Shown: in pieces, positions 1 through 64,000 of the stretch
Position numbering within the stretch: the first letter of the stretch is position 1
How the letters are laid out: the number at the start of each line of letters is the position of its first letter
NCBI RefSeq assembly: GCF_017571525.1
Contig: NZ_JAGETY010000017.1
Span: 1-64,000, forward strand
Length of the DNA stretch: 64,000 bases
Direction of reading: 5' to 3'
DNA from: Hymenobacter sp. BT559
GTDB taxonomy: Bacteria > Bacteroidota > Bacteroidia > Cytophagales > Hymenobacteraceae
The notes under the pieces: model-generated
Seen by the model: only the letters and a program-made list of their open reading frames with translations
What the model was told of the DNA's origin: nothing
Database searches by the model: none
Program-made: the position numbers and the translations under genes

Positions 1-388
1 TTAAATCGGGCGTACCCTACCAGGCCGATTTTAGCTCAAAGCTTGCGCTCACCCTCTAACTTTTAACACAGTTCATGATACCTAAACTAGGGCCAAAGAG
101 CGGAGGTGGCCCGCCCAGCTTTTAAAGCTTGCAGGGAAAAATCGGAGCAGCTTACGTTGTTGCCCATACAAACTGGCTGCTACTAATAATAAGGACTTCA
201 GCGACCACCTATCAGGTAGTGGTAGCTAGGCCGGTCGGTGAATACAAGTTTAGAATTTCCAGCGAAGTGATGCCGAAGCAAAGTGTACCGCTTTGAGCGT
301 TGCTTGACTTATCAGTCTCCGGCTAACCCTAGCCTGTTTTGAATGGAAGCTGACAATCTCCTTTTCAGGCCGGTTTCTATTAGACCCC
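1..388. other. Non-coding left edge
   Basis: I see no convincing gene here. The stretch is lower in GC than the neighbouring coding DNA and carries stops in all frames at short intervals. It lies downstream of the leftward histidine kinase gene, so it would hold that operon's 3' end, but no clear GC hairpin followed by a T run was found. Confidence 0.5.
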
Positions 389-1747
389 TTAAGACGCAGC
401 CGGGCCAGGAAACCACAATTGGAACGCACTGCCTGCCCCCACTACGGAATGGACCTGAATGCTGCCCTGATGGAGTTGCATGATTTGCTTGGCCAGGCTC
501 AGCCCAATCCCGGAGCCGTTGGGGCGGGTGGTGAAAAAAGGAATAAAGATGCTGTCCAGTACGTCGGCGGGAATACCGCTCCCGTTGTCTTTCACCTCCA
601 TAACCACCCGCTCCTGTTCATCAGACCAGGCCAGCAGGCTAAGGCGAGGGTCGGGGATTTGCACGAGCGCCTGCGCCGCATTGAGCACCAGATTGATGAG
701 CACTTGCTCCAGCAGGTGAGCGTCGGCGTGCAGGGTGAGGTGCGCAGGCCGGACGCTAAGGGTGAGCTCAATGCCTTGCGCGGCCAGTTGCTCCGCTAGG
801 AGCTGCCGGGTGGCCTGGAGCAATTCCTGCACATAAAGGGTCGTGCGCTGCGGCGCGGCCAGGGTGCTAAAGTCCCGGTAAACTTGGGCGAAGCGCAGTA
901 GCCCTTCGCTGCGCTGCTGAATGATGCGGATGCCGGTCCCCACGTCGTCGAGCAACTCGGCCGCCACCGAATCCGAGGGCCGGGCCGCCTGCACGTGGCG
1001 GCCCAACGAATCCGCCAGCGAAGCAATGGGGGCGACCGAGTTCATGATTTCGTGCGTCATCACCCGGAGCAGCTGCTGCCAGGCGGCCGTTTCAGTATCA
1101 GCCAGGGCCTGGCTCACGTTTTTAAAGGCCAGGAGGGTAAATGCTTCGCCTCGTAGCTTGAACTGAGTAGCCGATACGAGTAGCTGCACTGTTTGGAGGT
1201 CCACCGTCAGCTTCACCACTACGGGCTGGCCGGGCACTGCCTGGCAGATGGCCTCGTAGAGGATCGGCTGCCGGGATTGCAGCGCCCGGATGTTTTTCAG
1301 GTACGGCAGGTGCAGCGTCTGTTTAAATGCTTCGTTCACCCAGGCCACGGTGCCCGCCGCATCGTAGGACACGATGCCGGTATCGAGCAGCGCCAGGATA
1401 GTTTGCAGGTACTGAAACTGCCCTTCCTGCTCGGCCCGCAACGCCCGAAACGTGTCGTTGACTTGGTTGAAGGCTTCGTGCAAGTGCCGCAACGACGCCG
1501 GGACGGACTGCGCCGGGTACTGCCGCGAAAAGTCGCGATACTGGAGGGCCAGGGTAAAGTCGGCCAAGGCCTGCTGGCCACGCGTCAGGTAGCGGGCCAG
1601 GTCTAGAACCAGGAGTAGCAACAGCACCAGGGCCCCAAAGGCTAGTCCGTAGGCGTGGTGCAGCGCGGCATACCCACCCCCGGCCAGCGCCGCTACTAGC
1701 AGTACTAATCGTCCCAGCAGGCGAGCATCCAGGCTATTAAATATCAT
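389..1747 (-). CDS. PAS-containing sensor histidine kinase, NtrY/NtrB-like
   Basis: This is a membrane sensor kinase that should phosphorylate the adjacent NtrC-type regulator. Two hydrophobic segments lie in residues 10-50, followed by a linker and a PAS-like region (about 110-215). The H-box reads THEIMNS with the phosphoacceptor His near residue 232. The C-terminal ATPase shows the N-box NLVLNAAQAL, then DNGSGIP and NGSGIGLSL glycine boxes. A longer reading from 1831 exists, but the ATG at 1747 (MIFNSLDARL) is preferred because it overlaps the regulator's stop by 11 bp, as expected for translational coupling, and puts the membrane segments at the N terminus. The input signal is unknown; the divergent export operon suggests an envelope or toxic-compound stress. 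Confidence 0.9.
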   Translation of the reverse strand: MIFNSLDARLLGRLVLLVAALAGGGYAALHHAYGLAFGALVLLLLLVLDLARYLTRGQQALADFTLALQYRDFSRQYPAQSVPASLRHLHEAFNQVNDTFRALRAEQEGQFQYLQTILALLDTGIVSYDAAGTVAWVNEAFKQTLHLPYLKNIRALQSRQPILYEAICQAVPGQPVVVKLTVDLQTVQLLVSATQFKLRGEAFTLLAFKNVSQALADTETAAWQQLLRVMTHEIMNSVAPIASLADSLGRHVQAARPSDSVAAELLDDVGTGIRIIQQRSEGLLRFAQVYRDFSTLAAPQRTTLYVQELLQATRQLLAEQLAAQGIELTLSVRPAHLTLHADAHLLEQVLINLVLNAAQALVQIPDPRLSLLAWSDEQERVVMEVKDNGSGIPADVLDSIFIPFFTTRPNGSGIGLSLAKQIMQLHQGSIQVHSVVGAGSAFQLWFPGPAAS

Positions 1748-3110
1748 GCTTGTCGAGCCGGCGGTAGAGAGCAGTTCGGGTGAGACCCAGTTCCTTGGCC
1801 GCTTTGGTGAGGTTGCCCTGGTGGCGCGCAATGGCCTGCTGGATGGTGGCTTTTTCTACTTCCAGCAACGGCAGCGGCTGCTCAGCCAAGGTCGCAGCTG
1901 GTGCGGAAGCAGCCGTTGATTCGGGGTTTCGAAACGAGAAATCGGCCGGAAGCAGCACGGGGCCGGCCCCTAGGATAACGGCCCGCTCCACAGCGTGTTG
2001 CAACTCCCGTACGTTGCCGGGCCAGGTATACTCCCGGAGCTTGCGCAGGGCAGCGGCACTGAATTCTGGCACGGGTTGCCTGTTGCGGGCCGCGTACACC
2101 TGCGCGAAGTGCTGGGCCAGCAGGTGCACGTCGTCGTCGCGTTCGCGCAGGGGCGGCAGCGTGATTTCGACCGTGTTAAGGCGGTACATCAAATCCTGGC
2201 GAAAGCTACCGCGGGCTACCAAGGCGTGCAACGGGGCGTTAGTGGCCGACAATAGCCGGATATCCACTGGTACGGGGGCGTTGCTCCCGACGGGCACCAC
2301 CTGGCGGTTTTGCAGGGCCGTGAGCAGCTTGGCTTGCTGTGGCAGGGCTATGTTACCAATCTCATCCAGAAACAAAGTGCCGCCGGTGGCCGCCTCGAAC
2401 CGGCCCACGCGGCTGGCCTGGGCATCCGTAAACGCGCCCTTGGTGTGCCCGAACAGCTCGCTTTCAAACAACCCCTCGCTGAGCGCGGCTACGTCGGCGG
2501 CTACAAAGGGACGGGCGGCGCGGCGCGACTGTTCGTGTAGGGACTTGGCGACCAATTCTTTGCCGGTACCGTTCTCACCGAGCAGCAGCACATTGGCCTC
2601 GGTCGGGGCGACCTTTTCAAGTATAGCGCGCACGTCTTGCATGGCGGCTGACTCTCCCAGTAGAGCAGTAGTAACGGCCGGCCCAGGCAGCTTTTTTGGA
2701 CTATCCCCGCTTTTGCTGCCGGGTTTGGCTAGCAAGGCGGCGGCCAGCGTTTGCAGCAGTTGTTCGTTGTGCCAAGGCTTAAGCAGGAAATCGGTAGCAC
2801 CGGCTTTTAGGGCGCGCACCGCCGTGCGCACGTCGCCATAAGCCGTTAGCAGAATAACGGCCGTGGTGGGGTCGTGCTCCCGGATGCGGCCCAGCCAGTA
2901 GAAGCCCTCGTTGCCGGTCGCCTGGCCATTGCGGTAGTTCATATCCAGCAGCACGACATCGAAGTGTTGCTGGCGGAGCAGGGAGAGCAGCAGCTCCGGG
3001 TTGCGCTCCGTCACCACTTCCCGCACCTCGGTTTTGAGCAGCAGCTTGAGGGCGAACAGCACATCGGGCTCGTCGTCTACCACTAGGATGCGGGCGTGCT
3101 TGAGAATCAT
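1737..3110 (-). CDS. Sigma-54-dependent response regulator, NtrC family
   Basis: A 457-aa transcription activator in three parts. The receiver domain (about 1-120) has the acidic pair DDEPD and a phosphorylatable Asp56 in VVLLDMNY. The AAA+ domain (about 145-385) has Walker A GENGTGKE and the sigma-54 contact loop GAFTDA. The C-terminal Fis-type helix-turn-helix ends in LTKAAKELGLTRTALYRRL. It is the first gene of a two-gene leftward operon with the kinase. By family knowledge it acts as an oligomer bound upstream of a sigma-54 promoter. The likely target is the divergent HlyD/ABC operon, whose upstream region carries a direct repeat. Identification of the family is secure; the target is inferred. 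Confidence 0.95.
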   Translation of the reverse strand: MILKHARILVVDDEPDVLFALKLLLKTEVREVVTERNPELLLSLLRQQHFDVVLLDMNYRNGQATGNEGFYWLGRIREHDPTTAVILLTAYGDVRTAVRALKAGATDFLLKPWHNEQLLQTLAAALLAKPGSKSGDSPKKLPGPAVTTALLGESAAMQDVRAILEKVAPTEANVLLLGENGTGKELVAKSLHEQSRRAARPFVAADVAALSEGLFESELFGHTKGAFTDAQASRVGRFEAATGGTLFLDEIGNIALPQQAKLLTALQNRQVVPVGSNAPVPVDIRLLSATNAPLHALVARGSFRQDLMYRLNTVEITLPPLRERDDDVHLLAQHFAQVYAARNRQPVPEFSAAALRKLREYTWPGNVRELQHAVERAVILGAGPVLLPADFSFRNPESTAASAPAATLAEQPLPLLEVEKATIQQAIARHQGNLTKAAKELGLTRTALYRRLDKHDI

Positions 3111-3247
3111 GAAAAAGGCTTGGTAAAACGCAAAAGTCGGGGCTAGTAGTCATCGGCCCTAACCTATGCCACACAAACCGTGCAAGCCTCAGAAGATACT
3201 CGTTCTCAGTCGGCCAGGCCGTTTGCTGCGCGTCGATAGATTCAAAT

Positions 3248-3287
3248 TGTATCAGAACCGAACGGTCAACTGTATCAAAACCGGACG
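3248..3287. promoter_or_regulatory. Direct repeat, possible activator binding sites
   Basis: Two copies of TGTATCARAACCGRACG lie at 3248-3264 and 3271-3287. They match at 15 of 17 positions with a 23-bp period, about two helical turns. They sit in the 300-bp divergent region between the NtrC-type regulator and the HlyD gene, where an upstream activating sequence is expected. No clean GG-N10-GC sigma-54 promoter was found next to them; a weak candidate is near 3300. Binding by the adjacent regulator is an inference. Confidence 0.45.
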
Positions 3288-3412
3288 CTCGGCAGCAGTT
3301 GGCAACCAGGTGGTAAACTCAGACCGCTGATTAGCAAGGATTTGTGCCTAAGGCACCGTTCTTGGCACCTCCGGTCCATAGCTTTTTGCGGCTACTGCCT
3401 GCACCGAACCGA

Positions 3413-4672
3413 ATGGATGTCCTGATACCGAAGAAAAAGTGGTCGTTTGTTACTCGCTGGTGGTGGCTAGGGGCCCTGCTGCTGGCGGGCACGGGCGCGG
3501 CCGGCCTCTACTGGCCTAGGCCGGGCCAGCGGCTGCACGTGGCGGCCAGCCGGCTGACCATCAGCCCCGTTACGCGGGGCAACTTTCAGGAATTTACGGC
3601 CATTGATGGGGTGGTGCAGCCCCTGCGCACCGTGTACCTGGACGCAGTGGAGGCCGGTACGGTGCAGCAGGTGCTGGTGGAAGAAGGCACGACCCTAACG
3701 GCGGGCCAGCCCCTGCTCCGGCTGACTAACCCCGACCTGCAGCTGGAAATGGTAAACCGCGAAACAGCCGTGTATGACCTGATGAACAACCTGCGCAATA
3801 CCCGCACCCAGCTGCTGCAAAACCGCATTCTGCGCCAAAACCAGCTAGCGGACATCGACTTCCAACTGGCTGAGGCTCGGCGGGTGTTTGACACCAACCA
3901 GGTGCTCTACGACCAAAAGGTGATTGCGCGGCAAGACTACTTGCAGAGCCAGAACGCCTACCGCTACCAAATGCGCCGGCGGCAGCTCACGCAGCAGACC
4001 CTGCGCCAGGACTCAATAGCCATGCAGCAGCAGTTGGGCACCATGCAGGAGTCGGTGCAACGCATGACCAGCAACCTGGCCCTGATGCGGCGCAAGATGG
4101 ACGACCTGCTGCTGCGGGCCCCGGTCGGGGGGCAACTCAGCTCGCTGGCCGCGGAAGTGGGCGAGGCCAAAACCCGGGGCCAGCGCCTGGGGCAGATTGA
4201 TGCGCTGACGGGCGTGAAGCTGCACGCCGCGGTGGACGAGTTTTATATTGCCCGCATCGGAGCTGGTCAGGTAGGCGAAGTGGTGGTGGATGGCCAGGCG
4301 TATGCCCTGCGCGTGACCAAAATCTTTGCCCAAGTGGCCAAAGGCCTGCAAATCGACCTGGCCTTTACCGGTACCCCGCCACCGGGCCTGCGGCGGGGCC
4401 AGACCCTACCCATCCGGCTGGCGCTGAGCGCGAAAGCCCCGGCGGTGCTGCTGCCCAAAGGCGGCTTTTACCAGCAAACCGTGGGCAACTGGGCCTTTAA
4501 GCTGACGGCCGATGGCACCCGGGCCCTGCGGGTAGCCATCCGGCTAGGGCGGCAGAACCCCGATTATTATGAAGTGCTGGGGGGCCTGCATCCTGGTGAC
4601 CAAGTTGTAACGTCCAGCTACGAAGGCTACGCCGACCAACAGGAGCTGGTGCTAGACAATAGCCAGCCCTAG
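3413..4672 (+). CDS. HlyD/MacA-family periplasmic adaptor
   Basis: A membrane-fusion (adaptor) subunit of a tripartite exporter. From the ATG at 3413 the protein starts MDVLIPKKK, followed by one membrane anchor (about residues 17-35). Next come the barrel-sandwich half motif (VLVEEGTTLTAGQPLLRL), a long alpha-helical hairpin rich in Gln and Arg, the second lipoyl half (LLLRAPVGGQLSSLAAEVGE) and C-terminal beta domains. A GTG 69 bp upstream gives a longer form, but the lysine-rich start just before the anchor is more natural. It leads a rightward operon with a MacB-type ATPase and an FtsX-type permease. The substrate is unknown, and no TolC partner lies in the window. Confidence 0.9.
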   Translation: MDVLIPKKKWSFVTRWWWLGALLLAGTGAAGLYWPRPGQRLHVAASRLTISPVTRGNFQEFTAIDGVVQPLRTVYLDAVEAGTVQQVLVEEGTTLTAGQPLLRLTNPDLQLEMVNRETAVYDLMNNLRNTRTQLLQNRILRQNQLADIDFQLAEARRVFDTNQVLYDQKVIARQDYLQSQNAYRYQMRRRQLTQQTLRQDSIAMQQQLGTMQESVQRMTSNLALMRRKMDDLLLRAPVGGQLSSLAAEVGEAKTRGQRLGQIDALTGVKLHAAVDEFYIARIGAGQVGEVVVDGQAYALRVTKIFAQVAKGLQIDLAFTGTPPPGLRRGQTLPIRLALSAKAPAVLLPKGGFYQQTVGNWAFKLTADGTRALRVAIRLGRQNPDYYEVLGGLHPGDQVVTSSYEGYADQQELVLDNSQP

Positions 4673-4698
4673 GTAGCCTAGTAACTATTTGACCATAA

Positions 4699-4807
4699 GA
4701 TACTGTTGGCGAATTCATTTTTAAGCAATTGCTGGAGGCATCAATCGCTCGAAAGCGACCTGACGGGTCTGGGCTAATGGCTTAAAAATGAATTCGCCAA
4801 CAGTATC
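4699..4807. mobile_element. MITE-like element with 28-bp inverted repeats
   Basis: Perfect 28-bp terminal inverted repeats, starting GATACTGTTGGCGAATTC, occupy 4699-4726 and 4780-4807 around a 53-bp core. The core holds a small hairpin (TCGCT-CGAA-AGCGA). The element is flanked by a 5-bp direct repeat, CATAA, at 4694-4698 and 4808-4812, which looks like a target-site duplication. It encodes no protein. It lies between the adaptor and ATPase genes, and its right end is 9 bp before the ATPase ATG, so it may add a strong hairpin to the leader. An alternative is a long inverted repeat of other origin, such as an intercistronic RNA structure. Confidence 0.75.
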
Positions 4808-4816
4808 CATAAAAAG

Positions 4817-5509
4817 ATGAACCTCATGATTAAGACCGAAAACCTGGAAAAGGTGTACCGCACCGAGGAAGTGCAAACCAAGGCGCTGAACCACGTCTCG
4901 CTGACGGTGGAACAAGGCGAGTTTGTGGCCATCATGGGCCCCTCGGGCTGCGGCAAATCGACGCTGCTCAACCTGCTGGGCCTGCTCGACGAGCCCGACG
5001 GCGGCAGCCTGCAACTGCTGGGCACCGAAACCAGCCGCTACTCCGAGCGCCAACGGGCCGAACTGCGCAAGCGCAGCCTGGGCTTCGTATTTCAGAGCTT
5101 CAACCTGATTGACGAGTTGACGGTGTTTGAGAACGTGGAGCTGCCCCTGCGCTACCTCGGTGTGGGAGCCGCCGAGCGGCGGCAACGGGTGGAACAGGTG
5201 CTGGAGAAAATGCAGCTGCTGCACCGGCGCAACCACTTTCCGCTGCAACTCTCGGGCGGGCAGCAGCAGCGCGTGGCCGTGGCCCGCGCCGTGGTCAACG
5301 CCCCGCCGCTACTGCTGGCCGACGAGCCCACCGGCAACCTCGACTCGGCCAGCGGCCACGATGTGTTGGGGCTGCTGACTGAACTGAATGAGGCGGGTAC
5401 CACCGTGCTCATGGTCACGCACTCCGAGCACGACGCGCGGTATGCCCGGCGCGTCGTCCGCCTGCTAGACGGGCAGGTGGTGCTCGAAAACAGCCGCAGC
5501 CAATTCTAA
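4817..5509 (+). CDS. ABC transporter ATP-binding protein, MacB/LolD type
   Basis: A 230-aa cytoplasmic ATPase of the MacB/LolD/FtsE class that powers export with the FtsX-like permease downstream. It shows Walker A GPSGCGKST, a Q-loop in FVFQSFNLI, the signature LSGGQQQRVAVARA, Walker B LLLADEPTGNLD and the switch His in VMVTHSEHD. Two starts are possible: MNLMIKTENL at 4817 or the internal Met at 4826. The second fits family length slightly better. An inserted inverted-repeat element ends 9 bp upstream, so the native ribosome-binding region may have been displaced. Spacing to the permease is 21 bp. Confidence 0.95.
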   Translation: MNLMIKTENLEKVYRTEEVQTKALNHVSLTVEQGEFVAIMGPSGCGKSTLLNLLGLLDEPDGGSLQLLGTETSRYSERQRAELRKRSLGFVFQSFNLIDELTVFENVELPLRYLGVGAAERRQRVEQVLEKMQLLHRRNHFPLQLSGGQQQRVAVARAVVNAPPLLLADEPTGNLDSASGHDVLGLLTELNEAGTTVLMVTHSEHDARYARRVVRLLDGQVVLENSRSQF

Positions 5510-5530
5510 CCGCTTGCTCCTCCTTCGGCA

Positions 5531-7888
5531 ATGCTTCCCTACCCCTTGCTGCTCATTTACCGCAACTTTAAGCGGTTCAAAAGCACGTTCTTCATCAACC
5601 TGATTGGCCTCTCGACGGGCCTAGCCTGCGCATTGCTCATCTACTTGTGGAGTAGCGACGAGCGCAGCTTCGACCGCTACCACGCCCTCGACGGCCGGCT
5701 CTACCAGGTAATGGAAAACCGCCGCACGGCCGCCGGCATCGAGACCCAAGGTGGTACCAACCCGCTGCTGGCTGAGGCCCTGCGGCGGGAAATGCCGGAG
5801 ATTGAATTGGTAGCCACGACCACACCGGTCCCATTCTTCCCCGGGTTCACGCTGGCGGCGGGCGGCCAGCACCTGAATACTGTCGTCAAGTGCGCGGACC
5901 CGGCCTTCTTCCAGCTGTTTTCCTACCCCCTGCTGGTGGGCACCCCCGCCACGGTGCTGCGGGATAAAAACGCCATTGTGCTCTCCGAGGCCCTGGCCAC
6001 TAAGCTCTTTCAGTCGCCGCAGAACAGCTTGGGCAAAGCCGTGGAATGGCAAATGGCCGACCTAAAACAGACCTGCCTGGTGGCCGGGGTGTTTGCCGGG
6101 GTGCCCCGCAACTCGTCGGAGCAGTTTGACTGCGTGCTGCCGTTTGCCGCGTTCAAGGACCTGATGCACATGAACGAGGCCATCAAGTGGGATGACGAAG
6201 GCCCCTTCAACACCTACCTGGCCTTGAAGGAGGGGGCCGACCCCGCGCAGTTCCAAGCCAAGCTGGCGGGTTTGCTGAAAACCAAAAGCGCGCAGGCCCA
6301 GGCCCAGGGGCGCACGCTGTTCGTGCGGCCGTTCTCGGCGGGGTACCTGCACGGCTCCTACGAAAACGGGGTCGCCACCGGGGGGCGCATTGCCTACGTG
6401 CGGCTGCTGGCCCTGATTGCCGGGCTCATTCTGGTGATTGCTAGTATTAATTTCATGAACCTGTTCACTGCCAAAGCCTCGCGGCGGGTCAAGGAAGTGG
6501 GCATTCGCAAGGCCCTGGGGGCGAGCCGCGCCGCGCTGGTGGGGCAGTACCTGACTGAATCCGTGGTGATGGCCTTGCTGGCCCTGGTCGTGGCCGTGGG
6601 GCTGGTACAGCTCGTGCTCCCGCAGTTCAGCGAGCTGACGGGCAAGCCGCTGGCCTTGCGCTGGGAGTGGCCGCTGGTGGGGGCCGGCCTGGCCCTGGCG
6701 CTGGGTACGGGGCTGCTGGCGGGCAGCTACCCCGCGTTCTACCTGTCGGGGTTCCAGCCGGCGGCCGTGCTGAAAGGCAAGCTGCCGACCAAGGCCGGCG
6801 ATGTGTGGACGCGGCAGGGCTTGGTCGTGCTGCAATTCACGCTCTCGGTGCTGTTCATCGTGGCCGTGGTGGTCGTCAACGCGCAGCTGGCGTTTGTGCA
6901 GCGCCAACCGCTGGGCTACGACAAAGCCCACGTGCTCCGCTTTGATACGGGCGGCAAGGCGGCGAGCCAGCAGGCGGCCTTTCTGAGCGAGGTGAAGAAA
7001 TTGCCCGGTGTCGTGCAGGCGTCCAGCGTCTTGGGCGGCTTCTTAGGGGGGCGTCATGTGGAAGAGATGAGCTGGCAGGGTAAGCGCCTGCCCGTAGCGA
7101 CGATGCTGGTCAACTATGACCTAGTTGAAACGATGGGCATGCACTTGGTAGCCGGTCGCAGCTTTGCGCCGCAATTCCGCGCCGACAGCGCCGCCATCCT
7201 CGTCAACCAGACCCTGGTGGCCGGCCTGGGCATGCCGGACCCCGTGGGCCAACAGCTCAGCGGGCGCCGCATCGTGGGCGTGGTCCGCGACTTCCACTAC
7301 GAGTCCCTGCACGAAAAAATCAAGCCCCTGCTGCTCCAGCTCGACCCCTCGATAAATACGGTGCTGGTGAAGCTGCAGCCGGGCACGGAGCAGGCCACGA
7401 TTGCGCGGCTGCAGCAACTGTACGCCGCCTACAACCCCGGCTTTACGCTCGACTACTCGTTTCTGGATACCGACTACCAGGCCCAGTACGTAGCCGAGCG
7501 GCGGGTCGCCGTGCTCGCCCGCTACTTTGCCGGGCTGGCCATCCTTATTTCCGCCCTGGGCCTGCTGGGCCTGGCGGCCTTCACGACCGAGCGGCGGCGC
7601 AAGGAAATCGGCATCCGTAAAGCTTTGGGTGCAAGCGAGCTGGGCATTGTCTGGCTATTGACCAGCAGCCTGACCTGGCTGGTCGTCGTGGCCATCGTAC
7701 TGGCGCTGCCGCTGAGTTACCTGCTCCTACAGCGGTGGCTGGAAGGCTTCGCCTACCGCGTGGCCTGGCAGTGGTGGTACTTCGCCGCAGCCGGTATGGG
7801 AGCCCTGCTCATTGCCTGGCTCACCGTAAGCGTGCAGGCCTGGCGGGCCGCCCGCCGTAACCCCGTGCTTAGTCTGCGGGCAGAGTGA
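5531..7888 (+). CDS. FtsX/MacB-type ABC transporter permease
   Basis: A 785-aa inner-membrane permease with the double FtsX arrangement common in Bacteroidota. It has an N-terminal membrane helix, a large periplasmic domain (about 45-280), three helices around 285-430 with SRRVKEVGIRKALGASR, a second periplasmic domain, and three C-terminal helices with ERRRKEIGIRKALGAS. The repeated EVGIRKALGA/EIGIRKALGA loops are the family hallmark. It is the third gene of the adaptor-ATPase-permease operon and should move its substrate from the periplasm by a mechanotransmission mechanism, as known for MacB. The substrate is not predictable. Confidence 0.93.
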   Translation: MLPYPLLLIYRNFKRFKSTFFINLIGLSTGLACALLIYLWSSDERSFDRYHALDGRLYQVMENRRTAAGIETQGGTNPLLAEALRREMPEIELVATTTPVPFFPGFTLAAGGQHLNTVVKCADPAFFQLFSYPLLVGTPATVLRDKNAIVLSEALATKLFQSPQNSLGKAVEWQMADLKQTCLVAGVFAGVPRNSSEQFDCVLPFAAFKDLMHMNEAIKWDDEGPFNTYLALKEGADPAQFQAKLAGLLKTKSAQAQAQGRTLFVRPFSAGYLHGSYENGVATGGRIAYVRLLALIAGLILVIASINFMNLFTAKASRRVKEVGIRKALGASRAALVGQYLTESVVMALLALVVAVGLVQLVLPQFSELTGKPLALRWEWPLVGAGLALALGTGLLAGSYPAFYLSGFQPAAVLKGKLPTKAGDVWTRQGLVVLQFTLSVLFIVAVVVVNAQLAFVQRQPLGYDKAHVLRFDTGGKAASQQAAFLSEVKKLPGVVQASSVLGGFLGGRHVEEMSWQGKRLPVATMLVNYDLVETMGMHLVAGRSFAPQFRADSAAILVNQTLVAGLGMPDPVGQQLSGRRIVGVVRDFHYESLHEKIKPLLLQLDPSINTVLVKLQPGTEQATIARLQQLYAAYNPGFTLDYSFLDTDYQAQYVAERRVAVLARYFAGLAILISALGLLGLAAFTTERRRKEIGIRKALGASELGIVWLLTSSLTWLVVVAIVLALPLSYLLLQRWLEGFAYRVAWQWWYFAAAGMGALLIAWLTVSVQAWRAARRNPVLSLRAE

Positions 7889-7950
7889 ACACTTATTGAT
7901 ACCTAAACTTAATTCTCTACTTCGCTGCCTTTTCTACTCCGCGCTTTCGT

Positions 7951-7981
7951 TTCGGAGCCTACCTGGCAATGCGTACTTTTA
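7951..7981 (+). promoter_or_regulatory. Bacteroidetes-type promoter for the AbiEii gene, possibly leaderless
   Basis: TTCG (7951-7954) is separated by 19 bp from TACTTTTA (7974-7981), each one mismatch from the TTTG and TAnnTTTG consensus. The expected transcription start is at about 7985-7988, which coincides with the toxin ATG at 7986. The toxin may therefore be made from a leaderless or nearly leaderless message. Confidence 0.45.
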
Positions 7982-7985
7982 AGGC

Positions 7986-8879
7986 ATGGAATTATCGCTG
8001 CTCGATAAAATTAAGCGTTTAGTCATCATAGCCCTGGTGGCCGACGATGAGCTCATGGAAAAGCTCGTGCTCAAAGGCGGCAACGCCATCAGCATTGCCT
8101 ACGAAGTGGGTAACCGGGGCTCGGCCGACCTCGATTTTTCCATGGCCGACGATTTTGAGGATTTGGAGGCAACGTTTGCCACTATTGAACGGTCGCTGGT
8201 GACGGTGTTTGCCGAAGAGGGCCTGCACGCTTTCGACGTGCGCTGGCAGCAGCGACCCAGCAAGCTCGCCGAGCACCTTAAATCGTTCTGGGGCGGCTAC
8301 CTGCTGGAGTTCAAGCTGACTCCGCTAGCACAGGCTCGTCAGCATGCGGACGACTTGGCCGGCCTGCGGCGTAACTCGCTCACCTTTGACGCGCAGCAGA
8401 ACCGCAAGTTCACGGTCGACATCAGCCCCTTCGAATACTGCGAGCTGAAGGTCGAGAAAACCCTTAACGGGTACACGTACTATGTGTACCCGCCCCAGCT
8501 CGTCGTCTTTGAGAAGCTACGAGCCATCTGCCAGCAGATGCCCGCTTACGGCGAGATTGTGGGCGGACATAAGTCAGTCGGGCGGGCGCGGGATTTCTAC
8601 GACATCTATACGCTCACCCATGAGTTTACCATTGACTCCACCAGTGACGCCGCCCTGGAGGCACTGCGGCAGGTATTCGGCGCCAAGCGCGTACCGGAGG
8701 CCTACCTGGCTACTATCGCCGCTTACCGCGACCTGCACCGCGCCGATTATAAGTCAGTGGAAGCAAACGTGACGGCCGGCACTCATCTGCTGGGCTTTGA
8801 TGCGTACTTCGACTATGTCGTTACGCACTTCAGCCACCTGCTGGAGCCGTCGGCGGCCGGACCGGCGGCTACTGCTTAA
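7986..8879 (+). CDS. AbiEii/AbiGii-family nucleotidyltransferase toxin
   Basis: A 297-aa DNA polymerase-beta-like nucleotidyltransferase of the AbiEii family, the toxin of type IV-like abortive-infection systems. Visible motifs are KGGNAISIAYE (residues 30-40), the metal-binding pair in SADLDFS (Asp48, Asp50), the FEKLRAI helix (about 175) and the ARDFYDIYTL motif (about 200). Length is normal for the family. Known members transfer nucleotides to tRNA or use GTP and arrest growth. Its partner is the convergent AbiEi-like gene at 8876-9760. The two stop codons share a TTAA sequence, unlike the usual antitoxin-toxin operon. Confidence 0.88.
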   Translation: MELSLLDKIKRLVIIALVADDELMEKLVLKGGNAISIAYEVGNRGSADLDFSMADDFEDLEATFATIERSLVTVFAEEGLHAFDVRWQQRPSKLAEHLKSFWGGYLLEFKLTPLAQARQHADDLAGLRRNSLTFDAQQNRKFTVDISPFEYCELKVEKTLNGYTYYVYPPQLVVFEKLRAICQQMPAYGEIVGGHKSVGRARDFYDIYTLTHEFTIDSTSDAALEALRQVFGAKRVPEAYLATIAAYRDLHRADYKSVEANVTAGTHLLGFDAYFDYVVTHFSHLLEPSAAGPAATA

Positions 8880-9760
8880 AAATGGGCCGGATAATACACC
8901 TGCCACTGGGCATCGTACGCCGGATTGACTAATTCGTGCGCCAGGTAGAAGTCCAGGGTTGCGGGCTGAAACTTGCGCACGAGTTGCAGCTGCGAGGCTT
9001 TGTAGGCTCCTGCCCGCTCCAGGTAGAGTCCCACCGCTTGGTGATACGGGTATCGGTAGTTGAGCTTGGTAAGCAGCCCGAGTAGGCGATTAATAGAAAC
9101 ACGGCCCGCGGCCAGTCGGTAGGCCTCCTGCACCTGGTAGATGCCCCCGGCATATTCAGGCCGCACCGTCACATCCAGCAGTGTCCGCTCCAGCCCTGTC
9201 AGGCTTACCCGGCCCGCCGCAAAGTGGTCCTGTGTAACGACACCGAGTTGCCCCGTGAATTTGCCATGCAACTGCACAAAGGCATAGTCGCCGTAGTGCG
9301 CGCTGGGTAGCGTGAGCTTCGCGGGACGGGCATAGGCCGCTGTCAATTCGGTCTGGGTTAGGGCAGGGAGCGAAGCCGGCTGCCGGGCACTCTGCTCCTG
9401 ATTGACAAAAATCTGCTTGGGAATCTGTTCGGTTAGCCCATGTAGATAAAGCGCGGTATAGTGCGAGAGGTAAGCGCGTGGCACCAAATGACTGCCCAAT
9501 TCAAAGGCGGTCACTTCGCCCCAGGTGTAATAGGTTTTGGGCTGACCACTTGCCTGGATAACTACCGGCCGCAAGGGGGTGGAATCCAGCATCAGGTCGA
9601 GAAAATCCTGCACCCGAGTGCCGGCTGCCAAGCGCCAGCCCTGCCGCTGTTGGGCTAACAGCTGCTCTAATTCCCTTTCCCGATATACCCGCTGTTCCCG
9701 CTGGCTGAAAAAGGCGACAATATCCTTCTTCGCAATTTGAAAGCGCGTTTTATTGGCCAT
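8876..9760 (-). CDS. AbiEi-like antitoxin and transcriptional regulator
   Basis: A 294-aa protein resembling AbiEi-family antitoxins. The N-terminal part (about 1-80) looks like a winged-helix DNA-binding domain, followed by the AbiEi core with YLSHYTALYLHGLTEQIP and RTLLDVTVRPEYAGG. Known AbiEi proteins repress their own operon by binding inverted repeats and block the AbiEii toxin. Here a 28-bp palindrome overlaps the predicted transcription start of this gene, fitting autoregulation. Unusually, it faces the toxin gene tail to tail with a 4-bp overlap rather than preceding it in an operon. Confidence 0.8.
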   Translation of the reverse strand: MANKTRFQIAKKDIVAFFSQREQRVYRERELEQLLAQQRQGWRLAAGTRVQDFLDLMLDSTPLRPVVIQASGQPKTYYTWGEVTAFELGSHLVPRAYLSHYTALYLHGLTEQIPKQIFVNQEQSARQPASLPALTQTELTAAYARPAKLTLPSAHYGDYAFVQLHGKFTGQLGVVTQDHFAAGRVSLTGLERTLLDVTVRPEYAGGIYQVQEAYRLAAGRVSINRLLGLLTKLNYRYPYHQAVGLYLERAGAYKASQLQLVRKFQPATLDFYLAHELVNPAYDAQWQVYYPAHF

Positions 9761-9776
9761 TTGGAAAGTATTCGCT

Positions 9777-9804
9777 GTGCTTAAGGTACTAGTACCTTAA
9801 GCAC
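9777..9804. promoter_or_regulatory. 28-bp palindromic operator upstream of the antitoxin
   Basis: A perfect 28-bp palindrome with core GGTACTAGTACC. It covers the predicted transcription start of the AbiEi-like gene and ends 16 bp before its ATG. A protein bound here would block transcription, so it is a strong candidate autoregulatory operator. Confidence 0.7.
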
Positions 9805-9809
9805 TCAGG

Positions 9810-9841
9810 CAAAGTTACACGCTATTTTTGATAAAGTCAAG
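9810..9841 (-). promoter_or_regulatory. Promoter of the AbiEi-like antitoxin
   Basis: On the minus strand, a perfect -7 box TAACTTTG (9810-9817) follows a -33 box CTTG (9838-9841, one mismatch from TTTG) with a 20-bp spacer. This is a close match to the Bacteroidetes primary-sigma consensus. The predicted start near 9803 lies inside the palindrome at 9777-9804. Confidence 0.65.
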
Positions 9842-9895
9842 CACAAATAAGATAAAAAAGAAGTTTTTATTGCGACAAGTTCGGATTTATTTCGT

Positions 9896-9925
9896 ACCTT
9901 AGCAGGTACTAGTACCTGCTAAGGT
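9896..9925. promoter_or_regulatory. Second, 30-bp palindrome sharing the same core
   Basis: A perfect 30-bp palindrome with the same 12-bp core, GGTACTAGTACC, as the one at 9777-9804. The two centres are exactly 120 bp apart. The arms outside the core differ, so this is not a simple recent duplication. It is probably a second binding site for the same dimeric regulator, allowing looping or control of a rightward transcript. Confidence 0.6.
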
Positions 9926-10344
9926 CACATTTAAACTGATTATAGGGGCTATAATACTTGGTTAAGTACTTGATCATAAAGCTTTATCGCATGCTCCACA
10001 CCGGCGCGGTGACGGTAATCAGGTTACGAACGTCCTGCTCGTGGGTATGCAGGGGCATCGGATTTGCCATTGCGCACGGTTAGGTAGTGCCTGCTCGGAC
10101 TGGCCAGGCTTCTAGCGGTGCATTGCCAGCGCCGTGCAGCAGCTGCACGAAGGCCGCAAATAGGCCGGCATAGTTGCCCGGTTAGTTACGGGTTGCCCGG
10201 GGCCTGGCCTCAGCGAACTCCCGGCGTGGAAGCCGACACTTGCTATAATGCCCCAGCGAGCCCAAAACCTTACTTCCAGGCCTAAAACAGCTATATAAGT
10301 TCGCTGCAAATCCTTAGCTTTGTGCCCTCACCTGGCTTCTGAGC
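9926..10344. other. Gene-poor stretch downstream of the AbiE operators
   Basis: No convincing gene is visible. The strand carries one perfect TAnnTTTG box, TAGCTTTG at 10315-10322, which could start a rightward transcript towards the small reading frames at 10345 and 10633. No good -33 box is found at the proper distance. Confidence 0.4.
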
Positions 10345-10488
10345 ATGCTCGCCTCGCAACACCTGCGCTTTACTAACTGCCTCCTGACTTCGGTGTCCTT
10401 AACGGACCGGCCCAAGCCGAGCGCAGTTACCCGCCGGTCCCTGCCCATCCGGCAACGCCCTGCCTTATACGTAGGCGCTGAGCGCTAA
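10345..10488 (+). CDS. Possible 47-aa small protein
   Basis: A short frame (MLASQHLRFTN..., ending VGAER) 23 bp downstream of a TAGCTTTG box. It is basic and Pro/Arg-rich, with no recognisable domain. In GC-rich DNA such frames arise by chance, so support is weak. It is listed because it is the only start-to-stop frame positioned behind the candidate promoter and before the next gene. Confidence 0.2.
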   Translation: MLASQHLRFTNCLLTSVSLTDRPKPSAVTRRSLPIRQRPALYVGAER

Positions 10489-10632
10489 ACACCTTTTTTC
10501 GTAGCCTTCTCACTTGCCCGTGAGGGCCCTGCTGCCCGCATCCTGCCGGCAGTGATTTGGCTATGGGGTCTTCCGCCGCCCGGCCCCGGAGCGCCCCGGC
10601 GTTTCGTATTCACTCCGCTCAAGTTAACTACT

Positions 10633-10908
10633 ATGCCCGCGAGTCCATATTGCCGGTTTTCCAGTCTATGCCCTATCGTGCAAGCGCTGGTGATCCGGCT
10701 CATCCAAGAAGAATTCACCCCCCTCCTATCTCTTTCCACCAAAGCCTCCGAGTCTGACTGGTCCCGGGCCATTGCCCTGGTGGACCCGACGCTGCTGTAC
10801 TGCACTGCTGAGGAGCCCACCATCCGGATTTGCCCGGAATTCTATCAGCTTCTGCGCGAGTGCCTGCAACGGGAGCTAACCAAGCCCGCGCAGCAGAACT
10901 CCTACTAA
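10633..10908 (+). CDS. Hypothetical 91-aa protein
   Basis: The frame begins MPASPYCRFSSL at 10633 and ends just before a strong terminator hairpin. A longer in-frame extension to 10552 uses GTG and is not favoured. The sequence looks like a mostly helical soluble protein, with VIRLIQEEFTPLL and FYQLLRECLQREL segments. No known domain is recognised. The terminator 3 bp after its stop and protein-like composition support a real gene. It faces the end of the conjugation operon. Confidence 0.5.
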   Translation: MPASPYCRFSSLCPIVQALVIRLIQEEFTPLLSLSTKASESDWSRAIALVDPTLLYCTAEEPTIRICPEFYQLLRECLQRELTKPAQQNSY

Positions 10909-10910
10909 CA

Positions 10911-10941
10911 AAGGCCGCCCAGATTGCTGGGCGGCCTTTTT
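10911..10941. terminator. Bidirectional intrinsic terminator
   Basis: A 10-bp perfect GC-rich stem (GGCCGCCCAG, loop ATTG, CTGGGCGGCC) is followed by five Ts on the plus strand and by TTT on the minus strand. It lies between the convergent 91-aa gene and the end of the leftward conjugation operon, and probably ends both transcripts. Confidence 0.85.
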
Positions 10942-10966
10942 ACTGGAACAACAGCAGAAATAACCC

Positions 10967-11335
10967 CTAGAATTGACTGGCCTGCATGACCAGCTCATCG
11001 TAAGCGCGCAGCTCCTGGCGGAACAGCGCGTGCGCTTCGGCGGTCGCAAACCAGAAGAAGTGGCTTTTCGTCCCGCCCGGCGCTACCAGGCGAATGACCG
11101 CCACGGAGTAGCCGAACGCAACGAAAAGGCGCTGCATCAGGGGCACGTGCCGCTGCCGGTCGTCCTTTTTGATTTCCACCAGCCGGGCGTAGTTAAAGCG
11201 GTGCGCGGCTGCCCAGGGCTTCATCTGCCCGTGGGCCAGCCGGTTGAGCCGGTAGCGGACGAAGCGCAGGGCCGTGGGGTAGTTAACGACGAGGGCCGGG
11301 TCCGGAAAGCCGGCGGCAGCCGAAGGGATGTCCAT
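10967..11335 (-). CDS. Small helix-turn-helix protein, paralogue of the 22650 gene
   Basis: A 122-aa protein with YPTALRFVRYRLNRLAHGQM followed by a Cro/XRE-like helical region (RFNYARLVEIKKDD...PLMQRLFVAFGY). The same order is found in the protein at 22650-23033 (LRYVQYRLKAIAQGDL, LTYTNVVNLKN, RLVQRVLRALGV), so the two are diverged paralogues. This copy is the last gene of the leftward conjugation operon and the other is transcribed divergently from the operon's head. A role in regulating transfer genes is inferred from position. The HTH assignment rests on pattern, not on a domain search. Confidence 0.65.
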   Translation of the reverse strand: MDIPSAAAGFPDPALVVNYPTALRFVRYRLNRLAHGQMKPWAAAHRFNYARLVEIKKDDRQRHVPLMQRLFVAFGYSVAVIRLVAPGGTKSHFFWFATAEAHALFRQELRAYDELVMQASQF

Positions 11336-11362
11336 ATGGGAAGTAAGCGACTGATTTCTTTC

Positions 11363-11758
11363 CTACTGCCCAATCACGTACACCGGGACCGCCGGCGCAT
11401 TTGCGCTCCGGCTCGTCTCCTTCTTCACTGCCCGGCCGTCGAGCAGGATGGACGCGGTGATTTCGGCCGCGGCCTCGCCCCCGTCGAGGCTAGCCAGCAA
11501 GCTCAGCTGGTCTCCTGGCTTCCTGGGATATTTGAAGTGGTAGGTGGCTGGCAATGGCACGTGGTTAAGCGCGGTAGTGCCGCCGCTCTCGTTGTCGTAG
11601 CTGAGGTAGTCGGACTCCGGGGCGGTGGTGGAAGTAACCCGGTCTTCCAGCTGGTATTCCTTCGGGCCGGAGGGAGCGGCGTTTTCTTTAGAGCAACTGG
11701 CGGTGGTGAGCGTGGCGCAGCTCAGCAGCAGAGATGCAAGTTGGGGCATTCGTTTCAT
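11363..11758 (-). CDS. Lipoprotein with MmpS-like beta-sandwich domain
   Basis: A 131-aa exported protein. The signal peptide ends in TTASCSK, giving a lipobox Cys near residue 22. The mature part has YLSYDNESGGTTALNHVPLP, then ITASILLDGRAVKKE. This order (Y-x-N-E-x-G, V-P-L-P, I-L-x-D-G-x-x-V) resembles the MmpS/transport-accessory fold described in actinobacteria. The assignment is tentative and from memory of the pattern. It sits near the end of the conjugation operon, after the TraO-like gene, so it may be an envelope accessory of the transfer channel. Confidence 0.6.
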   Translation of the reverse strand: MKRMPQLASLLLSCATLTTASCSKENAAPSGPKEYQLEDRVTSTTAPESDYLSYDNESGGTTALNHVPLPATYHFKYPRKPGDQLSLLASLDGGEAAAEITASILLDGRAVKKETSRSANAPAVPVYVIGQ

Positions 11759-11774
11759 CGGTCAGAAAGAGGGA

Positions 11775-12314
11775 TTAGCGAAAATGGTACCGCAGGCCTA
11801 TGCCGGCGTGGCCGAGCCACTGCTCAATAAGCGGATTGTTAAACAGGTAGCCCTTGGTGGCGGTAGCCACGAGGGAAAGCCGGTTGCCCAGGAAGAAATC
11901 CGCTTCCAAGCCCGCTTGCGGGCCGTAGGTAAAGCGCTGCGGCGTCTGAGCGCCGGCGGCCTGCTCTCCGGTGCCGTTTAGGTTGGTATGTTCGTAGCCA
12001 GCCCCGCCCCCAAGCAGCAGGTGCACGTAGGCCACCTCGCCCACGCGCAGCAGCTGCGGGGCCAGCAGCACCCGGCCAGCGTAGCGCTCGTATTGGCCCC
12101 GACCCGCCAGGGTTCCGGTTTCGCGCAGCCCGCTCCCGCGCAAAGCCAGCCGGTTGGTTAGCAGGGAGGTGTAGCTGGCTTCGTAGTAGGTACCGGTTTC
12201 GCTGCGGCCAACGTGGGCGCCCCAGGCGGCCATGTGTTTTACGTGGCGCTGGGCCAGCGCCGGCGCCGCGCCGGCCCCATCCAGCAACAGGGCCACGAGC
12301 AAGAGCTTTTTCAT
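11775..12314 (-). CDS. traO: Conjugal transfer protein TraO-like, outer-membrane barrel
   Basis: A 179-aa protein with a signal peptide ending in APALAQR, then amphipathic beta strands and a terminal aromatic segment (GIGLRYHFR), typical of a small outer-membrane barrel. Features such as GGGAGYEHTN, YGPQAGLEADFFLGNRLSLV and HAGIGLRYHF match the TraO family of Bacteroidetes conjugative transposons. It follows the VirB5-like gene in the leftward transfer operon. TraO proteins are required for transfer in Bacteroides CTnDOT-like elements, but their exact role is unknown. Confidence 0.72.
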   Translation of the reverse strand: MKKLLLVALLLDGAGAAPALAQRHVKHMAAWGAHVGRSETGTYYEASYTSLLTNRLALRGSGLRETGTLAGRGQYERYAGRVLLAPQLLRVGEVAYVHLLLGGGAGYEHTNLNGTGEQAAGAQTPQRFTYGPQAGLEADFFLGNRLSLVATATKGYLFNNPLIEQWLGHAGIGLRYHFR

Positions 12315-12341
12315 ATAGAGGATTGTTAATAAGGGCGGGTG

Positions 12342-13229
12342 TTAATGAGGGCGGGCACGGTCCATGCGCAGCAGGGATTGTTTGAGCAGCAAGTCCGCGT
12401 ACACGGACTGCGCGGCCTGGTGCGAGGGGCTCGGCAGGGAGGCCTCGCTGAGGAGCCGGTCGGCTTCGAGGCGCAGCTGCATGGCCTTAATCAGGTTGTC
12501 ATTGGTGGTGTTGAGCGCCGCAATCCGCTCGCCTTCCGTCATGGCGTAGCGGCCCGGATTCTTCAGCGTGGCGTTGAGCTCGATGCTCTGCTGGGTCATT
12601 TCGTCGGCAATCTTGTAGTAGCCGAAAGCCGTGTCAATCTTGCGCTTGGTGGCCAGCTCCTCGAAGGCAAACGTGGAGACGGCGGCTTCTTCGCGCTTGC
12701 CCTGGTACTCCTGCGGCGTCAGGCGGGTGTTGCCGGCCGTGGCCCCCGTCCCGAACTGCGAAAACACGTCGTACACTGTGTTCAGGTCCTGGCTGGGGTT
12801 GGTGAGCTGCAGGGCCTGGCGCAGGCGGGCAGCCTTGGGAAACACGGGCAGGTACTGGTTGCCCGGGCCCCGGCCCGACATGGCCAGCGCCCGGGTAAAC
12901 AGCTCCTGTGGGTTAGAAAGCCGCAAATCCTGAATGCTTTGCACCTTGCGCAGGTCGGCCTGAATCTGGCGCTGCAGCTCCAGCCCCTGGGAGGTGAGGT
13001 CTTTGACCTGGCCGGTGATGTCCTTGGTGACGCCGGCAATCTGCCGGGCATCGGCCACGACCTGGTAGTTCTGCACGGTTTCGGCCCACTCGCCGAGCTG
13101 CTTGGCAAACTGGCCGATGTGGACGCCCATGTGCAGCGGGTCATTCACCACAAATTGGGCAGCGGCTTTATCGGCGGGGGCCAGCACCAGGGCCAGGGCC
13201 AGTAGGGCGGGCAACAGAAGCTTTTTCAT
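12342..13229 (-). CDS. VirB5/TrbJ-like exported conjugation protein
   Basis: A 295-aa protein with a cleavable signal peptide (ends ADKAAAQF), followed by largely helical, Gln-rich sequence: FAKQLGEWAETVQNYQVV, then VKDLTSQGLELQRQIQADL, and a C-terminal helix ending SLLRMDRARPH. The NxxQ-rich coiled-coil start and length fit the VirB5/TrbJ group of minor pilus proteins. It lies between TraM (VirB10) and TraO. In Bacteroides elements this slot is usually held by other genes, so the label is by structure and context, not a clear family match. Confidence 0.6.
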   Translation of the reverse strand: MKKLLLPALLALALVLAPADKAAAQFVVNDPLHMGVHIGQFAKQLGEWAETVQNYQVVADARQIAGVTKDITGQVKDLTSQGLELQRQIQADLRKVQSIQDLRLSNPQELFTRALAMSGRGPGNQYLPVFPKAARLRQALQLTNPSQDLNTVYDVFSQFGTGATAGNTRLTPQEYQGKREEAAVSTFAFEELATKRKIDTAFGYYKIADEMTQQSIELNATLKNPGRYAMTEGERIAALNTTNDNLIKAMQLRLEADRLLSEASLPSPSHQAAQSVYADLLLKQSLLRMDRARPH

Positions 13230-13256
13230 CGTCTTAACCTGTAGCGTGAAAGAGAA

Positions 13257-14672
13257 TTACTTGCCAAGGGAGGACTCCGCGCCCATTTGGCCGGCTGCCG
13301 CAGTAGTAATCAGGATAGGGTAGCCGTCGGGCAGCAGCACGTCGCGCAGCTTGGTGTGGGTGCGGGGGCGTGCGAGCAGGCTGGCCCCAATCCGGCCGGC
13401 CACGCCGGTCACCGAGTTGGCGGCCGAGGCCGAGCGGTCAATGGCCGTGCTCAGCTCGCGGGTGGTTTGCAGCTGCAGGTCATTGCCGGCCAGCGCCGCA
13501 TCCCTGGCCACCCGCTTTTCCGGGTCAATGGCAATGCCCGGCAGGTAGTTGAAGTCGTAGATGCTGGCCTCCACCCGGGTCGGCCCGAGGCGGCTGACCG
13601 TGAACTGCACGCTGTTGGGTCCCACGCTGGCCACGCCCGCGAATACCAGGTTTTTGGGGAAGGTCACGCCGCTCACCACCGCATCTTCCAGCAGGCGCAG
13701 CAGCACGACCGAGCCGGTGCGCACCTTCTGCTCGCCGTTGATGACGCCCTTAAAAAACACATCGGGCACGAGCTGCTCCCGCGGGCCTCCCTGGGCCATT
13801 AAGCGCGAGGAGTTGCCCACTTTGACGGTGTTAAAGCCATCCTGGGTGGGCCCCGGGCTCGGGGCATTCGCGTGGTCGGCCAGCAGCTGCGCCGTCCGCT
13901 GCGGGTCCCGGTACCGCTTGCCCGTCATGCGCTCGTAGGCCTCGCGGGTGGCGGGGGGCGAGTTGGCCAGCATCTGGTTAACGTCGGGGTCTGTTTCAAA
14001 AGGAGTGCCGTCGGTGTCCCGGGCCGGCAGTAGGCGTTTGCCCGAGCGTCCTCTCCGCCGGCGGTCGCCCCGTGTAGCATCATTACCAGCGTTCCCCGAC
14101 GCGAGGCGATGGCGGGGCACCACCAGGGTTTGGGCGTGGTAGGAGCCGGTGGCGGGGTCCTGCAGCGTGGTTTCAATGGTGTCCACGTCGGCCGCTGCCC
14201 GCCGCGCCGCTTCCGCCCGCCGGGCGGCCGTGAGGGCCGCGGCCTGGGCCCGGCGGCGCTGGCGCAGGGCCCGGCCGGTGGTGTCCACGGCAAACACGTC
14301 GGCCACGTCGGCCTCGGTGGGCGCGGCCGGGGCCTGGTTGGCGTCCAGCTCCGCGCGGCGCTGGGCTTCCAGGTTGGCCGAGGGCGAGGCCGCCGGGGTG
14401 GGCGGGGCCGTTTCCACGGACCGAATTTCCGGCTCGATGTTGGCCGAGGCAGCGGCCACGGGCTCCTGCGCCTGCTGGGCGGCCTGCTGGGCCGATTTCA
14501 GCCACATAAACAGGCCCCCGACGATGAGCAAAACCAGCACGCCGGCGAAGGCCATCCAGTTGGTGCGCAGCAGTTCCGCCGGGGTGCGCTTTGGCGAAGC
14601 AGAGTGTGGCGTTTCGGAGTCCGGGCGGGTGGGCCGCTCGTCGGCGGCAGTGGGTGAGGTGAGGGGTTCCAT
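13257..14672 (-). CDS. traM: Conjugative transposon protein TraM (VirB10-like)
   Basis: A 471-aa inner-membrane-anchored scaffold of the transfer channel. One membrane segment lies near residues 40-58, after a Pro-rich cytoplasmic N terminus. A long Ala/Glu/Arg/Pro-rich periplasmic linker follows. The C-terminal third has the TraM core: VFFKGVINGEQKVRTGSVVL, RLLEDAVVSGVTFPKNLVFA and VEASIYDFNYLPGIAI. In the VirB system the equivalent spans inner and outer membranes. Here it follows TraN (VirB9), the reverse of the TraM-TraN order usual in Bacteroides elements. Confidence 0.88.
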   Translation of the reverse strand: MEPLTSPTAADERPTRPDSETPHSASPKRTPAELLRTNWMAFAGVLVLLIVGGLFMWLKSAQQAAQQAQEPVAAASANIEPEIRSVETAPPTPAASPSANLEAQRRAELDANQAPAAPTEADVADVFAVDTTGRALRQRRRAQAAALTAARRAEAARRAAADVDTIETTLQDPATGSYHAQTLVVPRHRLASGNAGNDATRGDRRRRGRSGKRLLPARDTDGTPFETDPDVNQMLANSPPATREAYERMTGKRYRDPQRTAQLLADHANAPSPGPTQDGFNTVKVGNSSRLMAQGGPREQLVPDVFFKGVINGEQKVRTGSVVLLRLLEDAVVSGVTFPKNLVFAGVASVGPNSVQFTVSRLGPTRVEASIYDFNYLPGIAIDPEKRVARDAALAGNDLQLQTTRELSTAIDRSASAANSVTGVAGRIGASLLARPRTHTKLRDVLLPDGYPILITTAAAGQMGAESSLGK

Positions 14673-14703
14673 AGGCTGGAGAAGTGGTTAGAGGAGCCTG
14701 GCA

Positions 14704-15621
14704 TTAAATGGTCGTGGCGCGGTTGATGACCCGCGAGGGCACTGGCAGCACCAGCACCCGCGCGCCGTTCAGCTCCCGCAGGGTGACTTCCAGGTAGCCG
14801 TGCTCGGTGGCCGCGTACAAGGGGATGGCGTAGGTCAGGTAGCCCGTGGTGCGGCCGGCGATAATCTGGTTGGGTGCCCCACCCGAGGGGGCCAGCGGCC
14901 GGCGGGCCTCGTTTTTCTTGCGCGCCAGAAACTTATGCTGCGCGTTTTCCACCAGCTGGAAATCGGTGAAGTCGACGTTGTAGTCGATGTTGGTCTTGTT
15001 GATGACCTTGAAGCGCAGGTAGGTGAAATCCTTGTCGTTGCGCACGTTGGCCAATGAAAGCACCAGGTCGTTGTCAACTACGGCCACGGCCTGGTGCTCT
15101 TCCCTGGCTTTGCGCAGCTGACTGAGCTTGCCTTCGACCGCGGTTTTCTTGGCTTCCTCCTTGTCCAGCGCCAGCTCATTTTCCGGCGCTGCGCCAGCGG
15201 AGCTGGTGCCGGCTACCCCGAGCGATTCGTCCCGCTGAAAGTCGTAGAGCTGGAGCACCGGGCGGTTGACGAACACGAGCCGGCCCATCCAGTACCTGGA
15301 GCCGTAGCGAATCAGCAGGGGGGTCGGCGGTGCGTTTTTGCGCCGGGCGCGCACGAACACGGCATTGCCCTCGATTTTGACCAGGAAATTGTTGGCCATG
15401 CCCACGTCGACCAGCGATACCGGACCCCCGAACACGAGGTAAGTCGTGGAGCTATCGGATACGGCCACGTCCAGCAGGCTTTTGGTTGCCTGCACGGCCG
15501 ACGAGGCCGGGCGCTGCACGCGGGCCGGCAGCGTGGTTTGCGCCGATACGGGCGCGGGAGTGAGCAACGTCAGGAAGTAAACCAGCAGGGCCGGCAGGGA
15601 GAAGTTACGCATGATGAGCAA
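14704..15621 (-). CDS. traN: Conjugative transposon protein TraN (VirB9-like)
   Basis: A 305-aa periplasmic/outer-membrane component of the secretion channel. A signal peptide ends at PAPVSAQ. The N-terminal half contains STTYLVFGGPVSLVDVG and NFLVKIEGNAVFVRA, a conserved TraN/VirB9 start. The C-terminal half has FTYLRFKVINKTNIDYNVDF and RTTGYLTYAIPL, matching the TraN beta-sandwich. Starts at 15621 (MLIMRNF) or 15612 (MRNF) are both possible; the second gives a more regular signal peptide. It sits between TraK and TraM. Confidence 0.88.
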   Translation of the reverse strand: MLIMRNFSLPALLVYFLTLLTPAPVSAQTTLPARVQRPASSAVQATKSLLDVAVSDSSTTYLVFGGPVSLVDVGMANNFLVKIEGNAVFVRARRKNAPPTPLLIRYGSRYWMGRLVFVNRPVLQLYDFQRDESLGVAGTSSAGAAPENELALDKEEAKKTAVEGKLSQLRKAREEHQAVAVVDNDLVLSLANVRNDKDFTYLRFKVINKTNIDYNVDFTDFQLVENAQHKFLARKKNEARRPLAPSGGAPNQIIAGRTTGYLTYAIPLYAATEHGYLEVTLRELNGARVLVLPVPSRVINRATTI

Positions 15622-15647
15622 GGGGTTTAGAAGGTTAGCTTGGCAGA

Positions 15648-16424
15648 TTAGCGGGGCCGGGGAGTGGGTGAGGACGCTGGCGCGGGCGCTGCCGGGACTG
15701 ATTGCGCGGGAGCGGTGAGGGGCGCCGGGCCGGGAGCTGCACCGGTTGCGCCGCGCTGCGCTTCCTGCAGGCGGCGCTGGCGGTCCACTTCCTGGGCGGC
15801 CAGGGCTTCGGCCTCTTCCCGCGACACGGCGGGGCTGTAGGGGATATAGTCGAAGTTGGTAATCAGCAGCCCGTAGGGGTTCTGGTCCGAGCGGTTCGTT
15901 TCTTCGAGGTTAAACCTGGCGGCCAGCGGCAGGGGCTCCTTCTGCTGGCCCCCGATGAAGATGCGCTGCTTGATGTAGACCTGGCCCGACCAGGGGCGGC
16001 GGCTCAGGTCCACGAGCACGCTATCCACCGTGACCACGTTGCGGGCGTCGTAGCGCTCGTAGTTCTGCAGCACCTGCCCGCGTGTGAAGCCCTCGTAGAT
16101 GCGCCGGCCCCCGCGCCCCTCAATCAGGGGCAGGGCCGCGTCCAGATTGGCCTTGTAGGTGTACTGGTCGTGGCCGAACATGGTCTGCATGAAGTTGCGG
16201 ACCAGGTTGCGGGCTTCGTAGGGCGTATGGGCATCGCCCGCGGCCGAGAGAGCGGCCACCGAGCCGGTTTGCGAAACGACGTACACGCGCCGGCCGCTGT
16301 TCTCGTAGGCGCGGTACACCAGCAGGCCCGAGCCAAGCGCGATGAGCAGCAGGGCGGCCAGGCTGCCCATGGCCAGGTTGCGCATGGTCGAGAAGGAAGT
16401 GCTTAAGTCTTGGGCGGAATCCAT
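15648..16424 (-). CDS. traK: Conjugative transposon protein TraK (VirB8-like)
   Basis: A 258-aa bitopic inner-membrane protein. A short cytoplasmic tail is followed by a membrane helix (about 18-36) and a periplasmic NTF2-like VirB8 domain with YEARNLVRNFMQTMFGHD, YERYDARNVVTVDSV and PYGLLITNFDYIPYSP. These are TraK hallmarks. The C terminus is Ala/Pro-rich (about 40 residues), longer than typical. VirB8 proteins nucleate the channel by contacting VirB9 and VirB10, both encoded directly downstream. Confidence 0.88.
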   Translation of the reverse strand: MDSAQDLSTSFSTMRNLAMGSLAALLLIALGSGLLVYRAYENSGRRVYVVSQTGSVAALSAAGDAHTPYEARNLVRNFMQTMFGHDQYTYKANLDAALPLIEGRGGRRIYEGFTRGQVLQNYERYDARNVVTVDSVLVDLSRRPWSGQVYIKQRIFIGGQQKEPLPLAARFNLEETNRSDQNPYGLLITNFDYIPYSPAVSREEAEALAAQEVDRQRRLQEAQRGATGAAPGPAPLTAPAQSVPAAPAPASSPTPRPR

Positions 16425-16507
16425 GGAAATAGGGAGGTGATAGGCTGGTTGTAAGGTCTGGGGAGGAAGGGTGAAGCATTCTTTCCCTACCGCCCAAAAG
16501 GCAGTGC

Positions 16508-17143
16508 CTACTGCCGGGGGAAAGGCAGGGCCAGGTGCCGCAGCTCGTTGGTGAAAGCGTCGCCCTTGTGGTTGTAAGGGTACACGATGAGGGCCGGCCG
16601 CTGCTGGCTGGTGCCCGCGTAGGCGTAGAGCGTCCCGTGTACGGTAACGGACTGCTGGGGCTTGATTTGAGAGGAGGTGAACCCGCTAGTATCGGGCAGG
16701 TAGCTGCTGGCCGCGGAGTAGATGCTGGCCACGGTATCTCGCCCGTTTGGCGTGTAAAGCGTCAGCACGGACATTTTCTGCTCATCGGGGCCTTGCGTAA
16801 TGGGTTGCCAGCGGAGCACGGCCTCGTAGGATAGGCGGTAGCCCGGCACCACTGGTTTCGCCTGACGCAACGCGGTCCAGCTGGCCGGCTGCCGCACGGA
16901 AAGGGACTCTGCCTTCAGCACCTTGGCGGAGACCAGCTGCAGGTAGCTTTGCCCGTGCGCGGACGTGGGCAGCTGCAGTTCCACGGCTGGGCGAATGTCC
17001 ACCCCGGCCAGGGAAGGCGAAGCAGCGGAAGCAGCAGATGCTGGCGGTGCGCCGGGCGAGTTCGCCTTCGTGGCAGTCGGCGCGGAGTTGCAGCCGGTGA
17101 CCAACAGGAAGGCCAGGCAGCCGAGACCGGGTAGGTTTTTCAT
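16508..17143 (-). CDS. Lipoprotein of the transfer operon, unknown family
   Basis: A 211-aa protein with a lipoprotein signal (FLLVTGCNSA, Cys near residue 18), an Ala/Ser/Pro linker and a predicted beta-rich domain (VDIRPAVELQLP, RLSYEAVLRWQPI, SVTVHGTLYAYAG). No family is recognised. It lies between TraJ (VirB6) and TraK (VirB8) in an otherwise continuous transfer operon, where a VirB7-like outer-membrane lipoprotein would be plausible, although it is much longer than classic VirB7. That role is inference from position and lipidation only. Confidence 0.65.
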   Translation of the reverse strand: MKNLPGLGCLAFLLVTGCNSAPTATKANSPGAPPASAASAASPSLAGVDIRPAVELQLPTSAHGQSYLQLVSAKVLKAESLSVRQPASWTALRQAKPVVPGYRLSYEAVLRWQPITQGPDEQKMSVLTLYTPNGRDTVASIYSAASSYLPDTSGFTSSQIKPQQSVTVHGTLYAYAGTSQQRPALIVYPYNHKGDAFTNELRHLALPFPRQ

Positions 17144-17174
17144 AAGTAAGGAAGTGGGAAGAAGTCGGAGGAAA

Positions 17175-18299
17175 TCAGTAAGTCCAGATGCCCGAGGCGC
17201 GCTGCCGGTAGGAAGGATTCATGGCTTCCGACATGGTGATGGAGGGTAGGCCCGCCGAAGCAGAGCTGCCGGATGGTTCAGTTCCTCCCCCACTGCCTGC
17301 GCTGCTGCCGCCTGGGGCCAAACCACCGCCACTGCTGCTACCTCCACTGCCACTGCCGCCCCCGCCCATAGCGCGGCCAATGGCCCCGGAAACCCCGTGG
17401 CCCCGGCCGGCCATGCCGGCCTGCACCCCCGCGGCGGCCGAGGCCACGCCGGTCACCATGCCCACCATGGAACCGGCGAAGCCCTGCGCGGCCGAGGAGC
17501 CGATGAATAGCGAGGTGAGGTAGGGCACCATCACGTACATGAGGATGAAGGCTGCCGAGGTAATGGTGAACAGGTCGGCATCGCCGGCCGCGCCCCCGGT
17601 GGCCGCGCCGCTCATGCTGCTGGCGTAGAAGCTGTAAAGCGTGTCGAGCAGCACGAACGTGAGGCTCCACAGCTGCACAGCCAGGAAGTTCTGCAGCCAC
17701 TTCAGGCCCAGCTGCCCGAAGGCCGGGATGACGGAGAGTGTCAGCGAGATGGGCCCGCAGATGTAGAGGAACCCCAGGATGAACTGCTGGAGAAACTTCA
17801 TTATCTGCTGTACGACCAGCACCACGGCCCCGGTGAACAGGCGCGTGAGGATGCCCTGAATGGAAAAGGAGTCGAAGAAGCCCTTGATGTCGGCCAGCAT
17901 GTCCGGGGCCTGCGTGACCACGTCGCCCTCGCTCACGGCGCCGGTGCCGGCCTGGCTGTTGACGGCGGCCCCGTGGAAGTCGTTGAGCGCGGCGGCCGCC
18001 GAGGGGTGCGAGGCCAGCACGCCGGTGAAGCCGGCGATGCCCGCGCTGAGCGTGTCGAGCAGGCTCTGGTAGAAAAAGAGCAGGAAGAAAATCCAGGTCG
18101 CCTTGATGATGGGCCCCCAGTCCATTGCCAGGCCGTTGCCGCTGATAAAGCCGCGCCCGATGGTGTAGAGCAGAGCAATGCCCATCAGGCTGGGCGTCAG
18201 AAAGCGGCAGGCGGTGAGCACGTCGGCCAGGGCCGCGTCGCAGGCGTCGAGAAAGTGCTGGTCCACCCCGTAGGCGACCATGAGCAGGCACTGGCTCAT
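17175..18299 (-). CDS. traJ: Conjugative transposon protein TraJ (VirB6/TrbL-like)
   Basis: A 374-aa polytopic inner-membrane channel protein. Hydrophobic segments lie at about 28-50, 65-90 (TWIFFLLFFYQSLLDTLSAG), 150-200, 215-235 and 245-275. A Gly/Ala/Ser-rich C-terminal tail follows (GRAMGGGGSGSGGSSSGG). The N terminus and FLYICGPISLTLSVIPAFG fit TraJ of Bacteroidetes conjugative transposons. Its ATG overlaps the TraG stop as ATGA, so translation is probably coupled. It should form part of the inner-membrane DNA/protein path. Confidence 0.85.
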   Translation of the reverse strand: MSQCLLMVAYGVDQHFLDACDAALADVLTACRFLTPSLMGIALLYTIGRGFISGNGLAMDWGPIIKATWIFFLLFFYQSLLDTLSAGIAGFTGVLASHPSAAAALNDFHGAAVNSQAGTGAVSEGDVVTQAPDMLADIKGFFDSFSIQGILTRLFTGAVVLVVQQIMKFLQQFILGFLYICGPISLTLSVIPAFGQLGLKWLQNFLAVQLWSLTFVLLDTLYSFYASSMSGAATGGAAGDADLFTITSAAFILMYVMVPYLTSLFIGSSAAQGFAGSMVGMVTGVASAAAGVQAGMAGRGHGVSGAIGRAMGGGGSGSGGSSSGGGLAPGGSSAGSGGGTEPSGSSASAGLPSITMSEAMNPSYRQRASGIWTY

Positions 18300-20908
18300 T
18301 GCACGGACACCCGGCGGGCCTGCTTATCTTCCACAAACTGGTCCACGGCGTAATCCAGCCGCTGCACTTTTACTTCGTCGTACAGGGGAGCCCCGTCCGG
18401 GCCCAGCAGGAAATTGCCGTTTTTGTCGGTGCGCGGCCGCCTGTTGGTCTGCTGGTAGAACCTGACCAGGTTGTTGAGGTGGTTGCGCTCCACGGGCCTG
18501 GAGGTGAGAATGGCATCCAGCTGCGGGGAGGCTTCCAGGGCGAAGACCTTGCCCTTGGCGCCCTGCTTGACGAAGAACTCCCGCAGCTGCTCGGTGGAGC
18601 GTACCGAGCGAATCAAATCCATCTCGTGCCCGGTCAGGCCGAGGGGGGCCTGCAGCTGGGCGAGCGAGTCGGGGTTGACGTGGCGCAGGATAATCTTGGT
18701 GGCTGAGTTGTTGATGATGGCCGGCCCGATTTTGCTGCTGGTTATCTCGGTGATGCCCTGCGTAATGATGGTCACCGAGCCGTTGGTTTTCCGAATGGTG
18801 CGGTACATCGACTCGATAAACTCCGAGAGCACGCCCGAGAGCATGGTCCAGGCCTCGTCCAGGGCGATGTACTTGACCGCGTCCGGAAATTTGCGGAACA
18901 GGTCCAGGCTCAGCTCGGTGATGAGCATGGCCACCACCGGGTAGAGGTCGGGGTCAGCCTGCACCTTGGCCAGGTCGAAGCAGATAAGCCGGTATTCCGA
19001 CAAGTCCACGTCACGCCGCGCGTTGAGCACCCGCTCGTAGCGGCCGCCGGTGATGTACTGACCCAGCACCAGGAAGAACTGGTGCATGTCGATGTACTTG
19101 AGATTCTTCTGGTACTGGCGCCGCGCGCCGTCCAGCGGGTCGGCCTCCAGCCCTTCGCCAGCCGGGGTTACCGGCTTCTGCATTTCGTGGTCAAACTGCT
19201 CGACGAACTTATAAAAGCTTTCCATTCCGGGAAACTCCTCGTCCTTCTGGCCCAGCCGGTCGCTCTCGTTCAGGCCGGCGTAGTACTCAATCAAAAAGCG
19301 GCTTAGGATGGTCCGCTCCGACTTGTCCAGGCCCGTGTCCTTGCCGCCCTTCCAGAGGGCGGTGAGCAGGGCCAGGTGGAAATTGGTTTTCTCATCGTTG
19401 TAAAGCCACTTGCCCGAAGCATCCCGGGGCACCAGGAAGGGGTTGAAGGCAATGGGCCGGGTGGGGTCGTACTCGAAGTAGGTGTGGTCGAAGTCCTCGC
19501 CGTTGAGCGACTGCAGCACGTTGCGGTAAGTGCCGCCCACGTCCATGATAATCTGGCGGGCGCCCTTCTCGAAGCGTTGCACAATCAGGTTGCCGAAGGT
19601 GTAGCTCTTGCCCGAGCCGGAGGGACCCACAACGATGGCGTTCTGGTTGTCCAGGGCGGTGTTGAACAGGTTTACCTGCACCAGGTTGCGGAAGCGGTCG
19701 GTGAGGTACTCGCCCACCGGGTCGGTTTTGTAGGTGGCCGTCCAGTGCAGGTAGCACGCGGCCCGGTCGGCGGTGCTCGTCAGCCAGCGGTCGGGCACCT
19801 GCCAGGCGTTGCCGGGCAGCAGGCCGAAGAACACGGGCAGCGCCAGGTAGCTTTCCACCACGCTTTCCGTGCCGAACATGTAGCGAAAAGCCCCGGTGGC
19901 CTTTTCCACGTTCTCGCGCCGGCTGGTGTCGTTGGTGTCCCAGAGAACGCACGAGAGGTGCAGCCCCACGATTTGCTTGTTCTCAGCCCGCACTTCGGCG
20001 GTGAAGGCTTCGACTTCGGCCGCCCGCAGCTCGTTGTCCTGAGTAGCCAGAAAGGAGAGCGAAGCGTTCAGCTTGCGGTCCGTGTCGAGGGCGCTGACGG
20101 CGGCCCGGGTATCCTGCACCAGCAGGGCCTGCGTCAGGATGTGCGGGCACTGCAAAATGTGGGTCAGGGGGTAGAGCATGGGCGCCGTTACTCCGTAGCT
20201 GTTCTTCACGGCCGGGTAGGCGTCGCTGCCCTGACCCACCATTGAGAGCACATTCACCTGGTGCTCGCCGACGCTGAGCGTGCCCAGGGCATTGCCAAAC
20301 TCGCGCTCCTGCCGGGTGGGCTGCCCGTCGAAATTGAGGTTGAAGTACTGCAGGTAGAGCTGGTGAATCTGGCGGCTGTCCAGTCGCTCGAAGGCGACGC
20401 CGCCCAGGTTCTTTATGCCCTGCACGAACTCCACGGCGGCCGCCTCGGCCACTTCCAGCGTGTGCACGAGCTGGGCAAACGGGTTCTTAAGCACGGCCTC
20501 GCCGGCCCGGGTCACCAGGGCATTCACGGCGTTGGTCTTGGGCGACTTGACGGCCACCGGCGCGAACGAGAGGAACAGGTAGGACTTCTGAAACAGCACC
20601 AGCCGCTCCAGAAAGTGCTTGTTCATCTTGTGCTCGAAGTAGGTCTGCTGGGTTTTGTCCTCGCGGTAGGGCCGGTCGTAGTAGACATCGGTTTTCTGCA
20701 CGATGGTGCCCACCGGCAAGGGGCGCAGCACGCCCACCAGCGCCGTTTGGAAGGCGTCGTAGTCGTCGCTGGTCCAGCTCTCCATTTCGGCGGGCTCAAT
20801 CAGGAAGCCCACGCCCACGCGGCCATCCTTGAAAATGACTTTGTCGGCCTCGAAGCTGTGCACGGGCATCACGGCGCTGAAGGCGGCGGTTTTAGGCTTT
20901 TTGGTCAT
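18296..20908 (-). CDS. traG: TraG-family conjugation ATPase (VirB4-like)
   Basis: An 870-aa ATPase that energises assembly of the type IV secretion channel. The N-terminal part (about 1-400) is the VirB4 N domain. The C-terminal motor has Walker A VVGPSGSGKSY (about 430), Walker B KYIALDEAWTM (about 680) and TIITQGITEI. The length and sequence match Bacteroidetes TraG, which despite its name is VirB4 and not the VirD4/TraG coupling protein. It overlaps TraF by 17 bp upstream and TraJ by 4 bp downstream. It is the best-conserved gene of the module. Confidence 0.95.
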   Translation of the reverse strand: MTKKPKTAAFSAVMPVHSFEADKVIFKDGRVGVGFLIEPAEMESWTSDDYDAFQTALVGVLRPLPVGTIVQKTDVYYDRPYREDKTQQTYFEHKMNKHFLERLVLFQKSYLFLSFAPVAVKSPKTNAVNALVTRAGEAVLKNPFAQLVHTLEVAEAAAVEFVQGIKNLGGVAFERLDSRQIHQLYLQYFNLNFDGQPTRQEREFGNALGTLSVGEHQVNVLSMVGQGSDAYPAVKNSYGVTAPMLYPLTHILQCPHILTQALLVQDTRAAVSALDTDRKLNASLSFLATQDNELRAAEVEAFTAEVRAENKQIVGLHLSCVLWDTNDTSRRENVEKATGAFRYMFGTESVVESYLALPVFFGLLPGNAWQVPDRWLTSTADRAACYLHWTATYKTDPVGEYLTDRFRNLVQVNLFNTALDNQNAIVVGPSGSGKSYTFGNLIVQRFEKGARQIIMDVGGTYRNVLQSLNGEDFDHTYFEYDPTRPIAFNPFLVPRDASGKWLYNDEKTNFHLALLTALWKGGKDTGLDKSERTILSRFLIEYYAGLNESDRLGQKDEEFPGMESFYKFVEQFDHEMQKPVTPAGEGLEADPLDGARRQYQKNLKYIDMHQFFLVLGQYITGGRYERVLNARRDVDLSEYRLICFDLAKVQADPDLYPVVAMLITELSLDLFRKFPDAVKYIALDEAWTMLSGVLSEFIESMYRTIRKTNGSVTIITQGITEITSSKIGPAIINNSATKIILRHVNPDSLAQLQAPLGLTGHEMDLIRSVRSTEQLREFFVKQGAKGKVFALEASPQLDAILTSRPVERNHLNNLVRFYQQTNRRPRTDKNGNFLLGPDGAPLYDEVKVQRLDYAVDQFVEDKQARRVSVQ

Positions 20909-21224
20909 GGGCAGCGGGGGAAGACGGAAAAGACAGGGAGGGCAGCGGCCCCACGGCCAGGCGGCGGGGCTGCAGGAAGGTGTAGGACAGCCAGGCCACC
21001 AGGAAGCCCGGCGCCTGCTTTTTGCTGAGCTGACGCAGGCCGAGCAGCAGCGCGAGCTGCGCGCCCACGACGAGCAGGTACACGAGGCGGGGGATTTTGA
21101 CCGCCATGCCCAGGAATCCGAGCAGCAGCACGGAGCCGATGAACAGGCCGACCAGCAAACCCAGGTCCTGCAGGTTGATACCCAGGACCTGGGCCGGTCG
21201 CTCTATGCTTTTGTAGGTGCGCAT
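20892..21224 (-). CDS. traF: Conjugation protein TraF, DUF4133 (VirB3-like)
   Basis: A 110-aa inner-membrane protein with two hydrophobic segments (about 20-40 and 45-62). It opens with YKSIERPAQVLGINLQDLGLL, the characteristic DUF4133 start, and has GFLVAWLSYTFLQPRRL after the membrane hairpin. VirB3-type proteins work with VirB4, and the reading frame overlaps TraG by 17 bp, in line with coupled expression. Confidence 0.88.
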   Translation of the reverse strand: MRTYKSIERPAQVLGINLQDLGLLVGLFIGSVLLLGFLGMAVKIPRLVYLLVVGAQLALLLGLRQLSKKQAPGFLVAWLSYTFLQPRRLAVGPLPSLSFPSSPAAHDQKA

Positions 21225-21238
21225 GGGAGGAGCGGACC

Positions 21239-21661
21239 TTATTTCACGCCCCCGGCGCCCCCGCCGACCGCGCCCACCAAATCGTCTTTGAAGAGCTGGA
21301 AGCCAAACCAGAGAATGACCCCGCCCACGAGCCAGCCCAGGGAGCCCAGCGCATCGGGGCTGCCCTGCACGAACTTCATCACCACCCGAATCAGGCCGAT
21401 GATGAGGATGATGGCGAAGATGACCTGCACGATGCCCACGACCGTTTCCTGCACGGTGCTCAGCGCGGCCGCCGCGGCGCCCCCTCCACTGCCGGCCGCC
21501 AGGGCCGGGGTGGGGCCGGCGGCCAACGCCGTCAGCACGGCGGCGGCGCGCATTTCCGCGGGGGAGGGTTGGTAGCTGCGGCCGGCTAGGGCCAGGGTCT
21601 GGAGGTGAGTGGTGGCGGTGGCCAGGCGGCTCCGGCCGTGCGACAGCAAATGGAATAGCAT
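21239..21661 (-). CDS. traE: Conjugation pilin-like protein TraE, DUF4134 (VirB2-like)
   Basis: A small membrane protein with a signal region ending GPTPALAAGSGG, then two hydrophobic helices (VQETVVGIVQVIFAIILIIG and LGSLGWLVGGVILWFGFQL) separated by the short loop RVVMKFVQGSPDA. This is the DUF4134/VirB2 pilin layout. The ATG at 21661 (MLFHLLSH) is chosen; a GTG at 21736 would overlap the upstream gene, and an ATG at about 21556 (MRAAAV) would give a shorter, typical signal peptide. The start is therefore uncertain. The C terminus is Gly-rich (AVGGGAGGVK). Confidence 0.8.
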   Translation of the reverse strand: MLFHLLSHGRSRLATATTHLQTLALAGRSYQPSPAEMRAAAVLTALAAGPTPALAAGSGGGAAAAALSTVQETVVGIVQVIFAIILIIGLIRVVMKFVQGSPDALGSLGWLVGGVILWFGFQLFKDDLVGAVGGGAGGVK

Positions 21662-21725
21662 AAAGTAGGAACTGGATGAAAGAAGGGCGCTTATCTCCCC
21701 GAAAGCAGGTGAGTTATCGGATGTA

Positions 21726-22403
21726 TCAGGCGCCACCGGCGGGCACGCCGGTGGCGCCGGGAAAAAGGCCGTTCAGCGCTGCGCGCTGCGCGGCGGAGCC
21801 GGCGGCCATGCGGGCGCGCCGCTGCTGGCGCAGGGCTATCTCCGCCGCCCGGTTGGCCTGGTCGTTGGCCGTGGGCGCCGGCGCGGTGAGCGGGTTGTGG
21901 AAGAGGGCGGCCGCAATGGGCTCGTCGGCGTCATCTGGCACTTCGGGGGCGGGCTCAGCCACCTCCTCGTTGGGGAGCGGGGCCGGCGCTGGCACCTGGT
22001 CCAGGGCATCGAGCAGGGAGCCTACTGCCCCGGCCGTGTGCCGGATGGAAGCTGGCTGGGGAGTTGCTGCTGCGGCTGCTTGCGCCGGGGATAGCAGCTC
22101 CGCATTGGCCTTTTCAATCCAGGCTGTCTGTTCGGCTTGCTGCCCGGCGGATGAGGCAGTCGGCGCTATTTCCACTGCTTCTTCCCCATCCAGCAGCCGG
22201 CCGATGGCTGTGCCGGGGGCCCCTGGCGGCTGAGCCGCTTTAACCGGGCCGTAATGAAAGACGCGTAGGGAGTGATGATTGCGGGTGGCGACGGCCGCTG
22301 GCTCGGCCGTTGCGGTGCGGCCCGCTCCTTTAAAGCGCCACCACAGCAGCCCACTCAACGCCACCACGGCGGCCACAACCAGGAAGAGTAACCCAAAGCG
22401 CAT
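21726..22403 (-). CDS. Membrane-anchored protein heading the transfer operon
   Basis: A 225-aa protein with a single N-terminal membrane anchor (LLFLVVAAVVALSGLLWW) and a long Ala/Pro/Glu-rich region, ending in an Arg/Ala-rich helix (RAAEIALRQQRRARMAAG). No family is recognised. The architecture (anchor, Pro-rich linker) and the C-terminal RQQRRAR motif superficially resemble the N-terminal half of TraM at 13257-14672, which also has REAxR/RRRAQAAA segments. It is the first gene of the leftward operon, so its promoter must lie in 22404-22649. Confidence 0.6.
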   Translation of the reverse strand: MRFGLLFLVVAAVVALSGLLWWRFKGAGRTATAEPAAVATRNHHSLRVFHYGPVKAAQPPGAPGTAIGRLLDGEEAVEIAPTASSAGQQAEQTAWIEKANAELLSPAQAAAAATPQPASIRHTAGAVGSLLDALDQVPAPAPLPNEEVAEPAPEVPDDADEPIAAALFHNPLTAPAPTANDQANRAAEIALRQQRRARMAAGSAAQRAALNGLFPGATGVPAGGA

Positions 22404-22649
22404 ACCGCCCCATACGGGAAGGTCGAAAATTATGTTAGCAAAAAGTTAGTAAAAACTTAAATACATCTTGGTCGTATGAGGTGCAGACCAGCGAGGCAGC
22501 GGCTTCGGTAGAGTAGACTGGTAGTGAGGACTTGGCGGAAGATTTGCGTTTTTCCTCGATGGCGGTGCGGCTTGTAAGCCCGGTATGCGTCCTTTGGGGA
22601 AGTTATCTGCTATTTTATCCTCACTGCCCTCCGCCGTCCGCCACTTCGC

Positions 22650-23033
22650 ATGGTACCATCCGATCCCGTTTCCCCCTCACTGGGGTTTCCTGATTTAAGC
22701 TTGTCCGCGCCCTACGGCGAGTGCCTGCGCTACGTCCAGTACCGCCTCAAGGCCATCGCCCAAGGTGATTTAACCCCTTTTTGCACCCAGCATGGCCTGA
22801 CCTACACCAACGTCGTGAACCTGAAAAACGGCAAGCTCAAGCGTGACGAGCCCCGGCTGGTGCAGCGCGTGCTACGGGCGTTGGGCGTGCCCACCGACAT
22901 GGTGCGCATCGACATCGGCAGCGGCGCCAACCAGTACGTGTTCGGCAGCGCCGGGCAGCTGGCGCAGTTTCGCGAGCAGCTGGCTTTCCTGGATGCCGCC
23001 GCCCAGCGGGCCGGCACGCCTCCTACTACCTAA
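22650..23033 (+). CDS. Small helix-turn-helix protein, paralogue of the 10967 gene
   Basis: A 127-aa protein divergent from the transfer operon. It contains YGECLRYVQYRLKAIAQGDL, then HGLTYTNVVNLKNGKLKRDE and RLVQRVLRALGVPTDMVRI, which reads like an XRE-type DNA-binding fold. The C-terminal part has FGSAGQLAQFREQLAFLD. The protein at 10967-11335 shows the same succession, so both descend from one ancestor. Its position between the transfer operon and the Toprim gene suggests control of one or both. Binding sites are expected in the 246-bp divergent region. Function is inferred. Confidence 0.68.
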   Translation: MVPSDPVSPSLGFPDLSLSAPYGECLRYVQYRLKAIAQGDLTPFCTQHGLTYTNVVNLKNGKLKRDEPRLVQRVLRALGVPTDMVRIDIGSGANQYVFGSAGQLAQFREQLAFLDAAAQRAGTPPTT

Positions 23034-23113
23034 TACCCGGATAGCCATCCGGCGGGCCCGGTCGGGTACTGCAGGAGACGGAGCTGTCCGGCTCCTCTCC
23101 CCCAGCCTACCTT

Positions 23114-26104
23114 ATGAATGCACCCCGGGAAAACGACCCCACCGAGCTTGACCGCTTCAAGCGAGATATTGATTTGGTTGACTACGCCCAGCGCCAGGGC
23201 TACGAAATCAGGAAGGAAAGCCGCCGCGGCGACTGGCACCACCTGGTCCGGGACGACGAGCACGTCATCATTACCCGCAAGGGCGACCACCAGGTGTACC
23301 TGAATACCGGCGACGACCGCGATGCGGGCTCCATCATCGACTTTGCCAAGACTAGAGGCGGCGACGGCCAGGGCCTCAGCCTGGGCCAGGTGCGCCAGCA
23401 GCTGCGCGAGTACCTCGACGGCGCGCCGGCCCCCGCCCGCCTGTATGCGACTCAGTACGCCAGCCCACCCGACCCGGTGCGGCTGAGCAGCCTGCCTGCG
23501 GGCGACCCCGAGCAGGTAAAGCAAGCCGAAGAAGCGCGCAAAACCCGGCTGATTTCCGAGGTGCTGGGCGTGAAAAAGGAGCTGACCGACCGCAGCTACC
23601 TGCACGGACGCGGCATCACCGACGCCACGCTCGACAGCCCGGCGTTTCAGGGGCGCATCTTTACCGCGCAGCAGAACGACCATAAGAACACGGCTTTTCC
23701 CCTCTACAATGAGCAGGGTCTGGCCAGTGTCGAGCAGAAGAACGCGCACTACAAAAGCCTGCTGCCGCTGCCCAAAAACGGCATCTGGGTGTCCCACCCT
23801 ACTGACGGCAGGGACACGCCGGTGGAGCGCGTGGTGGTGAGTGAGTCGGCCATTGACTCGTTGTCCCACTTTCAGCTCAGGCACGGGCAGGACGCCAAAA
23901 ACACGCTTTATATTGCCACCAGCGGTACGCCCACCGAGGCGCAGGTGGCCCTGATTCAGCGGGTGATTGATAAGCAGGCGCCCCAGGAAGTGGTGCTGGC
24001 CAACGACCTCGACGCCGGGGGCCGGCAGTTCAACATCAACTACCTCAACGAGCTGCAGCCGGCCCGGCCCTTCGTGCCGGTCGGTGAGCAGGCAGCCTAC
24101 AAGGAAGCTACCCGCCCCGTGGAGTGGCACGCCACGTCCGACAAGTACCACGTGAGTTTGAAAGTGAGCTTCCAGCACGATACTGCCGAGCAGGGGGCGC
24201 AGCAGGTGCAGCAGCTCAGCGAGCGGGTGGCCCGCATGAACAGCACCCAGGAAAACGGCCCCGCCTTAGCGGTAGAAGTGCAGCGCAGCACCGACCGCGC
24301 CACCATCGTGCGCCTGACGGTGGCCCGCGCCGATACCGCCCAGCTCGAAGTCATTGCGCAGGAACTGTACCGCCAGCGCGAGCAGCTGCGCCCCGAGCCA
24401 GAGCGCCAGCAGCAAAGCTTTCTGCGCGTGGACTACCCGCTGGCCAAGGACTTCAACCGGGAGTTGGACTACACCCGCCAGGGCCTCAGCGCCGAGCAAA
24501 TCCGGGCCGCGGCCCAGCGCGAGGAGCAGCAGCGCGAGTCGGAGCGCCAGCAGCGCCTGGCCGATGCCCAGCGCCAGCAGCGGGAGCTCCGGGAGCAGGA
24601 GCGACAGCAGGCGCAGGCCCAGCATGAGGCCAGCCCCGATGCCCGGCGCCAGGAAGATGACCGGCAGGTCACCCAGGGCGTGGTGGGTGCGGCCGTGGCC
24701 GACTCGGAAGCCCGTCCGTTCCGCTCCTACCAGACGGAGCAGGAGGCGGCCGAGCACACCGCGCAGTTTGTGCACGCCCGGGATGCCGGGTTAGTGCTGT
24801 TGAAAGAGTACATCAATGACAACCCCCCTCCCACCGGCCGCAAGGTCGATGAGGCCGAGCTAGCCGACCTGCGCGACCGGGCCAGCTATGCCACCGGGCA
24901 GGCTGGTGCCGCTGCGAAGAAAACGGCCACGTGGAAGATTGACGAGGTAGCCCCGAATACCACCGGCCGGGCCGAGGCGTGGAAAGAGGTGCTCGATAAA
25001 TCCGGGTATTCCCTGCAAACCAGCGAAATCCGCAGCACCGTGGATGAGCAGGGTATCCGGCGCGCTGAGTTCGACATGACCTACCGCAACGACCAGCCCG
25101 ACATTGCCCTTATCCACGTCCTGGTGACCAACACGAATGCGCGGGCCGAGGCGGGACTGGAGAAGTTTGCCGGCGTGCGCGTCGCCGAGTCCGAAGCCGA
25201 CCACGCCACGCGTCAGGTAGCCGCGGAAGCTGCCCCCATTCAGCCGCACAACCGCGACCGCAGCCTGGCTAGCGTCGCCAAGCCAGCGGCTGAGGGCCAG
25301 CCCGAGCGTCAGCCTGCCGCCGCTGTTGCGCCCGGTCCTGAAGCGCAACCGGCCTCACCAGCTACTGAGCAGCCCCGGCCGCGTCACCTGGCGGCTCCCG
25401 CGCCCATCTATCTGAACACGGTGCCCATGTCGGATGGGACGATTAACAGCCGCGACACCAGCAGCCAGGCGGCCCATTACAGCCTGTACCAGATTCAGGT
25501 TGATGCGCAAAATCCAAACAAGGCTGTGTTGCTGCCCGCGCCCGGGGCCGAACCCCAGCTGATGAGTGGCTACCATCAGGTACTGCGGCCGGCCTACGAC
25601 CTGACCAGTCAACCCAAAGCCGGCGATGCCTACGTGGCCGTGGTGATTCCGACGCAGCTCGAACGGACGGCCGAGGGCTGGAAAATCACCGCGCGGGGGC
25701 AGGCCGGGTTCAGCCCTACCCTCGCCGCCGAGCGCAGTAGCCCCGAAGCCGTTTTAGCAGCGCCGGGCGCCGAGAAGCAGGTCCTTATCAAAGTAGACGA
25801 AATGGCGCCAGCGCCCGGGGCGCGGGGGCAGGCTGAAGCCGTAAAGGACGCTCTCACCAACAGCGGGGCCAGAGCCGGCTCCGTACAGAGCACCACCGAC
25901 GAGCAGGGCATTCGCCACTCTGAAATGGAGGTGTCGTACCGCACCGACCAGCCCGATATTGCCCGCGTCAGCCAGACCCTCGATGCCCTAGCCGGGCAGC
26001 GCGGCACCCAGGTCACGGAGCACGGCAGCGACCGGGCCGAGCGGCACGAAGCGGCCGGCCATAGTCCGGAGGCCAGGCAACCCGCTCAGCAGCTGGAGCG
26101 GTAA
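23114..26104 (+). CDS. Large Toprim-domain protein with duplicated C-terminal domain
   Basis: A 996-aa protein of the Toprim/DUF3991-like group found on Bacteroidetes mobile elements. The N-terminal part (about 1-110) carries DLVDYAQRQGYEI, as seen in DNA-primase-like proteins. The Toprim region (about 235-310) has VVVSESAIDSLSHFQL and VVLANDLDAGGRQF, giving the conserved Glu and the DxD-type acidic pair. A Gln/Arg/Glu-rich coiled-coil segment (about 455-520) follows. The last 400 residues hold two related units (WKIDEVAP...DEQGIRRAEFDMTYRNDQPDIA and IKVDEMAP...DEQGIRHSEMEVSYRTDQPDIA), about 250 residues apart. It may prime or process transferred DNA. A relaxase motif was not found. Confidence 0.75.
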   Translation: MNAPRENDPTELDRFKRDIDLVDYAQRQGYEIRKESRRGDWHHLVRDDEHVIITRKGDHQVYLNTGDDRDAGSIIDFAKTRGGDGQGLSLGQVRQQLREYLDGAPAPARLYATQYASPPDPVRLSSLPAGDPEQVKQAEEARKTRLISEVLGVKKELTDRSYLHGRGITDATLDSPAFQGRIFTAQQNDHKNTAFPLYNEQGLASVEQKNAHYKSLLPLPKNGIWVSHPTDGRDTPVERVVVSESAIDSLSHFQLRHGQDAKNTLYIATSGTPTEAQVALIQRVIDKQAPQEVVLANDLDAGGRQFNINYLNELQPARPFVPVGEQAAYKEATRPVEWHATSDKYHVSLKVSFQHDTAEQGAQQVQQLSERVARMNSTQENGPALAVEVQRSTDRATIVRLTVARADTAQLEVIAQELYRQREQLRPEPERQQQSFLRVDYPLAKDFNRELDYTRQGLSAEQIRAAAQREEQQRESERQQRLADAQRQQRELREQERQQAQAQHEASPDARRQEDDRQVTQGVVGAAVADSEARPFRSYQTEQEAAEHTAQFVHARDAGLVLLKEYINDNPPPTGRKVDEAELADLRDRASYATGQAGAAAKKTATWKIDEVAPNTTGRAEAWKEVLDKSGYSLQTSEIRSTVDEQGIRRAEFDMTYRNDQPDIALIHVLVTNTNARAEAGLEKFAGVRVAESEADHATRQVAAEAAPIQPHNRDRSLASVAKPAAEGQPERQPAAAVAPGPEAQPASPATEQPRPRHLAAPAPIYLNTVPMSDGTINSRDTSSQAAHYSLYQIQVDAQNPNKAVLLPAPGAEPQLMSGYHQVLRPAYDLTSQPKAGDAYVAVVIPTQLERTAEGWKITARGQAGFSPTLAAERSSPEAVLAAPGAEKQVLIKVDEMAPAPGARGQAEAVKDALTNSGARAGSVQSTTDEQGIRHSEMEVSYRTDQPDIARVSQTLDALAGQRGTQVTEHGSDRAERHEAAGHSPEARQPAQQLER

Positions 26105-26263
26105 GGTGGCCGGGCATTGGGTCATTCCGCCACTTGCCTACTTGCTCTGGCTAGGGGCGCAGCGTATTGGCAGGTGCTTAGCGCGGGTCCGGGCTGCGAC
26201 CCGAATGCACAGGTTGCCTGGCGCTTACAAATCGGTTTCCATGGCGGGAAGTCCGGTAACCCG

Positions 26264-26282
26264 GGCAACCCCAAGGGTTGCC
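26264..26282. other. GC-rich hairpin in the 26.1-26.4 kb gap
   Basis: An 8-bp perfect stem, GGCAACCC-CAA-GGGTTGCC, lies 160 bp after the Toprim gene stop and about 110 bp before the end of the convergent 26391 gene. No T run follows, so it is a poor terminator. It could be a DNA-level structure. The rest of the 286-bp gap shows no gene. Confidence 0.35.
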
Positions 26283-26390
26283 TAAGTGACTGGGGAGCGG
26301 CTACCTGCTGGGGCGGCCGTTTTTTATCCCTGGAGGCAGCCCCTTATTGGGCGGCTCAGGGCCCTGGTCGGCAGAAGGGTTCGGGAGATT

Positions 26391-27077
26391 TTAGAATTTG
26401 CGCCCCCGGCGTTTGCTGGCAGGCGCTGGGGCTGGCGTGAACACCGGTGGCGCGGGAAGTGGCGGACCGTACTGCGTGCGCAGGTAGTCTTTAATGCCAT
26501 AGTCCCGCAACTCCATCATCATTCCATAGGTGAGCTTGCCCTCAAAGAGTGCCTGGTCCTGCAGGTAGGCCAGGTGCTGGTTGTAGATGCCGGATTTGAG
26601 ATGCACCGTGATGCATACCTTCTCCTCCTCGTACTCGTGTTCAATACTATCCACGTAATAGCGTCCGCTACCGGTGACGCCGGCCAGAAACGGCAGGTAG
26701 ATGGTGTCGCCCACGCGCGGCGTAACGGCCAACCGGCACTGAAAAGTCCGGTAGTCGCGGAAGCCGGGCGCGCAAAACAAGTGCACTACCTGCGTGAACT
26801 GCAGCACGTCGGGATTCTCCTCGATGGCCGTCAGGAAGTCCCAGTAGAGCGTATCCGGCAGCTTGCGCAGCTTCCCGGCAGTGAGGCCCAGCTTTTCCTG
26901 CAGCACTTTGCTGGCGGGAAACGGCCAACTCATGGTCTGGAGTTCGTCGATGAGCGCGTCATATTCCTTGCCCTGCCCCCGAAGCCTGGCCAGCCCCGGG
27001 CGGGCTGAAGTAAGGTCCGAGAGCATATCGCGGACCCGTAGCGGGTCCTTGGGACGTTCCTGATAGCGTTTGCCCAT
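26391..27077 (-). CDS. Unknown protein following UmuC
   Basis: A 228-aa protein that I do not recognise. The ATG at 27077 (MGKRYQERPKDPLRVRDML) is preferred over a frame extended to 27107. The first half is helical and charged. The middle is beta-rich (YRTFQCRLAVTPRVGDTIYL, YVDSIEHEYEEEKVCITVHL), and a Pro/Ala-rich tail ends in SKRRGRKF, suggesting contact with nucleic acid. It is 80 bp downstream of umuC on the same strand and may be co-transcribed, but a mobile-element backbone function is equally possible. Confidence 0.6.
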   Translation of the reverse strand: MGKRYQERPKDPLRVRDMLSDLTSARPGLARLRGQGKEYDALIDELQTMSWPFPASKVLQEKLGLTAGKLRKLPDTLYWDFLTAIEENPDVLQFTQVVHLFCAPGFRDYRTFQCRLAVTPRVGDTIYLPFLAGVTGSGRYYVDSIEHEYEEEKVCITVHLKSGIYNQHLAYLQDQALFEGKLTYGMMMELRDYGIKDYLRTQYGPPLPAPPVFTPAPAPASKRRGRKF

Positions 27078-27157
27078 AGCAGTGGTGGATGAAAGACTGG
27101 TTTTCACACCTAAAATAGCCGTTGGTGCCTGCTGTGCAGTTCAGAAAAAGACAGCGC

Positions 27158-28456
27158 CTACCCTACCAGGAGCAAATCTTCCAGCCGGGTGGTGTACTGC
27201 GGCGTGCGCCACTGTGCCTGACCTTCCCAGGGTGCGCGCACTTGGCCCGGTGGCAGCACCAGCGAGGCTAGCTTCACGGTGCCCTTGCCAAAGCGGCGAT
27301 TCAGCGCATCGAGCTCGGCCATGAGCTTGGCCCGCTTTTCGGAAACCGGCTTGGCTTCAAACAGCGTAAGCTGGGTTTGCCCCTCCGGCTCCAAGCCATC
27401 GAGTATGACGCCCGCTTTGGTGTAGTGGTTGCCTGGCTGCCAGAGGCGTTTGAGCGCCGCCCGGGCAAACCGCACCAGCTCCATGGTGTCGTTGGTGGCC
27501 ACCGGCAGCGTCAGCACGGCGGAGACAGAGTAGGGTGGTGCTTCCAGCCCGTAGCGGCTTTTGCTCAGAAAAACGGTGAGCAGATGAGCCGCGTCGCCCT
27601 GCCGGCGCAGCTTCTCGGCGGCCCGCGAGGCAAACGCGCTGACGGCGCCCGTCACATCCGGAAAGTCCGTCAGGGGCTGCCCGAAGGTGCGCGAGCAGCA
27701 CAGGCTGCGCCGGGCGAGCGTGCCGTCTTCGCTCGGGGCCAGGCCCTGGCAGGGGAAGCCCTGCAGCTCCCGCACCAGGCGGGCGCCCACTACCCCGCCC
27801 AGGTGCTTGCGGGCGAAAGCCGCAGAGCAGCCCGCCAGCCCGGCCGCGGTGGTGATGCCGGCGGCGTAAAGCTTCTGGGCGTACTGCCGGCCGATGCCCC
27901 ACACGTCTTCCACCGCCACCTGCTCCAGGGCCCAGCGCCGGCGCTCGGCCGTGTCGAGGTAGCACACCCCACCCATAGCAGGACTTTTCTTGGCCAGCCG
28001 ATTGGCCAGCTTGGCCAGCGTTTTGGTGGGCGCAATGCCCACGCAGGTAGGAATGCCGGTGCGGGCCAGCACGTTGGCGCGCACGCTGCGGGCAAAGGTG
28101 TCGAGGCTGTCCACCACGAAAGGCTCCAGGCCGTGCAGGTCGAGAAAAGCCTCGTCGATGGAGTACACTTCCACCGCTGGCGCCACCTGGCTCAAGTACC
28201 ACATCACCCGGCGCGACATGTCGCCATACAGCGCGTAGTTGCTGGAGAATACGGCCACGTTGTGCTGCTCCAGTAGGGGCTTGACCTGAAAGTACGGGTC
28301 GCCCATCTGTAGGCCCAGGGCCTTGGCTTCGGCCGAGCGGGATATCAAACACCCGTCATTATTGCTCAAAATAACTACGGGCCGGCCGTCGAGTCGAGGC
28401 TGAAAAACCCGCTCGCAGGATACGTAGAAATTGTTGGCGTCGACTAAGGCATACAT
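27158..28456 (-). CDS. umuC: Y-family translesion DNA polymerase UmuC
   Basis: A 432-aa lesion-bypass polymerase subunit. It starts MYALVDANNFYVSCERVF, with the first catalytic Asp at residue 6. VYSIDEAFLDL carries the second acidic pair, followed by the helix-hairpin-helix region (VEDVWGIGRQYAQKL) and the little-finger domain (SRTFGQPLTDF). The C-terminal part (LTLFEAKPVSEKRAKLMAELD) is typical of UmuC. A longer frame to 28639 is rejected because it runs through umuD. The start is 2 bp after the umuD stop, so translation is coupled. Confidence 0.95.
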   Translation of the reverse strand: MYALVDANNFYVSCERVFQPRLDGRPVVILSNNDGCLISRSAEAKALGLQMGDPYFQVKPLLEQHNVAVFSSNYALYGDMSRRVMWYLSQVAPAVEVYSIDEAFLDLHGLEPFVVDSLDTFARSVRANVLARTGIPTCVGIAPTKTLAKLANRLAKKSPAMGGVCYLDTAERRRWALEQVAVEDVWGIGRQYAQKLYAAGITTAAGLAGCSAAFARKHLGGVVGARLVRELQGFPCQGLAPSEDGTLARRSLCCSRTFGQPLTDFPDVTGAVSAFASRAAEKLRRQGDAAHLLTVFLSKSRYGLEAPPYSVSAVLTLPVATNDTMELVRFARAALKRLWQPGNHYTKAGVILDGLEPEGQTQLTLFEAKPVSEKRAKLMAELDALNRRFGKGTVKLASLVLPPGQVRAPWEGQAQWRTPQYTTRLEDLLLVG

Positions 28457-28458
28457 GG

Positions 28459-28926
28459 CTAGTCGCGGGTGCGCAGCAGCGTCGCCAGTTTGCCGGGAAT
28501 CAGCTCGTGCAGCACGTGGGTGACCACTCCCCAAATCTTCACGTCGCCGGCGTCGTGGATTTCCCAGGGCTGGTAGGCGGGATTCTCCGGCTTGAGCCAC
28601 CAGGTGCCGTGCTCGCAGACCAGGCGCTTGACCGTGCACTCACCCTCGACCACGGCCACGACGATGTGGTTATGGTCAGCCTCCATCTGCTTGTCCACGG
28701 CCAGCAGGTCGCCCTCGTGAATCTCGGCATTTTTCATGCTCTCCCCGCTCACCCGCACCAGGTAGGTCGCGTCGGGATGCCGCAGCAGCAGGCGGTTGAG
28801 GTCGAAGAGTTCATCGGTGTAATCCGAGGCCGGCGATGGGAAGCCGGCGGATACCGAGCAGCTGAAGAGCGGGAGTAAAAAAGGCGTCTGGGAGTCCTGG
28901 ACGGGGATTAATTCGACGTTACGCAT
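28459..28926 (-). CDS. umuD: UmuD-like S24 self-cleaving protease
   Basis: A 155-aa LexA/UmuD-type protein. The Ala-Gly autocleavage site is at residues 27-28 (SAGFPSPASDY). The catalytic Ser63 lies in VSGESM and Lys100 in ECTVKRL. Like UmuD it lacks an N-terminal DNA-binding domain. After damage-induced self-cleavage, the processed dimer with UmuC forms polymerase V in the model system. It heads the umuDC operon, and a pair of repeats upstream is a candidate damage-responsive operator. Element-borne umuDC raises mutation and survival after DNA damage. Confidence 0.93.
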   Translation of the reverse strand: MRNVELIPVQDSQTPFLLPLFSCSVSAGFPSPASDYTDELFDLNRLLLRHPDATYLVRVSGESMKNAEIHEGDLLAVDKQMEADHNHIVVAVVEGECTVKRLVCEHGTWWLKPENPAYQPWEIHDAGDVKIWGVVTHVLHELIPGKLATLLRTRD

Positions 28927-28969
28927 GGGTAGTACAGAGTGGGCAGGTCCACAATAATACGTGCTACTA

Positions 28970-29003
28970 CTAAAATTAGTAGCAAAAAAACTAAAATTAA
29001 TAG
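28970..29003. promoter_or_regulatory. Tandem repeats upstream of umuDC
   Basis: CTAAAATTAGTAG (28970-28982) and CTAAAATTAATAG (28991-29003) differ at one position and are spaced 21 bp, two helical turns. The first copy is part of a 16-bp inverted repeat, CTACTAA-AA-TTAGTAG (28967-28982). They lie 40-80 bp upstream of the umuD ATG and are the best candidate for the operator of the SOS-like repressor. No E. coli-type LexA box is present. Confidence 0.55.
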
Positions 29004-29180
29004 TTAATGAGGAAGCTGCAACGGGCCTGAGGGGCTGGTCATGCCCGTCGCTAACCCGCCAGTCCCCGCGCTTTAAAAGGAGCTTTTCAACTCCTCAGCC
29101 CGAATGCTAACCAGTTAACAGGCGTGCTTATGTCGAGCCAATCAGCAAAGGGGCAGTGGGGAAAGAAGGCTGAATAAAAA

Positions 29181-29212
29181 GAGCAAAAAGATATAAAAAA
29201 TAGAGCAAAAAG
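29181..29212. repeat. Short direct repeat upstream of ardC
   Basis: GAGCAAAAAG occurs at 29181-29190 and 29203-29212, 22 bp apart, within an A-rich 60-bp tract. This 275-bp divergent gap between umuD and ardC otherwise shows a small AGGAG...CTCCT hairpin near 29080. The repeat may be an operator. Two copies are too few to call iterons. Confidence 0.3.
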
Positions 29213-29278
29213 TAAACTACGGGACTGTTATTCTCGTTTAACAGGTATAGCAAACGCCCACACAAACAGCGCTTTATT

Positions 29279-30289
29279 ATGAAAAAGACCCGCAAGCCCG
29301 CCACCCGCCAAGCCGCCGCTGCTTCCACGCCCCGCCCCGATGTGTACCAGCTGGTAACCGACCGAATTGTGACCGCCCTGGAAGGCGGCGTGATTCCGTG
29401 GCGCAAGCCGTGGAGCGCGGTATATGGCTTGCCCCGCAACTATGCGACTGGTGCTGCTTACTCAGGCATCAACGCCTTCCTGCTGCACTTCAGCGGGGCA
29501 CTGCCTTTTTTCCTGACCTTCAAGCAGGCGCTGGCCCTGGGCGGCAACGTGCGCAAGGGCGCCAAGGGCCACCCAGTAGTATACTACAATGTGTCGGTGC
29601 GCGAGAACGAGCAAACCGGCAAGGAGGAAAAGCTGCCCTTCCTGAAGTATTATACCGTGTTTTCGGTGGAGGATATTGAAGGCATCCAGTTCAACCTGCC
29701 CGCCGTAGAGCGCCACGCGCACACGCCCATCGAGGCAGCCGAAGCCATTGTACGCAACTGGGAAGGACGCCCCGCCATTGCGCACCTGCACCAGCGCGCC
29801 TATTATTCCCCGGCGCTGGACCTGGTCAACATGCCTGAGCGGGAAACCTTCACCACGGGCGAAGGCTACTACGCAACCCTGTTTCACGAGCTGACCCACA
29901 GCACCGGCCACGCCTCCCGGCTCGACCGCCCGGACCTGACCGCGGGCGAAGGCAAGCTTTCGGCCAGCTACGCCCGCGAAGAGCTGACGGCGGAGATGGG
30001 CGCCTCGTTTCTGTGCGCCGCGGCCGGCCTTGACACTGAGCATACCGAAGAAAATGCCGTGGCCTACCTCCAGACGTGGCTGGAGCGGCTCAAAAACGAT
30101 AAGAAGCTGGTATTGCAGGCCGCCAGCAAGGCCCAGCGCGCCGCCAAGCTGATTCTGGGGGTAGCCGAGGAAGGCGAGCCGGCGGTGCCGGTCCCCGCTC
30201 CCACCCCCGTGCTGGAACTGGTACCCGAGTTGGATGAGGTCGGCCGGCAGTATGCCGCCGCGGAGCTCAGCTGGCTGGCCGCGGCCTGA
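29279..30289 (+). CDS. ArdC-like antirestriction / ssDNA-binding metalloprotease-fold protein
   Basis: A 336-aa protein of the ArdC group. The N-terminal ArdC single-strand-binding region (about 20-140) has VYQLVTDRIVTALEGGVIPW and NYATGAAYSGINAFLL. The C-terminal zincin-like domain has the zinc motif FHELTHSTGH (about 205) and the downstream EELTAEMGASFL. The last 50 residues are Ala/Pro-rich. ArdC proteins travel on conjugative elements and protect incoming single-stranded DNA from host restriction, which fits the neighbouring transfer genes. Whether the protease site is active is unknown. Confidence 0.88.
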   Translation: MKKTRKPATRQAAAASTPRPDVYQLVTDRIVTALEGGVIPWRKPWSAVYGLPRNYATGAAYSGINAFLLHFSGALPFFLTFKQALALGGNVRKGAKGHPVVYYNVSVRENEQTGKEEKLPFLKYYTVFSVEDIEGIQFNLPAVERHAHTPIEAAEAIVRNWEGRPAIAHLHQRAYYSPALDLVNMPERETFTTGEGYYATLFHELTHSTGHASRLDRPDLTAGEGKLSASYAREELTAEMGASFLCAAAGLDTEHTEENAVAYLQTWLERLKNDKKLVLQAASKAQRAAKLILGVAEEGEPAVPVPAPTPVLELVPELDEVGRQYAAAELSWLAAA

Positions 30290-30364
30290 TGGTGGAAGCG
30301 GGCCGCAGGTTTCCACCGCGGCCCGCTTGCCCGCCTTTTCCATTTCTCACCCCACCGCCCCAGT

Positions 30365-30655
30365 ATGAATGCCGCCGAAGCCCCCGTTTTTGGGGATGCC
30401 GATTGGAATCAGTACCGCGCCCGCGTCGCCGCGGCCCTCACCGACGTGGAAGCCGACATGCAGCAGCGCGGCTACGGGTTGAGCAGGGAAGGCCTCACGC
30501 TGGAAGTGGCCGGGCGCCTGTCGCTGGGCGTGGCCACGCGGGAGGACTTTCAGGTGCTCGAGGCCCTGGTGAAGGCGCTGCGACCCCTTGCCCGCGAAGC
30601 CGTGCGCGCCACCCGCGAAGACCACGGCGGGCAGTTCGCGCTGCTGTTGCTCTGA
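30365..30655 (+). CDS. Hypothetical 96-aa protein downstream of ardC
   Basis: A small acidic-to-neutral helical protein (WNQYRARVAAALTDVEADMQ, LVKALRPLAREAVRAT) 75 bp after ardC on the same strand. No known domain is recognised. Codon use resembles its neighbours and it has a clear ATG. Probably part of the ardC transcript and the mobile-element backbone. Confidence 0.5.
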   Translation: MNAAEAPVFGDADWNQYRARVAAALTDVEADMQQRGYGLSREGLTLEVAGRLSLGVATREDFQVLEALVKALRPLAREAVRATREDHGGQFALLLL

Positions 30656-30683
30656 ATCCTGTTGCCCCTCTTATCCCCCAGCT

Positions 30684-30788
30684 ATGAATCAGCATTCACA
30701 AGCAGGCCCGCCACTGGAGCTGTTCCCGCCTCAGCAGGCCTGTTTGGCCCTTAGGCAACAACCCGCCACCGCGGCAGAAAAACACTGA
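30684..30788 (+). CDS. Possible 34-aa small protein
   Basis: A short frame starting MNQHSQAGPPLELFPPQQ and ending AEKH, 28 bp after the preceding gene and in the same direction. It is Pro/Gln-rich with no domain. It may be a real small protein in the ardC operon or chance; only position supports it. Confidence 0.25.
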   Translation: MNQHSQAGPPLELFPPQQACLALRQQPATAAEKH

Positions 30789-30913
30789 CTTGAAGCCTAC
30801 GCCGGTAGGTACTGGCCCACACCCACACGGCCGATTTGCGCGGGCTGGCGGGGGTAGGGAAGAACCTACTTACATTAGGGCCTTTATTCTGTGCCTTTTT
30901 TGCCTTTTTTGTG

Positions 30914-31207
30914 ATGCCGAAAGCGCCCGCTCCGACCGTTGCCTTCACCGAGCCCTTGACCAGCCCGCCCCGGGTGCACCACCCGGCCACGCTGGCGGAG
31001 TTGCTGGAAGTCGCCGGCACCCGCAAGCGCCTCGTGGAGGCCTGGGGCGTGTCGGCCCGCACCTACGACACGCGCAAGCGCAGCCCGGGCACCTGCACCA
31101 TCGGCGAGTTGCAGCAGTTGGCGCGGGTGCTGCACGTGTCGGAGGAGGAGCTGTTTGCCGTTGTGCGGGCCGAGGCTAGCCATTCAGAAAGTACTTCCCC
31201 GGCGTAA
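30914..31207 (+). CDS. Small XRE-like DNA-binding protein
   Basis: A 97-aa protein from the ATG at 30914 (MPKAPAPTVAF). A longer frame to 30836 adds an unlikely hydrophobic stretch. The core reads TLAELLEVAGTRKRLVEAWGVSARTYDTRKRSPGTCTIGELQQLARVLHVSEEELFAVV when taken in parts, which is the helix-turn-helix order of Cro/C1 regulators. It may regulate the ardC group or hipBA. The fold is inferred from pattern only. Confidence 0.6.
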   Translation: MPKAPAPTVAFTEPLTSPPRVHHPATLAELLEVAGTRKRLVEAWGVSARTYDTRKRSPGTCTIGELQQLARVLHVSEEELFAVVRAEASHSESTSPA

Positions 31208-31362
31208 CGCAGGTCACATATTCATACTGGCGGTGCATTCGAAGGTGCGCCGCGCTACTCGTGCTGGGCCTGGCCGGCGCTTGAGCGAAGAAGTCCGGCT
31301 TTAGTGGCCACTTCCGGCTGCTTGCGCGGCCCCGACTGGAAGCAGGGCTTGCCAGCCAGGGG

Positions 31363-32640
31363 TTACCGCGCGGCCTCAAAGGCCCCGGCCAGCATTTCCT
31401 GCTCGGTCCGCGACAGCTTATAGCGGCTGGCTACCTCCGGCCACTGCCGCACGGCGGCGACCACCTGCGTGAGCACGGCCTCGGCCTGCGCGGCCGACAG
31501 GCGAAAGTAAGGCGCTACCTGCCGGGCCAGGTTGAGGTCCAGGGCATTATCGGTTTGGGAGATGTTGAGCTTAAGGCCCTGCCCGTAGCGGATAGGATTC
31601 AGGTCAAACGCGGGCGAGAGGCGCCAGCCCTGGGGCGTGAGCAGAAAGCCGTGGTTGCGCAGGTGGTCGTCGGTGTTGGAGATGCAGATATTGAACACGA
31701 TGCGCCGCCAGAGCTCCGTCAGGTCCCCGGCCACGTGGGTGCCCTGCTGCACGAGCAGGCCCACTAGGTCCAGGTAGCTAGCGCCGTCCTGGTGGTCGGT
31801 GCCATCCTGGTAGCCCAGCAGGGTCATGGCCGAGGCAAAGTGCCGCCGCTCGCCGGTGGCCGTGCGGTCAAAGCGCTGGGAGAGGTAGGTGTGGTGGCGG
31901 CTGTTGAAGCGCTGGGCGCGGCCGCCGGCCACCTGCAGGCCAGCGGCCTGCGCCAACTCGTTCACCACCGCTTCCCAGGCGCCCACGTCGTGCTCGTCCT
32001 GGCCGCTGGGAAACTTGGCAATCCAGAGCTGGCCGTGCTCGTCCACCACGCTGGCCTTAGGCCGCGCCCCGCCCAGCGAGGAGCCGGGCGCGACCAGCAT
32101 AAACAGCCACTTGAAATAGTCCGGGTCCTGGGGCGCATCCACCCGCTCCAGCTGCAGGCTGGCGTGTTCCAGCTCCCGCAGCGACGTCCACGGCGGGGCC
32201 GCCATGGCCCGGTTGTCGTTGAGGAAGGGGCCCTGCGGGTCGGTTTTAAAGCGCAAACCGCCCATGCGGTGGCCGTCAAAGACACCTAGCAGGTAATCCG
32301 ATTCGAGCAGCGGCCGCTCGCGGCGCGCTTCCTGCCGGGCCAGGGCCGCCTCGCGCCGGCGCATGAGCAGCCGCCCCCAGCGGTCGGGCGAGGAGTCCAG
32401 GAACAGGCCGAAGTTGGACTGGTCTTCGGGCAGGTATTGAGGTCCGGTAAACAGCTGCAGCGCTGGGTCCAGCGTCTGGGCCTGCGGCAGGGCCAGCCAC
32501 TGCGCCTCGTAGGTGAAGGAAAACACTTCCTTGCCCCGCACCGGCACGGCCGAGAGGGTACCCATTAGCAGTGGTCCGGCGGGCAGCCCCTGCCAGTCGG
32601 CGTACACGTACAGCTGGCGGCGTTCAACGGTCTTGGCCAT
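31363..32640 (-). CDS. hipA: HipA-family serine/threonine kinase toxin
   Basis: A 425-aa HipA-like kinase. The N-terminal subdomain has YADWQGLPAGPLLMG. The glycine loop is GSSLGGARPKASV (about 185), and the catalytic segment NTDDHLRNHGFLL is followed by the metal-binding AFDLNPIRYG. Length is typical. In E. coli, HipA phosphorylates glutamyl-tRNA synthetase and causes growth arrest. The antitoxin gene lies 4 bp upstream, so the pair is a normal type II operon. It probably acts here as an addiction or stress module of the mobile element. Confidence 0.93.
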   Translation of the reverse strand: MAKTVERRQLYVYADWQGLPAGPLLMGTLSAVPVRGKEVFSFTYEAQWLALPQAQTLDPALQLFTGPQYLPEDQSNFGLFLDSSPDRWGRLLMRRREAALARQEARRERPLLESDYLLGVFDGHRMGGLRFKTDPQGPFLNDNRAMAAPPWTSLRELEHASLQLERVDAPQDPDYFKWLFMLVAPGSSLGGARPKASVVDEHGQLWIAKFPSGQDEHDVGAWEAVVNELAQAAGLQVAGGRAQRFNSRHHTYLSQRFDRTATGERRHFASAMTLLGYQDGTDHQDGASYLDLVGLLVQQGTHVAGDLTELWRRIVFNICISNTDDHLRNHGFLLTPQGWRLSPAFDLNPIRYGQGLKLNISQTDNALDLNLARQVAPYFRLSAAQAEAVLTQVVAAVRQWPEVASRYKLSRTEQEMLAGAFEAAR

Positions 32641-32644
32641 GGGA

Positions 32645-32968
32645 CTACCCGGCAGCCGATTGTTTGGGCGCCCGGGCGCTGACCGTCAGCGCGGCGTCCT
32701 GCAGCTTCCGGCCCAGGGTATCGTCGGCCGCCAGCTCCAGTATGGTCTTTTCCAGGCCCAGCACGAACAGTACCTGCAGGTACCCGCCCATGCTCACCGT
32801 GGCACTCCCCTGCTCAATGGCGTGCAGGGTGTTGCGGCTGATGGCGGCGCGCTCCGCCACGCGCGCCGCGCTGAGCTTGCGGCGCAGGCGGGCCAGGCGG
32901 ATATTCTCGCCGGTTTGCGTCAGCAGCAGCTGCAGGCGGGGAAGTAGGACGACGGGGTCTTTCGGCAT
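32645..32968 (-). CDS. hipB: HipB-like XRE antitoxin
   Basis: A 107-aa protein from the ATG at 32968 (MPKDPVVLLPRLQ). The helix-turn-helix is IRLARLRRKLSAARVAERAAISRNTLHAIE when taken in two pieces, within residues 20-55. It should bind HipA and repress the operon. AT-rich DNA upstream (32969-33030) contains repeated GTATAAT steps on the minus strand that may be the operator. The C terminus (KLQDAALTVSARAPKQSAAG) is probably flexible. Confidence 0.88.
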   Translation of the reverse strand: MPKDPVVLLPRLQLLLTQTGENIRLARLRRKLSAARVAERAAISRNTLHAIEQGSATVSMGGYLQVLFVLGLEKTILELAADDTLGRKLQDAALTVSARAPKQSAAG

Positions 32969-33156
32969 AATGCGCAATATAAAGAGCAATTATACGGAAT
33001 TATGGTCAATTTATTGCACATTATACTTTCTGGCCATCAAGTGGCTCCCGGCTTGGAGATGCTGAGCCAAGCAGGTAAAGTTGGCCTTGGTTAAAAATTA
33101 AACTTAATAAATTAATTTTCAATTTGCAATTTGCAAACCTAAATCAACAGCTGCTC

Positions 33157-33681
33157 ATGCGCCATCACAACGGAATGCGGCCCCAGGATGTCGTCATCCT
33201 TTTTAAGATTATGCTGCTGGAAGATGCTATCTGGTTCAGTAAGGATTTGGCCCGCTCTTTATTTCTGAGCCCGACCGAAATATCCTTTGGGATAAAGCGG
33301 TGCCAGTACGCGCGTCTCCTGGATAGCACCGGGCACCTGGTAGCTCGCCGCACGTTCACCGAATTTGTCCTGTATGGCCTGCCGGTGGTGTTTCCTACCC
33401 AGCCGGGGGCCCAGGTCCGGGGCCTGCCCACGGCCCACAGCGCGCCTCCCTTGCACGCGCAGATTAGGGGAGAACAAGCCTACGTCTGGCCCGATGCGGA
33501 AGGCGACGAGTGGGGGGCGGCCATTACCCCGCTCTATCCCAAGGTGCCGCAGGCCGCCCGGGAAGATGCCCAGCTCTATGAGTTGCTGGCCCTTGCGGAT
33601 GCGGTGCGGGTAGGCCGCCCGCGCGAGCGGCGGCTGGCAGGGGAGTTGCTAAGCGAGCTTACCCGCCTGAAGCAGGTCTAA
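33157..33681 (+). CDS. Winged-helix regulator paired with a broken nucleotidyltransferase
   Basis: A 174-aa protein, starting at the ATG at 33157 (MRHHNGM) or 33175 (MRPQDVVIL). The N-terminal part (MRPQDVVILFKIMLLEDAIW, SKDLARSLFLSPTEISFGIK) is a winged-helix of MarR-like order. The C-terminal part has PLYPKVPQAAREDAQLYELLALADAVR. This two-part layout accompanies a nucleotidyltransferase in small two-gene loci. The partner directly downstream (33710-34095) is a pseudogene here, so the pair no longer works as such. AT-rich DNA with repeated CAATTTG lies upstream. Confidence 0.6.
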   Translation: MRHHNGMRPQDVVILFKIMLLEDAIWFSKDLARSLFLSPTEISFGIKRCQYARLLDSTGHLVARRTFTEFVLYGLPVVFPTQPGAQVRGLPTAHSAPPLHAQIRGEQAYVWPDAEGDEWGAAITPLYPKVPQAAREDAQLYELLALADAVRVGRPRERRLAGELLSELTRLKQV

Positions 33682-33709
33682 TCAGGTTAATCTGGCGGCC
33701 CTGCCAGCC

Positions 33710-34095
33710 GTGGCCCGCGCCCTGGGAACTCTGGTGAGCCGGGTGGTTTTCGTCGGCGGTAGTACGGCCGGCCTGACTACTACGGTTCCGAAAGCGCCCG
33801 AGTCCCGCTTTACGAATGACGTGGACTGCCTCATTGAAGTGGTACCCCGCATAGCCTACTATGCCCTGGAGGAAGAGTTGCGCGCGCTAGGCTTTGTCAA
33901 CGACCAGACGGCGAAATCATCTGCCGCTGGCGGGTGGGCGGCCTGGTGGTGGACGTAATGCCCCTAAATGAGGACAACATTCTGGGCTTCCCAAATCCGT
34001 GGTACCCGGAAGGCTTTGCGCGGGCCGTCCCCTATACTCTGCCCGATGAAACAGTTATCCGGATTATGCCCGCCGTGTACTTGGCCTTCTTATAG
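33710..34095 (+). pseudogene. Frameshifted, truncated nucleotidyltransferase
   Basis: The first frame reads VVFVGGSTAGLTTTVPKAPE then RFTNDVDCLIEVVPR, the GG and DxD motif region of an AbiEii-like nucleotidyltransferase. Near 33905-33910 the coding frame shifts by one base. The second frame continues GEIICRWRVGGLVVDVMPLN, FPNPWYPEGFARAVPYTLPD and IRIMPAVYLAFL, ending at a TAG at 34095. The family normally continues with a C-terminal helical part, which is missing. No ATG is present before the conserved region; GTG at 33710 is the first usable start. It overlaps the position expected for a partner of the upstream winged-helix gene. Confidence 0.8.
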
Positions 34096-34360
34096 CAGCG
34101 AGGGGATAAAATTACTGTAAGCAGTTTTGGGGTTTGCTGCCATAAGAGGGCCTTATACTTCGCACCTGCTATTGACTTGCTACTTAACCTGGTTCCGCCG
34201 GGCTTCCCTAACCACCGCTACCACGGGTAGTCACCGCTGACGCTTGGCCGAGCGGGCGGGTATCTGGCAAGGTAGCTACGTAACGGCCCCCATTTAGTAA
34301 TTTACGCCATAGGCTAATTGTTGCCCGCTCCTCCCGGCCCACCCAGCTGATTTTTCCACT

Positions 34361-35688
34361 ATGCCTACGCTGTTTTGCCCTCCGGGCCGCTGGTTGGCGC
34401 TGCTTATGCTCGCGCTGGTAGCTCAACCGGCCCTGGCCCACCCCATGCCCAGCTCGGTGGTGCTTCTCACGGTGCACGCCCACCGCATCGAGGCAGCCGT
34501 GCAGGTTCCGCTCGGCGAGCTGCAGCCGGCCTTTGGTCAGGCCGTGGGCGACTCCGCGACTCAGCTGGTGCCACGGCTGGGCCCCGAACTGCGCGCCTCG
34601 CCTACCTGACGCAGCATATCAAGCTGCAGAGCCCGACGGACGCTATTGGGCCGTGACGGTGGGTATACTGGGCATGCATGAAACCCAGAATCCGCTTACT
34701 GGTCCTTACCGGGAGCTGACGGCGCAAGTGACCTTGTACCCCCGGCCGGAACCGACGTACGGCAGTTTCTGCTGCGCTACGATGCCGTGCTCCATCAGGT
34801 CGTGACGCACAAGATTCTGGTGGCCGTGCACCAGGATTGGGTTACCGGACGGGTAGCCGCCGATGCCGAGCCGGCCCAGGTGGGCGTTATTGCACTCGAC
34901 ATTCGCAATAATGTCATTCCGCCCCTGCCCGCGAACCTGGCCACGGGCAGCGTCTGGACGGGTTTTCGGGCGATGGTGCAGCTCGGTATCGGCACATTAC
35001 CGAAGGCACCGACCACTTGTTGTTTTTACTGGTGCTGCTGCCGGCCCCACTGCTGCCGGCCCCGCTGCTGGCGGCCGGGCGGCGCTGGGGAGGCTTCGGC
35101 GGGGTGCGCTACGGCCTGCACCACTTGCTGCTGATTGTCACCGCGTTCACGCTGGGCCATTCCTTGACCTTGCTGCTCGGTGCGCTGGGCAGGGTGCGGC
35201 TGCCGAGCCAACCGGTCGAAATCCTGATTGCGGTGTCCATCCTGGTGTCGGCCGCGAACGCGTGGCGGCCGTTGTTTCCGGGCCGCGAGGCGTGGGTGGC
35301 CGGCGGCTTCGGGCTGGTGCACGGGCTGACCTTTGCCAGCACCCTCGCGGGCCTGCACCTGGAGGCCGGCCCGCTGGCCCTGAGCTTGCTGGGCTTCAAC
35401 CTGGGTATCGAGCTGATGCAACTCTTCGTCATCTTTCTCACGCTGCCGTGGTTGCTGCTGCTAGCTCGCACACCAGCCTACCCCCGGGTGCGAGTGGGGG
35501 GAGCCATCTTGGCCGCCCTGGCCGCCACTGGCTGGGTAGTGGAGCGTATAAGTGGCCAAGCCAACGAGCTGGGGCAGACCGCCGCACAAGTTGCCACCTA
35601 CGCGCCCTACGGGCTGGGGCTGCTGGCGGCCCTGGCGCTACTGCTCACTTGGCAGCAGCGCCCGCCAAGGCCGCTCCCCGGCGCCTAA
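34361..35688 (+). pseudogene. Decayed HupE/UreJ-like permease, copy of the 40427 gene
   Basis: Homologous along its length to the intact gene at 40427-41767. Matching pieces occur in changing frames: HPMPSSVVLLTVHAHRIEAA (frame from 34361), YWAVTVGILGMHETQNPLTG (34533 frame), HQVVTHKILVAVHQDW then TGFRAMVQLGIG (34787 frame) and LLLIVTAFTLGHSLTLLLGA to the end (35017 frame). At least three indels are needed to join them, near 34600, 34745-34800 and 35000. The C-terminal two-thirds (35017-35688) is still an open frame of 223 codons, and could be translated as a membrane fragment. This is a non-functional duplicate. Confidence 0.88.
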
Positions 35689-35831
35689 TAACGCACGAAG
35701 AACTTAACTAATTTGGCAGGTGAGAGGCAGTACCAGCGCGGAAACTGTAAAAGCGAAAGGCCGTGTTACGGATGAGGAACACCAGCACCCCGCCACACGG
35801 GGCCTACCTTTGGGGCAAGGAGATTAAGCAT

Positions 35832-36260
35832 ATGCAGAGCAGTAGTCGATTTTCCGTTGGGGTGCACGTGCTGACTTTGCTGGCCACTAACCCGCCCGGC
35901 GAACTGTTGACTTCCGACCGCATGGCGGGCAGCGTCAATACCAATCCGGTGGTGATTCGGCGAATCCTGGGGCAGCTTAAGCAAGCGGGGCTGGTCGAGG
36001 TGCGAGCGGCGGCCGGCGGCACCCACCTGCGCCGCGACCCGGCCGCCATCACCCTGCTCGACGTGTACCGGGCTGTCGAAACGACCGACGAGCGTCTGTT
36101 CAGTATGCACGAGAATCCTAACCCGCAGTGCCTAGTAGGACGTAACATTCAGGCGGCGCTTGATGGCACGCTGCATCGCGCCCAGCTGGCGCTGGAACGG
36201 GAGCTGGCCGGCACCACCCTGGCCCAAGTGGTCGAACGCGTGCGTGAACCAGCAGGTTGA
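35832..36260 (+). CDS. Rrf2-family transcriptional regulator
   Basis: A 142-aa winged-helix repressor. The ATG at 35832 (MQSSSRFSVGVHVLTLLA) is chosen because an AAGGAG sits upstream and the family starts this way; an extension to 35763 is not typical. It shows SVNTNPVVIRRILGQLKQAG, then VEVRAAAGGTHLRRDPAAITLLDVYRAVE. No Cys cluster for an Fe-S centre is seen; a single Cys lies in NPQCLVG. Regulators of the YwnA type lack Fe-S and pair with an NAD(P)H-binding protein, as here. It probably binds the inverted repeat at 36274-36298. Confidence 0.85.
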   Translation: MQSSSRFSVGVHVLTLLATNPPGELLTSDRMAGSVNTNPVVIRRILGQLKQAGLVEVRAAAGGTHLRRDPAAITLLDVYRAVETTDERLFSMHENPNPQCLVGRNIQAALDGTLHRAQLALERELAGTTLAQVVERVREPAG

Positions 36261-36273
36261 TTTTTTTATGGCA

Positions 36274-36319
36274 TATTGTAACAATATTAGTTACAATAAA
36301 AAACTTCCCGTTACCTTTG
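36274..36319 (+). promoter_or_regulatory. Rrf2 operator and promoter of the reductase gene
   Basis: An inverted repeat TATTGTAAC-N7-GTTACAATA (36274-36298) is followed by a perfect TAnnTTTG box, TACCTTTG (36312-36319), 43 bp before the ATG. The operator covers the -33 region, so a bound dimer would block polymerase. The likely binder is the Rrf2 protein encoded directly upstream. Confidence 0.7.
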
Positions 36320-36361
36320 GGTTATCATCTCGCCGTCAGGCGCACTTTTCTTCCTTAACCC

Positions 36362-37012
36362 ATGAAAATTGCCTTGTTAGGGGCCACTGGCTTTGTTGGG
36401 GCCGCGCTGCTCCACGAAGCCCTGACTCGCGGTCACCACGTGACGGCCATCGTACGCGACCCGGCTAAGCTGACGACGACCAACGACCTACTAACCGTGG
36501 TCACGGGTGACGTGAACCAGCCCGCTCAGCTTGCCCAGCAGCTCACCGGTCACGACCTGGTGCTGAGCGCCTATAATGCCGGGTGGGGACACCCCGACCT
36601 GTACACGGCCTTTATCGCGGGCTCGAAGGCCATTGAGCAGGCGACCGAGCAGGCGGGCGTGCCGCGCTTGCTGGTTATCGGCGGCGGCGGCAGCCTCTTC
36701 ATCGACGGTCACCAAATAGTAGACAGTACCGATTTTCCAGCCGAGTACAAAGCGGGTGCGACGGCCGCCCGTGACTACTTCAACCTGGTACAGCAAAACC
36801 AAAAGCTGGACTGGACGGTCTTCAGCCCCGCCCTCGAAATGCACCAGGGCATTGACACCGGCCGCACTGGCCACTACCGTCTCGGCACCGACAGCCCCGT
36901 ATTCAGCACCCAGGGCCGCAGCGTCCTCTCAGTCGAGGACCTAGCCGTGGCGGTGCTCGATGAGGTGGAGAAACACCAGTTTAGGCGCCAGCGCTTCACC
37001 GCCGCTTACTAG
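36362..37012 (+). CDS. NAD(P)H-binding epimerase/reductase-like protein
   Basis: A 216-aa Rossmann-fold protein of the atypical short-chain dehydrogenase (NAD(P)-binding, YwnB-like) group. The nucleotide motif GATGFVGAAL is at residues 7-16, with VTAIVRDPAKL as the second strand. LLVIGGGGSLF and a C-terminal SVLSVEDLAVAVLDEVEKH follow. Adjacent Rrf2 regulator and operator suggest induction by a reactive electrophile or redox signal. The substrate is unknown. Length is normal for the family. Confidence 0.85.
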   Translation: MKIALLGATGFVGAALLHEALTRGHHVTAIVRDPAKLTTTNDLLTVVTGDVNQPAQLAQQLTGHDLVLSAYNAGWGHPDLYTAFIAGSKAIEQATEQAGVPRLLVIGGGGSLFIDGHQIVDSTDFPAEYKAGATAARDYFNLVQQNQKLDWTVFSPALEMHQGIDTGRTGHYRLGTDSPVFSTQGRSVLSVEDLAVAVLDEVEKHQFRRQRFTAAY

Positions 37013-37239
37013 GCGGGTTCTACCTGAAGCGGCACTGTCGGCAGCGCTATCCCGGTGAGTAGCCTGATTAGCAAGGCACTACCTCCTGTTGCGCCGAATT
37101 AGTGGTCTATAACGATAATTTCTCCGGCTTGGTCGAGTGGGTTGCGCGACGCAGCGTGAGGGAAGCTAGCTTCAGCCCCTAGGTTCTCAATTTAGTACGC
37201 AGTAACTGGTTTGCTTTTTACTTACTTCCCACATCTCCG

Positions 37240-38481
37240 ATGCCTTACGCTTCCGCTTGGTCGCGCCGACGCTTCCTAGGCACCCTAGCTGCTGGCGCCA
37301 GCACATCGCTGTTGCCTACCTGGACCCGCGCTGCCGCGCCGGACCCGCGCGTGGCCGCTATCGTGGCTGCTACCATCGGTATCGATACCCACAACCACGT
37401 GGACGTGCCCCTGGCCTCGGCCGACGGGCCCGGCCCCACCCTTGACCTGGCGGGCGAGCTAAAGAAGTCGGGCCTTTCGGCCATCTGCCTGACGTTTGCC
37501 GTGGACTACCAGGCGCTCACGAAAGAAGGCCAAGCCTACGAGCGCTTTCTGAGCGGCCTGGCCGCGTTAGACCAGCAGCTCGAGCTCAATAAGCTGCGGC
37601 GCGCCCTGAACCTGGCCGACCTGCAGGCTGCTCACCGCCAGCACCAGCCCACCGTGATTCAGTCGGTCGAGGGGGGACACTTTTTGGAAGGCCAGCTGGA
37701 ACGCCTAAGCGAAGCGTATGGCCGGGGCCTGCGCCACCTGGGGCTTCTGCACGACCACGACGCTACCCCGCCGCTGGGCGACGTGTTCACCAACCCACCG
37801 CAGTGGGGCGGCCTTACAGCGCTGGGAGCTAATGTAATTAAGGAGTGCAATCACTTGGGCATTCTCGTCGATTTGGCCCATGCCAACGCGGAAACAGTGG
37901 CGGCAGCTCTGAAAGTGACGACGAAGCCCGTACTCGTTTCGCACACCGGCCTCGATACCCGGCTGGGACAGAACCCGGACCTGGCCCGTATGATGCGGCC
38001 CCGGCTCCTCAGCAGGGAGCAAGCCAAGGTGGTGGCCGGCGCGGGCGGCGTCATCGGCGTGTGGACTCACCTGGCCGACACCCCCCTAGCCTACGCCCAG
38101 AACATCCGCGCCCTGGTGGAGGTCGTCGGCATCGACCACGTGTGCCTAGGCACTGATACCAAGCTCACTCCTCCTTATCGACCAGGGGGCGGTTTCGGCC
38201 CGCCACCAGGGCCAGCGGCGCCCCCGCCCGGCACGCAAGCTGGCAATCGCTCCCCCGCCCCACCCACTGGAGCTGGTGGTCCTGGCGGGCCTAGTGGTCG
38301 GCCAGGGGGCGCCCGGGTGGGCGAGCGCACCAACGAGGCCTGGACGGGCCAGCAAGGAGGGTTCTACTATGCCGTGGTGGACGCCCTGCTGCAAACCGGT
38401 TTTACCCAAGATGAGATTGGCAAAATTGGTGGGGGTAACTTCTGTCGCGTGTTTGACGCCGCCACCGCCGGCCACGGCTAA
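37240..38481 (+). CDS. Membrane dipeptidase (M19) with Pro/Gly-rich insert
   Basis: A 413-aa exported zinc peptidase of family M19. A twin-arginine signal, SRRRFLGTLAAGAS, starts the protein. Metal ligands appear as IDTHNHVD (about 50), the Glu in SVEGGHF (about 146), the His in LGLLHDHD and VSHTGLD, and the Asp in CLGTD (about 305). M19 enzymes cut dipeptides, often with D-residues. A low-complexity run (FGPPPGPAAPPPG onward, about residues 315-360) is inserted between CLGTD and the C-terminal FYYAVVDALLQTGFTQ helix, where the family normally has a short loop. A similar insert is in the next gene. Confidence 0.88.
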   Translation: MPYASAWSRRRFLGTLAAGASTSLLPTWTRAAAPDPRVAAIVAATIGIDTHNHVDVPLASADGPGPTLDLAGELKKSGLSAICLTFAVDYQALTKEGQAYERFLSGLAALDQQLELNKLRRALNLADLQAAHRQHQPTVIQSVEGGHFLEGQLERLSEAYGRGLRHLGLLHDHDATPPLGDVFTNPPQWGGLTALGANVIKECNHLGILVDLAHANAETVAAALKVTTKPVLVSHTGLDTRLGQNPDLARMMRPRLLSREQAKVVAGAGGVIGVWTHLADTPLAYAQNIRALVEVVGIDHVCLGTDTKLTPPYRPGGGFGPPPGPAAPPPGTQAGNRSPAPPTGAGGPGGPSGRPGGARVGERTNEAWTGQQGGFYYAVVDALLQTGFTQDEIGKIGGGNFCRVFDAATAGHG

Positions 38482-38582
38482 TGCTGGTGCTAGCTGGCGA
38501 ATTACGTCGTTAGTGCTTTCTGAAGTGCCGCCTACTAGTCGCCATTACACCATGCTTTTTCACTTTTTCTCCCTCCATCGTC

Positions 38583-39881
38583 ATGTCCGATCACCCCCCC
38601 CTGCGCCGCGGCTTACTGCTGGCGGCGGGCCTGTTTGGCTTCGCCGCTTTTAAGCTGGCTCCCGGCCACTCCAAGCTGCCAGCCGCCGCGCCGGTCCTGG
38701 CCCACCGCAGTAGTTCACTCGCCACGAAAGCCGATGTCGTGGCGGCGGCCAACGCCTTTTTGGCGACGCTCTCGGCCGAGCAGCGCCAGGTGGCGCTGGT
38801 AGCCTACGCCGATTCCAATGTCACCAAGTGGTCGAACTTGCCGGTGGGCCTCGCCCCGCGCGTGGGCTTGCAGTTACGTCACCTCAGTCCCGCTCAGGTT
38901 ACTGCTGCTTTAGCCGTCGTGCGCGCCGCGACGGGTACTGTAGCCGGGAACGGATTCAATGAGATCGAGCAAATCCGGGCCGCTGACGACAACCTGAGCG
39001 TCCTGCCCCAAGGGCCGCCCCCCGGCGGTTCTCCAAGTGGTGGCCCGGCGGGCTCGCCCACGGTCGGCCCGCTGAGTGCGGGCCCTCCCGGGTCAGCACC
39101 CAGTGGCCAGACGCCGGGGCCGGGTGGCCCACCCCCTGGTAGCCGCCCCCCCGGCGGCGGACCGGGCCGGCGGGGCTTTCCCGGCGGGCGTCGGCCCATC
39201 TTTGAGTATAGCTCCGGCATCTATTTCATCGCGTTCCTAGGGCAACCCAGCAGCACCGGCACCTGGATGCTGCAATTCGGCGGCCACCACCTGGGCACCA
39301 ACATTACCTTCCACAACGGCCAGGTAACGGGGGCCACCCCCAAGTTTGAGGGGACCGAGCCGCTGCGCTTTACGACCACCGACAACAAGGTCTTGCCCAC
39401 GGGCACCGTTTGCGAGCCCATGGCGGACGAGGCCTCCGCCATGCGGGCCCTGCTGGCCAGTCTCACGCCTACCCAGCAGACGCACGCTAAACTGACGCAG
39501 AGCTTCGACGACGTGCTGCTCGGGCCAGGCCAGGATGGCCAGTTTCCGAAGCAGAAAGTGGGGGTGCCGGTGAGCGCGCTCTCGGCGAAGCAGCAGCAGT
39601 TGGTAGTGGCCGCGATGGCCCCCTGGGTGCAGGATGCGGACGATGCGACGGCCACCGCCCTGCTGGCCGACTATAAAAAGCAGCTGGCCAGCACCTACGT
39701 GGCCTACGCCGGCACCGGCCAACTCACCTCTCATGCCGACTACGTGCGGCTCGATGGCCCCCGGGTATGGATTGAGTTCGTGTGTCAGAATGGTATCCTC
39801 TACCGTAATCAAATTCACTACCACAGTATTTGGCGTGACCACCTGCGCGACTACGGGGGCAATTTCTACACTGTCCGCTAG
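38583..39881 (+). CDS. DUF3500 protein with Pro/Gly-rich insert
   Basis: A 432-aa exported protein of the DUF3500 family, function unknown. An N-terminal hydrophobic segment acts as signal or anchor. The conserved elements are EIEQIRAADDNL, LQFGGHHLGTNITF, ATPKFEGTEPLRF, DDVLLGPGQDGQFP, DYVRLDGPRVWIEFV and HYHSIWRDHLRDYGGNF. The His-rich GGHH and HYHxxWRDH motifs suggest a metal- or heme-binding site, which is inference. A collagen-like run of Pro, Gly and Ser (about residues 140-200) is inserted after the AADDNL motif. It lies 100 bp after the M19 gene, likely in one operon. Other copies are at 41980 and 61400. Confidence 0.85.
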   Translation: MSDHPPLRRGLLLAAGLFGFAAFKLAPGHSKLPAAAPVLAHRSSSLATKADVVAAANAFLATLSAEQRQVALVAYADSNVTKWSNLPVGLAPRVGLQLRHLSPAQVTAALAVVRAATGTVAGNGFNEIEQIRAADDNLSVLPQGPPPGGSPSGGPAGSPTVGPLSAGPPGSAPSGQTPGPGGPPPGSRPPGGGPGRRGFPGGRRPIFEYSSGIYFIAFLGQPSSTGTWMLQFGGHHLGTNITFHNGQVTGATPKFEGTEPLRFTTTDNKVLPTGTVCEPMADEASAMRALLASLTPTQQTHAKLTQSFDDVLLGPGQDGQFPKQKVGVPVSALSAKQQQLVVAAMAPWVQDADDATATALLADYKKQLASTYVAYAGTGQLTSHADYVRLDGPRVWIEFVCQNGILYRNQIHYHSIWRDHLRDYGGNFYTVR

Positions 39882-39936
39882 CCGGGTCAGCCTGCTTATC
39901 AAGTAAAGGCAACAATATTTCTACCCGTGACAAGTA

Positions 39937-40211
39937 GGGTGTTGTTACACAAATAGGGCAAACCCTCCGACTCAAAGGCATAGGCACATGCCTTTGAGTT
40001 TTAAAATCTTGATAAAAAAATAATTACCTAATAAAATTACATGAGCGATAGCGTAACCGTTCGGTTTCGCCACCTGCCTTCGATAAGTTTTAAGGGATGG
40101 GTAGAATTATCACCCCGCACTCCTCTTATGGCACAGTCGCGTTTTATCACCAACTGTCAGGCTGCTTGGTTCCTGAGTCGGAGGGTTTGCCCTATTTGTG
40201 TGACAACACCC
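39937..40211. mobile_element. 275-bp non-autonomous element with 38-bp inverted repeats
   Basis: Terminal inverted repeats of 38 bp (39937-39974 and 40174-40211), starting GGGTGTTGTYACACAAAT, match at 37 of 38 positions. A 6-bp direct repeat, CAAGTA, flanks them (39931-39936 and 40212-40217) as a target-site duplication. The interior codes for no recognisable transposase. A terminator-like hairpin lies at its left end. The element sits between an intact DUF3500 gene and a DUF3500 remnant. A full-length parent with the same ends is expected elsewhere in the genome. Confidence 0.85.
39971..39998 (+). terminator. Hairpin followed by T run inside the 275-bp element
   Basis: An 11-bp perfect stem (CTCAAAGGCAT, loop AGGCAC, ATGCCTTTGAG) is followed by TTTT. 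It would end transcription coming from the DUF3500 gene 90 bp upstream and would separate it from the HupE gene downstream. Confidence 0.65.
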
Positions 40212-40220
40212 CAAGTAAAG

Positions 40221-40408
40221 CCCTGCGCTGAACAACACCTACGTGGCATTTTCGGGCAACCCCAGCTTGAATAATCGCAACGACTACGGGCGCCTCGGCG
40301 GGCCCTCTGGCTGGATTGAGTACTCCCGCCAGAACGGTGTCGTGCTCTCGCCTACCCTCCCGCACTCGGTTGTTGCGTGACAAAATCAAGGACTACTGCG
40401 GCAATTAA
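40221..40408 (+). pseudogene. C-terminal remnant of a DUF3500 gene
   Basis: The frame reads ALNNTYVAFSGNPSLNNRND, then GRLGGPSGWIEYSRQNGVVL and PTLPHSV, lost to a frameshift at about 40372. The next frame resumes RDKIKDYCGN and stops at 40408. This aligns with the C termini of the intact DUF3500 proteins (NTYISYSG, DGPNVWIEF, WRDHARDYGGNF). Only the last 60 codons remain. The remnant ends 18 bp before the HupE gene, so a DUF3500-HupE gene pair probably existed here before the insertion and decay. Confidence 0.8.
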
Positions 40409-40426
40409 CGGACTCCAACTGTTTTG

Positions 40427-41767
40427 ATGACTTCCCCAATTTGTTGTCCCCGCCGGCTAGGGTGGCTCCTGCTGGTACTGCTGCTCAGCCTGGGGCTCTT
40501 TTTTCAGGCCGTGGCCCACCCCATGCCTAATTCGGTGGTGCTGCTCACGATGCACGCCCACCGCATAAACGCCGCGGTGCAGATTCCACTCAGCGAGCTG
40601 CAGCCCGCGTTTGGCCACGCCGTGGGCGACTCCTCGGCTCATCTGGTAGCGCGCCTCGGCCCAGAGCTACGCCGCTACCTGGCGCAGCATATGCGCCTGC
40701 AAAGCCCCGACGGGCGCTTCTGGGCCGTGACGGTAGGTGAGTTAGGGGTGCAGGAAACCCAAAACCCGATAACTGGCCCCTACCGCGAGCTCACCGCCCA
40801 GATGCGGCTGCTGCCCCCGGCTGGGGCCGACGTGCGGCAATTCGTGCTACGCTACGACGCGGTTATCCACCAGGTGGTGACGCACAAAATTCTGGTGGCG
40901 GTACGGCAGGACTGGGCCGCTGGCCAGGTAGCCGATGATGCCGAGCCGGCCCAGGTGGGCGTTATTGCGCTAGACGTGCGCAACAACATTATTTCGCCAC
41001 TGGCCGTCAACCTGGCCGCCGGCACCGTCTGGACGGGTTTTCGGGCAATGGTGCAGCTCGGCATTCGGCACATTGCCGAGGGCATCGACCACCTGCTGTT
41101 TTTGCTGGCACTGCTGCTGCCCGCGCCCCTGCTGCTCACCAAGGCCCGGCGCTGGGGCCGGTTTGGTGGGGTAGGCTACAGCCTGCGGCGCCTATTATTC
41201 ATCGTCACGGCCTTCACGCTGGGACACTCGCTCACGCTGCTGCTGGGCGCGCTGGGCTGGGTACGGCTGCCCGGCCAGCCGGTAGAGGTACTCATTGCGG
41301 TGTCCATCCTGGTGTCGGCGGTGCACGCCGTGCGCCCGCTGTTTCCGGGCCGCGAGGCGTGGGTGGCCGCCGGCTTTGGGCTGGTGCACGGGCTGGCCTT
41401 CGCCAGTACCCTAGCCAATCTACACTTGGAGGCCGGTCCGATGGCCCTGAGTATTCTGGGCTTCAACCTCGGTATCGAGCTGATGCAGCTCTTCGTGATT
41501 GCCCTCACCATGCCCTGGCTGCTGCTGCTTGCCCGCACCGCCGCCTACCCCGTGGTGCGGATAGGAGGAGCAGTATTGGCTGGTGTGGCCTCCATAGCCT
41601 GGCTAGCCGAGCGCTTGCTGGGCCAGGCTAATCCCTTTACGCTGCTCATCAGCCGGGTAGTACCCTACGCGCCCTGGCTACTCGGGGCGCTGGCTCTCAC
41701 GGCACTGGTGAGCTACTGGCGTATGCGCACCAGCGCTGCCCAGAACCAAAGGGCTAAGATGGGTTAA
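40427..41767 (+). CDS. HupE/UreJ-family membrane protein
   Basis: A 446-aa protein. The signal peptide ends FFQAVAHPMP. The N-terminal half (about 30-200) is an extracytoplasmic domain (HPMPNSVVLLTMHAHRINAA). The C-terminal half has about seven membrane segments with the HupE/UreJ signature IRHIAEGIDHLLFLLALLLP, FTLGHSLTLLLG, FGLVHGLAFAS and NLGIELMQLF. Conserved His and Asp in membrane segments suit nickel or cobalt passage, the role known for some HupE proteins. The actual substrate is unknown here. TTG at 40424 adds one residue; ATG at 40427 is preferred. Confidence 0.87.
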   Translation: MTSPICCPRRLGWLLLVLLLSLGLFFQAVAHPMPNSVVLLTMHAHRINAAVQIPLSELQPAFGHAVGDSSAHLVARLGPELRRYLAQHMRLQSPDGRFWAVTVGELGVQETQNPITGPYRELTAQMRLLPPAGADVRQFVLRYDAVIHQVVTHKILVAVRQDWAAGQVADDAEPAQVGVIALDVRNNIISPLAVNLAAGTVWTGFRAMVQLGIRHIAEGIDHLLFLLALLLPAPLLLTKARRWGRFGGVGYSLRRLLFIVTAFTLGHSLTLLLGALGWVRLPGQPVEVLIAVSILVSAVHAVRPLFPGREAWVAAGFGLVHGLAFASTLANLHLEAGPMALSILGFNLGIELMQLFVIALTMPWLLLLARTAAYPVVRIGGAVLAGVASIAWLAERLLGQANPFTLLISRVVPYAPWLLGALALTALVSYWRMRTSAAQNQRAKMG

Positions 41768-41979
41768 GCAAGGACCCTTGGCTGCCCGGCAAAGTAGTTG
41801 TTGAGCCTTTGATTTTAACAGAAAAGTCGAACCGTCGATTAGTTCTCCTGAATGGGCTATTTACAGTAAAGAAATGACAACTTCGGCTGAAAATTGGCGT
41901 TGCTAATTTTCATATTTATTTGTAATACAGCAGATTAATCGAGGCTTTATTTCTTTCTCAACTGTTCGCCTTTTCTAAA

Positions 41980-43383
41980 ATGAAGAGTTTTACTTGCTTA
42001 GCATTCGCTACGGCGCTGCTCGCTCTGATGGCTTTTAGGCAAAATGCGTTGGTAAAAGCCTCCTTCGTGGCTAGCCCGCAGGAGAGGCCCACTTCGGTGA
42101 AAGGCTCGAAAGGCATTAAATCGGCCACCCAAACCCAAGACGTAGCCGCCGTCGTGACGGCGGCCAATGCATTTATTGCTACGCTCAGCGCGAGCCAGCA
42201 AGCCACGCTGCTCCAGGCTTACAATTCAACCAATGTCACCAAATGGTCGAATCTGCCTACCACCTTTGTTGCTCGCATCGGCCTCAAACTCGGCGACCTG
42301 ACGACGGCTCAGCAAACTGCGGCCTTAGCCGTGGTGCAGGCGGCCACCGGCACTACTCCTAATGAGGGTTTCGACGAGATTCAGCAAATTCGGGCGGCCG
42401 ACGACAATCTGAACGCCAACGGTGGTGGCGCAGCCTACGGCAGCGGCCTGTACTACCTGGCTTTCCTGGGCACGCCCTCTACTACTGGCACGTGGCAGCT
42501 CCAGTTTGGCGGTCACCACCTGGGCACCAATATCACCTATGGCAACGGCACTGTGACCGGGGCCACGCCCAAGTTTGAAGGGGTTGAGCCGCTGACTTTT
42601 CCCACAACTAATACGAACGTACTGCCTATTGGCACGTACTCCCCGCTGAGCAGCGAGGCCGCGGGCATGCTGGCCATGGTAAGCAGCCTGACTACTGCTC
42701 AGCAGGCTACGGCCAAGCTTACCCAGACGTTCAACGACGTGGTGCTCGGCCCCAATGGCAATGGCCAGTTTCCGACTACCAAAGTCGGTATTCCGTGCAG
42801 CCAGCTTTCGGCCGCGCAGCAAGCGCTGGTACTGGCAGCAATGCGCCCGTGGGTCAATGACTCGGATGATGCCACGGCGGCTAGCCTGATGAGCGTTTAC
42901 CAGAACCAGCTGGCCAATACCTATATTTCCTATTCCGGCACGGGCTTGTTTACTACCACCGGCGACTACGCCCGCATCGACGGACCCAACGTCTGGATTG
43001 AGTTTGCCTGCCAAGGCGGCATTGTGTACCAGAGCCAGATTCACTATCACACCGTGTGGCGCGACCATGCCCGTGACTACGGCGGAAATTTCTACGGCAC
43101 CTATACCACCGTGCTCGGTACCAAGGCGGCTACCGCTGCGGCAGTGTTTTCGATGTATCCCAACCCCACAGCCACCGGCAACACCATGCGGGTACTGCTG
43201 GCCACGCCGGCCACCGCCGCCACCTACACCCTGCGCAACGCCTTAGGGCAGACTATCGCCAGCAAAGCGTTCCAGGGCGATGCCGTGCAAGTGCCTGCCA
43301 GCGGGCTATCCCCCGGCACCTACGTCCTCAGTCTCCAAGTCGATGGCAAAGCTCCCGTAACCCGTCAATTCGTGGTGGATTAA
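41980..43383 (+). CDS. DUF3500 protein with T9SS sorting domain
   Basis: A 467-aa secreted DUF3500 protein. A signal peptide is followed by the DUF3500 core with EIQQIRAADDNLN, LQFGGHHLGTNITY, ATPKFEGVEPL, DVVLGPNGNGQFP, DGPNVWIEFAC and HYHTVWRDHARDYGGNFYG. It lacks the Pro/Gly insert of the 38583 copy. The last 75 residues (VFSMYPNPTATGNTMRVLL, QVPASGLSPGTYVLSLQ, TRQFVVD) form a type A C-terminal sorting domain for type IX secretion. The protein should therefore be on the cell surface. It follows the HupE gene by 212 bp in the same direction. Confidence 0.9.
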   Translation: MKSFTCLAFATALLALMAFRQNALVKASFVASPQERPTSVKGSKGIKSATQTQDVAAVVTAANAFIATLSASQQATLLQAYNSTNVTKWSNLPTTFVARIGLKLGDLTTAQQTAALAVVQAATGTTPNEGFDEIQQIRAADDNLNANGGGAAYGSGLYYLAFLGTPSTTGTWQLQFGGHHLGTNITYGNGTVTGATPKFEGVEPLTFPTTNTNVLPIGTYSPLSSEAAGMLAMVSSLTTAQQATAKLTQTFNDVVLGPNGNGQFPTTKVGIPCSQLSAAQQALVLAAMRPWVNDSDDATAASLMSVYQNQLANTYISYSGTGLFTTTGDYARIDGPNVWIEFACQGGIVYQSQIHYHTVWRDHARDYGGNFYGTYTTVLGTKAATAAAVFSMYPNPTATGNTMRVLLATPATAATYTLRNALGQTIASKAFQGDAVQVPASGLSPGTYVLSLQVDGKAPVTRQFVVD

Positions 43384-43578
43384 CCCGGTTGAGTGGGTAC
43401 GCTCAGCGTTGGCTCTTGCTCTTGGTTATGCTCAACTTTCTAAAAGCAAGACCGTTTACAATTTAAAGAAGCTCCAGCCAGTAGGTCGGGACTTCTTTAA
43501 TATAGTGGGTTGGACACCCAGCCCGCTACTTTCACACACTCCTCCTGCTGGGAGCTAGCCCTGCTCCCTGTCGCTGCT

Positions 43579-44283
43579 ATGCCAAGCCTCCTTGCTACTT
43601 CCCTTAGCGAAAAGCTGGAGCGCTGGCAAAACCAGGTCCGCGAACCCTCCCTGACTGTGTTACTACTCGGGCAAGTACTGTTGCTGTTTGTGGTGAGTCC
43701 GCTATCCAGCGTGCACGTAGTAACTTATGCAGTAGTAGGCGGCCTGCAAGTGCTGCTTTTGGTAATTTCTTACTTCGCCCTACCCCAGCGCAGCAAGGTG
43801 CGTAGCCTCCTGCTCATTTGCCTGGCTCCCACATTGTGGGTGTTAATTGCCGGCTCGAATCTAACTATCGGGCTCGCGCTGCGCATGGTGGCAACGCTCG
43901 GTGTTACCATCGCCGTGGGACAAGCCGTGTTTCGGGCGCAGCGGGTAACCAGCCACCAGCTGCTAGGGGCAGTGGTTGTCTACCTGAACCTGGCCCAGCT
44001 ATTCATGGGCGCATTCATTGCCTTGAATAACGAGCTACCGGGGGCTTTTACTACCCTAACGAAGACGGCGCTAAAACCGGGCGAGCTCTTATACTTCAGC
44101 CTGACCACGCTTACCTCCACCGGCTACGGCGATATTCTACCCGTGCATCCGCTGGCCCGCAGCCTGGCTAATCTGGAAGCGGTTGTCGGGCAGCTGTTTC
44201 TGGCCATTCTGCTCGCCCGCTTGGTGAGTCAGCGGCAGGAGCGCGCCGGCAAGTACCACCGGGGTGCCGCCAGCCTGTGGTAA
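43579..44283 (+). CDS. Two-TM potassium channel-like protein, copy 1
   Basis: A 234-aa membrane protein from the ATG at 43579 (MPSLLATSLSEKLERWQNQV). Several hydrophobic segments fill residues 28-165. A pore-helix and filter region follows, LYFSLTTLTSTGYGDILPVH, whose TGYGD matches the K+ selectivity motif, then a last helix (VVGQLFLAILLARLVSQ). It is a paralogue of 55446-56129. The C terminus lacks a regulatory RCK domain. Role: probable K+ channel. Confidence 0.82.
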   Translation: MPSLLATSLSEKLERWQNQVREPSLTVLLLGQVLLLFVVSPLSSVHVVTYAVVGGLQVLLLVISYFALPQRSKVRSLLLICLAPTLWVLIAGSNLTIGLALRMVATLGVTIAVGQAVFRAQRVTSHQLLGAVVVYLNLAQLFMGAFIALNNELPGAFTTLTKTALKPGELLYFSLTTLTSTGYGDILPVHPLARSLANLEAVVGQLFLAILLARLVSQRQERAGKYHRGAASLW

Positions 44284-44390
44284 ACAACCCTTGGAAAGTG
44301 CGCCGCCAGCGCAACACCTAACCAGGGGACAATTGTCAGAAAAATGGTGTTGCCCACCGCACGTCCTAAGTACCAGTCCTGTAAGTTTTA

Positions 44391-45089
44391 ATGGCTATTT
44401 CCGATGACGCCGCGCTGAATGCCCGCCTGACGCTGCTACGCCAGACTGACCCGGCGGCTTTTATCGAGCAGCTTTTCAAAACCTTCTACGCCCCGCTGGG
44501 CACCGTGGTGTACCGGGTAGTGCCCGACCGGGCCGTGGTAGAAGACATCTTGCAAGACGTTTTTCTGCGCCTGTGGCAGGGCCTGGCCGACTTGCCGGCC
44601 ATTGAGTCGTACCGGGCCTATCTCACCCGGATGGCCCTGAACGCGGCGGTACGCTACCAGCAGCGCAGTCTGCGCCAGGTGGCCTGGGACGATGCTCCCC
44701 CTCCCACCGCCCCGGTGGCCCCCGATGCCCTAGCAGGCCTGTACGCGGCCGAAACCGCCGAGGCCGTGCAGGCAGCCCTGGCCCACCTGCCGCCGCAGTG
44801 CCGGGTGGTATTCGAGCTGAGCCGCTACGAAGAGATGAGCTACCAGCAGATAGCGGAAGCCCTCGAGATTTCACCTAAAACGGTGGAAAACCAGATGGGC
44901 AAGGCCCTGCGCATTCTGCGCCGCGAGTTGGCCGGCGTGTTAAAAAACCTGTACTGGCTGCTGCTTTATATGGGGGTAGTAAAGCCGGCCGCATTACTTC
45001 CGCCAGCTGCTTCCGGCGGCCCTACCCAGCACCTGACTACGAATGCGCCAGTTATTTTGCAAGTCCGCGTGGGGGTAGCGGGGCCCTGA
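44391..45089 (+). CDS. ECF RNA polymerase sigma factor, FecI-like
   Basis: A 232-aa extracytoplasmic-function sigma factor. Region 2 is seen as VVEDILQDVFLRLWQGLADL and SYRAYLTRMALNAAVRYQQR. Region 4 has LPPQCRVVFELSRYEEMSYQ, then QIAEALEISPKTVENQMGKA. A hydrophobic C-terminal tail (LYWLLLYMGVVKPAALLPPA) and about 25 more residues follow, longer than most. Immediately upstream, TGTTGCCC and CGTCC (about 44350-44368) look like an ECF -35/-10 pair. FecR-like and STN genes follow, so it probably answers a cell-surface signal. Confidence 0.92.
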   Translation: MAISDDAALNARLTLLRQTDPAAFIEQLFKTFYAPLGTVVYRVVPDRAVVEDILQDVFLRLWQGLADLPAIESYRAYLTRMALNAAVRYQQRSLRQVAWDDAPPPTAPVAPDALAGLYAAETAEAVQAALAHLPPQCRVVFELSRYEEMSYQQIAEALEISPKTVENQMGKALRILRRELAGVLKNLYWLLLYMGVVKPAALLPPAASGGPTQHLTTNAPVILQVRVGVAGP

Positions 45090-45134
45090 CGTATCCTATC
45101 CTCATCCTGGCAACTTAGCTGCCCCAAAGCTTTT

Positions 45135-46334
45135 ATGACGCAACGCTACCCTGACCCGGCCGATGCTCCCTGGGCGCTGCTGGCCCGCCACCTGGCCGCC
45201 GACGCCACGGCGAGCGAGCGGGCGGACCTGCGCGCCTGGGTAGAGGCTGACCCCAGCCACCTGCAAATTCTGACCACCGTGACCCGCGCCTGGGAGCGGG
45301 CCGGCGAGGTTGCGACTGGGCCCGTGCTGTTCTCGCCAGCCGATGTGGAGGCCGCCTGGCAGCGCTTCCGCCCACTCATGGGCGCGGCAGCACCCACTAC
45401 CACTTCAGCTACCCCGCTGCCGGTTGCCGCCCCAGCGCTTGCGCCCACCCGTTCCGACGAGCCCGCCGTTCGCCCGCTGTGGCCCCTGGCGCGGCGTGCG
45501 GCAGTCCGGCGCTGGCAACTAGCTGCCGGGCTGGTACTGCTGTTAGGGGTGAGCTATGCGCTGGCTAGGGGCTGGTTAATCAAGCCTCAGGAACTTACGC
45601 TGACTTACGTTAGCGCGGCTAACCGCCAATTGATACGGCTGCCCGATGGCAGCACGGTATGGCTCAACGCGCATTCGCGGCTGCGCTACGCTGGGGTAGG
45701 GCGGGCGCCGGCCCAGGGCCTGCGGGCCGTGCAGCTGACGGGCGAAGCCTATTTTGAGGTGCTGCCAAATCTCGCCCGCCCGTTTATCGTGAACACCACG
45801 ACGGCCCGCGTGCGGGTAACGGGCACGGCCTTCAACGTGCGCGCCTACGCGGCCGAAGACTCGGTGGAAGTAAGCGTGACCCACGGCCAAGTGTGGCTCA
45901 CCCATCTCTCGGCCCCCGACAGTGTGCAGCTGCCGGCTGGCACCCGCGCCGCGCTGCACGCTACCGATGCGCCCGGCCGTGAAGCCGCCCGCCTCCAGCG
46001 CCGGGCCAGCGCCGACCCCAACTTCCGGGCCTGGCAAAATGATACGCTGCGCTTCGATGATACGCCCGTGACCCAGGTAGTGCGCACGTTGCGAGCTACG
46101 TTTGGCACCAGCGTGCAGGTGAGCACCCCGGACCTGGGGCACTGTCGTTTCACCGGCACCTTCGTACAGCAGCAGCCGGCGCAGGTGCTGGCCGTGCTGG
46201 CCGCCGCTACGGCCAGCCGCCTTACCCTGACTGGCAACGGCAGCTACCAGCTGCAAGGCGTAGGCTGTGCCAGTCCCGTTTCCGCCTCTCCGAATCCGGC
46301 AGCGTCGGCCACCCCTACCCTTAGCCGTGAGTAA
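45135..46334 (+). CDS. FecR-family anti-sigma factor
   Basis: A 399-aa transmembrane regulator. The cytoplasmic N-terminal part (about 1-125) binds the sigma factor. One membrane helix (WQLAAGLVLLLGVSYALARG) follows. The periplasmic FecR domain has LIRLPDGSTVWLNAHSRLRY and VNTTTARVRVTGTAFNVRAY. The last 90 residues (RFDDTPVTQVVRTLRATFGT) match the secretin/STN-like C-terminal domain of these regulators. It lies 46 bp after the ECF gene. In the model FecIRA system the partner is a TonB receptor. None is present here. Confidence 0.92.
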   Translation: MTQRYPDPADAPWALLARHLAADATASERADLRAWVEADPSHLQILTTVTRAWERAGEVATGPVLFSPADVEAAWQRFRPLMGAAAPTTTSATPLPVAAPALAPTRSDEPAVRPLWPLARRAAVRRWQLAAGLVLLLGVSYALARGWLIKPQELTLTYVSAANRQLIRLPDGSTVWLNAHSRLRYAGVGRAPAQGLRAVQLTGEAYFEVLPNLARPFIVNTTTARVRVTGTAFNVRAYAAEDSVEVSVTHGQVWLTHLSAPDSVQLPAGTRAALHATDAPGREAARLQRRASADPNFRAWQNDTLRFDDTPVTQVVRTLRATFGTSVQVSTPDLGHCRFTGTFVQQQPAQVLAVLAAATASRLTLTGNGSYQLQGVGCASPVSASPNPAASATPTLSRE

Positions 46335-47835
46335 ACCCGCTACGCCCAACCGTTCTGGTCAATGTTTGCGGATAATGCTGGTAGTAGCGTTGTGCTTACT
46401 GGTTGGCGGCCTGACCTGGGGCCAAGCCGCTAATCCGGCGCTGACGCGCTTGGTACGGCCTACCCCCGGTACCCGTTCACTGGGCGCCGTCCTAACCGAG
46501 TTAGCGCGGCAAGGCCACTTACCCTTAAGTTATAGCAGTTCGCTAGTGCCAGTAGCGCACGTCTGCACTCTGCGACCGGGGCCAGCCCGCCCGTTGGGGG
46601 TCGTGCTGCAGGAAGTGCTAGCCGCCGAGCACCTGTCGTATGGGTTGCTGGACGGGCAGCTGGTGCTGTGGCCCGCCCGGGTAGCCGCTCCCGTGGGCGT
46701 CACCTCGGTAAATGGCCGCTCTACCCCATCGCCTCCTACCCATGCAGGCCAGTCGCCCGCCGTTGCCACTAGTGAATATAGGAAGGCCGTAGCGGCCAAC
46801 TCGACCGCTACTCGCCGAAACCCCACCAGTCGCCTGGCAGCGCTGGCGGCGCTAAGGGAGCCACTAGTTTCCGGCGCGGCAAAATCAGCTACGGCACCCA
46901 GGGCTAGCTCTAAATCATCGGTCAGGGAGCCGCTTGCCAGGGGGCATAAAATGCCATCTGCCCTTGCAGTTCGAATAGGCTTAGCGGACCGCCCGAGGGC
47001 TGAGGTGCTGGTAAATAAATCAACAACTTTTGCTAAGCAGGCTACTGCCAAGCCGAACCCCGGAACGATAGCGACTTCTTTACTACGCGGCAGTACGGCG
47101 CACACCCGCCTCACTACAAACATTCAACGTACTGAGCCAGGGGAGGCCTTGGCCAACTCACCAGCCGCTGCTCACCACTTGCTACCTGCACCTAGCCAAC
47201 TCAGGGGGCCGGTCGATTTGCTCCCCTTCTTGCGCAGCATGCCTTCGGTAGTGCCAGCATCGGGCGGAGTAGTGCCGGTAGCGGTAGCCCTAGGGCCTAG
47301 CCCCGTTGGTAGTCCGTCGCGGGGAACCGACCCTGCAGCTAGGCCTTTTGCTTTGGCCAGCCTGCTACATCCCAGCTACTTGCACGGCGAGGGGTGGGGC
47401 AGCGAAAGTCTACCCCTCAACGCAGCCCTAAAGGTGGGTATCCCGCGTATCTACTTAGTGCTGGGGGTAGCGGCGGGTCCCTTTGGGCGCCAGTCGGGTG
47501 GGGCCGCCTGGGGGGTCGGACTGGGTACGGCCGGCCGGCTGCGTGGTCGCTTCACCCCCAGCCTTGACCTGGTGCAATGGTTTGTTAGCGGTGATAGAGA
47601 AAACATCCCCAGCAATCTTACCCAGCTCCGACCCCAGGTAGGGTGGCAGCTTAAGCAGGGCGGGCGCTGGCAGCTTGTAGGGGGCCCCACCCTTAACCTG
47701 GCTACAGCCTACCGCCGTGACCCGCAAACCCAACGCTGGGACTTTGGCCGGGACCAGTGGCTATGGGTAAATCAGGCCGACAACGAGTCGTTGCTGCGCC
47801 TGTGGCCGGGGGTGCAGCTAGGGGTGCGGTTTTGA
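46327..47835 (+). CDS. STN-domain protein with C-terminal barrel-like region
   Basis: A 502-aa exported protein from the GTG at 46327, which overlaps the fecR stop by 8 bp; an ATG at 46375 also fits. A signal peptide ends LTWGQA. An STN domain (about 30-110) follows: SLGAVLTELARQGHLPLSYS, then PLGVVLQEVLAAEHLSYGLL. A long Ser/Thr/Ala-rich low-complexity linker (about 120-330) follows. The C-terminal 130 residues are beta-rich (YLVLGVAAGPFGRQ, ...LGVRF at the very end), like a small outer-membrane barrel. It probably takes the place of the TonB receptor as partner of FecR. Confidence 0.75.
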   Translation: MSKPATPNRSGQCLRIMLVVALCLLVGGLTWGQAANPALTRLVRPTPGTRSLGAVLTELARQGHLPLSYSSSLVPVAHVCTLRPGPARPLGVVLQEVLAAEHLSYGLLDGQLVLWPARVAAPVGVTSVNGRSTPSPPTHAGQSPAVATSEYRKAVAANSTATRRNPTSRLAALAALREPLVSGAAKSATAPRASSKSSVREPLARGHKMPSALAVRIGLADRPRAEVLVNKSTTFAKQATAKPNPGTIATSLLRGSTAHTRLTTNIQRTEPGEALANSPAAAHHLLPAPSQLRGPVDLLPFLRSMPSVVPASGGVVPVAVALGPSPVGSPSRGTDPAARPFALASLLHPSYLHGEGWGSESLPLNAALKVGIPRIYLVLGVAAGPFGRQSGGAAWGVGLGTAGRLRGRFTPSLDLVQWFVSGDRENIPSNLTQLRPQVGWQLKQGGRWQLVGGPTLNLATAYRRDPQTQRWDFGRDQWLWVNQADNESLLRLWPGVQLGVRF

Positions 47836-47902
47836 GCGTGCGCGGCAGCATCTGTCAGACGGACCCACCCACGCGCCAGTGGCTAACCCTAGCGGCAGCT
47901 AG

Positions 47903-47942
47903 CTAAACGAGCGCCCCGGAGTACTCCAGGACGCTCGTTTAG
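47903..47942. terminator. Bidirectional hairpin between convergent genes
   Basis: An 11-bp perfect stem (CTAAACGAGCG at 47903-47913, CGCTCGTTTAG at 47932-47942) closes an 18-nt loop containing GGAGTACTCC. It lies between the convergent STN gene and the leftward lipoprotein gene and probably ends both transcripts, though the T runs are short. Confidence 0.65.
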
Positions 47943-47991
47943 TAGATACACCTGCTTAGCCAGCCCTATAGGCTAGCTGCGGCCCAGCCGG

Positions 47992-48387
47992 CTAATTAGC
48001 GCCGGTCGTAGTGGTGGTGTTCACGCTAATGCAGCCTAGCTCAACCAGCGGCCCAGCGCTGCAGGTGTTCACATCGTCGGCGTCGCCATCATTTTTCTTG
48101 ATAGTGTAGCCTACCAGCACTTTCTCGCCGGTCGTGGCGTGGAAGTTGGTCCAGGTCGAGCCAGTGGGCACTACGTAGGTGCCATCAGCCAGCTGCAGGG
48201 CCAGGCCGCAGCCGGTAGTCGAGCTCAGGTCAACGACAGTGGCGGCGGTGCTGCAGGTGCCGCCGGTGGGGCTGCAGCTGCCTTTTTTGCCGTCTTTTTC
48301 AAAACAGCCGGTGAGCAGGGTACTAGCGCTCAAGCTGAAAAAGGTTAGCGTGGCGATGGCCGCGCTGCGGGAAGAGAAACGTTTCAT
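47992..48387 (-). CDS. Small Cys-rich lipoprotein
   Basis: A 131-aa protein with a lipoprotein signal (STLLTGCFEKDG, lipobox Cys near 28). The mature region has several Cys (GSCSPTGGTCSTAA, TTGCGLALQL, VNTCSAGPLVELGC), suggesting disulfides, and a Thr-rich C terminus. A stretch LADGTYVVPTGSTW is common in surface lipoproteins of this group. It follows the large CHU_C gene by 66 bp on the same strand and may be its operon partner. Function unknown. Confidence 0.7.
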   Translation of the reverse strand: MKRFSSRSAAIATLTFFSLSASTLLTGCFEKDGKKGSCSPTGGTCSTAATVVDLSSTTGCGLALQLADGTYVVPTGSTWTNFHATTGEKVLVGYTIKKNDGDADDVNTCSAGPLVELGCISVNTTTTTGAN

Positions 48388-48453
48388 ACAAAAAATGTTG
48401 AAAAGGGGTGAATTGAAAAAAGAAATGAGAAAGGTGAATGAGAAAACTGCTAA

Positions 48454-50379
48454 TCAAGGCATTACCTCTACCCAGCCTTTGAAGCGCCGCCCATCGGTGA
48501 AGGTCACGAGGTAGTAGTAGATGCCGCCGACGCCACCACCATCCCAGCGGAAGCTGCGCGTAGGCGACTGGTATATGAGCCGGCCCCAGCGCGAGAAAAT
48601 GCTGACGCCCGCAAACTGACTAGCGCAGAAATTGGGGGGTAGTGCCTGGTCGAGCGTAAAGGCTTCATTCAGGCCGTCGCCATTGGGCGTGATGATGTTG
48701 GGCGGGCGGAAAGCCAGCGAGTCGGCAGGCCGCGCCACCACGAAGCGGATAGTGCGCGTAATAATGTGCGGCGTGCAGATGGTGCCGCTTTGGGTGAGGG
48801 CAAAGTGCACCAGTAGGCCATCGGGGTTGGCCGTGGCCGCGCCGCAGGTGGGCGTCCAGGCAAAGGTGGCGGTGGCGCGGCCGGTACCGTTCTGAGCCTG
48901 AAAATTCATGCCCACGCTGGCCAGGTCGAAGCCTTCGCCGGCGGCCGTGAGAGCTAGCGGATTGGGCGCGGTGTCGGTGCCGAGCAGCGTGGCGGTGTAG
49001 GGCTGATTGAGTGCTACCCGCACGGTGGTGGTAGTGCCGGCCACTTCGGGTGGAAAACTGGTGGTGAGCACCGGCACGCTGCTCGGGGGCGGCGTGGCCA
49101 GGAAAGCTACCCGCACCGTGTCGCGCTTGGGCAGGGCGCAGCCATTGTCGGCCACCAGCACGTTGAGGTAGTACACTTTACCCTTCGAGTCGGCGCAGGT
49201 CGGGAAGCAGAGCGTGGCCGTGAGCGTATCGGGCTGGCCGCTGGCGCGCACCGTACCGCTGGTGGTAGTGGTAAAGCTCGGGGCCGTGGCCGGGTCGGAA
49301 AAATTGACGGGCGCGGCCGTGAGCGTGAGCACCGAGTTGGGGTCGGGGTCGGTGTAGCGTAGGGTGAGGCAGCGCGAGCCGCCCGGCAAGATGCGCACCG
49401 TGTCGCGCCCGGCGCGGTAGGCGCGGCCATTGGCCTGCACCGTTACCACGGGCGGGTTGTTGCTGGGGCAGTTGAGCACGTAGAGCTGGAAGTCGCGCCG
49501 CGTTTCGCCGATTTTCACGCCCTTGCGGTACTCTGAGCAGCGCACCCCAAACACGAACAAGCCCAGCCGGCTGGGCCGCACCGTGAGGCGCCCGGTGTGC
49601 GTGTCGATGGCCAGGGGCGGCGAGCCGGGTATTTGGTTGGTGGTGCCCAGGCCGGTGGTCCAGGTTACGGTAGAATAGGGGGCGGCGGCGGGCAGCGGGG
49701 CCGGGTTGGCGGCCGTGGAGTGGCCGTTGAGCGGCGTCACCAGGTCGTAGGCCAGCGAGTCGCCGTCGGGGTCTTGGCCCCCGAAGTCATAGTAAAACAG
49801 GTTGCCCAGGCAGGCATAGTCGCCCAGCGCCGGGAAGATGCGCGGCGTCGAGTCGATAAATGACGCCCCGTTGCGCACCACAGCCGGAAACTCCAGGTAG
49901 AAGGTTTGGGCCGCCCCGCCGGGGTTCACGATGTTGCTGATGGCCAGGTTGCGGCAGCAGCGCTCCACGGCCACGTAGTAGCCGCTGGCGCTGGCGTAGG
50001 TGGCCGCATCGAGGGTGATATCCTTCACGTACAGCAGCTTGCGCGTGCTGAGCGAGCCTACGGCACAAGCTGGGTTGGTGTAGCTCACGAAGGTGTTGCT
50101 GGTGAGCGGCAGGGTCACGCTCTGCAACTCCCGGTTGGTGGCCTTATCGAAAATGCCAGCCACGATGGATTGGTCGAGCGCCGCCGCGTTGCCATTGATG
50201 GCGTCGAAATACAGCGTGAGCGTGAGCGTGTAGGTGCTGCCGGTTTTGTACTGTAGGTCGAGCTCGCCACCCACGATATGGGTGGCTCTAGCAGGACTTG
50301 CCGCCAGCAGCACCAGCCAGAGGCTGAGCAGCGCCCATGGTTGCACGCGCGCGACCAGAACGGAGGCTAGGTTGTACAC
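48454..50379 (-). CDS. Secreted protein with CHU_C type B sorting domain
   Basis: A 641-aa surface protein. A signal peptide ends ASPARAT, directly followed by HIVGGELDLQYKTGSTYTLT. Several Ig/cadherin-like beta domains rich in Thr and Val follow. The C terminus (PPNIITPNGDGLNEAFTLDQ, VSIFSRWGRLIYQSPTRSF, YYYLVTFTDGRRFKGWVEV) is the CHU_C / gliding-motility-associated domain used as a type B sorting signal for the type IX system. Likely an adhesin or structural protein. Its partner PorP-like gene is not adjacent. Confidence 0.9.
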   Translation of the reverse strand: MYNLASVLVARVQPWALLSLWLVLLAASPARATHIVGGELDLQYKTGSTYTLTLTLYFDAINGNAAALDQSIVAGIFDKATNRELQSVTLPLTSNTFVSYTNPACAVGSLSTRKLLYVKDITLDAATYASASGYYVAVERCCRNLAISNIVNPGGAAQTFYLEFPAVVRNGASFIDSTPRIFPALGDYACLGNLFYYDFGGQDPDGDSLAYDLVTPLNGHSTAANPAPLPAAAPYSTVTWTTGLGTTNQIPGSPPLAIDTHTGRLTVRPSRLGLFVFGVRCSEYRKGVKIGETRRDFQLYVLNCPSNNPPVVTVQANGRAYRAGRDTVRILPGGSRCLTLRYTDPDPNSVLTLTAAPVNFSDPATAPSFTTTTSGTVRASGQPDTLTATLCFPTCADSKGKVYYLNVLVADNGCALPKRDTVRVAFLATPPPSSVPVLTTSFPPEVAGTTTTVRVALNQPYTATLLGTDTAPNPLALTAAGEGFDLASVGMNFQAQNGTGRATATFAWTPTCGAATANPDGLLVHFALTQSGTICTPHIITRTIRFVVARPADSLAFRPPNIITPNGDGLNEAFTLDQALPPNFCASQFAGVSIFSRWGRLIYQSPTRSFRWDGGGVGGIYYYLVTFTDGRRFKGWVEVMP

Positions 50380-50415
50380 GAATTAAACGAAATAAGGCTG
50401 GTATTCTGGAAAAGA

Positions 50416-50709
50416 TTAACGCTTGGCTGCCCGCCACCCGCCCGGCTGCGGCGGACTCCACCCTGCTAGGTCACGCGTGAGGTCGCGCGCCGAAAGGGCG
50501 CGCTGGCGGGGCGCCGGGGTGGGCGGCACCGAGTTGCTAGCCCATTCGGAATTAGCCAGCAGTTCCTCGTAGATAACCTGGTGCCGCGTGAGTTCATCCT
50601 GCCAGTCCTGCGCTTGGCCAGCGCGGCGGTCAACGGCTGACCCCGGCAGGATGCGCCACCTTCCGGCCTGAACCGGCAGCTGATAATCGGAGAAGTAGGC
50701 GATGCGCAT
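50416..50709 (-). CDS. Hypothetical 97-aa protein
   Basis: The frame starts MRIAYFSDYQLPVQAGRWRI and continues RHQVIYEELLANSEWASNSV, ending Pro- and Arg-rich. Its first 12 residues resemble the start of the glycosyltransferase at 59086 (MRIAYFSECMLPGQDG), but the rest does not, so it may be a chance likeness or the stump of a chimeric gene. It lies just upstream of the CHU_C gene on the same strand. Support is low. Confidence 0.3.
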   Translation of the reverse strand: MRIAYFSDYQLPVQAGRWRILPGSAVDRRAGQAQDWQDELTRHQVIYEELLANSEWASNSVPPTPAPRQRALSARDLTRDLAGWSPPQPGGWRAAKR

Positions 50710-50907
50710 AACAAGCGTGCGTAAGCAGTTAATCCAGTCCTAGTGCAGTAGCATCTCCCCTTCGGTAGTCCGGCTGTTCATAGGAGCGGCTCAGGTAGAA
50801 GACACCGGGAAGCGGGGCTACCCCTACGCCAAGGCTGCTTTTATTTTACCTGCCCCTGCTTTGCTTAGGCAACACGCTTTCTATCAGCTCTATTGCTAAT
50901 AGGAGCC

Positions 50908-52083
50908 CTAGTGAATGTTACCACCCACGGCCAGGCCGCTGGGCACCGTGGCCGGCACGGTTTTATCGTAGCTAGTCGCCGTCAGCGAATTGAGAAAAGC
51001 AATGATGGCCTGCTCATTCGTTACCCGGCCTGGAAACTGGGGGTCGCGCTGGCCGGTGCTCACGTGTGGGTTGGCCGTATTGCGGTCATTGTCGTAAAAA
51101 TTGAGCACGTCGTTTAGCGTGCGCAGGGTGCCGCTGTGCATGTAGGGCGCCGTGAGGGCCACGTTGCGCAGGCTCGGGGTGCGGAAGGCGTAGGTGCCGT
51201 TGGCCCCGGCATCCGAGGTGGCGTTCTTGCTGTTGTCGGCCACGCCCATCACGTGCAGCTGGTAGTCGCTGAGCATGGGGCCACTGTGGCACTTGGCGCA
51301 GCCGCTTTGCACAAAGGCCTGGAGGCCCTGCACCTGCTGCGCCGTCAGGGCCGAGTTGTTGCCACGCATATACTGGTCAAAGGGCGAATCGGTCGCTATC
51401 AGGGTGCGCTCGAAGCAAGCCAGGGCTTTGCCAATGTTGGCCGCCGTGAGGGGGGTAGCCTCGGCAAAGGCCGTCTTGAACAGCGCCGCGTAGGCCGGAA
51501 TAGCGCGCAGCCGCGCCACTACCGAGTCGGGGGCGGCGCCTTCGGCATACTGGTGGCCGCGCATCTCCTCTAGGGTAATCAACGGCCGGAGCGCCTGGGT
51601 TTCGAGCGACTGGGCCCGGCTATCCCAGAACATGGGGGCTAGGACGGGGTCGACGGCGCCGTTGGTAGTCAAGCCGTTAAAGGCTGAATTGAGCACGGTC
51701 GAGCTATTGCGCTGGCCGAAGGGAATTGTATTCGGCGTTCGAAAGCGGCGCGTGGCCCCGAGGCCCTGGCCATTTTCACCGATGGCCAGGTCAAGCCCAT
51801 CGGCGTAGCCGGTGGCCGGGTGGTGGCAGGTCGCGCAGCTCACATCGCGCCCCCCCGAGAGAATGGGGTCCCAGTACAGGGCGCGGCCCAGGTCTACCTT
51901 GGCGGGATTCGTCGGGTTGTCGGCGGGGGACGCAGCCGTCAAAGGCAGGGCTGCCAGCCCCTGCACCGTCTGGGTGCTCGATGGGGTGGGTAGGGTATTT
52001 TGCTTCTGGCAGGCCACCACCGCAATCAGCAGCGCCGCCGAGGCCAGGACAGAGGTAAGTTGGGCAGTAGCAGAAGCAGGCAT
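50908..52083 (-). CDS. Di-heme cytochrome c peroxidase
   Basis: A 391-aa exported lipoprotein from the ATG at 52083 ([20 protein letters not shown], lipobox VVACQK). Two heme-c motifs are present: CATCHH (about residue 95) and CAKCH (about 270). Other conserved parts are [20 protein letters not shown] and [20 protein letters not shown]. The length and dual heme layout fit the bacterial cytochrome c peroxidase/MauG family. It reduces hydrogen peroxide in the periplasm, or has a related oxidase role. It follows the TPR gene by 10 bp, so they are co-transcribed. Confidence 0.92.
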
Positions 52084-52093
52084 TAGCAAATTA

Positions 52094-52813
52094 TTATCGG
52101 GTACAGAAATTGATAAACAAGGAATTAGCAAGCAAAAAATGCTTTGGCGTTGCCGGGGTAGTATAGGCTAGCGGCAAAGCGGGCCGGCTAGGGTTTAGAG
52201 GCGCATCCAGCTGGCGCAGACCTTCGATGGCAGCCGCATCGCCCGGCCGGATGAGCAGCACCTGGTTAAAAAGGGCCTTCGCTACCAGTGGCTTATGCAG
52301 GTGGAGATAAGTCTGCGCCAGCGCCAGGTTGGCATCGTAGTCGAAGGGATAGAGACTGACTACGCGCTCGAAGTGGCGGGCCGCCGCGCCAAAGGCCTGG
52401 CGGTTCAGGTAAAGCACGCCGGTCCAGTAGTTGGCCTGCGTATTCTGCGGGTCCAGGTGAAGAATAGCGGCGTATACTCGAAACATCTCCTCCACCTGCC
52501 CTAGCGCGCTGAGCGGCTTGAGCAACCCAAAGCGGGCTTCCAGGGCGGCGGGCCGCTGCCTAACGGCTCGCTGATAATGGGCTATCGAGGAGGGGTAGTC
52601 TTTCGCTAAGAGAAACAGCCAGCCAAGCCGGACATTTTGTTCATAGGTACCGGTGTACCCGGCTTGCAGCGCGGCAATCGCCTCAGCGTAGTCTGCCCTG
52701 GCCTCGGCGGCGTAGCTGGTGGCAAATACCGCCGGCTGGCCCTGGGCCCAACACCCCAGGGGCACGTTTCCCAGCAGTAGACTGACGACAAAACTTGCGC
52801 GAACGAGGTGCAT
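52094..52813 (-). CDS. Exported tetratricopeptide-repeat protein
   Basis: A 239-aa protein with a signal peptide ([15 protein letters not shown]) and TPR-like helical pairs: [60 protein letters not shown] and [20 protein letters not shown]. It is the first gene of a leftward two-gene operon with the peroxidase. TPR proteins act as assembly scaffolds. A role in maturation or docking of the peroxidase is inferred. Confidence 0.8.
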
Positions 52814-53082
52814 GCAAAAGCCGACGTTTGAAAAAGTGACGTATCAGTTAGCTTGATTTTTGGAGCATCAGGAAAGCAGCTTAGTAGGCTATTGACAAGC
52901 GCTGACTCTCTCCTACTCCACTGGGAGTGGTTACCGCCGCTGGACTAGCAATTCGCCCATTTAATAGGTAGATGCGCGAAACTGGCTCCACCCCTACGCT
53001 CAGCCGATTTTCAGTAAAAAAGATGCCGACTTTTATAATAATTTATTCATTATCAAATCACTAATTGAGCGACATTGCCACC

Positions 53083-54315
53083 TTAGTTTGGTCTTTCCAA
53101 TGGCCACGCGATTAGTTGAGCCAACGCCAGACGCGTTTGCCGGCTAGGCACTACTGGCTTGTCCTGACCAGGCGGCGGCCCAGCGGTATAAAAAAGCCGG
53201 AGATTCTCTTGCACAGCGGTGGCTAGCTCGAGGTGCCGCGTGCGGGCCAGCCGCTGCACCCACCCGGCGTACGTACGGTCGGCCAGCGCATAGACCCCGG
53301 CCCGCGTCGGCTGGCCAGTATCCAGGTTCAGGTTAGGCAGCGGGGTGGCCAGGTGGGCCAGCATGGCCTGGTAGCGCACCAGCGCTTCGCCGAAGCTGGC
53401 CTGCATAGTAGCAAAGGCAGCCGGCGGCAGCGGGCGGAAGGCTAGCAGCGGCGCTACCCCGAGGCGGGGCAGGGCAGGCCGTAGCCATACGAGCACGTGC
53501 ATGCCCAGGCTCAGGTGGTCGGGGCGGGGGCCCCTGCGCCGGCGAAAATGCCCGGTATTGATGCGCTCGTAGTAGCGCTGGCGCTCGGGAGCCGGCAACT
53601 GGCGCAACTGACCCGCCGGTACGTACTCGCTGGCGCGCACGGCCGCCGGCAACAGCTCGGCCGAGACAAACCGAAAAGCAGCCAGCCCGGGTCCCACGTG
53701 CGGCAGTACCTGGCCCAGCCGCAGCTCGTAGGTACGCTGGAAGGCGCGTTCCAGCACCGACCGGCTCACCCGCAGCCCGATAGCTTCGTGAAAGTCTTCT
53801 GACCGATAGTAGCCTGCCTGTACCTGCGCCACGTCGAAGGCAAACTCGACCTGGGCGTGTTGATGCGGTGCCTGGGCATAGGTAATCGGGGTACCAAGCC
53901 GGGGGTACAGTTCCGGAAATACTAAGTCGGTCACGGCGTTGGTACCTACCGGGTGGCCCACGCCATCGGCCGCGTAGTGGGCTAGGGCCCCGAGCGCAAA
54001 GGCTAGCTCGTTGCGGTCACGGGCTTCTTCAAGCAAGGCCCGCACGAAGTCGCCGGTACGCACGTAGTGGGTCAGGTCTGAAAACAGCGCGCCATTGCCC
54101 GGGTAGTAGCCCAGGTCTTGGAGCAGGGCCCCGCCGTAGGCGTAACTGCGGGCCTCGCGCAGCTGAGCCGGGGTAGCACCGGCGTAGTGTCTTTCCAGCA
54201 CCGGCACCAGGTTTCGGGTCCAGCACGAGTCTACGACTGCCTGATGGGTGAGCGCCGAGAAAGCGGCCGCCGAATGCCCGAACAGCAGCAAGTACGAAAG
54301 CAATACTATACGCAT
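53083..54315 (-). CDS. Zinc-dependent phospholipase C-like protein
   Basis: A 410-aa exported protein (signal ends HSAAAF). The core reads LTHQAVVDSCWTRNLVPVLE, YAYGGALLQDLGYYPGNGAL, DLTHYVRTGDFVRALLEEA and ALGALAHYAADGVGHPVGTN. The His and Asp residues in THQ, DLGYYP, DLTHYV and HYAADxxGHP match the zinc ligands of the Zn-dependent phospholipase C / S1-P1 nuclease fold. The Bacteroidota members lack a known substrate. It is transcribed leftward, alone, with 269 bp of AT-rich DNA after it. Confidence 0.85.
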   Translation of the reverse strand: MRIVLLSYLLLFGHSAAAFSALTHQAVVDSCWTRNLVPVLERHYAGATPAQLREARSYAYGGALLQDLGYYPGNGALFSDLTHYVRTGDFVRALLEEARDRNELAFALGALAHYAADGVGHPVGTNAVTDLVFPELYPRLGTPITYAQAPHQHAQVEFAFDVAQVQAGYYRSEDFHEAIGLRVSRSVLERAFQRTYELRLGQVLPHVGPGLAAFRFVSAELLPAAVRASEYVPAGQLRQLPAPERQRYYERINTGHFRRRRGPRPDHLSLGMHVLVWLRPALPRLGVAPLLAFRPLPPAAFATMQASFGEALVRYQAMLAHLATPLPNLNLDTGQPTRAGVYALADRTYAGWVQRLARTRHLELATAVQENLRLFYTAGPPPGQDKPVVPSRQTRLALAQLIAWPLERPN

Positions 54316-54738
54316 AGGCCATTAGCCGGGGCCCACGTGAGCAAACCCCGCGGCGCCAGGAGAAATCAGTGGGGCAGCAGTCGGAACGGATACTGAAAAA
54401 TTAAATCAGCGCCTCTGCCACCTTCCAGATGCCTAACCCAGCCCTTACCCCCACGCGGGGCCTTATTTTATTCAGCAGGCTAGCGGGCCCGGTTTGCCTG
54501 AACGACTAGCCGGAGCCTGCTGAGCAGGGCAGCCAATTGCCGGAAAGCTGAAAATTCAACTAGCACTAAAAAAAGCTAAATTTTAAAGGAAGCATGTGGA
54601 GGTAACGGCCGCTTCGCATTTCTTCCCTTTAATTCCGGCCCGCAGGCGGCCTCATGTCGAGTTTTATCCGATACGCATTGGCAGTTCTCTACAATTTCAC
54701 CCTTTTTTCTTCCCCTAGCGATGGCGATTAATTCGGAA
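54316..54738. other. Intergenic stretch with GGTAACGGC motif
   Basis: No gene is visible in these 423 bp. At 54601 the strand reads GGTAACGGCCGCTTCGCATT followed by TCTTCCC. A very similar block lies at 56336 before the MMPL gene. Both are 138-147 bp upstream of a start codon and may be promoters of an ECF-type sigma factor. Confidence 0.45.
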
Positions 54739-55359
54739 ATGAATCGAAGAGAATTTAGATAGCTCTTTGGGCTCGGCGCAGCTTCTTTACTAGCTGCAGC
54801 TACTATAGCACCCGGTCATCGGTATAAGAGGCTGCTGCCCGCCGTCAATTGTTCCTTGGCCACTGGACGCATGGCGCTGGTAGCGAGCAGCACCACCTTT
54901 CGGCGGCTCGGGGCCGATATGTCGAGCGTGGCGGCGTCGCTGGCCTAGTGGTCCTACGACGGCGGCGTTTTTAGTGGGCAAGCCCCTTGCCTCAACTTGC
55001 CCGGCACGGGGTAGGACACGTATAATAACACCGGCCGGTACTTCATTCAGGGGCGCTTCCGGGGCCAAGGCTTCCTCTACACGGAAGCCGAATACCGCGA
55101 CGGCATCACCCGCAATGGTCTGCTGGGCAGGGTCGTTTGCGTGAATGCCCAAAGTGCCTCGGAGTCCCGCAGCTAGCGGTTCGACACGATGGCTCCGGCG
55201 GCCGGCGTGGGCTTGCACCTAAACATCAACAAGCCCACCCGCGCTAACCTGGCCGTGAGTTATGGCGTAGGCCTGCAAGGTTCTCGGGGACTATTTTTCA
55301 ACTTTGGCGCAGTGTTTTCTGGCACAGACATTCTTGGATTATTGGTTCTTAATCGCTAG
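54739..55359 (+). pseudogene. Outer-membrane BamA/TamA-like fragment with four in-frame TAG codons
   Basis: A single 207-codon frame from ATG to TAG is interrupted only by TAG codons, near 54760, 54946, 55015 and 55174. The start MNRREFR*LFGLGAASLLAA resembles a twin-arginine signal. The later part reads WSYDGGVFSGQAPCLNLPGT, DTYNNTGRYFIQGRFRGQGF, EAEYRDGITRNGLLGRVV and VSYGVGLQGSRGLFFNFGAV, like the C-terminal barrel of BamA/TamA-family proteins. The two parts do not belong together in known proteins, so this is probably a chimeric, decayed remnant. No frameshift is needed across the frame, which is odd for such decay. Confidence 0.7.
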
Positions 55360-55445
55360 TGTCCGTTGCCCTGTTCCACCTCCGCTTTCACGGACCAATC
55401 CGCCCGCATTTAATTAGGGTAGGCCCTGCGCGCATACGAAAATTT

Positions 55446-56129
55446 ATGAATTCACCCACTACTACCAAGCTTTCTGGAAACCTTGAGCGCTGGCAAAACC
55501 AGGTTCGCGAGCCTGCCCTAAGTATGTTACTTGTGGGGCAAGTGTTGGTGCTGTTTGTGGCGGGCCCCCTACTCAGTGCCCACATGCTGAACTTTGCGAT
55601 GATGGATGGTCTGCAGCTACTGCTGCTGCTCATTTCTTTCTTCGCGCTGCCCTTGCACAGCCGGGCACGGGTGCTCATTCTGGTCTGCCTGGTTCCTATC
55701 TTGTGGATGCTGTATGCGGGTCCGGACCCCCGCTTGGGCATTTTGCTGCACACGGGGACTACCTTGGGCATCACCGTGGCCGTAGCCCGGGTGGTGTTCC
55801 GGGCCAAGCGGATTAGTCGCCATCAACTGCTGGGAGCCGTGGTGGTTTACCTGAACTTGGCCCTGCTGTTCGTGGGGGCCTTCGACGCCATTAACTGGGC
55901 CTTCCCCGGCGCATTCACTGATGGAACCAACGTTTCCTTGCAAACCGGCGAGCTGGTGTATTTCAGCCTCACTACTCTCACTTCCACCGGCTACGGAGAT
56001 ATTCTGCCCGTGCATCCACTGGCCCGCAGCCTGGCCAACCTGGAAGGCGTCATGGGACAGCTCTACCTCGCCATTTTGCTTGCCCGGTTGGTCAGCCAGC
56101 ACAGCTCCAAAGCAAAACACCGTCCCTAG
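55446..56129 (+). CDS. Two-TM potassium channel-like protein, copy 2
   Basis: A 227-aa membrane protein from the ATG at 55446 (MNSPTTTKLSGNLERWQNQV). Hydrophobic segments cover about residues 25-160. The selectivity region YFSLTTLTSTGYGDILPVHP and the last helix (GVMGQLYLAILLARLVSQ) repeat those of 43579-44283 almost exactly. It is thus a recent paralogue. The leading extension to 55359 is not supported. A duplication of a K+ channel in 12 kb suggests the region has undergone segmental copying. Confidence 0.82.
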   Translation: MNSPTTTKLSGNLERWQNQVREPALSMLLVGQVLVLFVAGPLLSAHMLNFAMMDGLQLLLLLISFFALPLHSRARVLILVCLVPILWMLYAGPDPRLGILLHTGTTLGITVAVARVVFRAKRISRHQLLGAVVVYLNLALLFVGAFDAINWAFPGAFTDGTNVSLQTGELVYFSLTTLTSTGYGDILPVHPLARSLANLEGVMGQLYLAILLARLVSQHSSKAKHRP

Positions 56130-56482
56130 TCTACTTCCTGAGACTCCCAGCTCGCTGCCTAAATTAGTAGGTTAGCCATCGCTGGATTCAATTCCCTAAA
56201 TGGCAGTTTTTGCGGCTGCGCTCACCGGCCCAGCCCAGTGCTGCTAGCCACACCTTTTCCCAGCCGCCCGCAGGTATTAGTTGTCCTGGCTGCCATCTGG
56301 GGTAAAAATAACCTAAATTCTGAGGGGCGCATGGGGGTAACGGCTACTTCCTGACTCTTACCCGCAACACCGCGAGTTGTGGCATGGCCACTACTGGCAA
56401 ACGACGGGCCTCACGGCCACCACCGTGAGCCTGGCCCCGGGCTTCTTTATGCCCGGGGCCGTTTTCTCAGACGAAGCTGTTT
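56130..56482 (+). promoter_or_regulatory. Leader of the MMPL gene: ECF-like motif and terminator-like hairpin
   Basis: The block at 56336 reads GGTAACGGCTACTTCCTGAC followed by TCTTACC, like the one at 54601. A 7-bp hairpin lies at 56410-56429. A 10-bp perfect GC stem (GGCCCCGGGC, loop TTCTTTAT, GCCCGGGGCC, at 56433-56460) is followed by GTTTTCT, 22 bp before the MMPL ATG. This would act as an intrinsic terminator, so an attenuator is possible. Confidence 0.5.
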
Positions 56483-58831
56483 ATGCCGGCCAAAACCCTC
56501 GCCTTTAGCATTCTACGACAACGGCGGTTATTGGTGAGCTTGCTGCTGCTGCTCACTGGCATCTTCGGTTGGCACGCCCGCAAGGCTGAGATTACGTACA
56601 ACTTAACCAACGTAGTCAGCCCCACGGACCCTGACCTGCTCTACTTTCAGCAGTTCCAGCAGATGTTTGGCCAAGACGGTAACGTGCTCGTGGTGGGGCT
56701 AGCCGACTCCCGGGTGTACCAGCTAGCGGGCTTTCGAGCGCTTCAACGCTTTAGCCAAGGCCTAACCCTGGTGCCCGGCGTCACGCGGGTACTAGCCCTG
56801 CCCACGCTGCCGGCTATCCAGAAAGATTCGGTGCAGGAGCGATTCACAGCCCGCCCGCTGTTTGAACCCTTGCCAGCTACGCAAGCCCGCCTCGACAGCC
56901 TGCTGGCCCTGGTGCGGCAGGAGCCGCTCTACCAAGGGCAGGTACTCAACCCACGCACGGGCGCCACCTTATTGGCCCTGACCCTCGACCCGGCCTACGT
57001 CAATTCGGCGCGGCTGCAAGCCGTGCTCCGGCAGATTACGGGCCGGGCCGACCAGTTTGAGCACCAAACCGGTATCCACCTGCATTTCGCCGGCCTACCC
57101 TATATCCAGGCGGTCGTTACGGCTAAGGTCACCAGCGAGATGCGGTTCTTCCTGGTGCTTTCCGTGCTTATCATGGCCCTCACGCTCTACATGTTTTTTC
57201 GGTCCTGGGCGGCCGTGGTCATTCCGCTACTGGTCGTGCTGGTCGTTGTGGTGTGGACCGTCGGCTCGCTGGTGCTGCTGGGCTATAAGATTACTTTGCT
57301 CACGGGGCTGCTGCCGACGATTATGGTCGTGATTTGCCTGCCCAACTGTACGTACCTGCTGGCCCGCTACTATTACGACTACCGCAAATCCGGCAACCAA
57401 GTTCTGGCCATGCTGCGGGTGATGCGCAAAATCGGGGTCGTGACGCTGCTCAATAATACGACCACGGCCATCGGGTTTTTCGTGTTCTGCTTCACCGACA
57501 TTGCCGTGCTTTTCCAGTTTGGGCTGGTGGCTACGCTCAATATTTTCGGGGCCTTTTTGGTATCGTTTATTCTGATACCCATCCTTTTTACCCATCTACC
57601 CCCGCCCACCACTAGGCAGGTGCGGCGCCTCGAAGCCCGCCCGCTCGTGCGGCTGCTGGCTCTGCTGGAGCGGGTCGTTTTGCAGCACCGCCCCGGGGTG
57701 TATGCGCTCACCGCCGGCTTACTCGTGCTTGCGGCGCTGGGCCTGACGCGCGTTAATTCGGTCGCGACCATGGTGGATGACATTCCCCTGGGTAGTCCGG
57801 TCCGGGCGGACCTGCGCTTCTTTCAGCAGCAATTCAGTGGCGTGATGCCCCTGGAAATTGTGGTGGATACCGGCCACAAGCGGGGCGTCCAGCAGCTGCC
57901 GAATCTGGCGCGCATCGACCAGTTCGAGCAGTATCTGGCTACCCTACCGGGCCTCACGCCCTCGCTTAGCGTAGTGACCGGGCTCAAAACCGCGACTCGG
58001 GCGTTTTACAACAACGCGCCCGGTTCGTACCGCTTGCCCGATGCGACAGAAGTCGTTTTTATGCAGCGGTATCTGACGCGCTCGCAGCGGGCGGGTGGCC
58101 GGGCTGCCTTTGGTCTGCCGACCCTGGTAGACTCCACCGGGCAGCGCGCCCGGCTTTCACTGCGCATGGCGGACATAGGCTCCACTCGGTTAGCTAGCCT
58201 GCTTCAGCAGATTGACTCCCGGGCTCGAATCCTGTTTGCCGGCTCCAGCCTGAAGGCTCACCTGACGGGAACGACGCTCATTTTCACGAAGGGCACGGCC
58301 TACCTCATTCATACGCTCAAGGATAGTCTGCTGCTGGCCTTTCTCCTGGTGGGGCTCGTGGTCTACCTACTCTTTCGCAGCTTCCCGACCGTTTTCTTTG
58401 CTTTAGTGCCGAATCTGGTCACGCTGCTGCTCACGGGCGGGTTGATGGGGTACCTAGGCATTCCGCTCAAGCCGAGCACTGCCCTCATCTTCAGCATTGC
58501 GCTGGGCATTGATGGCGACAACTCCATTCACCTGCTGGCCAAATACCGCCAGGAGCTGGTTCTTAACGGCGGGTGGGCCCGGGCCGCTATTGCCACTACC
58601 CTGCGCGAGGCGGGCACCAGCATGCTCTTTACCAGCATTATCCTGCTGCTGGGCTTCGGGGTTTTTATTTTCAGCGACTTCGGCGGCACCCAGGCGTTGG
58701 GCATCCTGATGGGCGCGTCCCTACTACTGACCAACTTTTCGAACCTGGTGCTGCTGCCCTGCCTGCTGCTAACGTTTGCGCCAGCCCGCCAGCGGGAGCC
58801 CGTAGCAAGTGGCTTACCTCTCCTACAGTGA
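56483..58831 (+). CDS. MMPL/RND-family membrane transporter
   Basis: A 782-aa polytopic transporter with the RND duplication. An N-terminal helix is followed by a periplasmic loop (about 35-215) and five to six helices (FFLVLSVLIMALTLYMFFRS, VVIPLLVVLVVVVWTVGSLV). A second helix and periplasmic domain (about 415-600) lead to the second set (LLLAFLLVGLVVYLLFRSFP) with FSIALGIDGDNSIHLLAKYR. It is the family that exports lipids or lipid precursors, such as hopanoid or mycolate carriers. Followed by a glycosyltransferase and an MlaE permease, it fits envelope-lipid transport. The substrate is inferred. Confidence 0.88.
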   Translation: MPAKTLAFSILRQRRLLVSLLLLLTGIFGWHARKAEITYNLTNVVSPTDPDLLYFQQFQQMFGQDGNVLVVGLADSRVYQLAGFRALQRFSQGLTLVPGVTRVLALPTLPAIQKDSVQERFTARPLFEPLPATQARLDSLLALVRQEPLYQGQVLNPRTGATLLALTLDPAYVNSARLQAVLRQITGRADQFEHQTGIHLHFAGLPYIQAVVTAKVTSEMRFFLVLSVLIMALTLYMFFRSWAAVVIPLLVVLVVVVWTVGSLVLLGYKITLLTGLLPTIMVVICLPNCTYLLARYYYDYRKSGNQVLAMLRVMRKIGVVTLLNNTTTAIGFFVFCFTDIAVLFQFGLVATLNIFGAFLVSFILIPILFTHLPPPTTRQVRRLEARPLVRLLALLERVVLQHRPGVYALTAGLLVLAALGLTRVNSVATMVDDIPLGSPVRADLRFFQQQFSGVMPLEIVVDTGHKRGVQQLPNLARIDQFEQYLATLPGLTPSLSVVTGLKTATRAFYNNAPGSYRLPDATEVVFMQRYLTRSQRAGGRAAFGLPTLVDSTGQRARLSLRMADIGSTRLASLLQQIDSRARILFAGSSLKAHLTGTTLIFTKGTAYLIHTLKDSLLLAFLLVGLVVYLLFRSFPTVFFALVPNLVTLLLTGGLMGYLGIPLKPSTALIFSIALGIDGDNSIHLLAKYRQELVLNGGWARAAIATTLREAGTSMLFTSIILLLGFGVFIFSDFGGTQALGILMGASLLLTNFSNLVLLPCLLLTFAPARQREPVASGLPLLQ

Positions 58832-59085
58832 GTGGCGAATAGCTAGACAACACAGAATAGCCAGTAGCTGCGCCGCAAAATTTGGCGGCACGGACCTGAC
58901 GCCCCTAGGCAACTGACTACTAACCTGCTGATTCGCTATTTTTTCGCAACTAGCTAAAATAAATGTAGCAAGGGCGTAGGGGGATATAAGCTCAACAGTA
59001 TCTATTGCTTAATTCCCAGGCCGCGCAGTAGCTGAGCGCTGGGGAGGTTGTCTTTATTCCCTCATTAGCAAGCCGGTCACCGTTC

Positions 59086-60294
59086 ATGCGCATCGCCTAT
59101 TTCTCTGAATGTATGCTGCCCGGCCAGGACGGCGTTTCGCGGGTCGTAAATCGGGCTGCCGCCTATCAGCGGGAGTTGGGTAATACCCTCTGCTGGATTA
59201 CCGCGGTGCCCGACCCGCACTTGCCCGAGCAGCAGCTCAGCACCTTCAGCATTCCCGTGCCAGGGTACGCCCCCTACCGCATGAGCCTGGGCTGGACGCA
59301 GGCCCTGCGCGCCAGGCTCATCGCTTTTCAGCCGGATATTCTGCACATCCATGCCCCGTTCTGGCTCGGGTGGGCGGCGGCGCGGCTGGCCCGGCAACTG
59401 GGCATTCCGTGCGTAGCGACCTACCACACCGACTTTATTAGCTACGCCAGCTACCACGGCGCGCGCTGGCTGGCCCCCGGCATCCGCTGGCTCAACCGCC
59501 GGGTATATAACGCGTGCACCCTGACGCTCGCCCCCTCGTGCGCCACCCAGACCATGCTCACGGCCGATGGAATTGCGCGAACGCGGGTGCTGCCGCACGG
59601 CGTGGATACAACAGCTTTTCAGCCGCGCTTTCGCTCGGCGGCGTGGCGTAAGCCCTTTGGGGCGGACAGCTGCATCCTACTGTACGTGGGGCGGCTGGTG
59701 TGGGAAAAAGACCTGGCACTGCTAGCCCAGGTGCTGCCCGACCTGCTGGCCCGCCGACCCGATGTAACGTTCGTTTTTGTGGGCGACGGCCCGGCCCGCG
59801 CCACTCTGCAGTCGCAGCTGCCTCAGGCACACTTTCTGGGTTATCAGACGGGTGACGACTTAGCCACTGCCTACGCCTCCAGCGATGCGCTCGTGTTTCC
59901 GTCTGCTACCGAAACCTTTGGCAACGTGACGCTGGAGGCGATGGCCTCGGGCCTAACCTGCCTGGTGGCCGATGCGGGCGGCTCAGCCGATTTAGTCGAG
60001 CACCGGGTGACGGGCCTCAAATTCACACCGCACTGCGCCCATAGCCTGGCCAGCAACCTGCGCGAGCTGGTGGCCGACAAAACCCAGCGCCGGCGCATGG
60101 CCGCGCATGCCCTGGTTTTCGCCCAAACTCAGACCTGGGAAGCTATCCTGGACCAGCAGCAAGCAGTCTATGCGGAAGCAGTGGCCCACCTGGCCTATAC
60201 CGGCGCAACCCTCTGGGTTTCTTCCGACCGGAGCCAGCAGCCCACCCCGGAAGCGGCCCGAGAGCTCCCGTCCTGGCATTCGCAGTTGGCCTAA
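59086..60294 (+). CDS. GT4-family glycosyltransferase
   Basis: A 402-aa GT-B glycosyltransferase. It starts MRIAYFSECMLPGQDGVSRV. The N-terminal domain has ILHIHAPFWLGWAA and VATYHTDFISYASY. The C-terminal domain has VLPHGVDTTAF, ILLYVGRLVWEKDLALLAQV and the nucleotide-sugar motif FPSATETFGNVTLEAMASGL. This is the pattern of GT4 enzymes that put sugars on lipids (such as SqdX- or MgtA-like). It lies 254 bp after the MMPL gene and 78 bp before the MlaE gene. A role in making a glycolipid moved by these transporters is inferred from neighbours. Confidence 0.9.
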   Translation: MRIAYFSECMLPGQDGVSRVVNRAAAYQRELGNTLCWITAVPDPHLPEQQLSTFSIPVPGYAPYRMSLGWTQALRARLIAFQPDILHIHAPFWLGWAAARLARQLGIPCVATYHTDFISYASYHGARWLAPGIRWLNRRVYNACTLTLAPSCATQTMLTADGIARTRVLPHGVDTTAFQPRFRSAAWRKPFGADSCILLYVGRLVWEKDLALLAQVLPDLLARRPDVTFVFVGDGPARATLQSQLPQAHFLGYQTGDDLATAYASSDALVFPSATETFGNVTLEAMASGLTCLVADAGGSADLVEHRVTGLKFTPHCAHSLASNLRELVADKTQRRRMAAHALVFAQTQTWEAILDQQQAVYAEAVAHLAYTGATLWVSSDRSQQPTPEAARELPSWHSQLA

Positions 60295-60372
60295 GTGTGG
60301 TAACCCAGCCGGCGCCAGGTAGAGGGGGCTTGTATTCGAAGAAGTAAGTAGCGCTAGTGTAGCCCGTAGTGA

Positions 60373-61128
60373 GTGGTCAAGTTTAAGTTTCCCCGGCCAG
60401 TAGCCGCCTTTGGCCGCTTCTGGCTCTTTCTGCAGGCGATGCTCAGGCAGCCGGAGCGGGGGCCGGTGCTCTGGCACCGCACGCTGGAAGAAGCCGTTAG
60501 TATTGGGACGGACTCCGTTTTTATTGTCGGGTTGGTGGCCTTCTTTATCGGGGCCGTCACCTGCGTCCAGATTGCCTATAACATGGTCAATCCGCTCGTG
60601 CCGGTCAGTATGGTCGGCTACATGGTGCGCGAGATGATGATTCTGGAAATGGCTCCCACTATTACCAGCATTGTGCTCGCCGGCAAGGTCGGCTCCTCCA
60701 TCGCCGGGGGCCTCGGCACGATGCGGATTACCGAGCAGATTTCGGCGATGGACGTCATGGGCATTAATTCGGCTTCTTACCTAGTGCTACCCCGCGTGCT
60801 GGCTGCCTTGTTTGTATTTCCCTTGCTCGTCATCCTGGCCATGAGTGTGGGCATTCTGGGAGGATATACCGCCAGTCAGGCCGCGGGGCTAATGGCCAGC
60901 AACGACTACATCACGGGAATTCGCTACGACTTTGTGCCTTATACAGTGCTGTTTGCGCTTATCAAGTCCATCGTCTTCGCGTTTTTAATCGCTAGTATTG
61001 CCGCCTATAAAGGGTACACGATGCGCGGCGGCGCGCTGGAAGTGGGCCTGGCCGGTACGGCGGCCGTCACAAATTCCATTATTGCCGTGTTGCTGGCCGA
61101 CTATCTGATGGCTGCCCTGCTATTATAA
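60373..61128 (+). CDS. MlaE-family ABC lipid transport permease
   Basis: A 251-aa inner-membrane permease of the MlaE type, GTG start (VKFKFPRPVAAFGRFWLF). Conserved elements are FFIGAVTCVQIAYNMVNPLV, REMMILEMAPTITSIVLAGK, GSSIAGGLGTMRITEQISAM and NSASYLVLPRVLAALFVFPL. MlaE with MlaF moves phospholipids between membranes. The ATPase (MlaF) and the MCE protein (MlaD) are usually just downstream, but neither is present in the next 2.8 kb. This copy is therefore an orphan or works with distant partners. Confidence 0.92.
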   Translation: MVKFKFPRPVAAFGRFWLFLQAMLRQPERGPVLWHRTLEEAVSIGTDSVFIVGLVAFFIGAVTCVQIAYNMVNPLVPVSMVGYMVREMMILEMAPTITSIVLAGKVGSSIAGGLGTMRITEQISAMDVMGINSASYLVLPRVLAALFVFPLLVILAMSVGILGGYTASQAAGLMASNDYITGIRYDFVPYTVLFALIKSIVFAFLIASIAAYKGYTMRGGALEVGLAGTAAVTNSIIAVLLADYLMAALLL

Positions 61129-61399
61129 AGGTCATAGCCTACCGAGGAGCACCACTAGGTACTGACTAATCGGCGTTCGTTCAAGCAAGAATAAGAAGTA
61201 ACGCTAACTGATTCGGAACCATACCAGCAGCCGACGTTCAGCTATCTACCCTAGCAGTGCTGCGACAACTTCAAGGGCTTCAGCGGCAATTAGTTGGAAT
61301 TAGTCGAGTAACGCAGGAGGCATCAAAGAGGAACCGGTATTTTTATTCGCTGCCGCTAGGGCCAACTTCAACAGCCCGGCCAACCTACTAGACTTTCAC

Positions 61400-62494
61400 A
61401 TGCGCTACTCTTACCGCTTAGGATGCTTTGTCCTACTAGCCCTGCCAGCTCTGCTGGCCTGGCAGCACCAAACGCCCAGGCTGACTAATACAGCTATCAT
61501 CAGTACCCAACCAATAGCGGCTCCTGGTTGCGCCAAGGCGCAAGGGTTGGCGCGCGTCGTATGCCTAGCGGAGGCTTTTAAAGCCACCTTGAGCCCTAGT
61601 CAGCTGGCGGAGCTGCAGCGGTCGTACTCCAAGACCGAAGCTGCCTGCTGGTCAAACTTTCCGCAGCAATTTTCGCGGCCCCAGCGAGTCGGCATTGCCT
61701 TGGGGTCACTTACGGCGCCGCAGCTAGCCGCAGCCAAGGCCTTGCTGGCCAGTGTGCTGGTGCCCGGCGTACCAAACGAGGGCTACGATGAGCTGGAGGG
61801 TAACCTGGTCGCCGATAACTACCTGGGCACGGCTACTAACCAGACCCAAACCTTTGGGGCGGGCAACTATTATCTGGCCCTGCTGGGCACGCCGAGTCTG
61901 ACGGGTCGCTGGGAGCTCCAGTACGGGGGGCATCACTTTGCTTTTGCCAATACGTACCAGGGCGGTAAGACTGCGGGCGTAACGCCTGACTTCCGGGGTG
62001 CCGAGCCGATGACGCCCGTTACCGACCACGGCCACATCTACCAGCCGCTAGAGCAGGAGCGCGCCGCCCTGGCTGCCTTGCTGGGCAGCCTGAGTACCGC
62101 CGAGCGGGCCAAAGCCCGGCTCACCACCTCCTTTAACGACGTGCTGCTGGGACCCGGGCAGGATGGGCAGTTCCCCACTACCCGGCAGGGCGTGCGGCTC
62201 AGCGAGCTGAGCGCCGCGCAGCAGCAATTAGCCCTGCAAGCCATCCAGCGCTACGTCGGCGACCTAGATGCGGTCACCGCCGCCCCCATCCTGGCTCGCT
62301 ACGCCGCCGAGCTGCCTGCCACTTACCTGGCTTTTGTAGGCGGTGGCACCATGAGCCATGCCCACGACTACGTGCGCCTCGATGGGCCCAGCTTGTGGCT
62401 GGAGTACTCGGGCCAGCCCAGCCGCGATTTTCCGGGCACCGTGCACCCGCACTCGGTCTGGCGCGACCGTAGCACCGACTACGGCGGGCGCTAG
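61400..62494 (+). CDS. DUF3500 protein, third intact copy
   Basis: A 364-aa exported protein. A signal peptide (FVLLALPALLAWQHQ) is followed by the DUF3500 core with GYDELEGNLVADNYLG, LQYGGHHFAFANTYQGGKT, VTPDFRGAEPM, NDVLLGPGQDGQFPTTRQGV, DYVRLDGPSLWLEYSG and HPHSVWRDRSTDYGG. It lacks both the Pro/Gly insert and the sorting domain. It is more diverged than the 38583 and 41980 copies. No HupE gene is next to it. A stretch of 271 bp between MlaE and this gene shows no clear feature. Confidence 0.85.
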   Translation: MRYSYRLGCFVLLALPALLAWQHQTPRLTNTAIISTQPIAAPGCAKAQGLARVVCLAEAFKATLSPSQLAELQRSYSKTEAACWSNFPQQFSRPQRVGIALGSLTAPQLAAAKALLASVLVPGVPNEGYDELEGNLVADNYLGTATNQTQTFGAGNYYLALLGTPSLTGRWELQYGGHHFAFANTYQGGKTAGVTPDFRGAEPMTPVTDHGHIYQPLEQERAALAALLGSLSTAERAKARLTTSFNDVLLGPGQDGQFPTTRQGVRLSELSAAQQQLALQAIQRYVGDLDAVTAAPILARYAAELPATYLAFVGGGTMSHAHDYVRLDGPSLWLEYSGQPSRDFPGTVHPHSVWRDRSTDYGGR

Positions 62495-62654
62495 GCGGCC
62501 GGGTCGCTGAGGGTGAAGGGTCATCCCAGCGCCCTACCAGAAGAACTAAGGGCGTAACTGAGGTGTTGACAGCATGGGGAAGGCACCATGAGCAGCACTT
62601 GGAGGCGCTCAGCGTGGCGACGCAGGCGTAGCCGAAGCTTGTCCGAGAACGCGG

Positions 62655-62803
62655 GTGGCTGTTGCAAAACTCTGAACTAGCTATCCACTGACGCCTCAGG
62701 CGGCCAAGATAAGCTAGCAACCCACCTTAACTAAGCTCATTTAAGTCTATTATTAGCGATGCGGCCTGCTTCCGAGCTATCCGCAGCGTTCTGCAACAGC
62801 CAC
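62655..62803. mobile_element. Relic element with 20-bp imperfect inverted repeats
   Basis: GTGGCTGTTGCAAAACTCTG (62655-62674) and its near-inverse (62784-62803) match at 18 of 20 positions. Ends of the type GGCTGTTGCAAAA are common in IS5-like elements. The 149-bp span holds no gene and no clear target duplication. The surrounding 62495-62942 region has no recognised gene; it is probably IS debris. Confidence 0.5.
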
Positions 62804-62942
62804 GACCGTTTGCAACACGTTATCAGTCTGAGGCCACTCCTTTGAGCTAGACTTTTAACTAGGGTCGCCGTGCGACGGAACGCTACTAAAGACGGTAAGC
62901 TAAGCCGAAACGGAGGGTGCGCGAGTGAACGGCCCCGTTCAC

Positions 62943-63631
62943 TTAGTAATCGGGTACGTCGGCCAGCACATTCCGCAGGTCGGTCAGCTCCCACGCGTAG
63001 CTCGCCGAGAGGCCCCATCGGTGGTACCACCCCGTCACATCTGCCCGCACGCGCCAGTCCAGTTGGTGGGCCAACGAGTAAGGCGTGTTGATGGTCCAGG
63101 CGGGGCTGGTGGTGATAAACGTGTCGTCGTGGGTGTCCTCCCCCATTTCGCGGGCGGCCAGCAGCACGGCTAGCTCCGGGCCGGCCAGGGCATCGACTTG
63201 CACCCTTCCGTGGCCCAGCCGCTGCCCGAAGCCCGCCAGCTGCGTCATTCGCAAGTGCGCCGCGCCCGTGGCCGCAACCGTCAAGGGCCCGGCGTAGTGG
63301 GGAGGCGGGAAATCAAAGCGCGTCACCGCCGCCCGGCTGCGCGCGTAGTCATACCCCAGGTCCAGAGTCGCGAGCCAGTCCCTCGCCCCCACGTATTGTG
63401 CCCGCACACTGGCTCCCACGCCCGTCCCCTAACTAGGGCCATACGGATTAGAGGCATAGGCCGCCGGAGAGGCCTGCTCAGAAAAATCCTTATTTATCGT
63501 AGTCGCACGCTGTGTGCCGTCGCCGGCGAAGCGGAATAAGCCGAGCTGTATTCGACCTGGTACTTCGGTATGTTGCGCGAGGGGGGGCGTGGTTAGCAGC
63601 GCGGAAAAAGTCAAAGTAAGGAGGTTTTCAT
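62943..63631 (-). pseudogene. Broken outer-membrane beta-barrel gene
   Basis: Read leftward. An ATG at 63631 begins MKTSLL but a one-base loss near 63613 shifts the frame. The signal then continues LTFSALLTTPPLAQ in the main frame. The protein runs on (EVPGRIQLGLFRFAGDGT, PAAYASNPYGPS) to an in-frame TAG at 63429-63431, then resumes in the same frame GTGVGASVRAQYVGARDWLA, TLDLGYDYARSRAAVTRFD and ends SLAHQLDWRVRADVTGWYHR, ...VLADVPDY. Alternating amphipathic strands show an outer-membrane barrel. Either mutation alone would inactivate it. Confidence 0.75.
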
Positions 63632-63863
63632 GGGGAGCGGAATACGTGTAAGCGCAGCAACGAAATTAGGAGCCAATGTTTTGCGTATTCGTTGTAGTAG
63701 CAGGTAGGTGCCTACGCAAAAACACAGCTACCCCCTTAAAACACCATTCTTGGCCCTCATTTCCAGAACTTTAACCCCGCATTGGTTTCAAGAGGGGGTT
63801 TATACCTTCCTTTTTGCAAGTGCAAAATACCCGTATAACCTCAAGTAGTAGCCTGTTAACTAA

Positions 63864-64000
63864 TCACTTATATGTATCAATAAGCGTGATTTCAGGCAAT
63901 GCCGTAGCCCCGGGCGGCATCGCGGGGACCGCGTTCCATTCGTACCCGGTTTTCCACGGCGTTTGCTGCGCGTAAGGCACGAGCTGATACTGAAACGTGA
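63864..64000 (-). CDS. 3' end of a gene entering from the right
   Basis: A leftward frame open from the window edge to a TGA at 63864-63866. It reads FQYQLVPYAQQTPWKTGYEW, then NAVPAMPPGATALPEITLID and TYK. About 44 codons are visible. The composition and the Pro/Tyr-rich end resemble secreted carbohydrate-active or metabolic enzymes, but no family can be named from this short piece. Stretch 63632-63863 has no gene. Confidence 0.6.
   Translation of the reverse strand, partial: TFQYQLVPYAQQTPWKTGYEWNAVPAMPPGATALPEITLIDTYK

Follow-up and report, generated by a model that had tools for sequence, protein, structure and literature searches.

The conjugation (tra) operon in the DNA of Hymenobacter sp. 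BT559 analysed here (64,000 nucleotides, referred to as the window) is bracketed by two small genes, and the locus raises the question of whether their products form a regulatory pair and which promoters they act on. The divergent gene at the head of the operon is called the head gene here, and the last gene of the operon the tail gene. Both open reading frames are present where a preliminary description of the window had placed them, in the following arrangement:

About 10910–10939, minus strand: intrinsic terminator hairpin (−26 kcal/mol, z=−6.6), directly 3′ of the tail gene
10967–11335, minus strand: tail gene (A-type, 122 aa), paralogue of the head gene, last in the tra operon, kept in nine plasmids
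11363–22403, minus strand: tra (T4SS) operon, consisting of the next twelve genes
11363–11758, minus strand: hypothetical gene that precedes the tail gene
11775–12314, minus strand: TraO
12342–13229, minus strand: hypothetical gene
13257–14672, minus strand: TraM
14704–15621, minus strand: TraN/DUF4138
15648–16424, minus strand: TraK
16508–17143, minus strand: hypothetical gene
17175–18299, minus strand: TraJ-like
18296–20908, minus strand: VirB4/TraG ATPase
20892–21224, minus strand: TraF-like
21239–21736, minus strand: TraE-like/DUF4134
21726–22403, minus strand: hypothetical gene, first of the tra genes
22650–23033, plus strand: head gene (B-type, 127 aa), probably encoding an XRE-like HTH regulator, transcribed away from the tra operon
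23114–26104, plus strand: Toprim/DUF3991 gene that follows the head gene and is its constant partner in other plasmids

The tail gene starts 28 bp past the preceding ORF and ends the close-packed leftward operon, and a gap of 80 bp separates the head gene from the Toprim gene. The operon is of the Bacteroidota TraG/TraM/TraN/TraO type and encodes a T4SS related to that of CTnDOT. The element itself had been read as CTnDOT-like, which does not hold: an integrative element of this kind would be chromosomal and lack a plasmid replicon, whereas the contig (C8) carries a Rep3_N/Rep3_C initiator, ParA, a DUF5712 relaxase and a coupling protein (T4CP) and is thus a conjugative plasmid. Its relatives are closed plasmids in PLSDB or circular contigs. 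Plasmids with members of the head/tail family also carry metal-resistance and repair genes.

The two proteins are related beyond chance (33% identity over 109 aa, E=4e-20, BLASTP of one against the other), and the LR(F/Y)V(R/Q)YRL start and helical core that had been pointed out are real and common to both. A whole-genome search with the head protein as query recovered the tail gene at E=1.5e-13, together with five further family copies on contigs C7, C12 and C13; four plasmid contigs of this genome carry family members. No match to Pfam or NCBIfam was observed for the 37 members of the family, and sequence searches against Pfam, NCBIfam and PDB gave no HTH family at significance. The only match, a weak one, was to the PHROG ‘transcriptional regulator’ in 10 of the 37 (E 0.017–0.03). 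TAL-effector structures in PDB matched the family profile at E 1e-31, an artefact of many summed sub-threshold repeats, each with an i-E of about 22 or more. AlphaFold models of both proteins (pLDDT 81 for the head and 88 for the tail protein) have the predicted order strand-H1-H2-H3-H4-hairpin-helix, with helices at residues 22–35, 38–48, 52–59 and 68–77 in the head model and in the same order in the tail model, so that the four/five-helix HTH core of XRE/lambda-repressor-like proteins is present in the predicted structure. In Foldseek, the best matches of the head model were weak, namely XRE 2o38 (prob 0.98), 2a6c, SinR and HigA2 at E of about 0.05 or worse, and the best match of the tail model, likewise weak, was a phage repressor (prob 0.89 over 60 aa). 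Prediction and structural search therefore favour the proposed helix-turn-helix core, of the lambda-repressor/XRE type, through weak matches. The head and tail proteins are members of an undescribed family whose function is probably DNA-binding regulation. Both genes are under purifying selection between plasmids, with dN/dS of roughly 0.1–0.2 for the head gene and 0.15–0.3 for the tail gene.

The pair had been taken for a regulator duplicated within the element. The tree refutes this, because it resolves two old branches and groups the tail copies with the ‘first’ genes of tandem pairs at 100/98, which rules out a recent duplication and makes head and tail old paralogues. The tail-type gene is orthologous to the first gene of the tandem pair found at the head of other plasmids, where it lies directly in front of a head-type gene. 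Across plasmids the head gene has a fixed place, facing away from tra and followed by the Toprim gene. As had been anticipated, the pair is found at matching positions in other Hymenobacter elements: the layout, with a spacing of about 11.4 kb on opposite strands, is kept in nine plasmids including the closed plasmid NZ_CP110138.1, and a Rufibacter plasmid has the same layout plus an 11-bp array. In other plasmids the tail gene is absent, several sister plasmids among them that do have arrays and a head gene. Its presence or absence is clean, between the preceding ORF and the terminator or convergent gene. The tail gene is thus accessory.

The intergenic region had been proposed as regulatory, and an operator-like array was found in it between the head gene and the operon:

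22404–22649, no strand: tra/head divergent intergenic region, with the array and two more conserved blocks nearer the head gene
22434–22477, plus strand: operator-like array of four 11-bp direct repeats, GTTAGCAAAAA GTTAGTAAAAA CTTAAATACAT CTTGGTCGTAT

The first two units are strong and the last two degenerate. Upstream of head genes, a lag of 11 gave the best period signal (mean z 3.2; other lags −0.5 to 1.9), and arrays have up to about seven phased units. With ≤2 mismatches allowed, a search of 5.1 Mb found the array core at three places, each of them on the C8 plasmid: in front of tra, in front of the mob operon and next to rep. On contig C8, the mob site is at 68.5 kb and the rep site at 66.3 kb. 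This tra/mob/rep pattern recurs in sister plasmids. A scoring matrix built from tra arrays alone was run over 2.17 Mb with a cut-off of 20 bits. It yielded 51 matches above the cut-off: 49 fall at tra/head, at mob or at rep, one is next to ParA and one at the edge of a searched stretch. In the held-out closed plasmid NZ_CP110138.1, exactly the tra, rep and mob arrays were recovered (scores 38.4, 37.5 and 27.2; next 14.8). Across the genus, the core is present in 18/18 genomes with a C8-type head gene versus 12/102 others (Fisher 8e-14). The association has exceptions. On the contigs of two plasmids (G083:C13 and G003:C7) a mob array is kept although a complete head gene is missing, two others (G080 and G022) carry a head gene but no tra-side array, G031 has no detectable mob array, and no matching mob array was found in the tandem-gene lineage (C13). 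Most solo family members have no 11-bp array upstream; two unlinked ones have their own. No array was found upstream of the tail gene, as expected for a gene inside an operon.

The array sequence is clade-specific. Other lineages carry a different 11-bp repeat (TTCT-type) at the tra and mob sites, and in the held-out closed plasmids NZ_CP043648.1 and NZ_CP095057.1 both the tra and the mob array are of this other lineage's type. The matrices do not cross-match between the co-resident plasmids C7 and C8; the B1 matrix had no match on C7, C12 or C13 and the B2 matrix none on C8. Since the repeats differ by lineage, the plasmids sharing the BT559 cell have non-overlapping putative operators, and related co-resident plasmids, each with its own repeat, should not cross-regulate. 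Between the two head proteins G021 and G010, the recognition helices are nearly the same, and so are their repeat units. Across plasmids with different operators, tail-type proteins show 88% conservation in the recognition helix, compared to 33–69% in the other helices and the C-terminus; this helix thus does not track the operator. In helix 3, tail and head are 30% identical and differ at most positions. Because the head's recognition-helix residues are lost, the tail protein probably does not simply read the head's operator.

The best explanation of these observations is that a new family of plasmid master regulators has its founding type in the head protein, which would bind the phased 11-bp direct repeats through its XRE-like HTH and control, most likely repress, three plasmid promoters together: that of the tra operon plus its own gene, that of the mob operon (BfmA/BtgA-like protein, relaxase and coupling protein) and, in the C8 lineage, that of the rep region. 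The tail protein would be made only when tra transcription reaches the end of the operon, and would probably modulate the head protein, in a mixed complex or as an antagonist. Judged from gene position, the feedback suggested in the preliminary description, one regulator early and one late, is plausible. For a head protein that acts as array-binding master regulator of tra, mob and rep, with an accessory tail modulator and lineage-specific operators, we infer a probability of about two in three. More tentatively, the two proteins might form a circuit in which the head repressor couples transfer, mobilisation and replication through its lineage's arrays, the tail paralogue (antagonist or co-factor) reports completion of tra transcription, and divergent arrays let related conjugative plasmids share a cell without cross-regulation.

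ParA and a small partner gene are co-inherited with the head gene, so co-occurrence alone does not single out the head protein as binder. The ParA partner protein (C8 66635–67078) might instead use the arrays as centromere-like or regulatory sites, with head and tail serving in another role. Known partition proteins do bind phased 11-bp repeats, as StbA of R388 does with its 9-bp repeats and 2-bp spacing (PMC3098194); also, ParA and the mob operon flank the mob array, and the par genes are close to the rep array. On the other hand, about 45 kb separate this region from the strongest array, that at tra/head, and in the C8 lineage the mob array is 112–231 bp from the mob gene but 640–810 bp from ParA. 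NZ_CP043648.1 keeps its arrays with no small partner gene listed after ParA in a gene table that is incomplete, Rufibacter has a tra/head array and none was found at its ParA/mob region, and two solo family members have arrays of their own, all of which makes a partition role rather improbable. It is still less probable that the repeats are mainly promoter elements. The Bacteroidota −7 box has the consensus TAnnTTTG, and on inspection the unit read in the tra direction, ACTAACTTTTT, contains TAACTTTT, which is close to it. However, nowhere else in the 5.1-Mb genome does the core occur at ≤2 mismatches, TTCT-type repeats without TAACTTTT occupy the same sites in other lineages, the orientation of the mob array relative to the downstream operon varies between lineages, and up to about seven phased units can follow one another.

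With regard to the tail protein, it is conceivable that head and tail sit on the array as one hetero-oligomer, with the tail as co-repressor (negative feedback) and not antagonist. The tandem order in other plasmids looks as if the two were co-produced, but several head-bearing plasmids of the C8 lineage keep all arrays without a tail gene, and the divergent helix 3 of the tail protein also speaks against this arrangement. A tail gene that is a mere passenger, either selfish or a relic, and sits at the end of the operon without a part in transfer control, would fit its patchy occurrence among sister plasmids; this is unlikely given purifying selection over dS near 0.5–1.2, the constant slot and the clean presence or absence. 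A modulator of the head protein remains our preferred role for the tail protein.

To our knowledge, conjugation control has hardly been described for Bacteroidota plasmids, and we found no description of transfer control for Hymenobacter plasmids in the literature. CTnDOT is an integrated element that is induced by tetracycline through an activator cascade, with RteA/B/C, Xis2c/Xis2d and Exc as regulators. It shares with the Hymenobacter element a regulated T4SS of the TraG/TraM/TraN/TraO type, whereas the latter is a plasmid of the Rep_3 type in which repeat arrays and a divergent HTH gene are found. Like the head protein in its proposed role, StbA of R388 is a small plasmid DNA-binding protein that ties transfer to maintenance functions, and its stbDRs are tandem direct repeats of 9 bp with 2 bp spacing, an 11-bp period, with 2–3 copies at other plasmid promoters (PMC3098194). 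Tandem direct repeats of this period near the regulator gene and at other plasmid promoters are present here as well. In contrast, the stbDRs are placed beside the stb operon, close to oriT, and within promoters of maintenance genes (PMC3098194). The Hymenobacter arrays are at tra, mob and rep, and the regulator gene is divergent from tra. No sequence relation to StbA was found (hhalign probability 0.2%), and we reject membership in that family. ArdK/KorA (TrfB) of IncW/IncN/IncP plasmids are HTH repressors of about 100 aa that act on several plasmid promoters and consist of four helices and a strand/helix dimerisation part; ArdK binds direct repeats, but as two 6-bp repeats beside or overlapping a −35 box (PMC9723621) instead of the 3–7 phased 11-bp units in Hymenobacter. 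Membership was rejected here too (hhalign probabilities 0.2% and 2.6%), and 0/37 family members match KORA of Pfam, which the TrfB-related protein of R388 matched at 2.9e-28 as a positive control. The gene of RcoLS20 of Bacillus pLS20 is divergent from the conjugation operon, as is the head gene, and this master regulator controls its own expression and has its operator sites in the region between its gene and the operon; that system is Gram-positive, and the part of the account consulted describes no tail paralogue or mob/rep arrays (PMC4207663). For the Hymenobacter plasmids it is now possible to name a regulator family, the bases that probably serve as its operators and, for each plasmid, three promoters that it probably targets, and the lineage-specific arrays suggest how several related conjugative plasmids coexist undisturbed in one host.

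The two open reading frames bracketing the tra operon were both found where the preliminary description had placed them:

10967-11335, minus strand: tail gene (A-type, 122 aa), last gene of the tra operon
11363-22403, minus strand: tra operon (T4SS genes)
22650-23033, plus strand: head gene (B-type, 127 aa), divergent from the first tra gene

Its claim that related proteins lie at both operon ends was borne out by pairwise protein alignment (33% identity over 109 aligned residues, E=4e-20). With the head protein as query, seven family copies were detected in the host genome: two each on the window contig (C8) and on C7, one on C12 and an adjacent pair on C13. Members occur in 66/120 Hymenobacter genomes, and a family profile recovered them from 4 of the 6 genera in the taxonomic family and, in other parts of the order, from a few genomes. 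All PLSDB matches were Hymenobacter plasmids except one from Rufibacter, the genes being mostly annotated as "hypothetical protein". AlphaFold models built from the family alignment (pLDDT 81 for head, 88 for tail) both comprise a strand and four helices, followed by a beta hairpin and a long C-terminal helix. The top PDB matches of the head model are of XRE type (2o38 with probability 0.98, 2a6c, SinR, HigA2 and C.Esp1396I; E about 0.05 or worse), and the tail model matched a phage repressor (probability 0.89, 60 residues). Models and matches support, short of proof, the helix-turn-helix core claimed earlier; against this claim stand the weak E values of the head matches and the searches of Pfam and NCBIfam, where zero families matched.

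Several members were found in other settings. A strongly diverged branch (about 25-33% identity) comprises G000:C7:122423-122761, which adjoins a plasmid umuC gene, and relatives in G087, G100 and G109. Members at G136:C1:4438915, G077:C5:41716, G120:C39:41139 and G068:C1:840667, on chromosome-sized or large contigs away from tra genes, are possibly host-domesticated regulators. At G117:C2:8422 the member's open frame continues into Toprim to give a 1172-aa frame, which may encode a naturally fused head-Toprim protein.

The element is a plasmid. Outside the window, contig C8 (103,946 bp) has iteron-like repeats and genes for a Rep_3 initiator, ParA, a DUF5712 relaxase, a coupling protein and Fic, together with a small ORF partnering ParA and a BfmA/BtgA-like gene. 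The closed plasmid NZ_CP110138.1 is annotated with this same backbone. Three related contigs (C13 of this host and two from other genomes) are circular, since their ends overlap by 75-77 bp; no such overlap was found at the ends of C8.

Position is the strongest regularity of the family. Throughout the tra-bearing plasmids examined, the head gene is transcribed divergently from tra and lies immediately 5′ of a Toprim gene. In one plasmid lineage two genes in tandem occupy this place, the first tail-like (47-48% identity to the tail protein) and the second head-like. The tree joins the seven tail copies in one clade (95/95), with the tandem-first genes (97/96) as its sister (joint support 100/98) and the head copies in other clades. 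By this grouping the window's pair is therefore an old A/B paralogue pair rather than the duplicated regulator proposed earlier, with A at the operon end here and next to B in another lineage. The search for equally placed pairs in other Hymenobacter elements was fruitful: nine plasmids (C8, G080, G081, G085, G090, G092, G118, G219 and G225, the last with the coordinates of NZ_CP110138.1) have an A gene at the operon end and a B gene about 11.4 kb off on the opposite strand. By direct check, A is absent from the sister plasmids G067, G097, G107, G119 and G121, and none was found in the stretches examined of G002, G134 and G065. Where carried, it is under purifying selection. In the window a strong terminator directly follows the tail gene, and convergent AbiEii toxin and AbiEi-like antitoxin genes (7986-9760) adjoin the operon end.

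Alignment of the tra/head intergenic regions revealed a conserved block close to the tra start, and its core ACTAACTTTTTACTAA is found at three places in the 5.1 Mb genome (≤2 mismatches), always on C8:

Window 22434-22477: array of phased 11-bp direct repeats, GTTAGCAAAAA GTTAGTAAAAA CTTAAATACAT CTTGGTCGTAT (intergenic alignment)
Contig C8, core ACTAACTTTTTACTAA: tra; 66.3 kb (rep/par region); 68.6 kb (5′ of the mob operon) (genome scan, ≤2 mismatches)

Among spacings of 6 to 25, a spacing of 11 stands out 5′ of head genes (mean z 3.2). The core is present in 18/18 genomes with this head type versus 12/102 others (p=8e-14, which overstates independence, the plasmids being related and the motif discovered in them). 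When 2.17 Mb were scanned with a scoring matrix made from tra arrays alone, 51 matches exceeded 20 bits. Of these, 49 fall at tra/head, 5′ of MobA or some 480-540 bp away from rep; the other two are next to ParA on G003:C7 and at the edge of an examined stretch. In the held-out NZ_CP110138.1 the matrix detects three arrays and no more, scoring 38.4 at tra, 37.5 at rep and 27.2 at mob (next 14.8). Iteron-like repeats (C)TTATAAAACGTGGT (L083 1800-2400; C8 65.8-66.4 kb) lie 5′ of the Rep_3 initiator, adjoining the rep-side array. Between array and head gene, sister plasmids share two more blocks that hardly vary (window 22540-22620; in relatives they read AGATTTGAGTTTTTCC and TATGCGTCCTTTGG), which may be the promoter of the head gene or an additional site.

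Arrays of the C7-type lineage are longer and built of another unit, GTTCTGAAAGA; they lie at the corresponding place at tra, with a second site 5′ of the mob operon in C7, G035 and two held-out closed plasmids. The C7 and C8 matrices gave no cross-matches, and these co-resident plasmids therefore have separate candidate operators. G021 and G010, whose head proteins have nearly identical recognition helices, carry further units (GTTATAAAATT, ATTATAAAGAA) at tra and weaker copies 5′ of mob. In the Rufibacter plasmid the head-tra interval carries an 11-bp array; none was found in its mob region. In tandem-gene plasmids the tra/first-gene intergenic region (e.g. G009:C10 45929-46190) has no clear long 11-bp array; a conserved inverted repeat there, ACTATACGGA-GCACTT-CCGTATAAGT, is a possible operator of the tandem pair.

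The leading candidate for the array binder is the head protein, because its gene is the constant neighbour, the array sequence tracks the head lineage, and two solo members away from tra carry their own arrays 5′. The main rival is that the ParA partner protein binds the arrays; par and head are inherited together, which fits this alternative too. Counting against the head protein, a tra-side array is lacking in G080 and G022, and two plasmids retain a mob-side array of the C8 lineage (G083:C13:78563 and G003:C7:100779) although their contigs carry no complete head gene. G083:C13 also has a remnant of the tail gene at 72524, which suggests a plasmid that lost tra.

If the head protein reads the arrays, the tail protein probably has another role. 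Their recognition helices differ (FNYARLVEIKK in tail, LTYTNVVNLKN in head), and close to this helix the tail protein lacks one residue. When tail and tandem-first genes are compared, conservation is highest in the recognition helix (88%, versus 33-69% in the remaining helices and the C-terminus). These plasmids use different candidate operators, so the helix does not track the operator; more likely it is kept for a partner or site that they have in common. For this reason we favour tail as a modulator of the head protein, of either sign, over a second reader of its array; it would be produced when tra is transcribed through.

The papers searched contained no account of how transfer is controlled in Hymenobacter plasmids, and by sequence the family belongs neither to StbA nor to KorA/ArdK. 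By analogy, the predicted system would work as global regulators do in broad-host plasmids: ArdK/KorA (PMC9723621), StbA of R388, whose repeats have an 11-bp period (PMC3098194), and RcoLS20, a divergent master regulator (PMC4207663).
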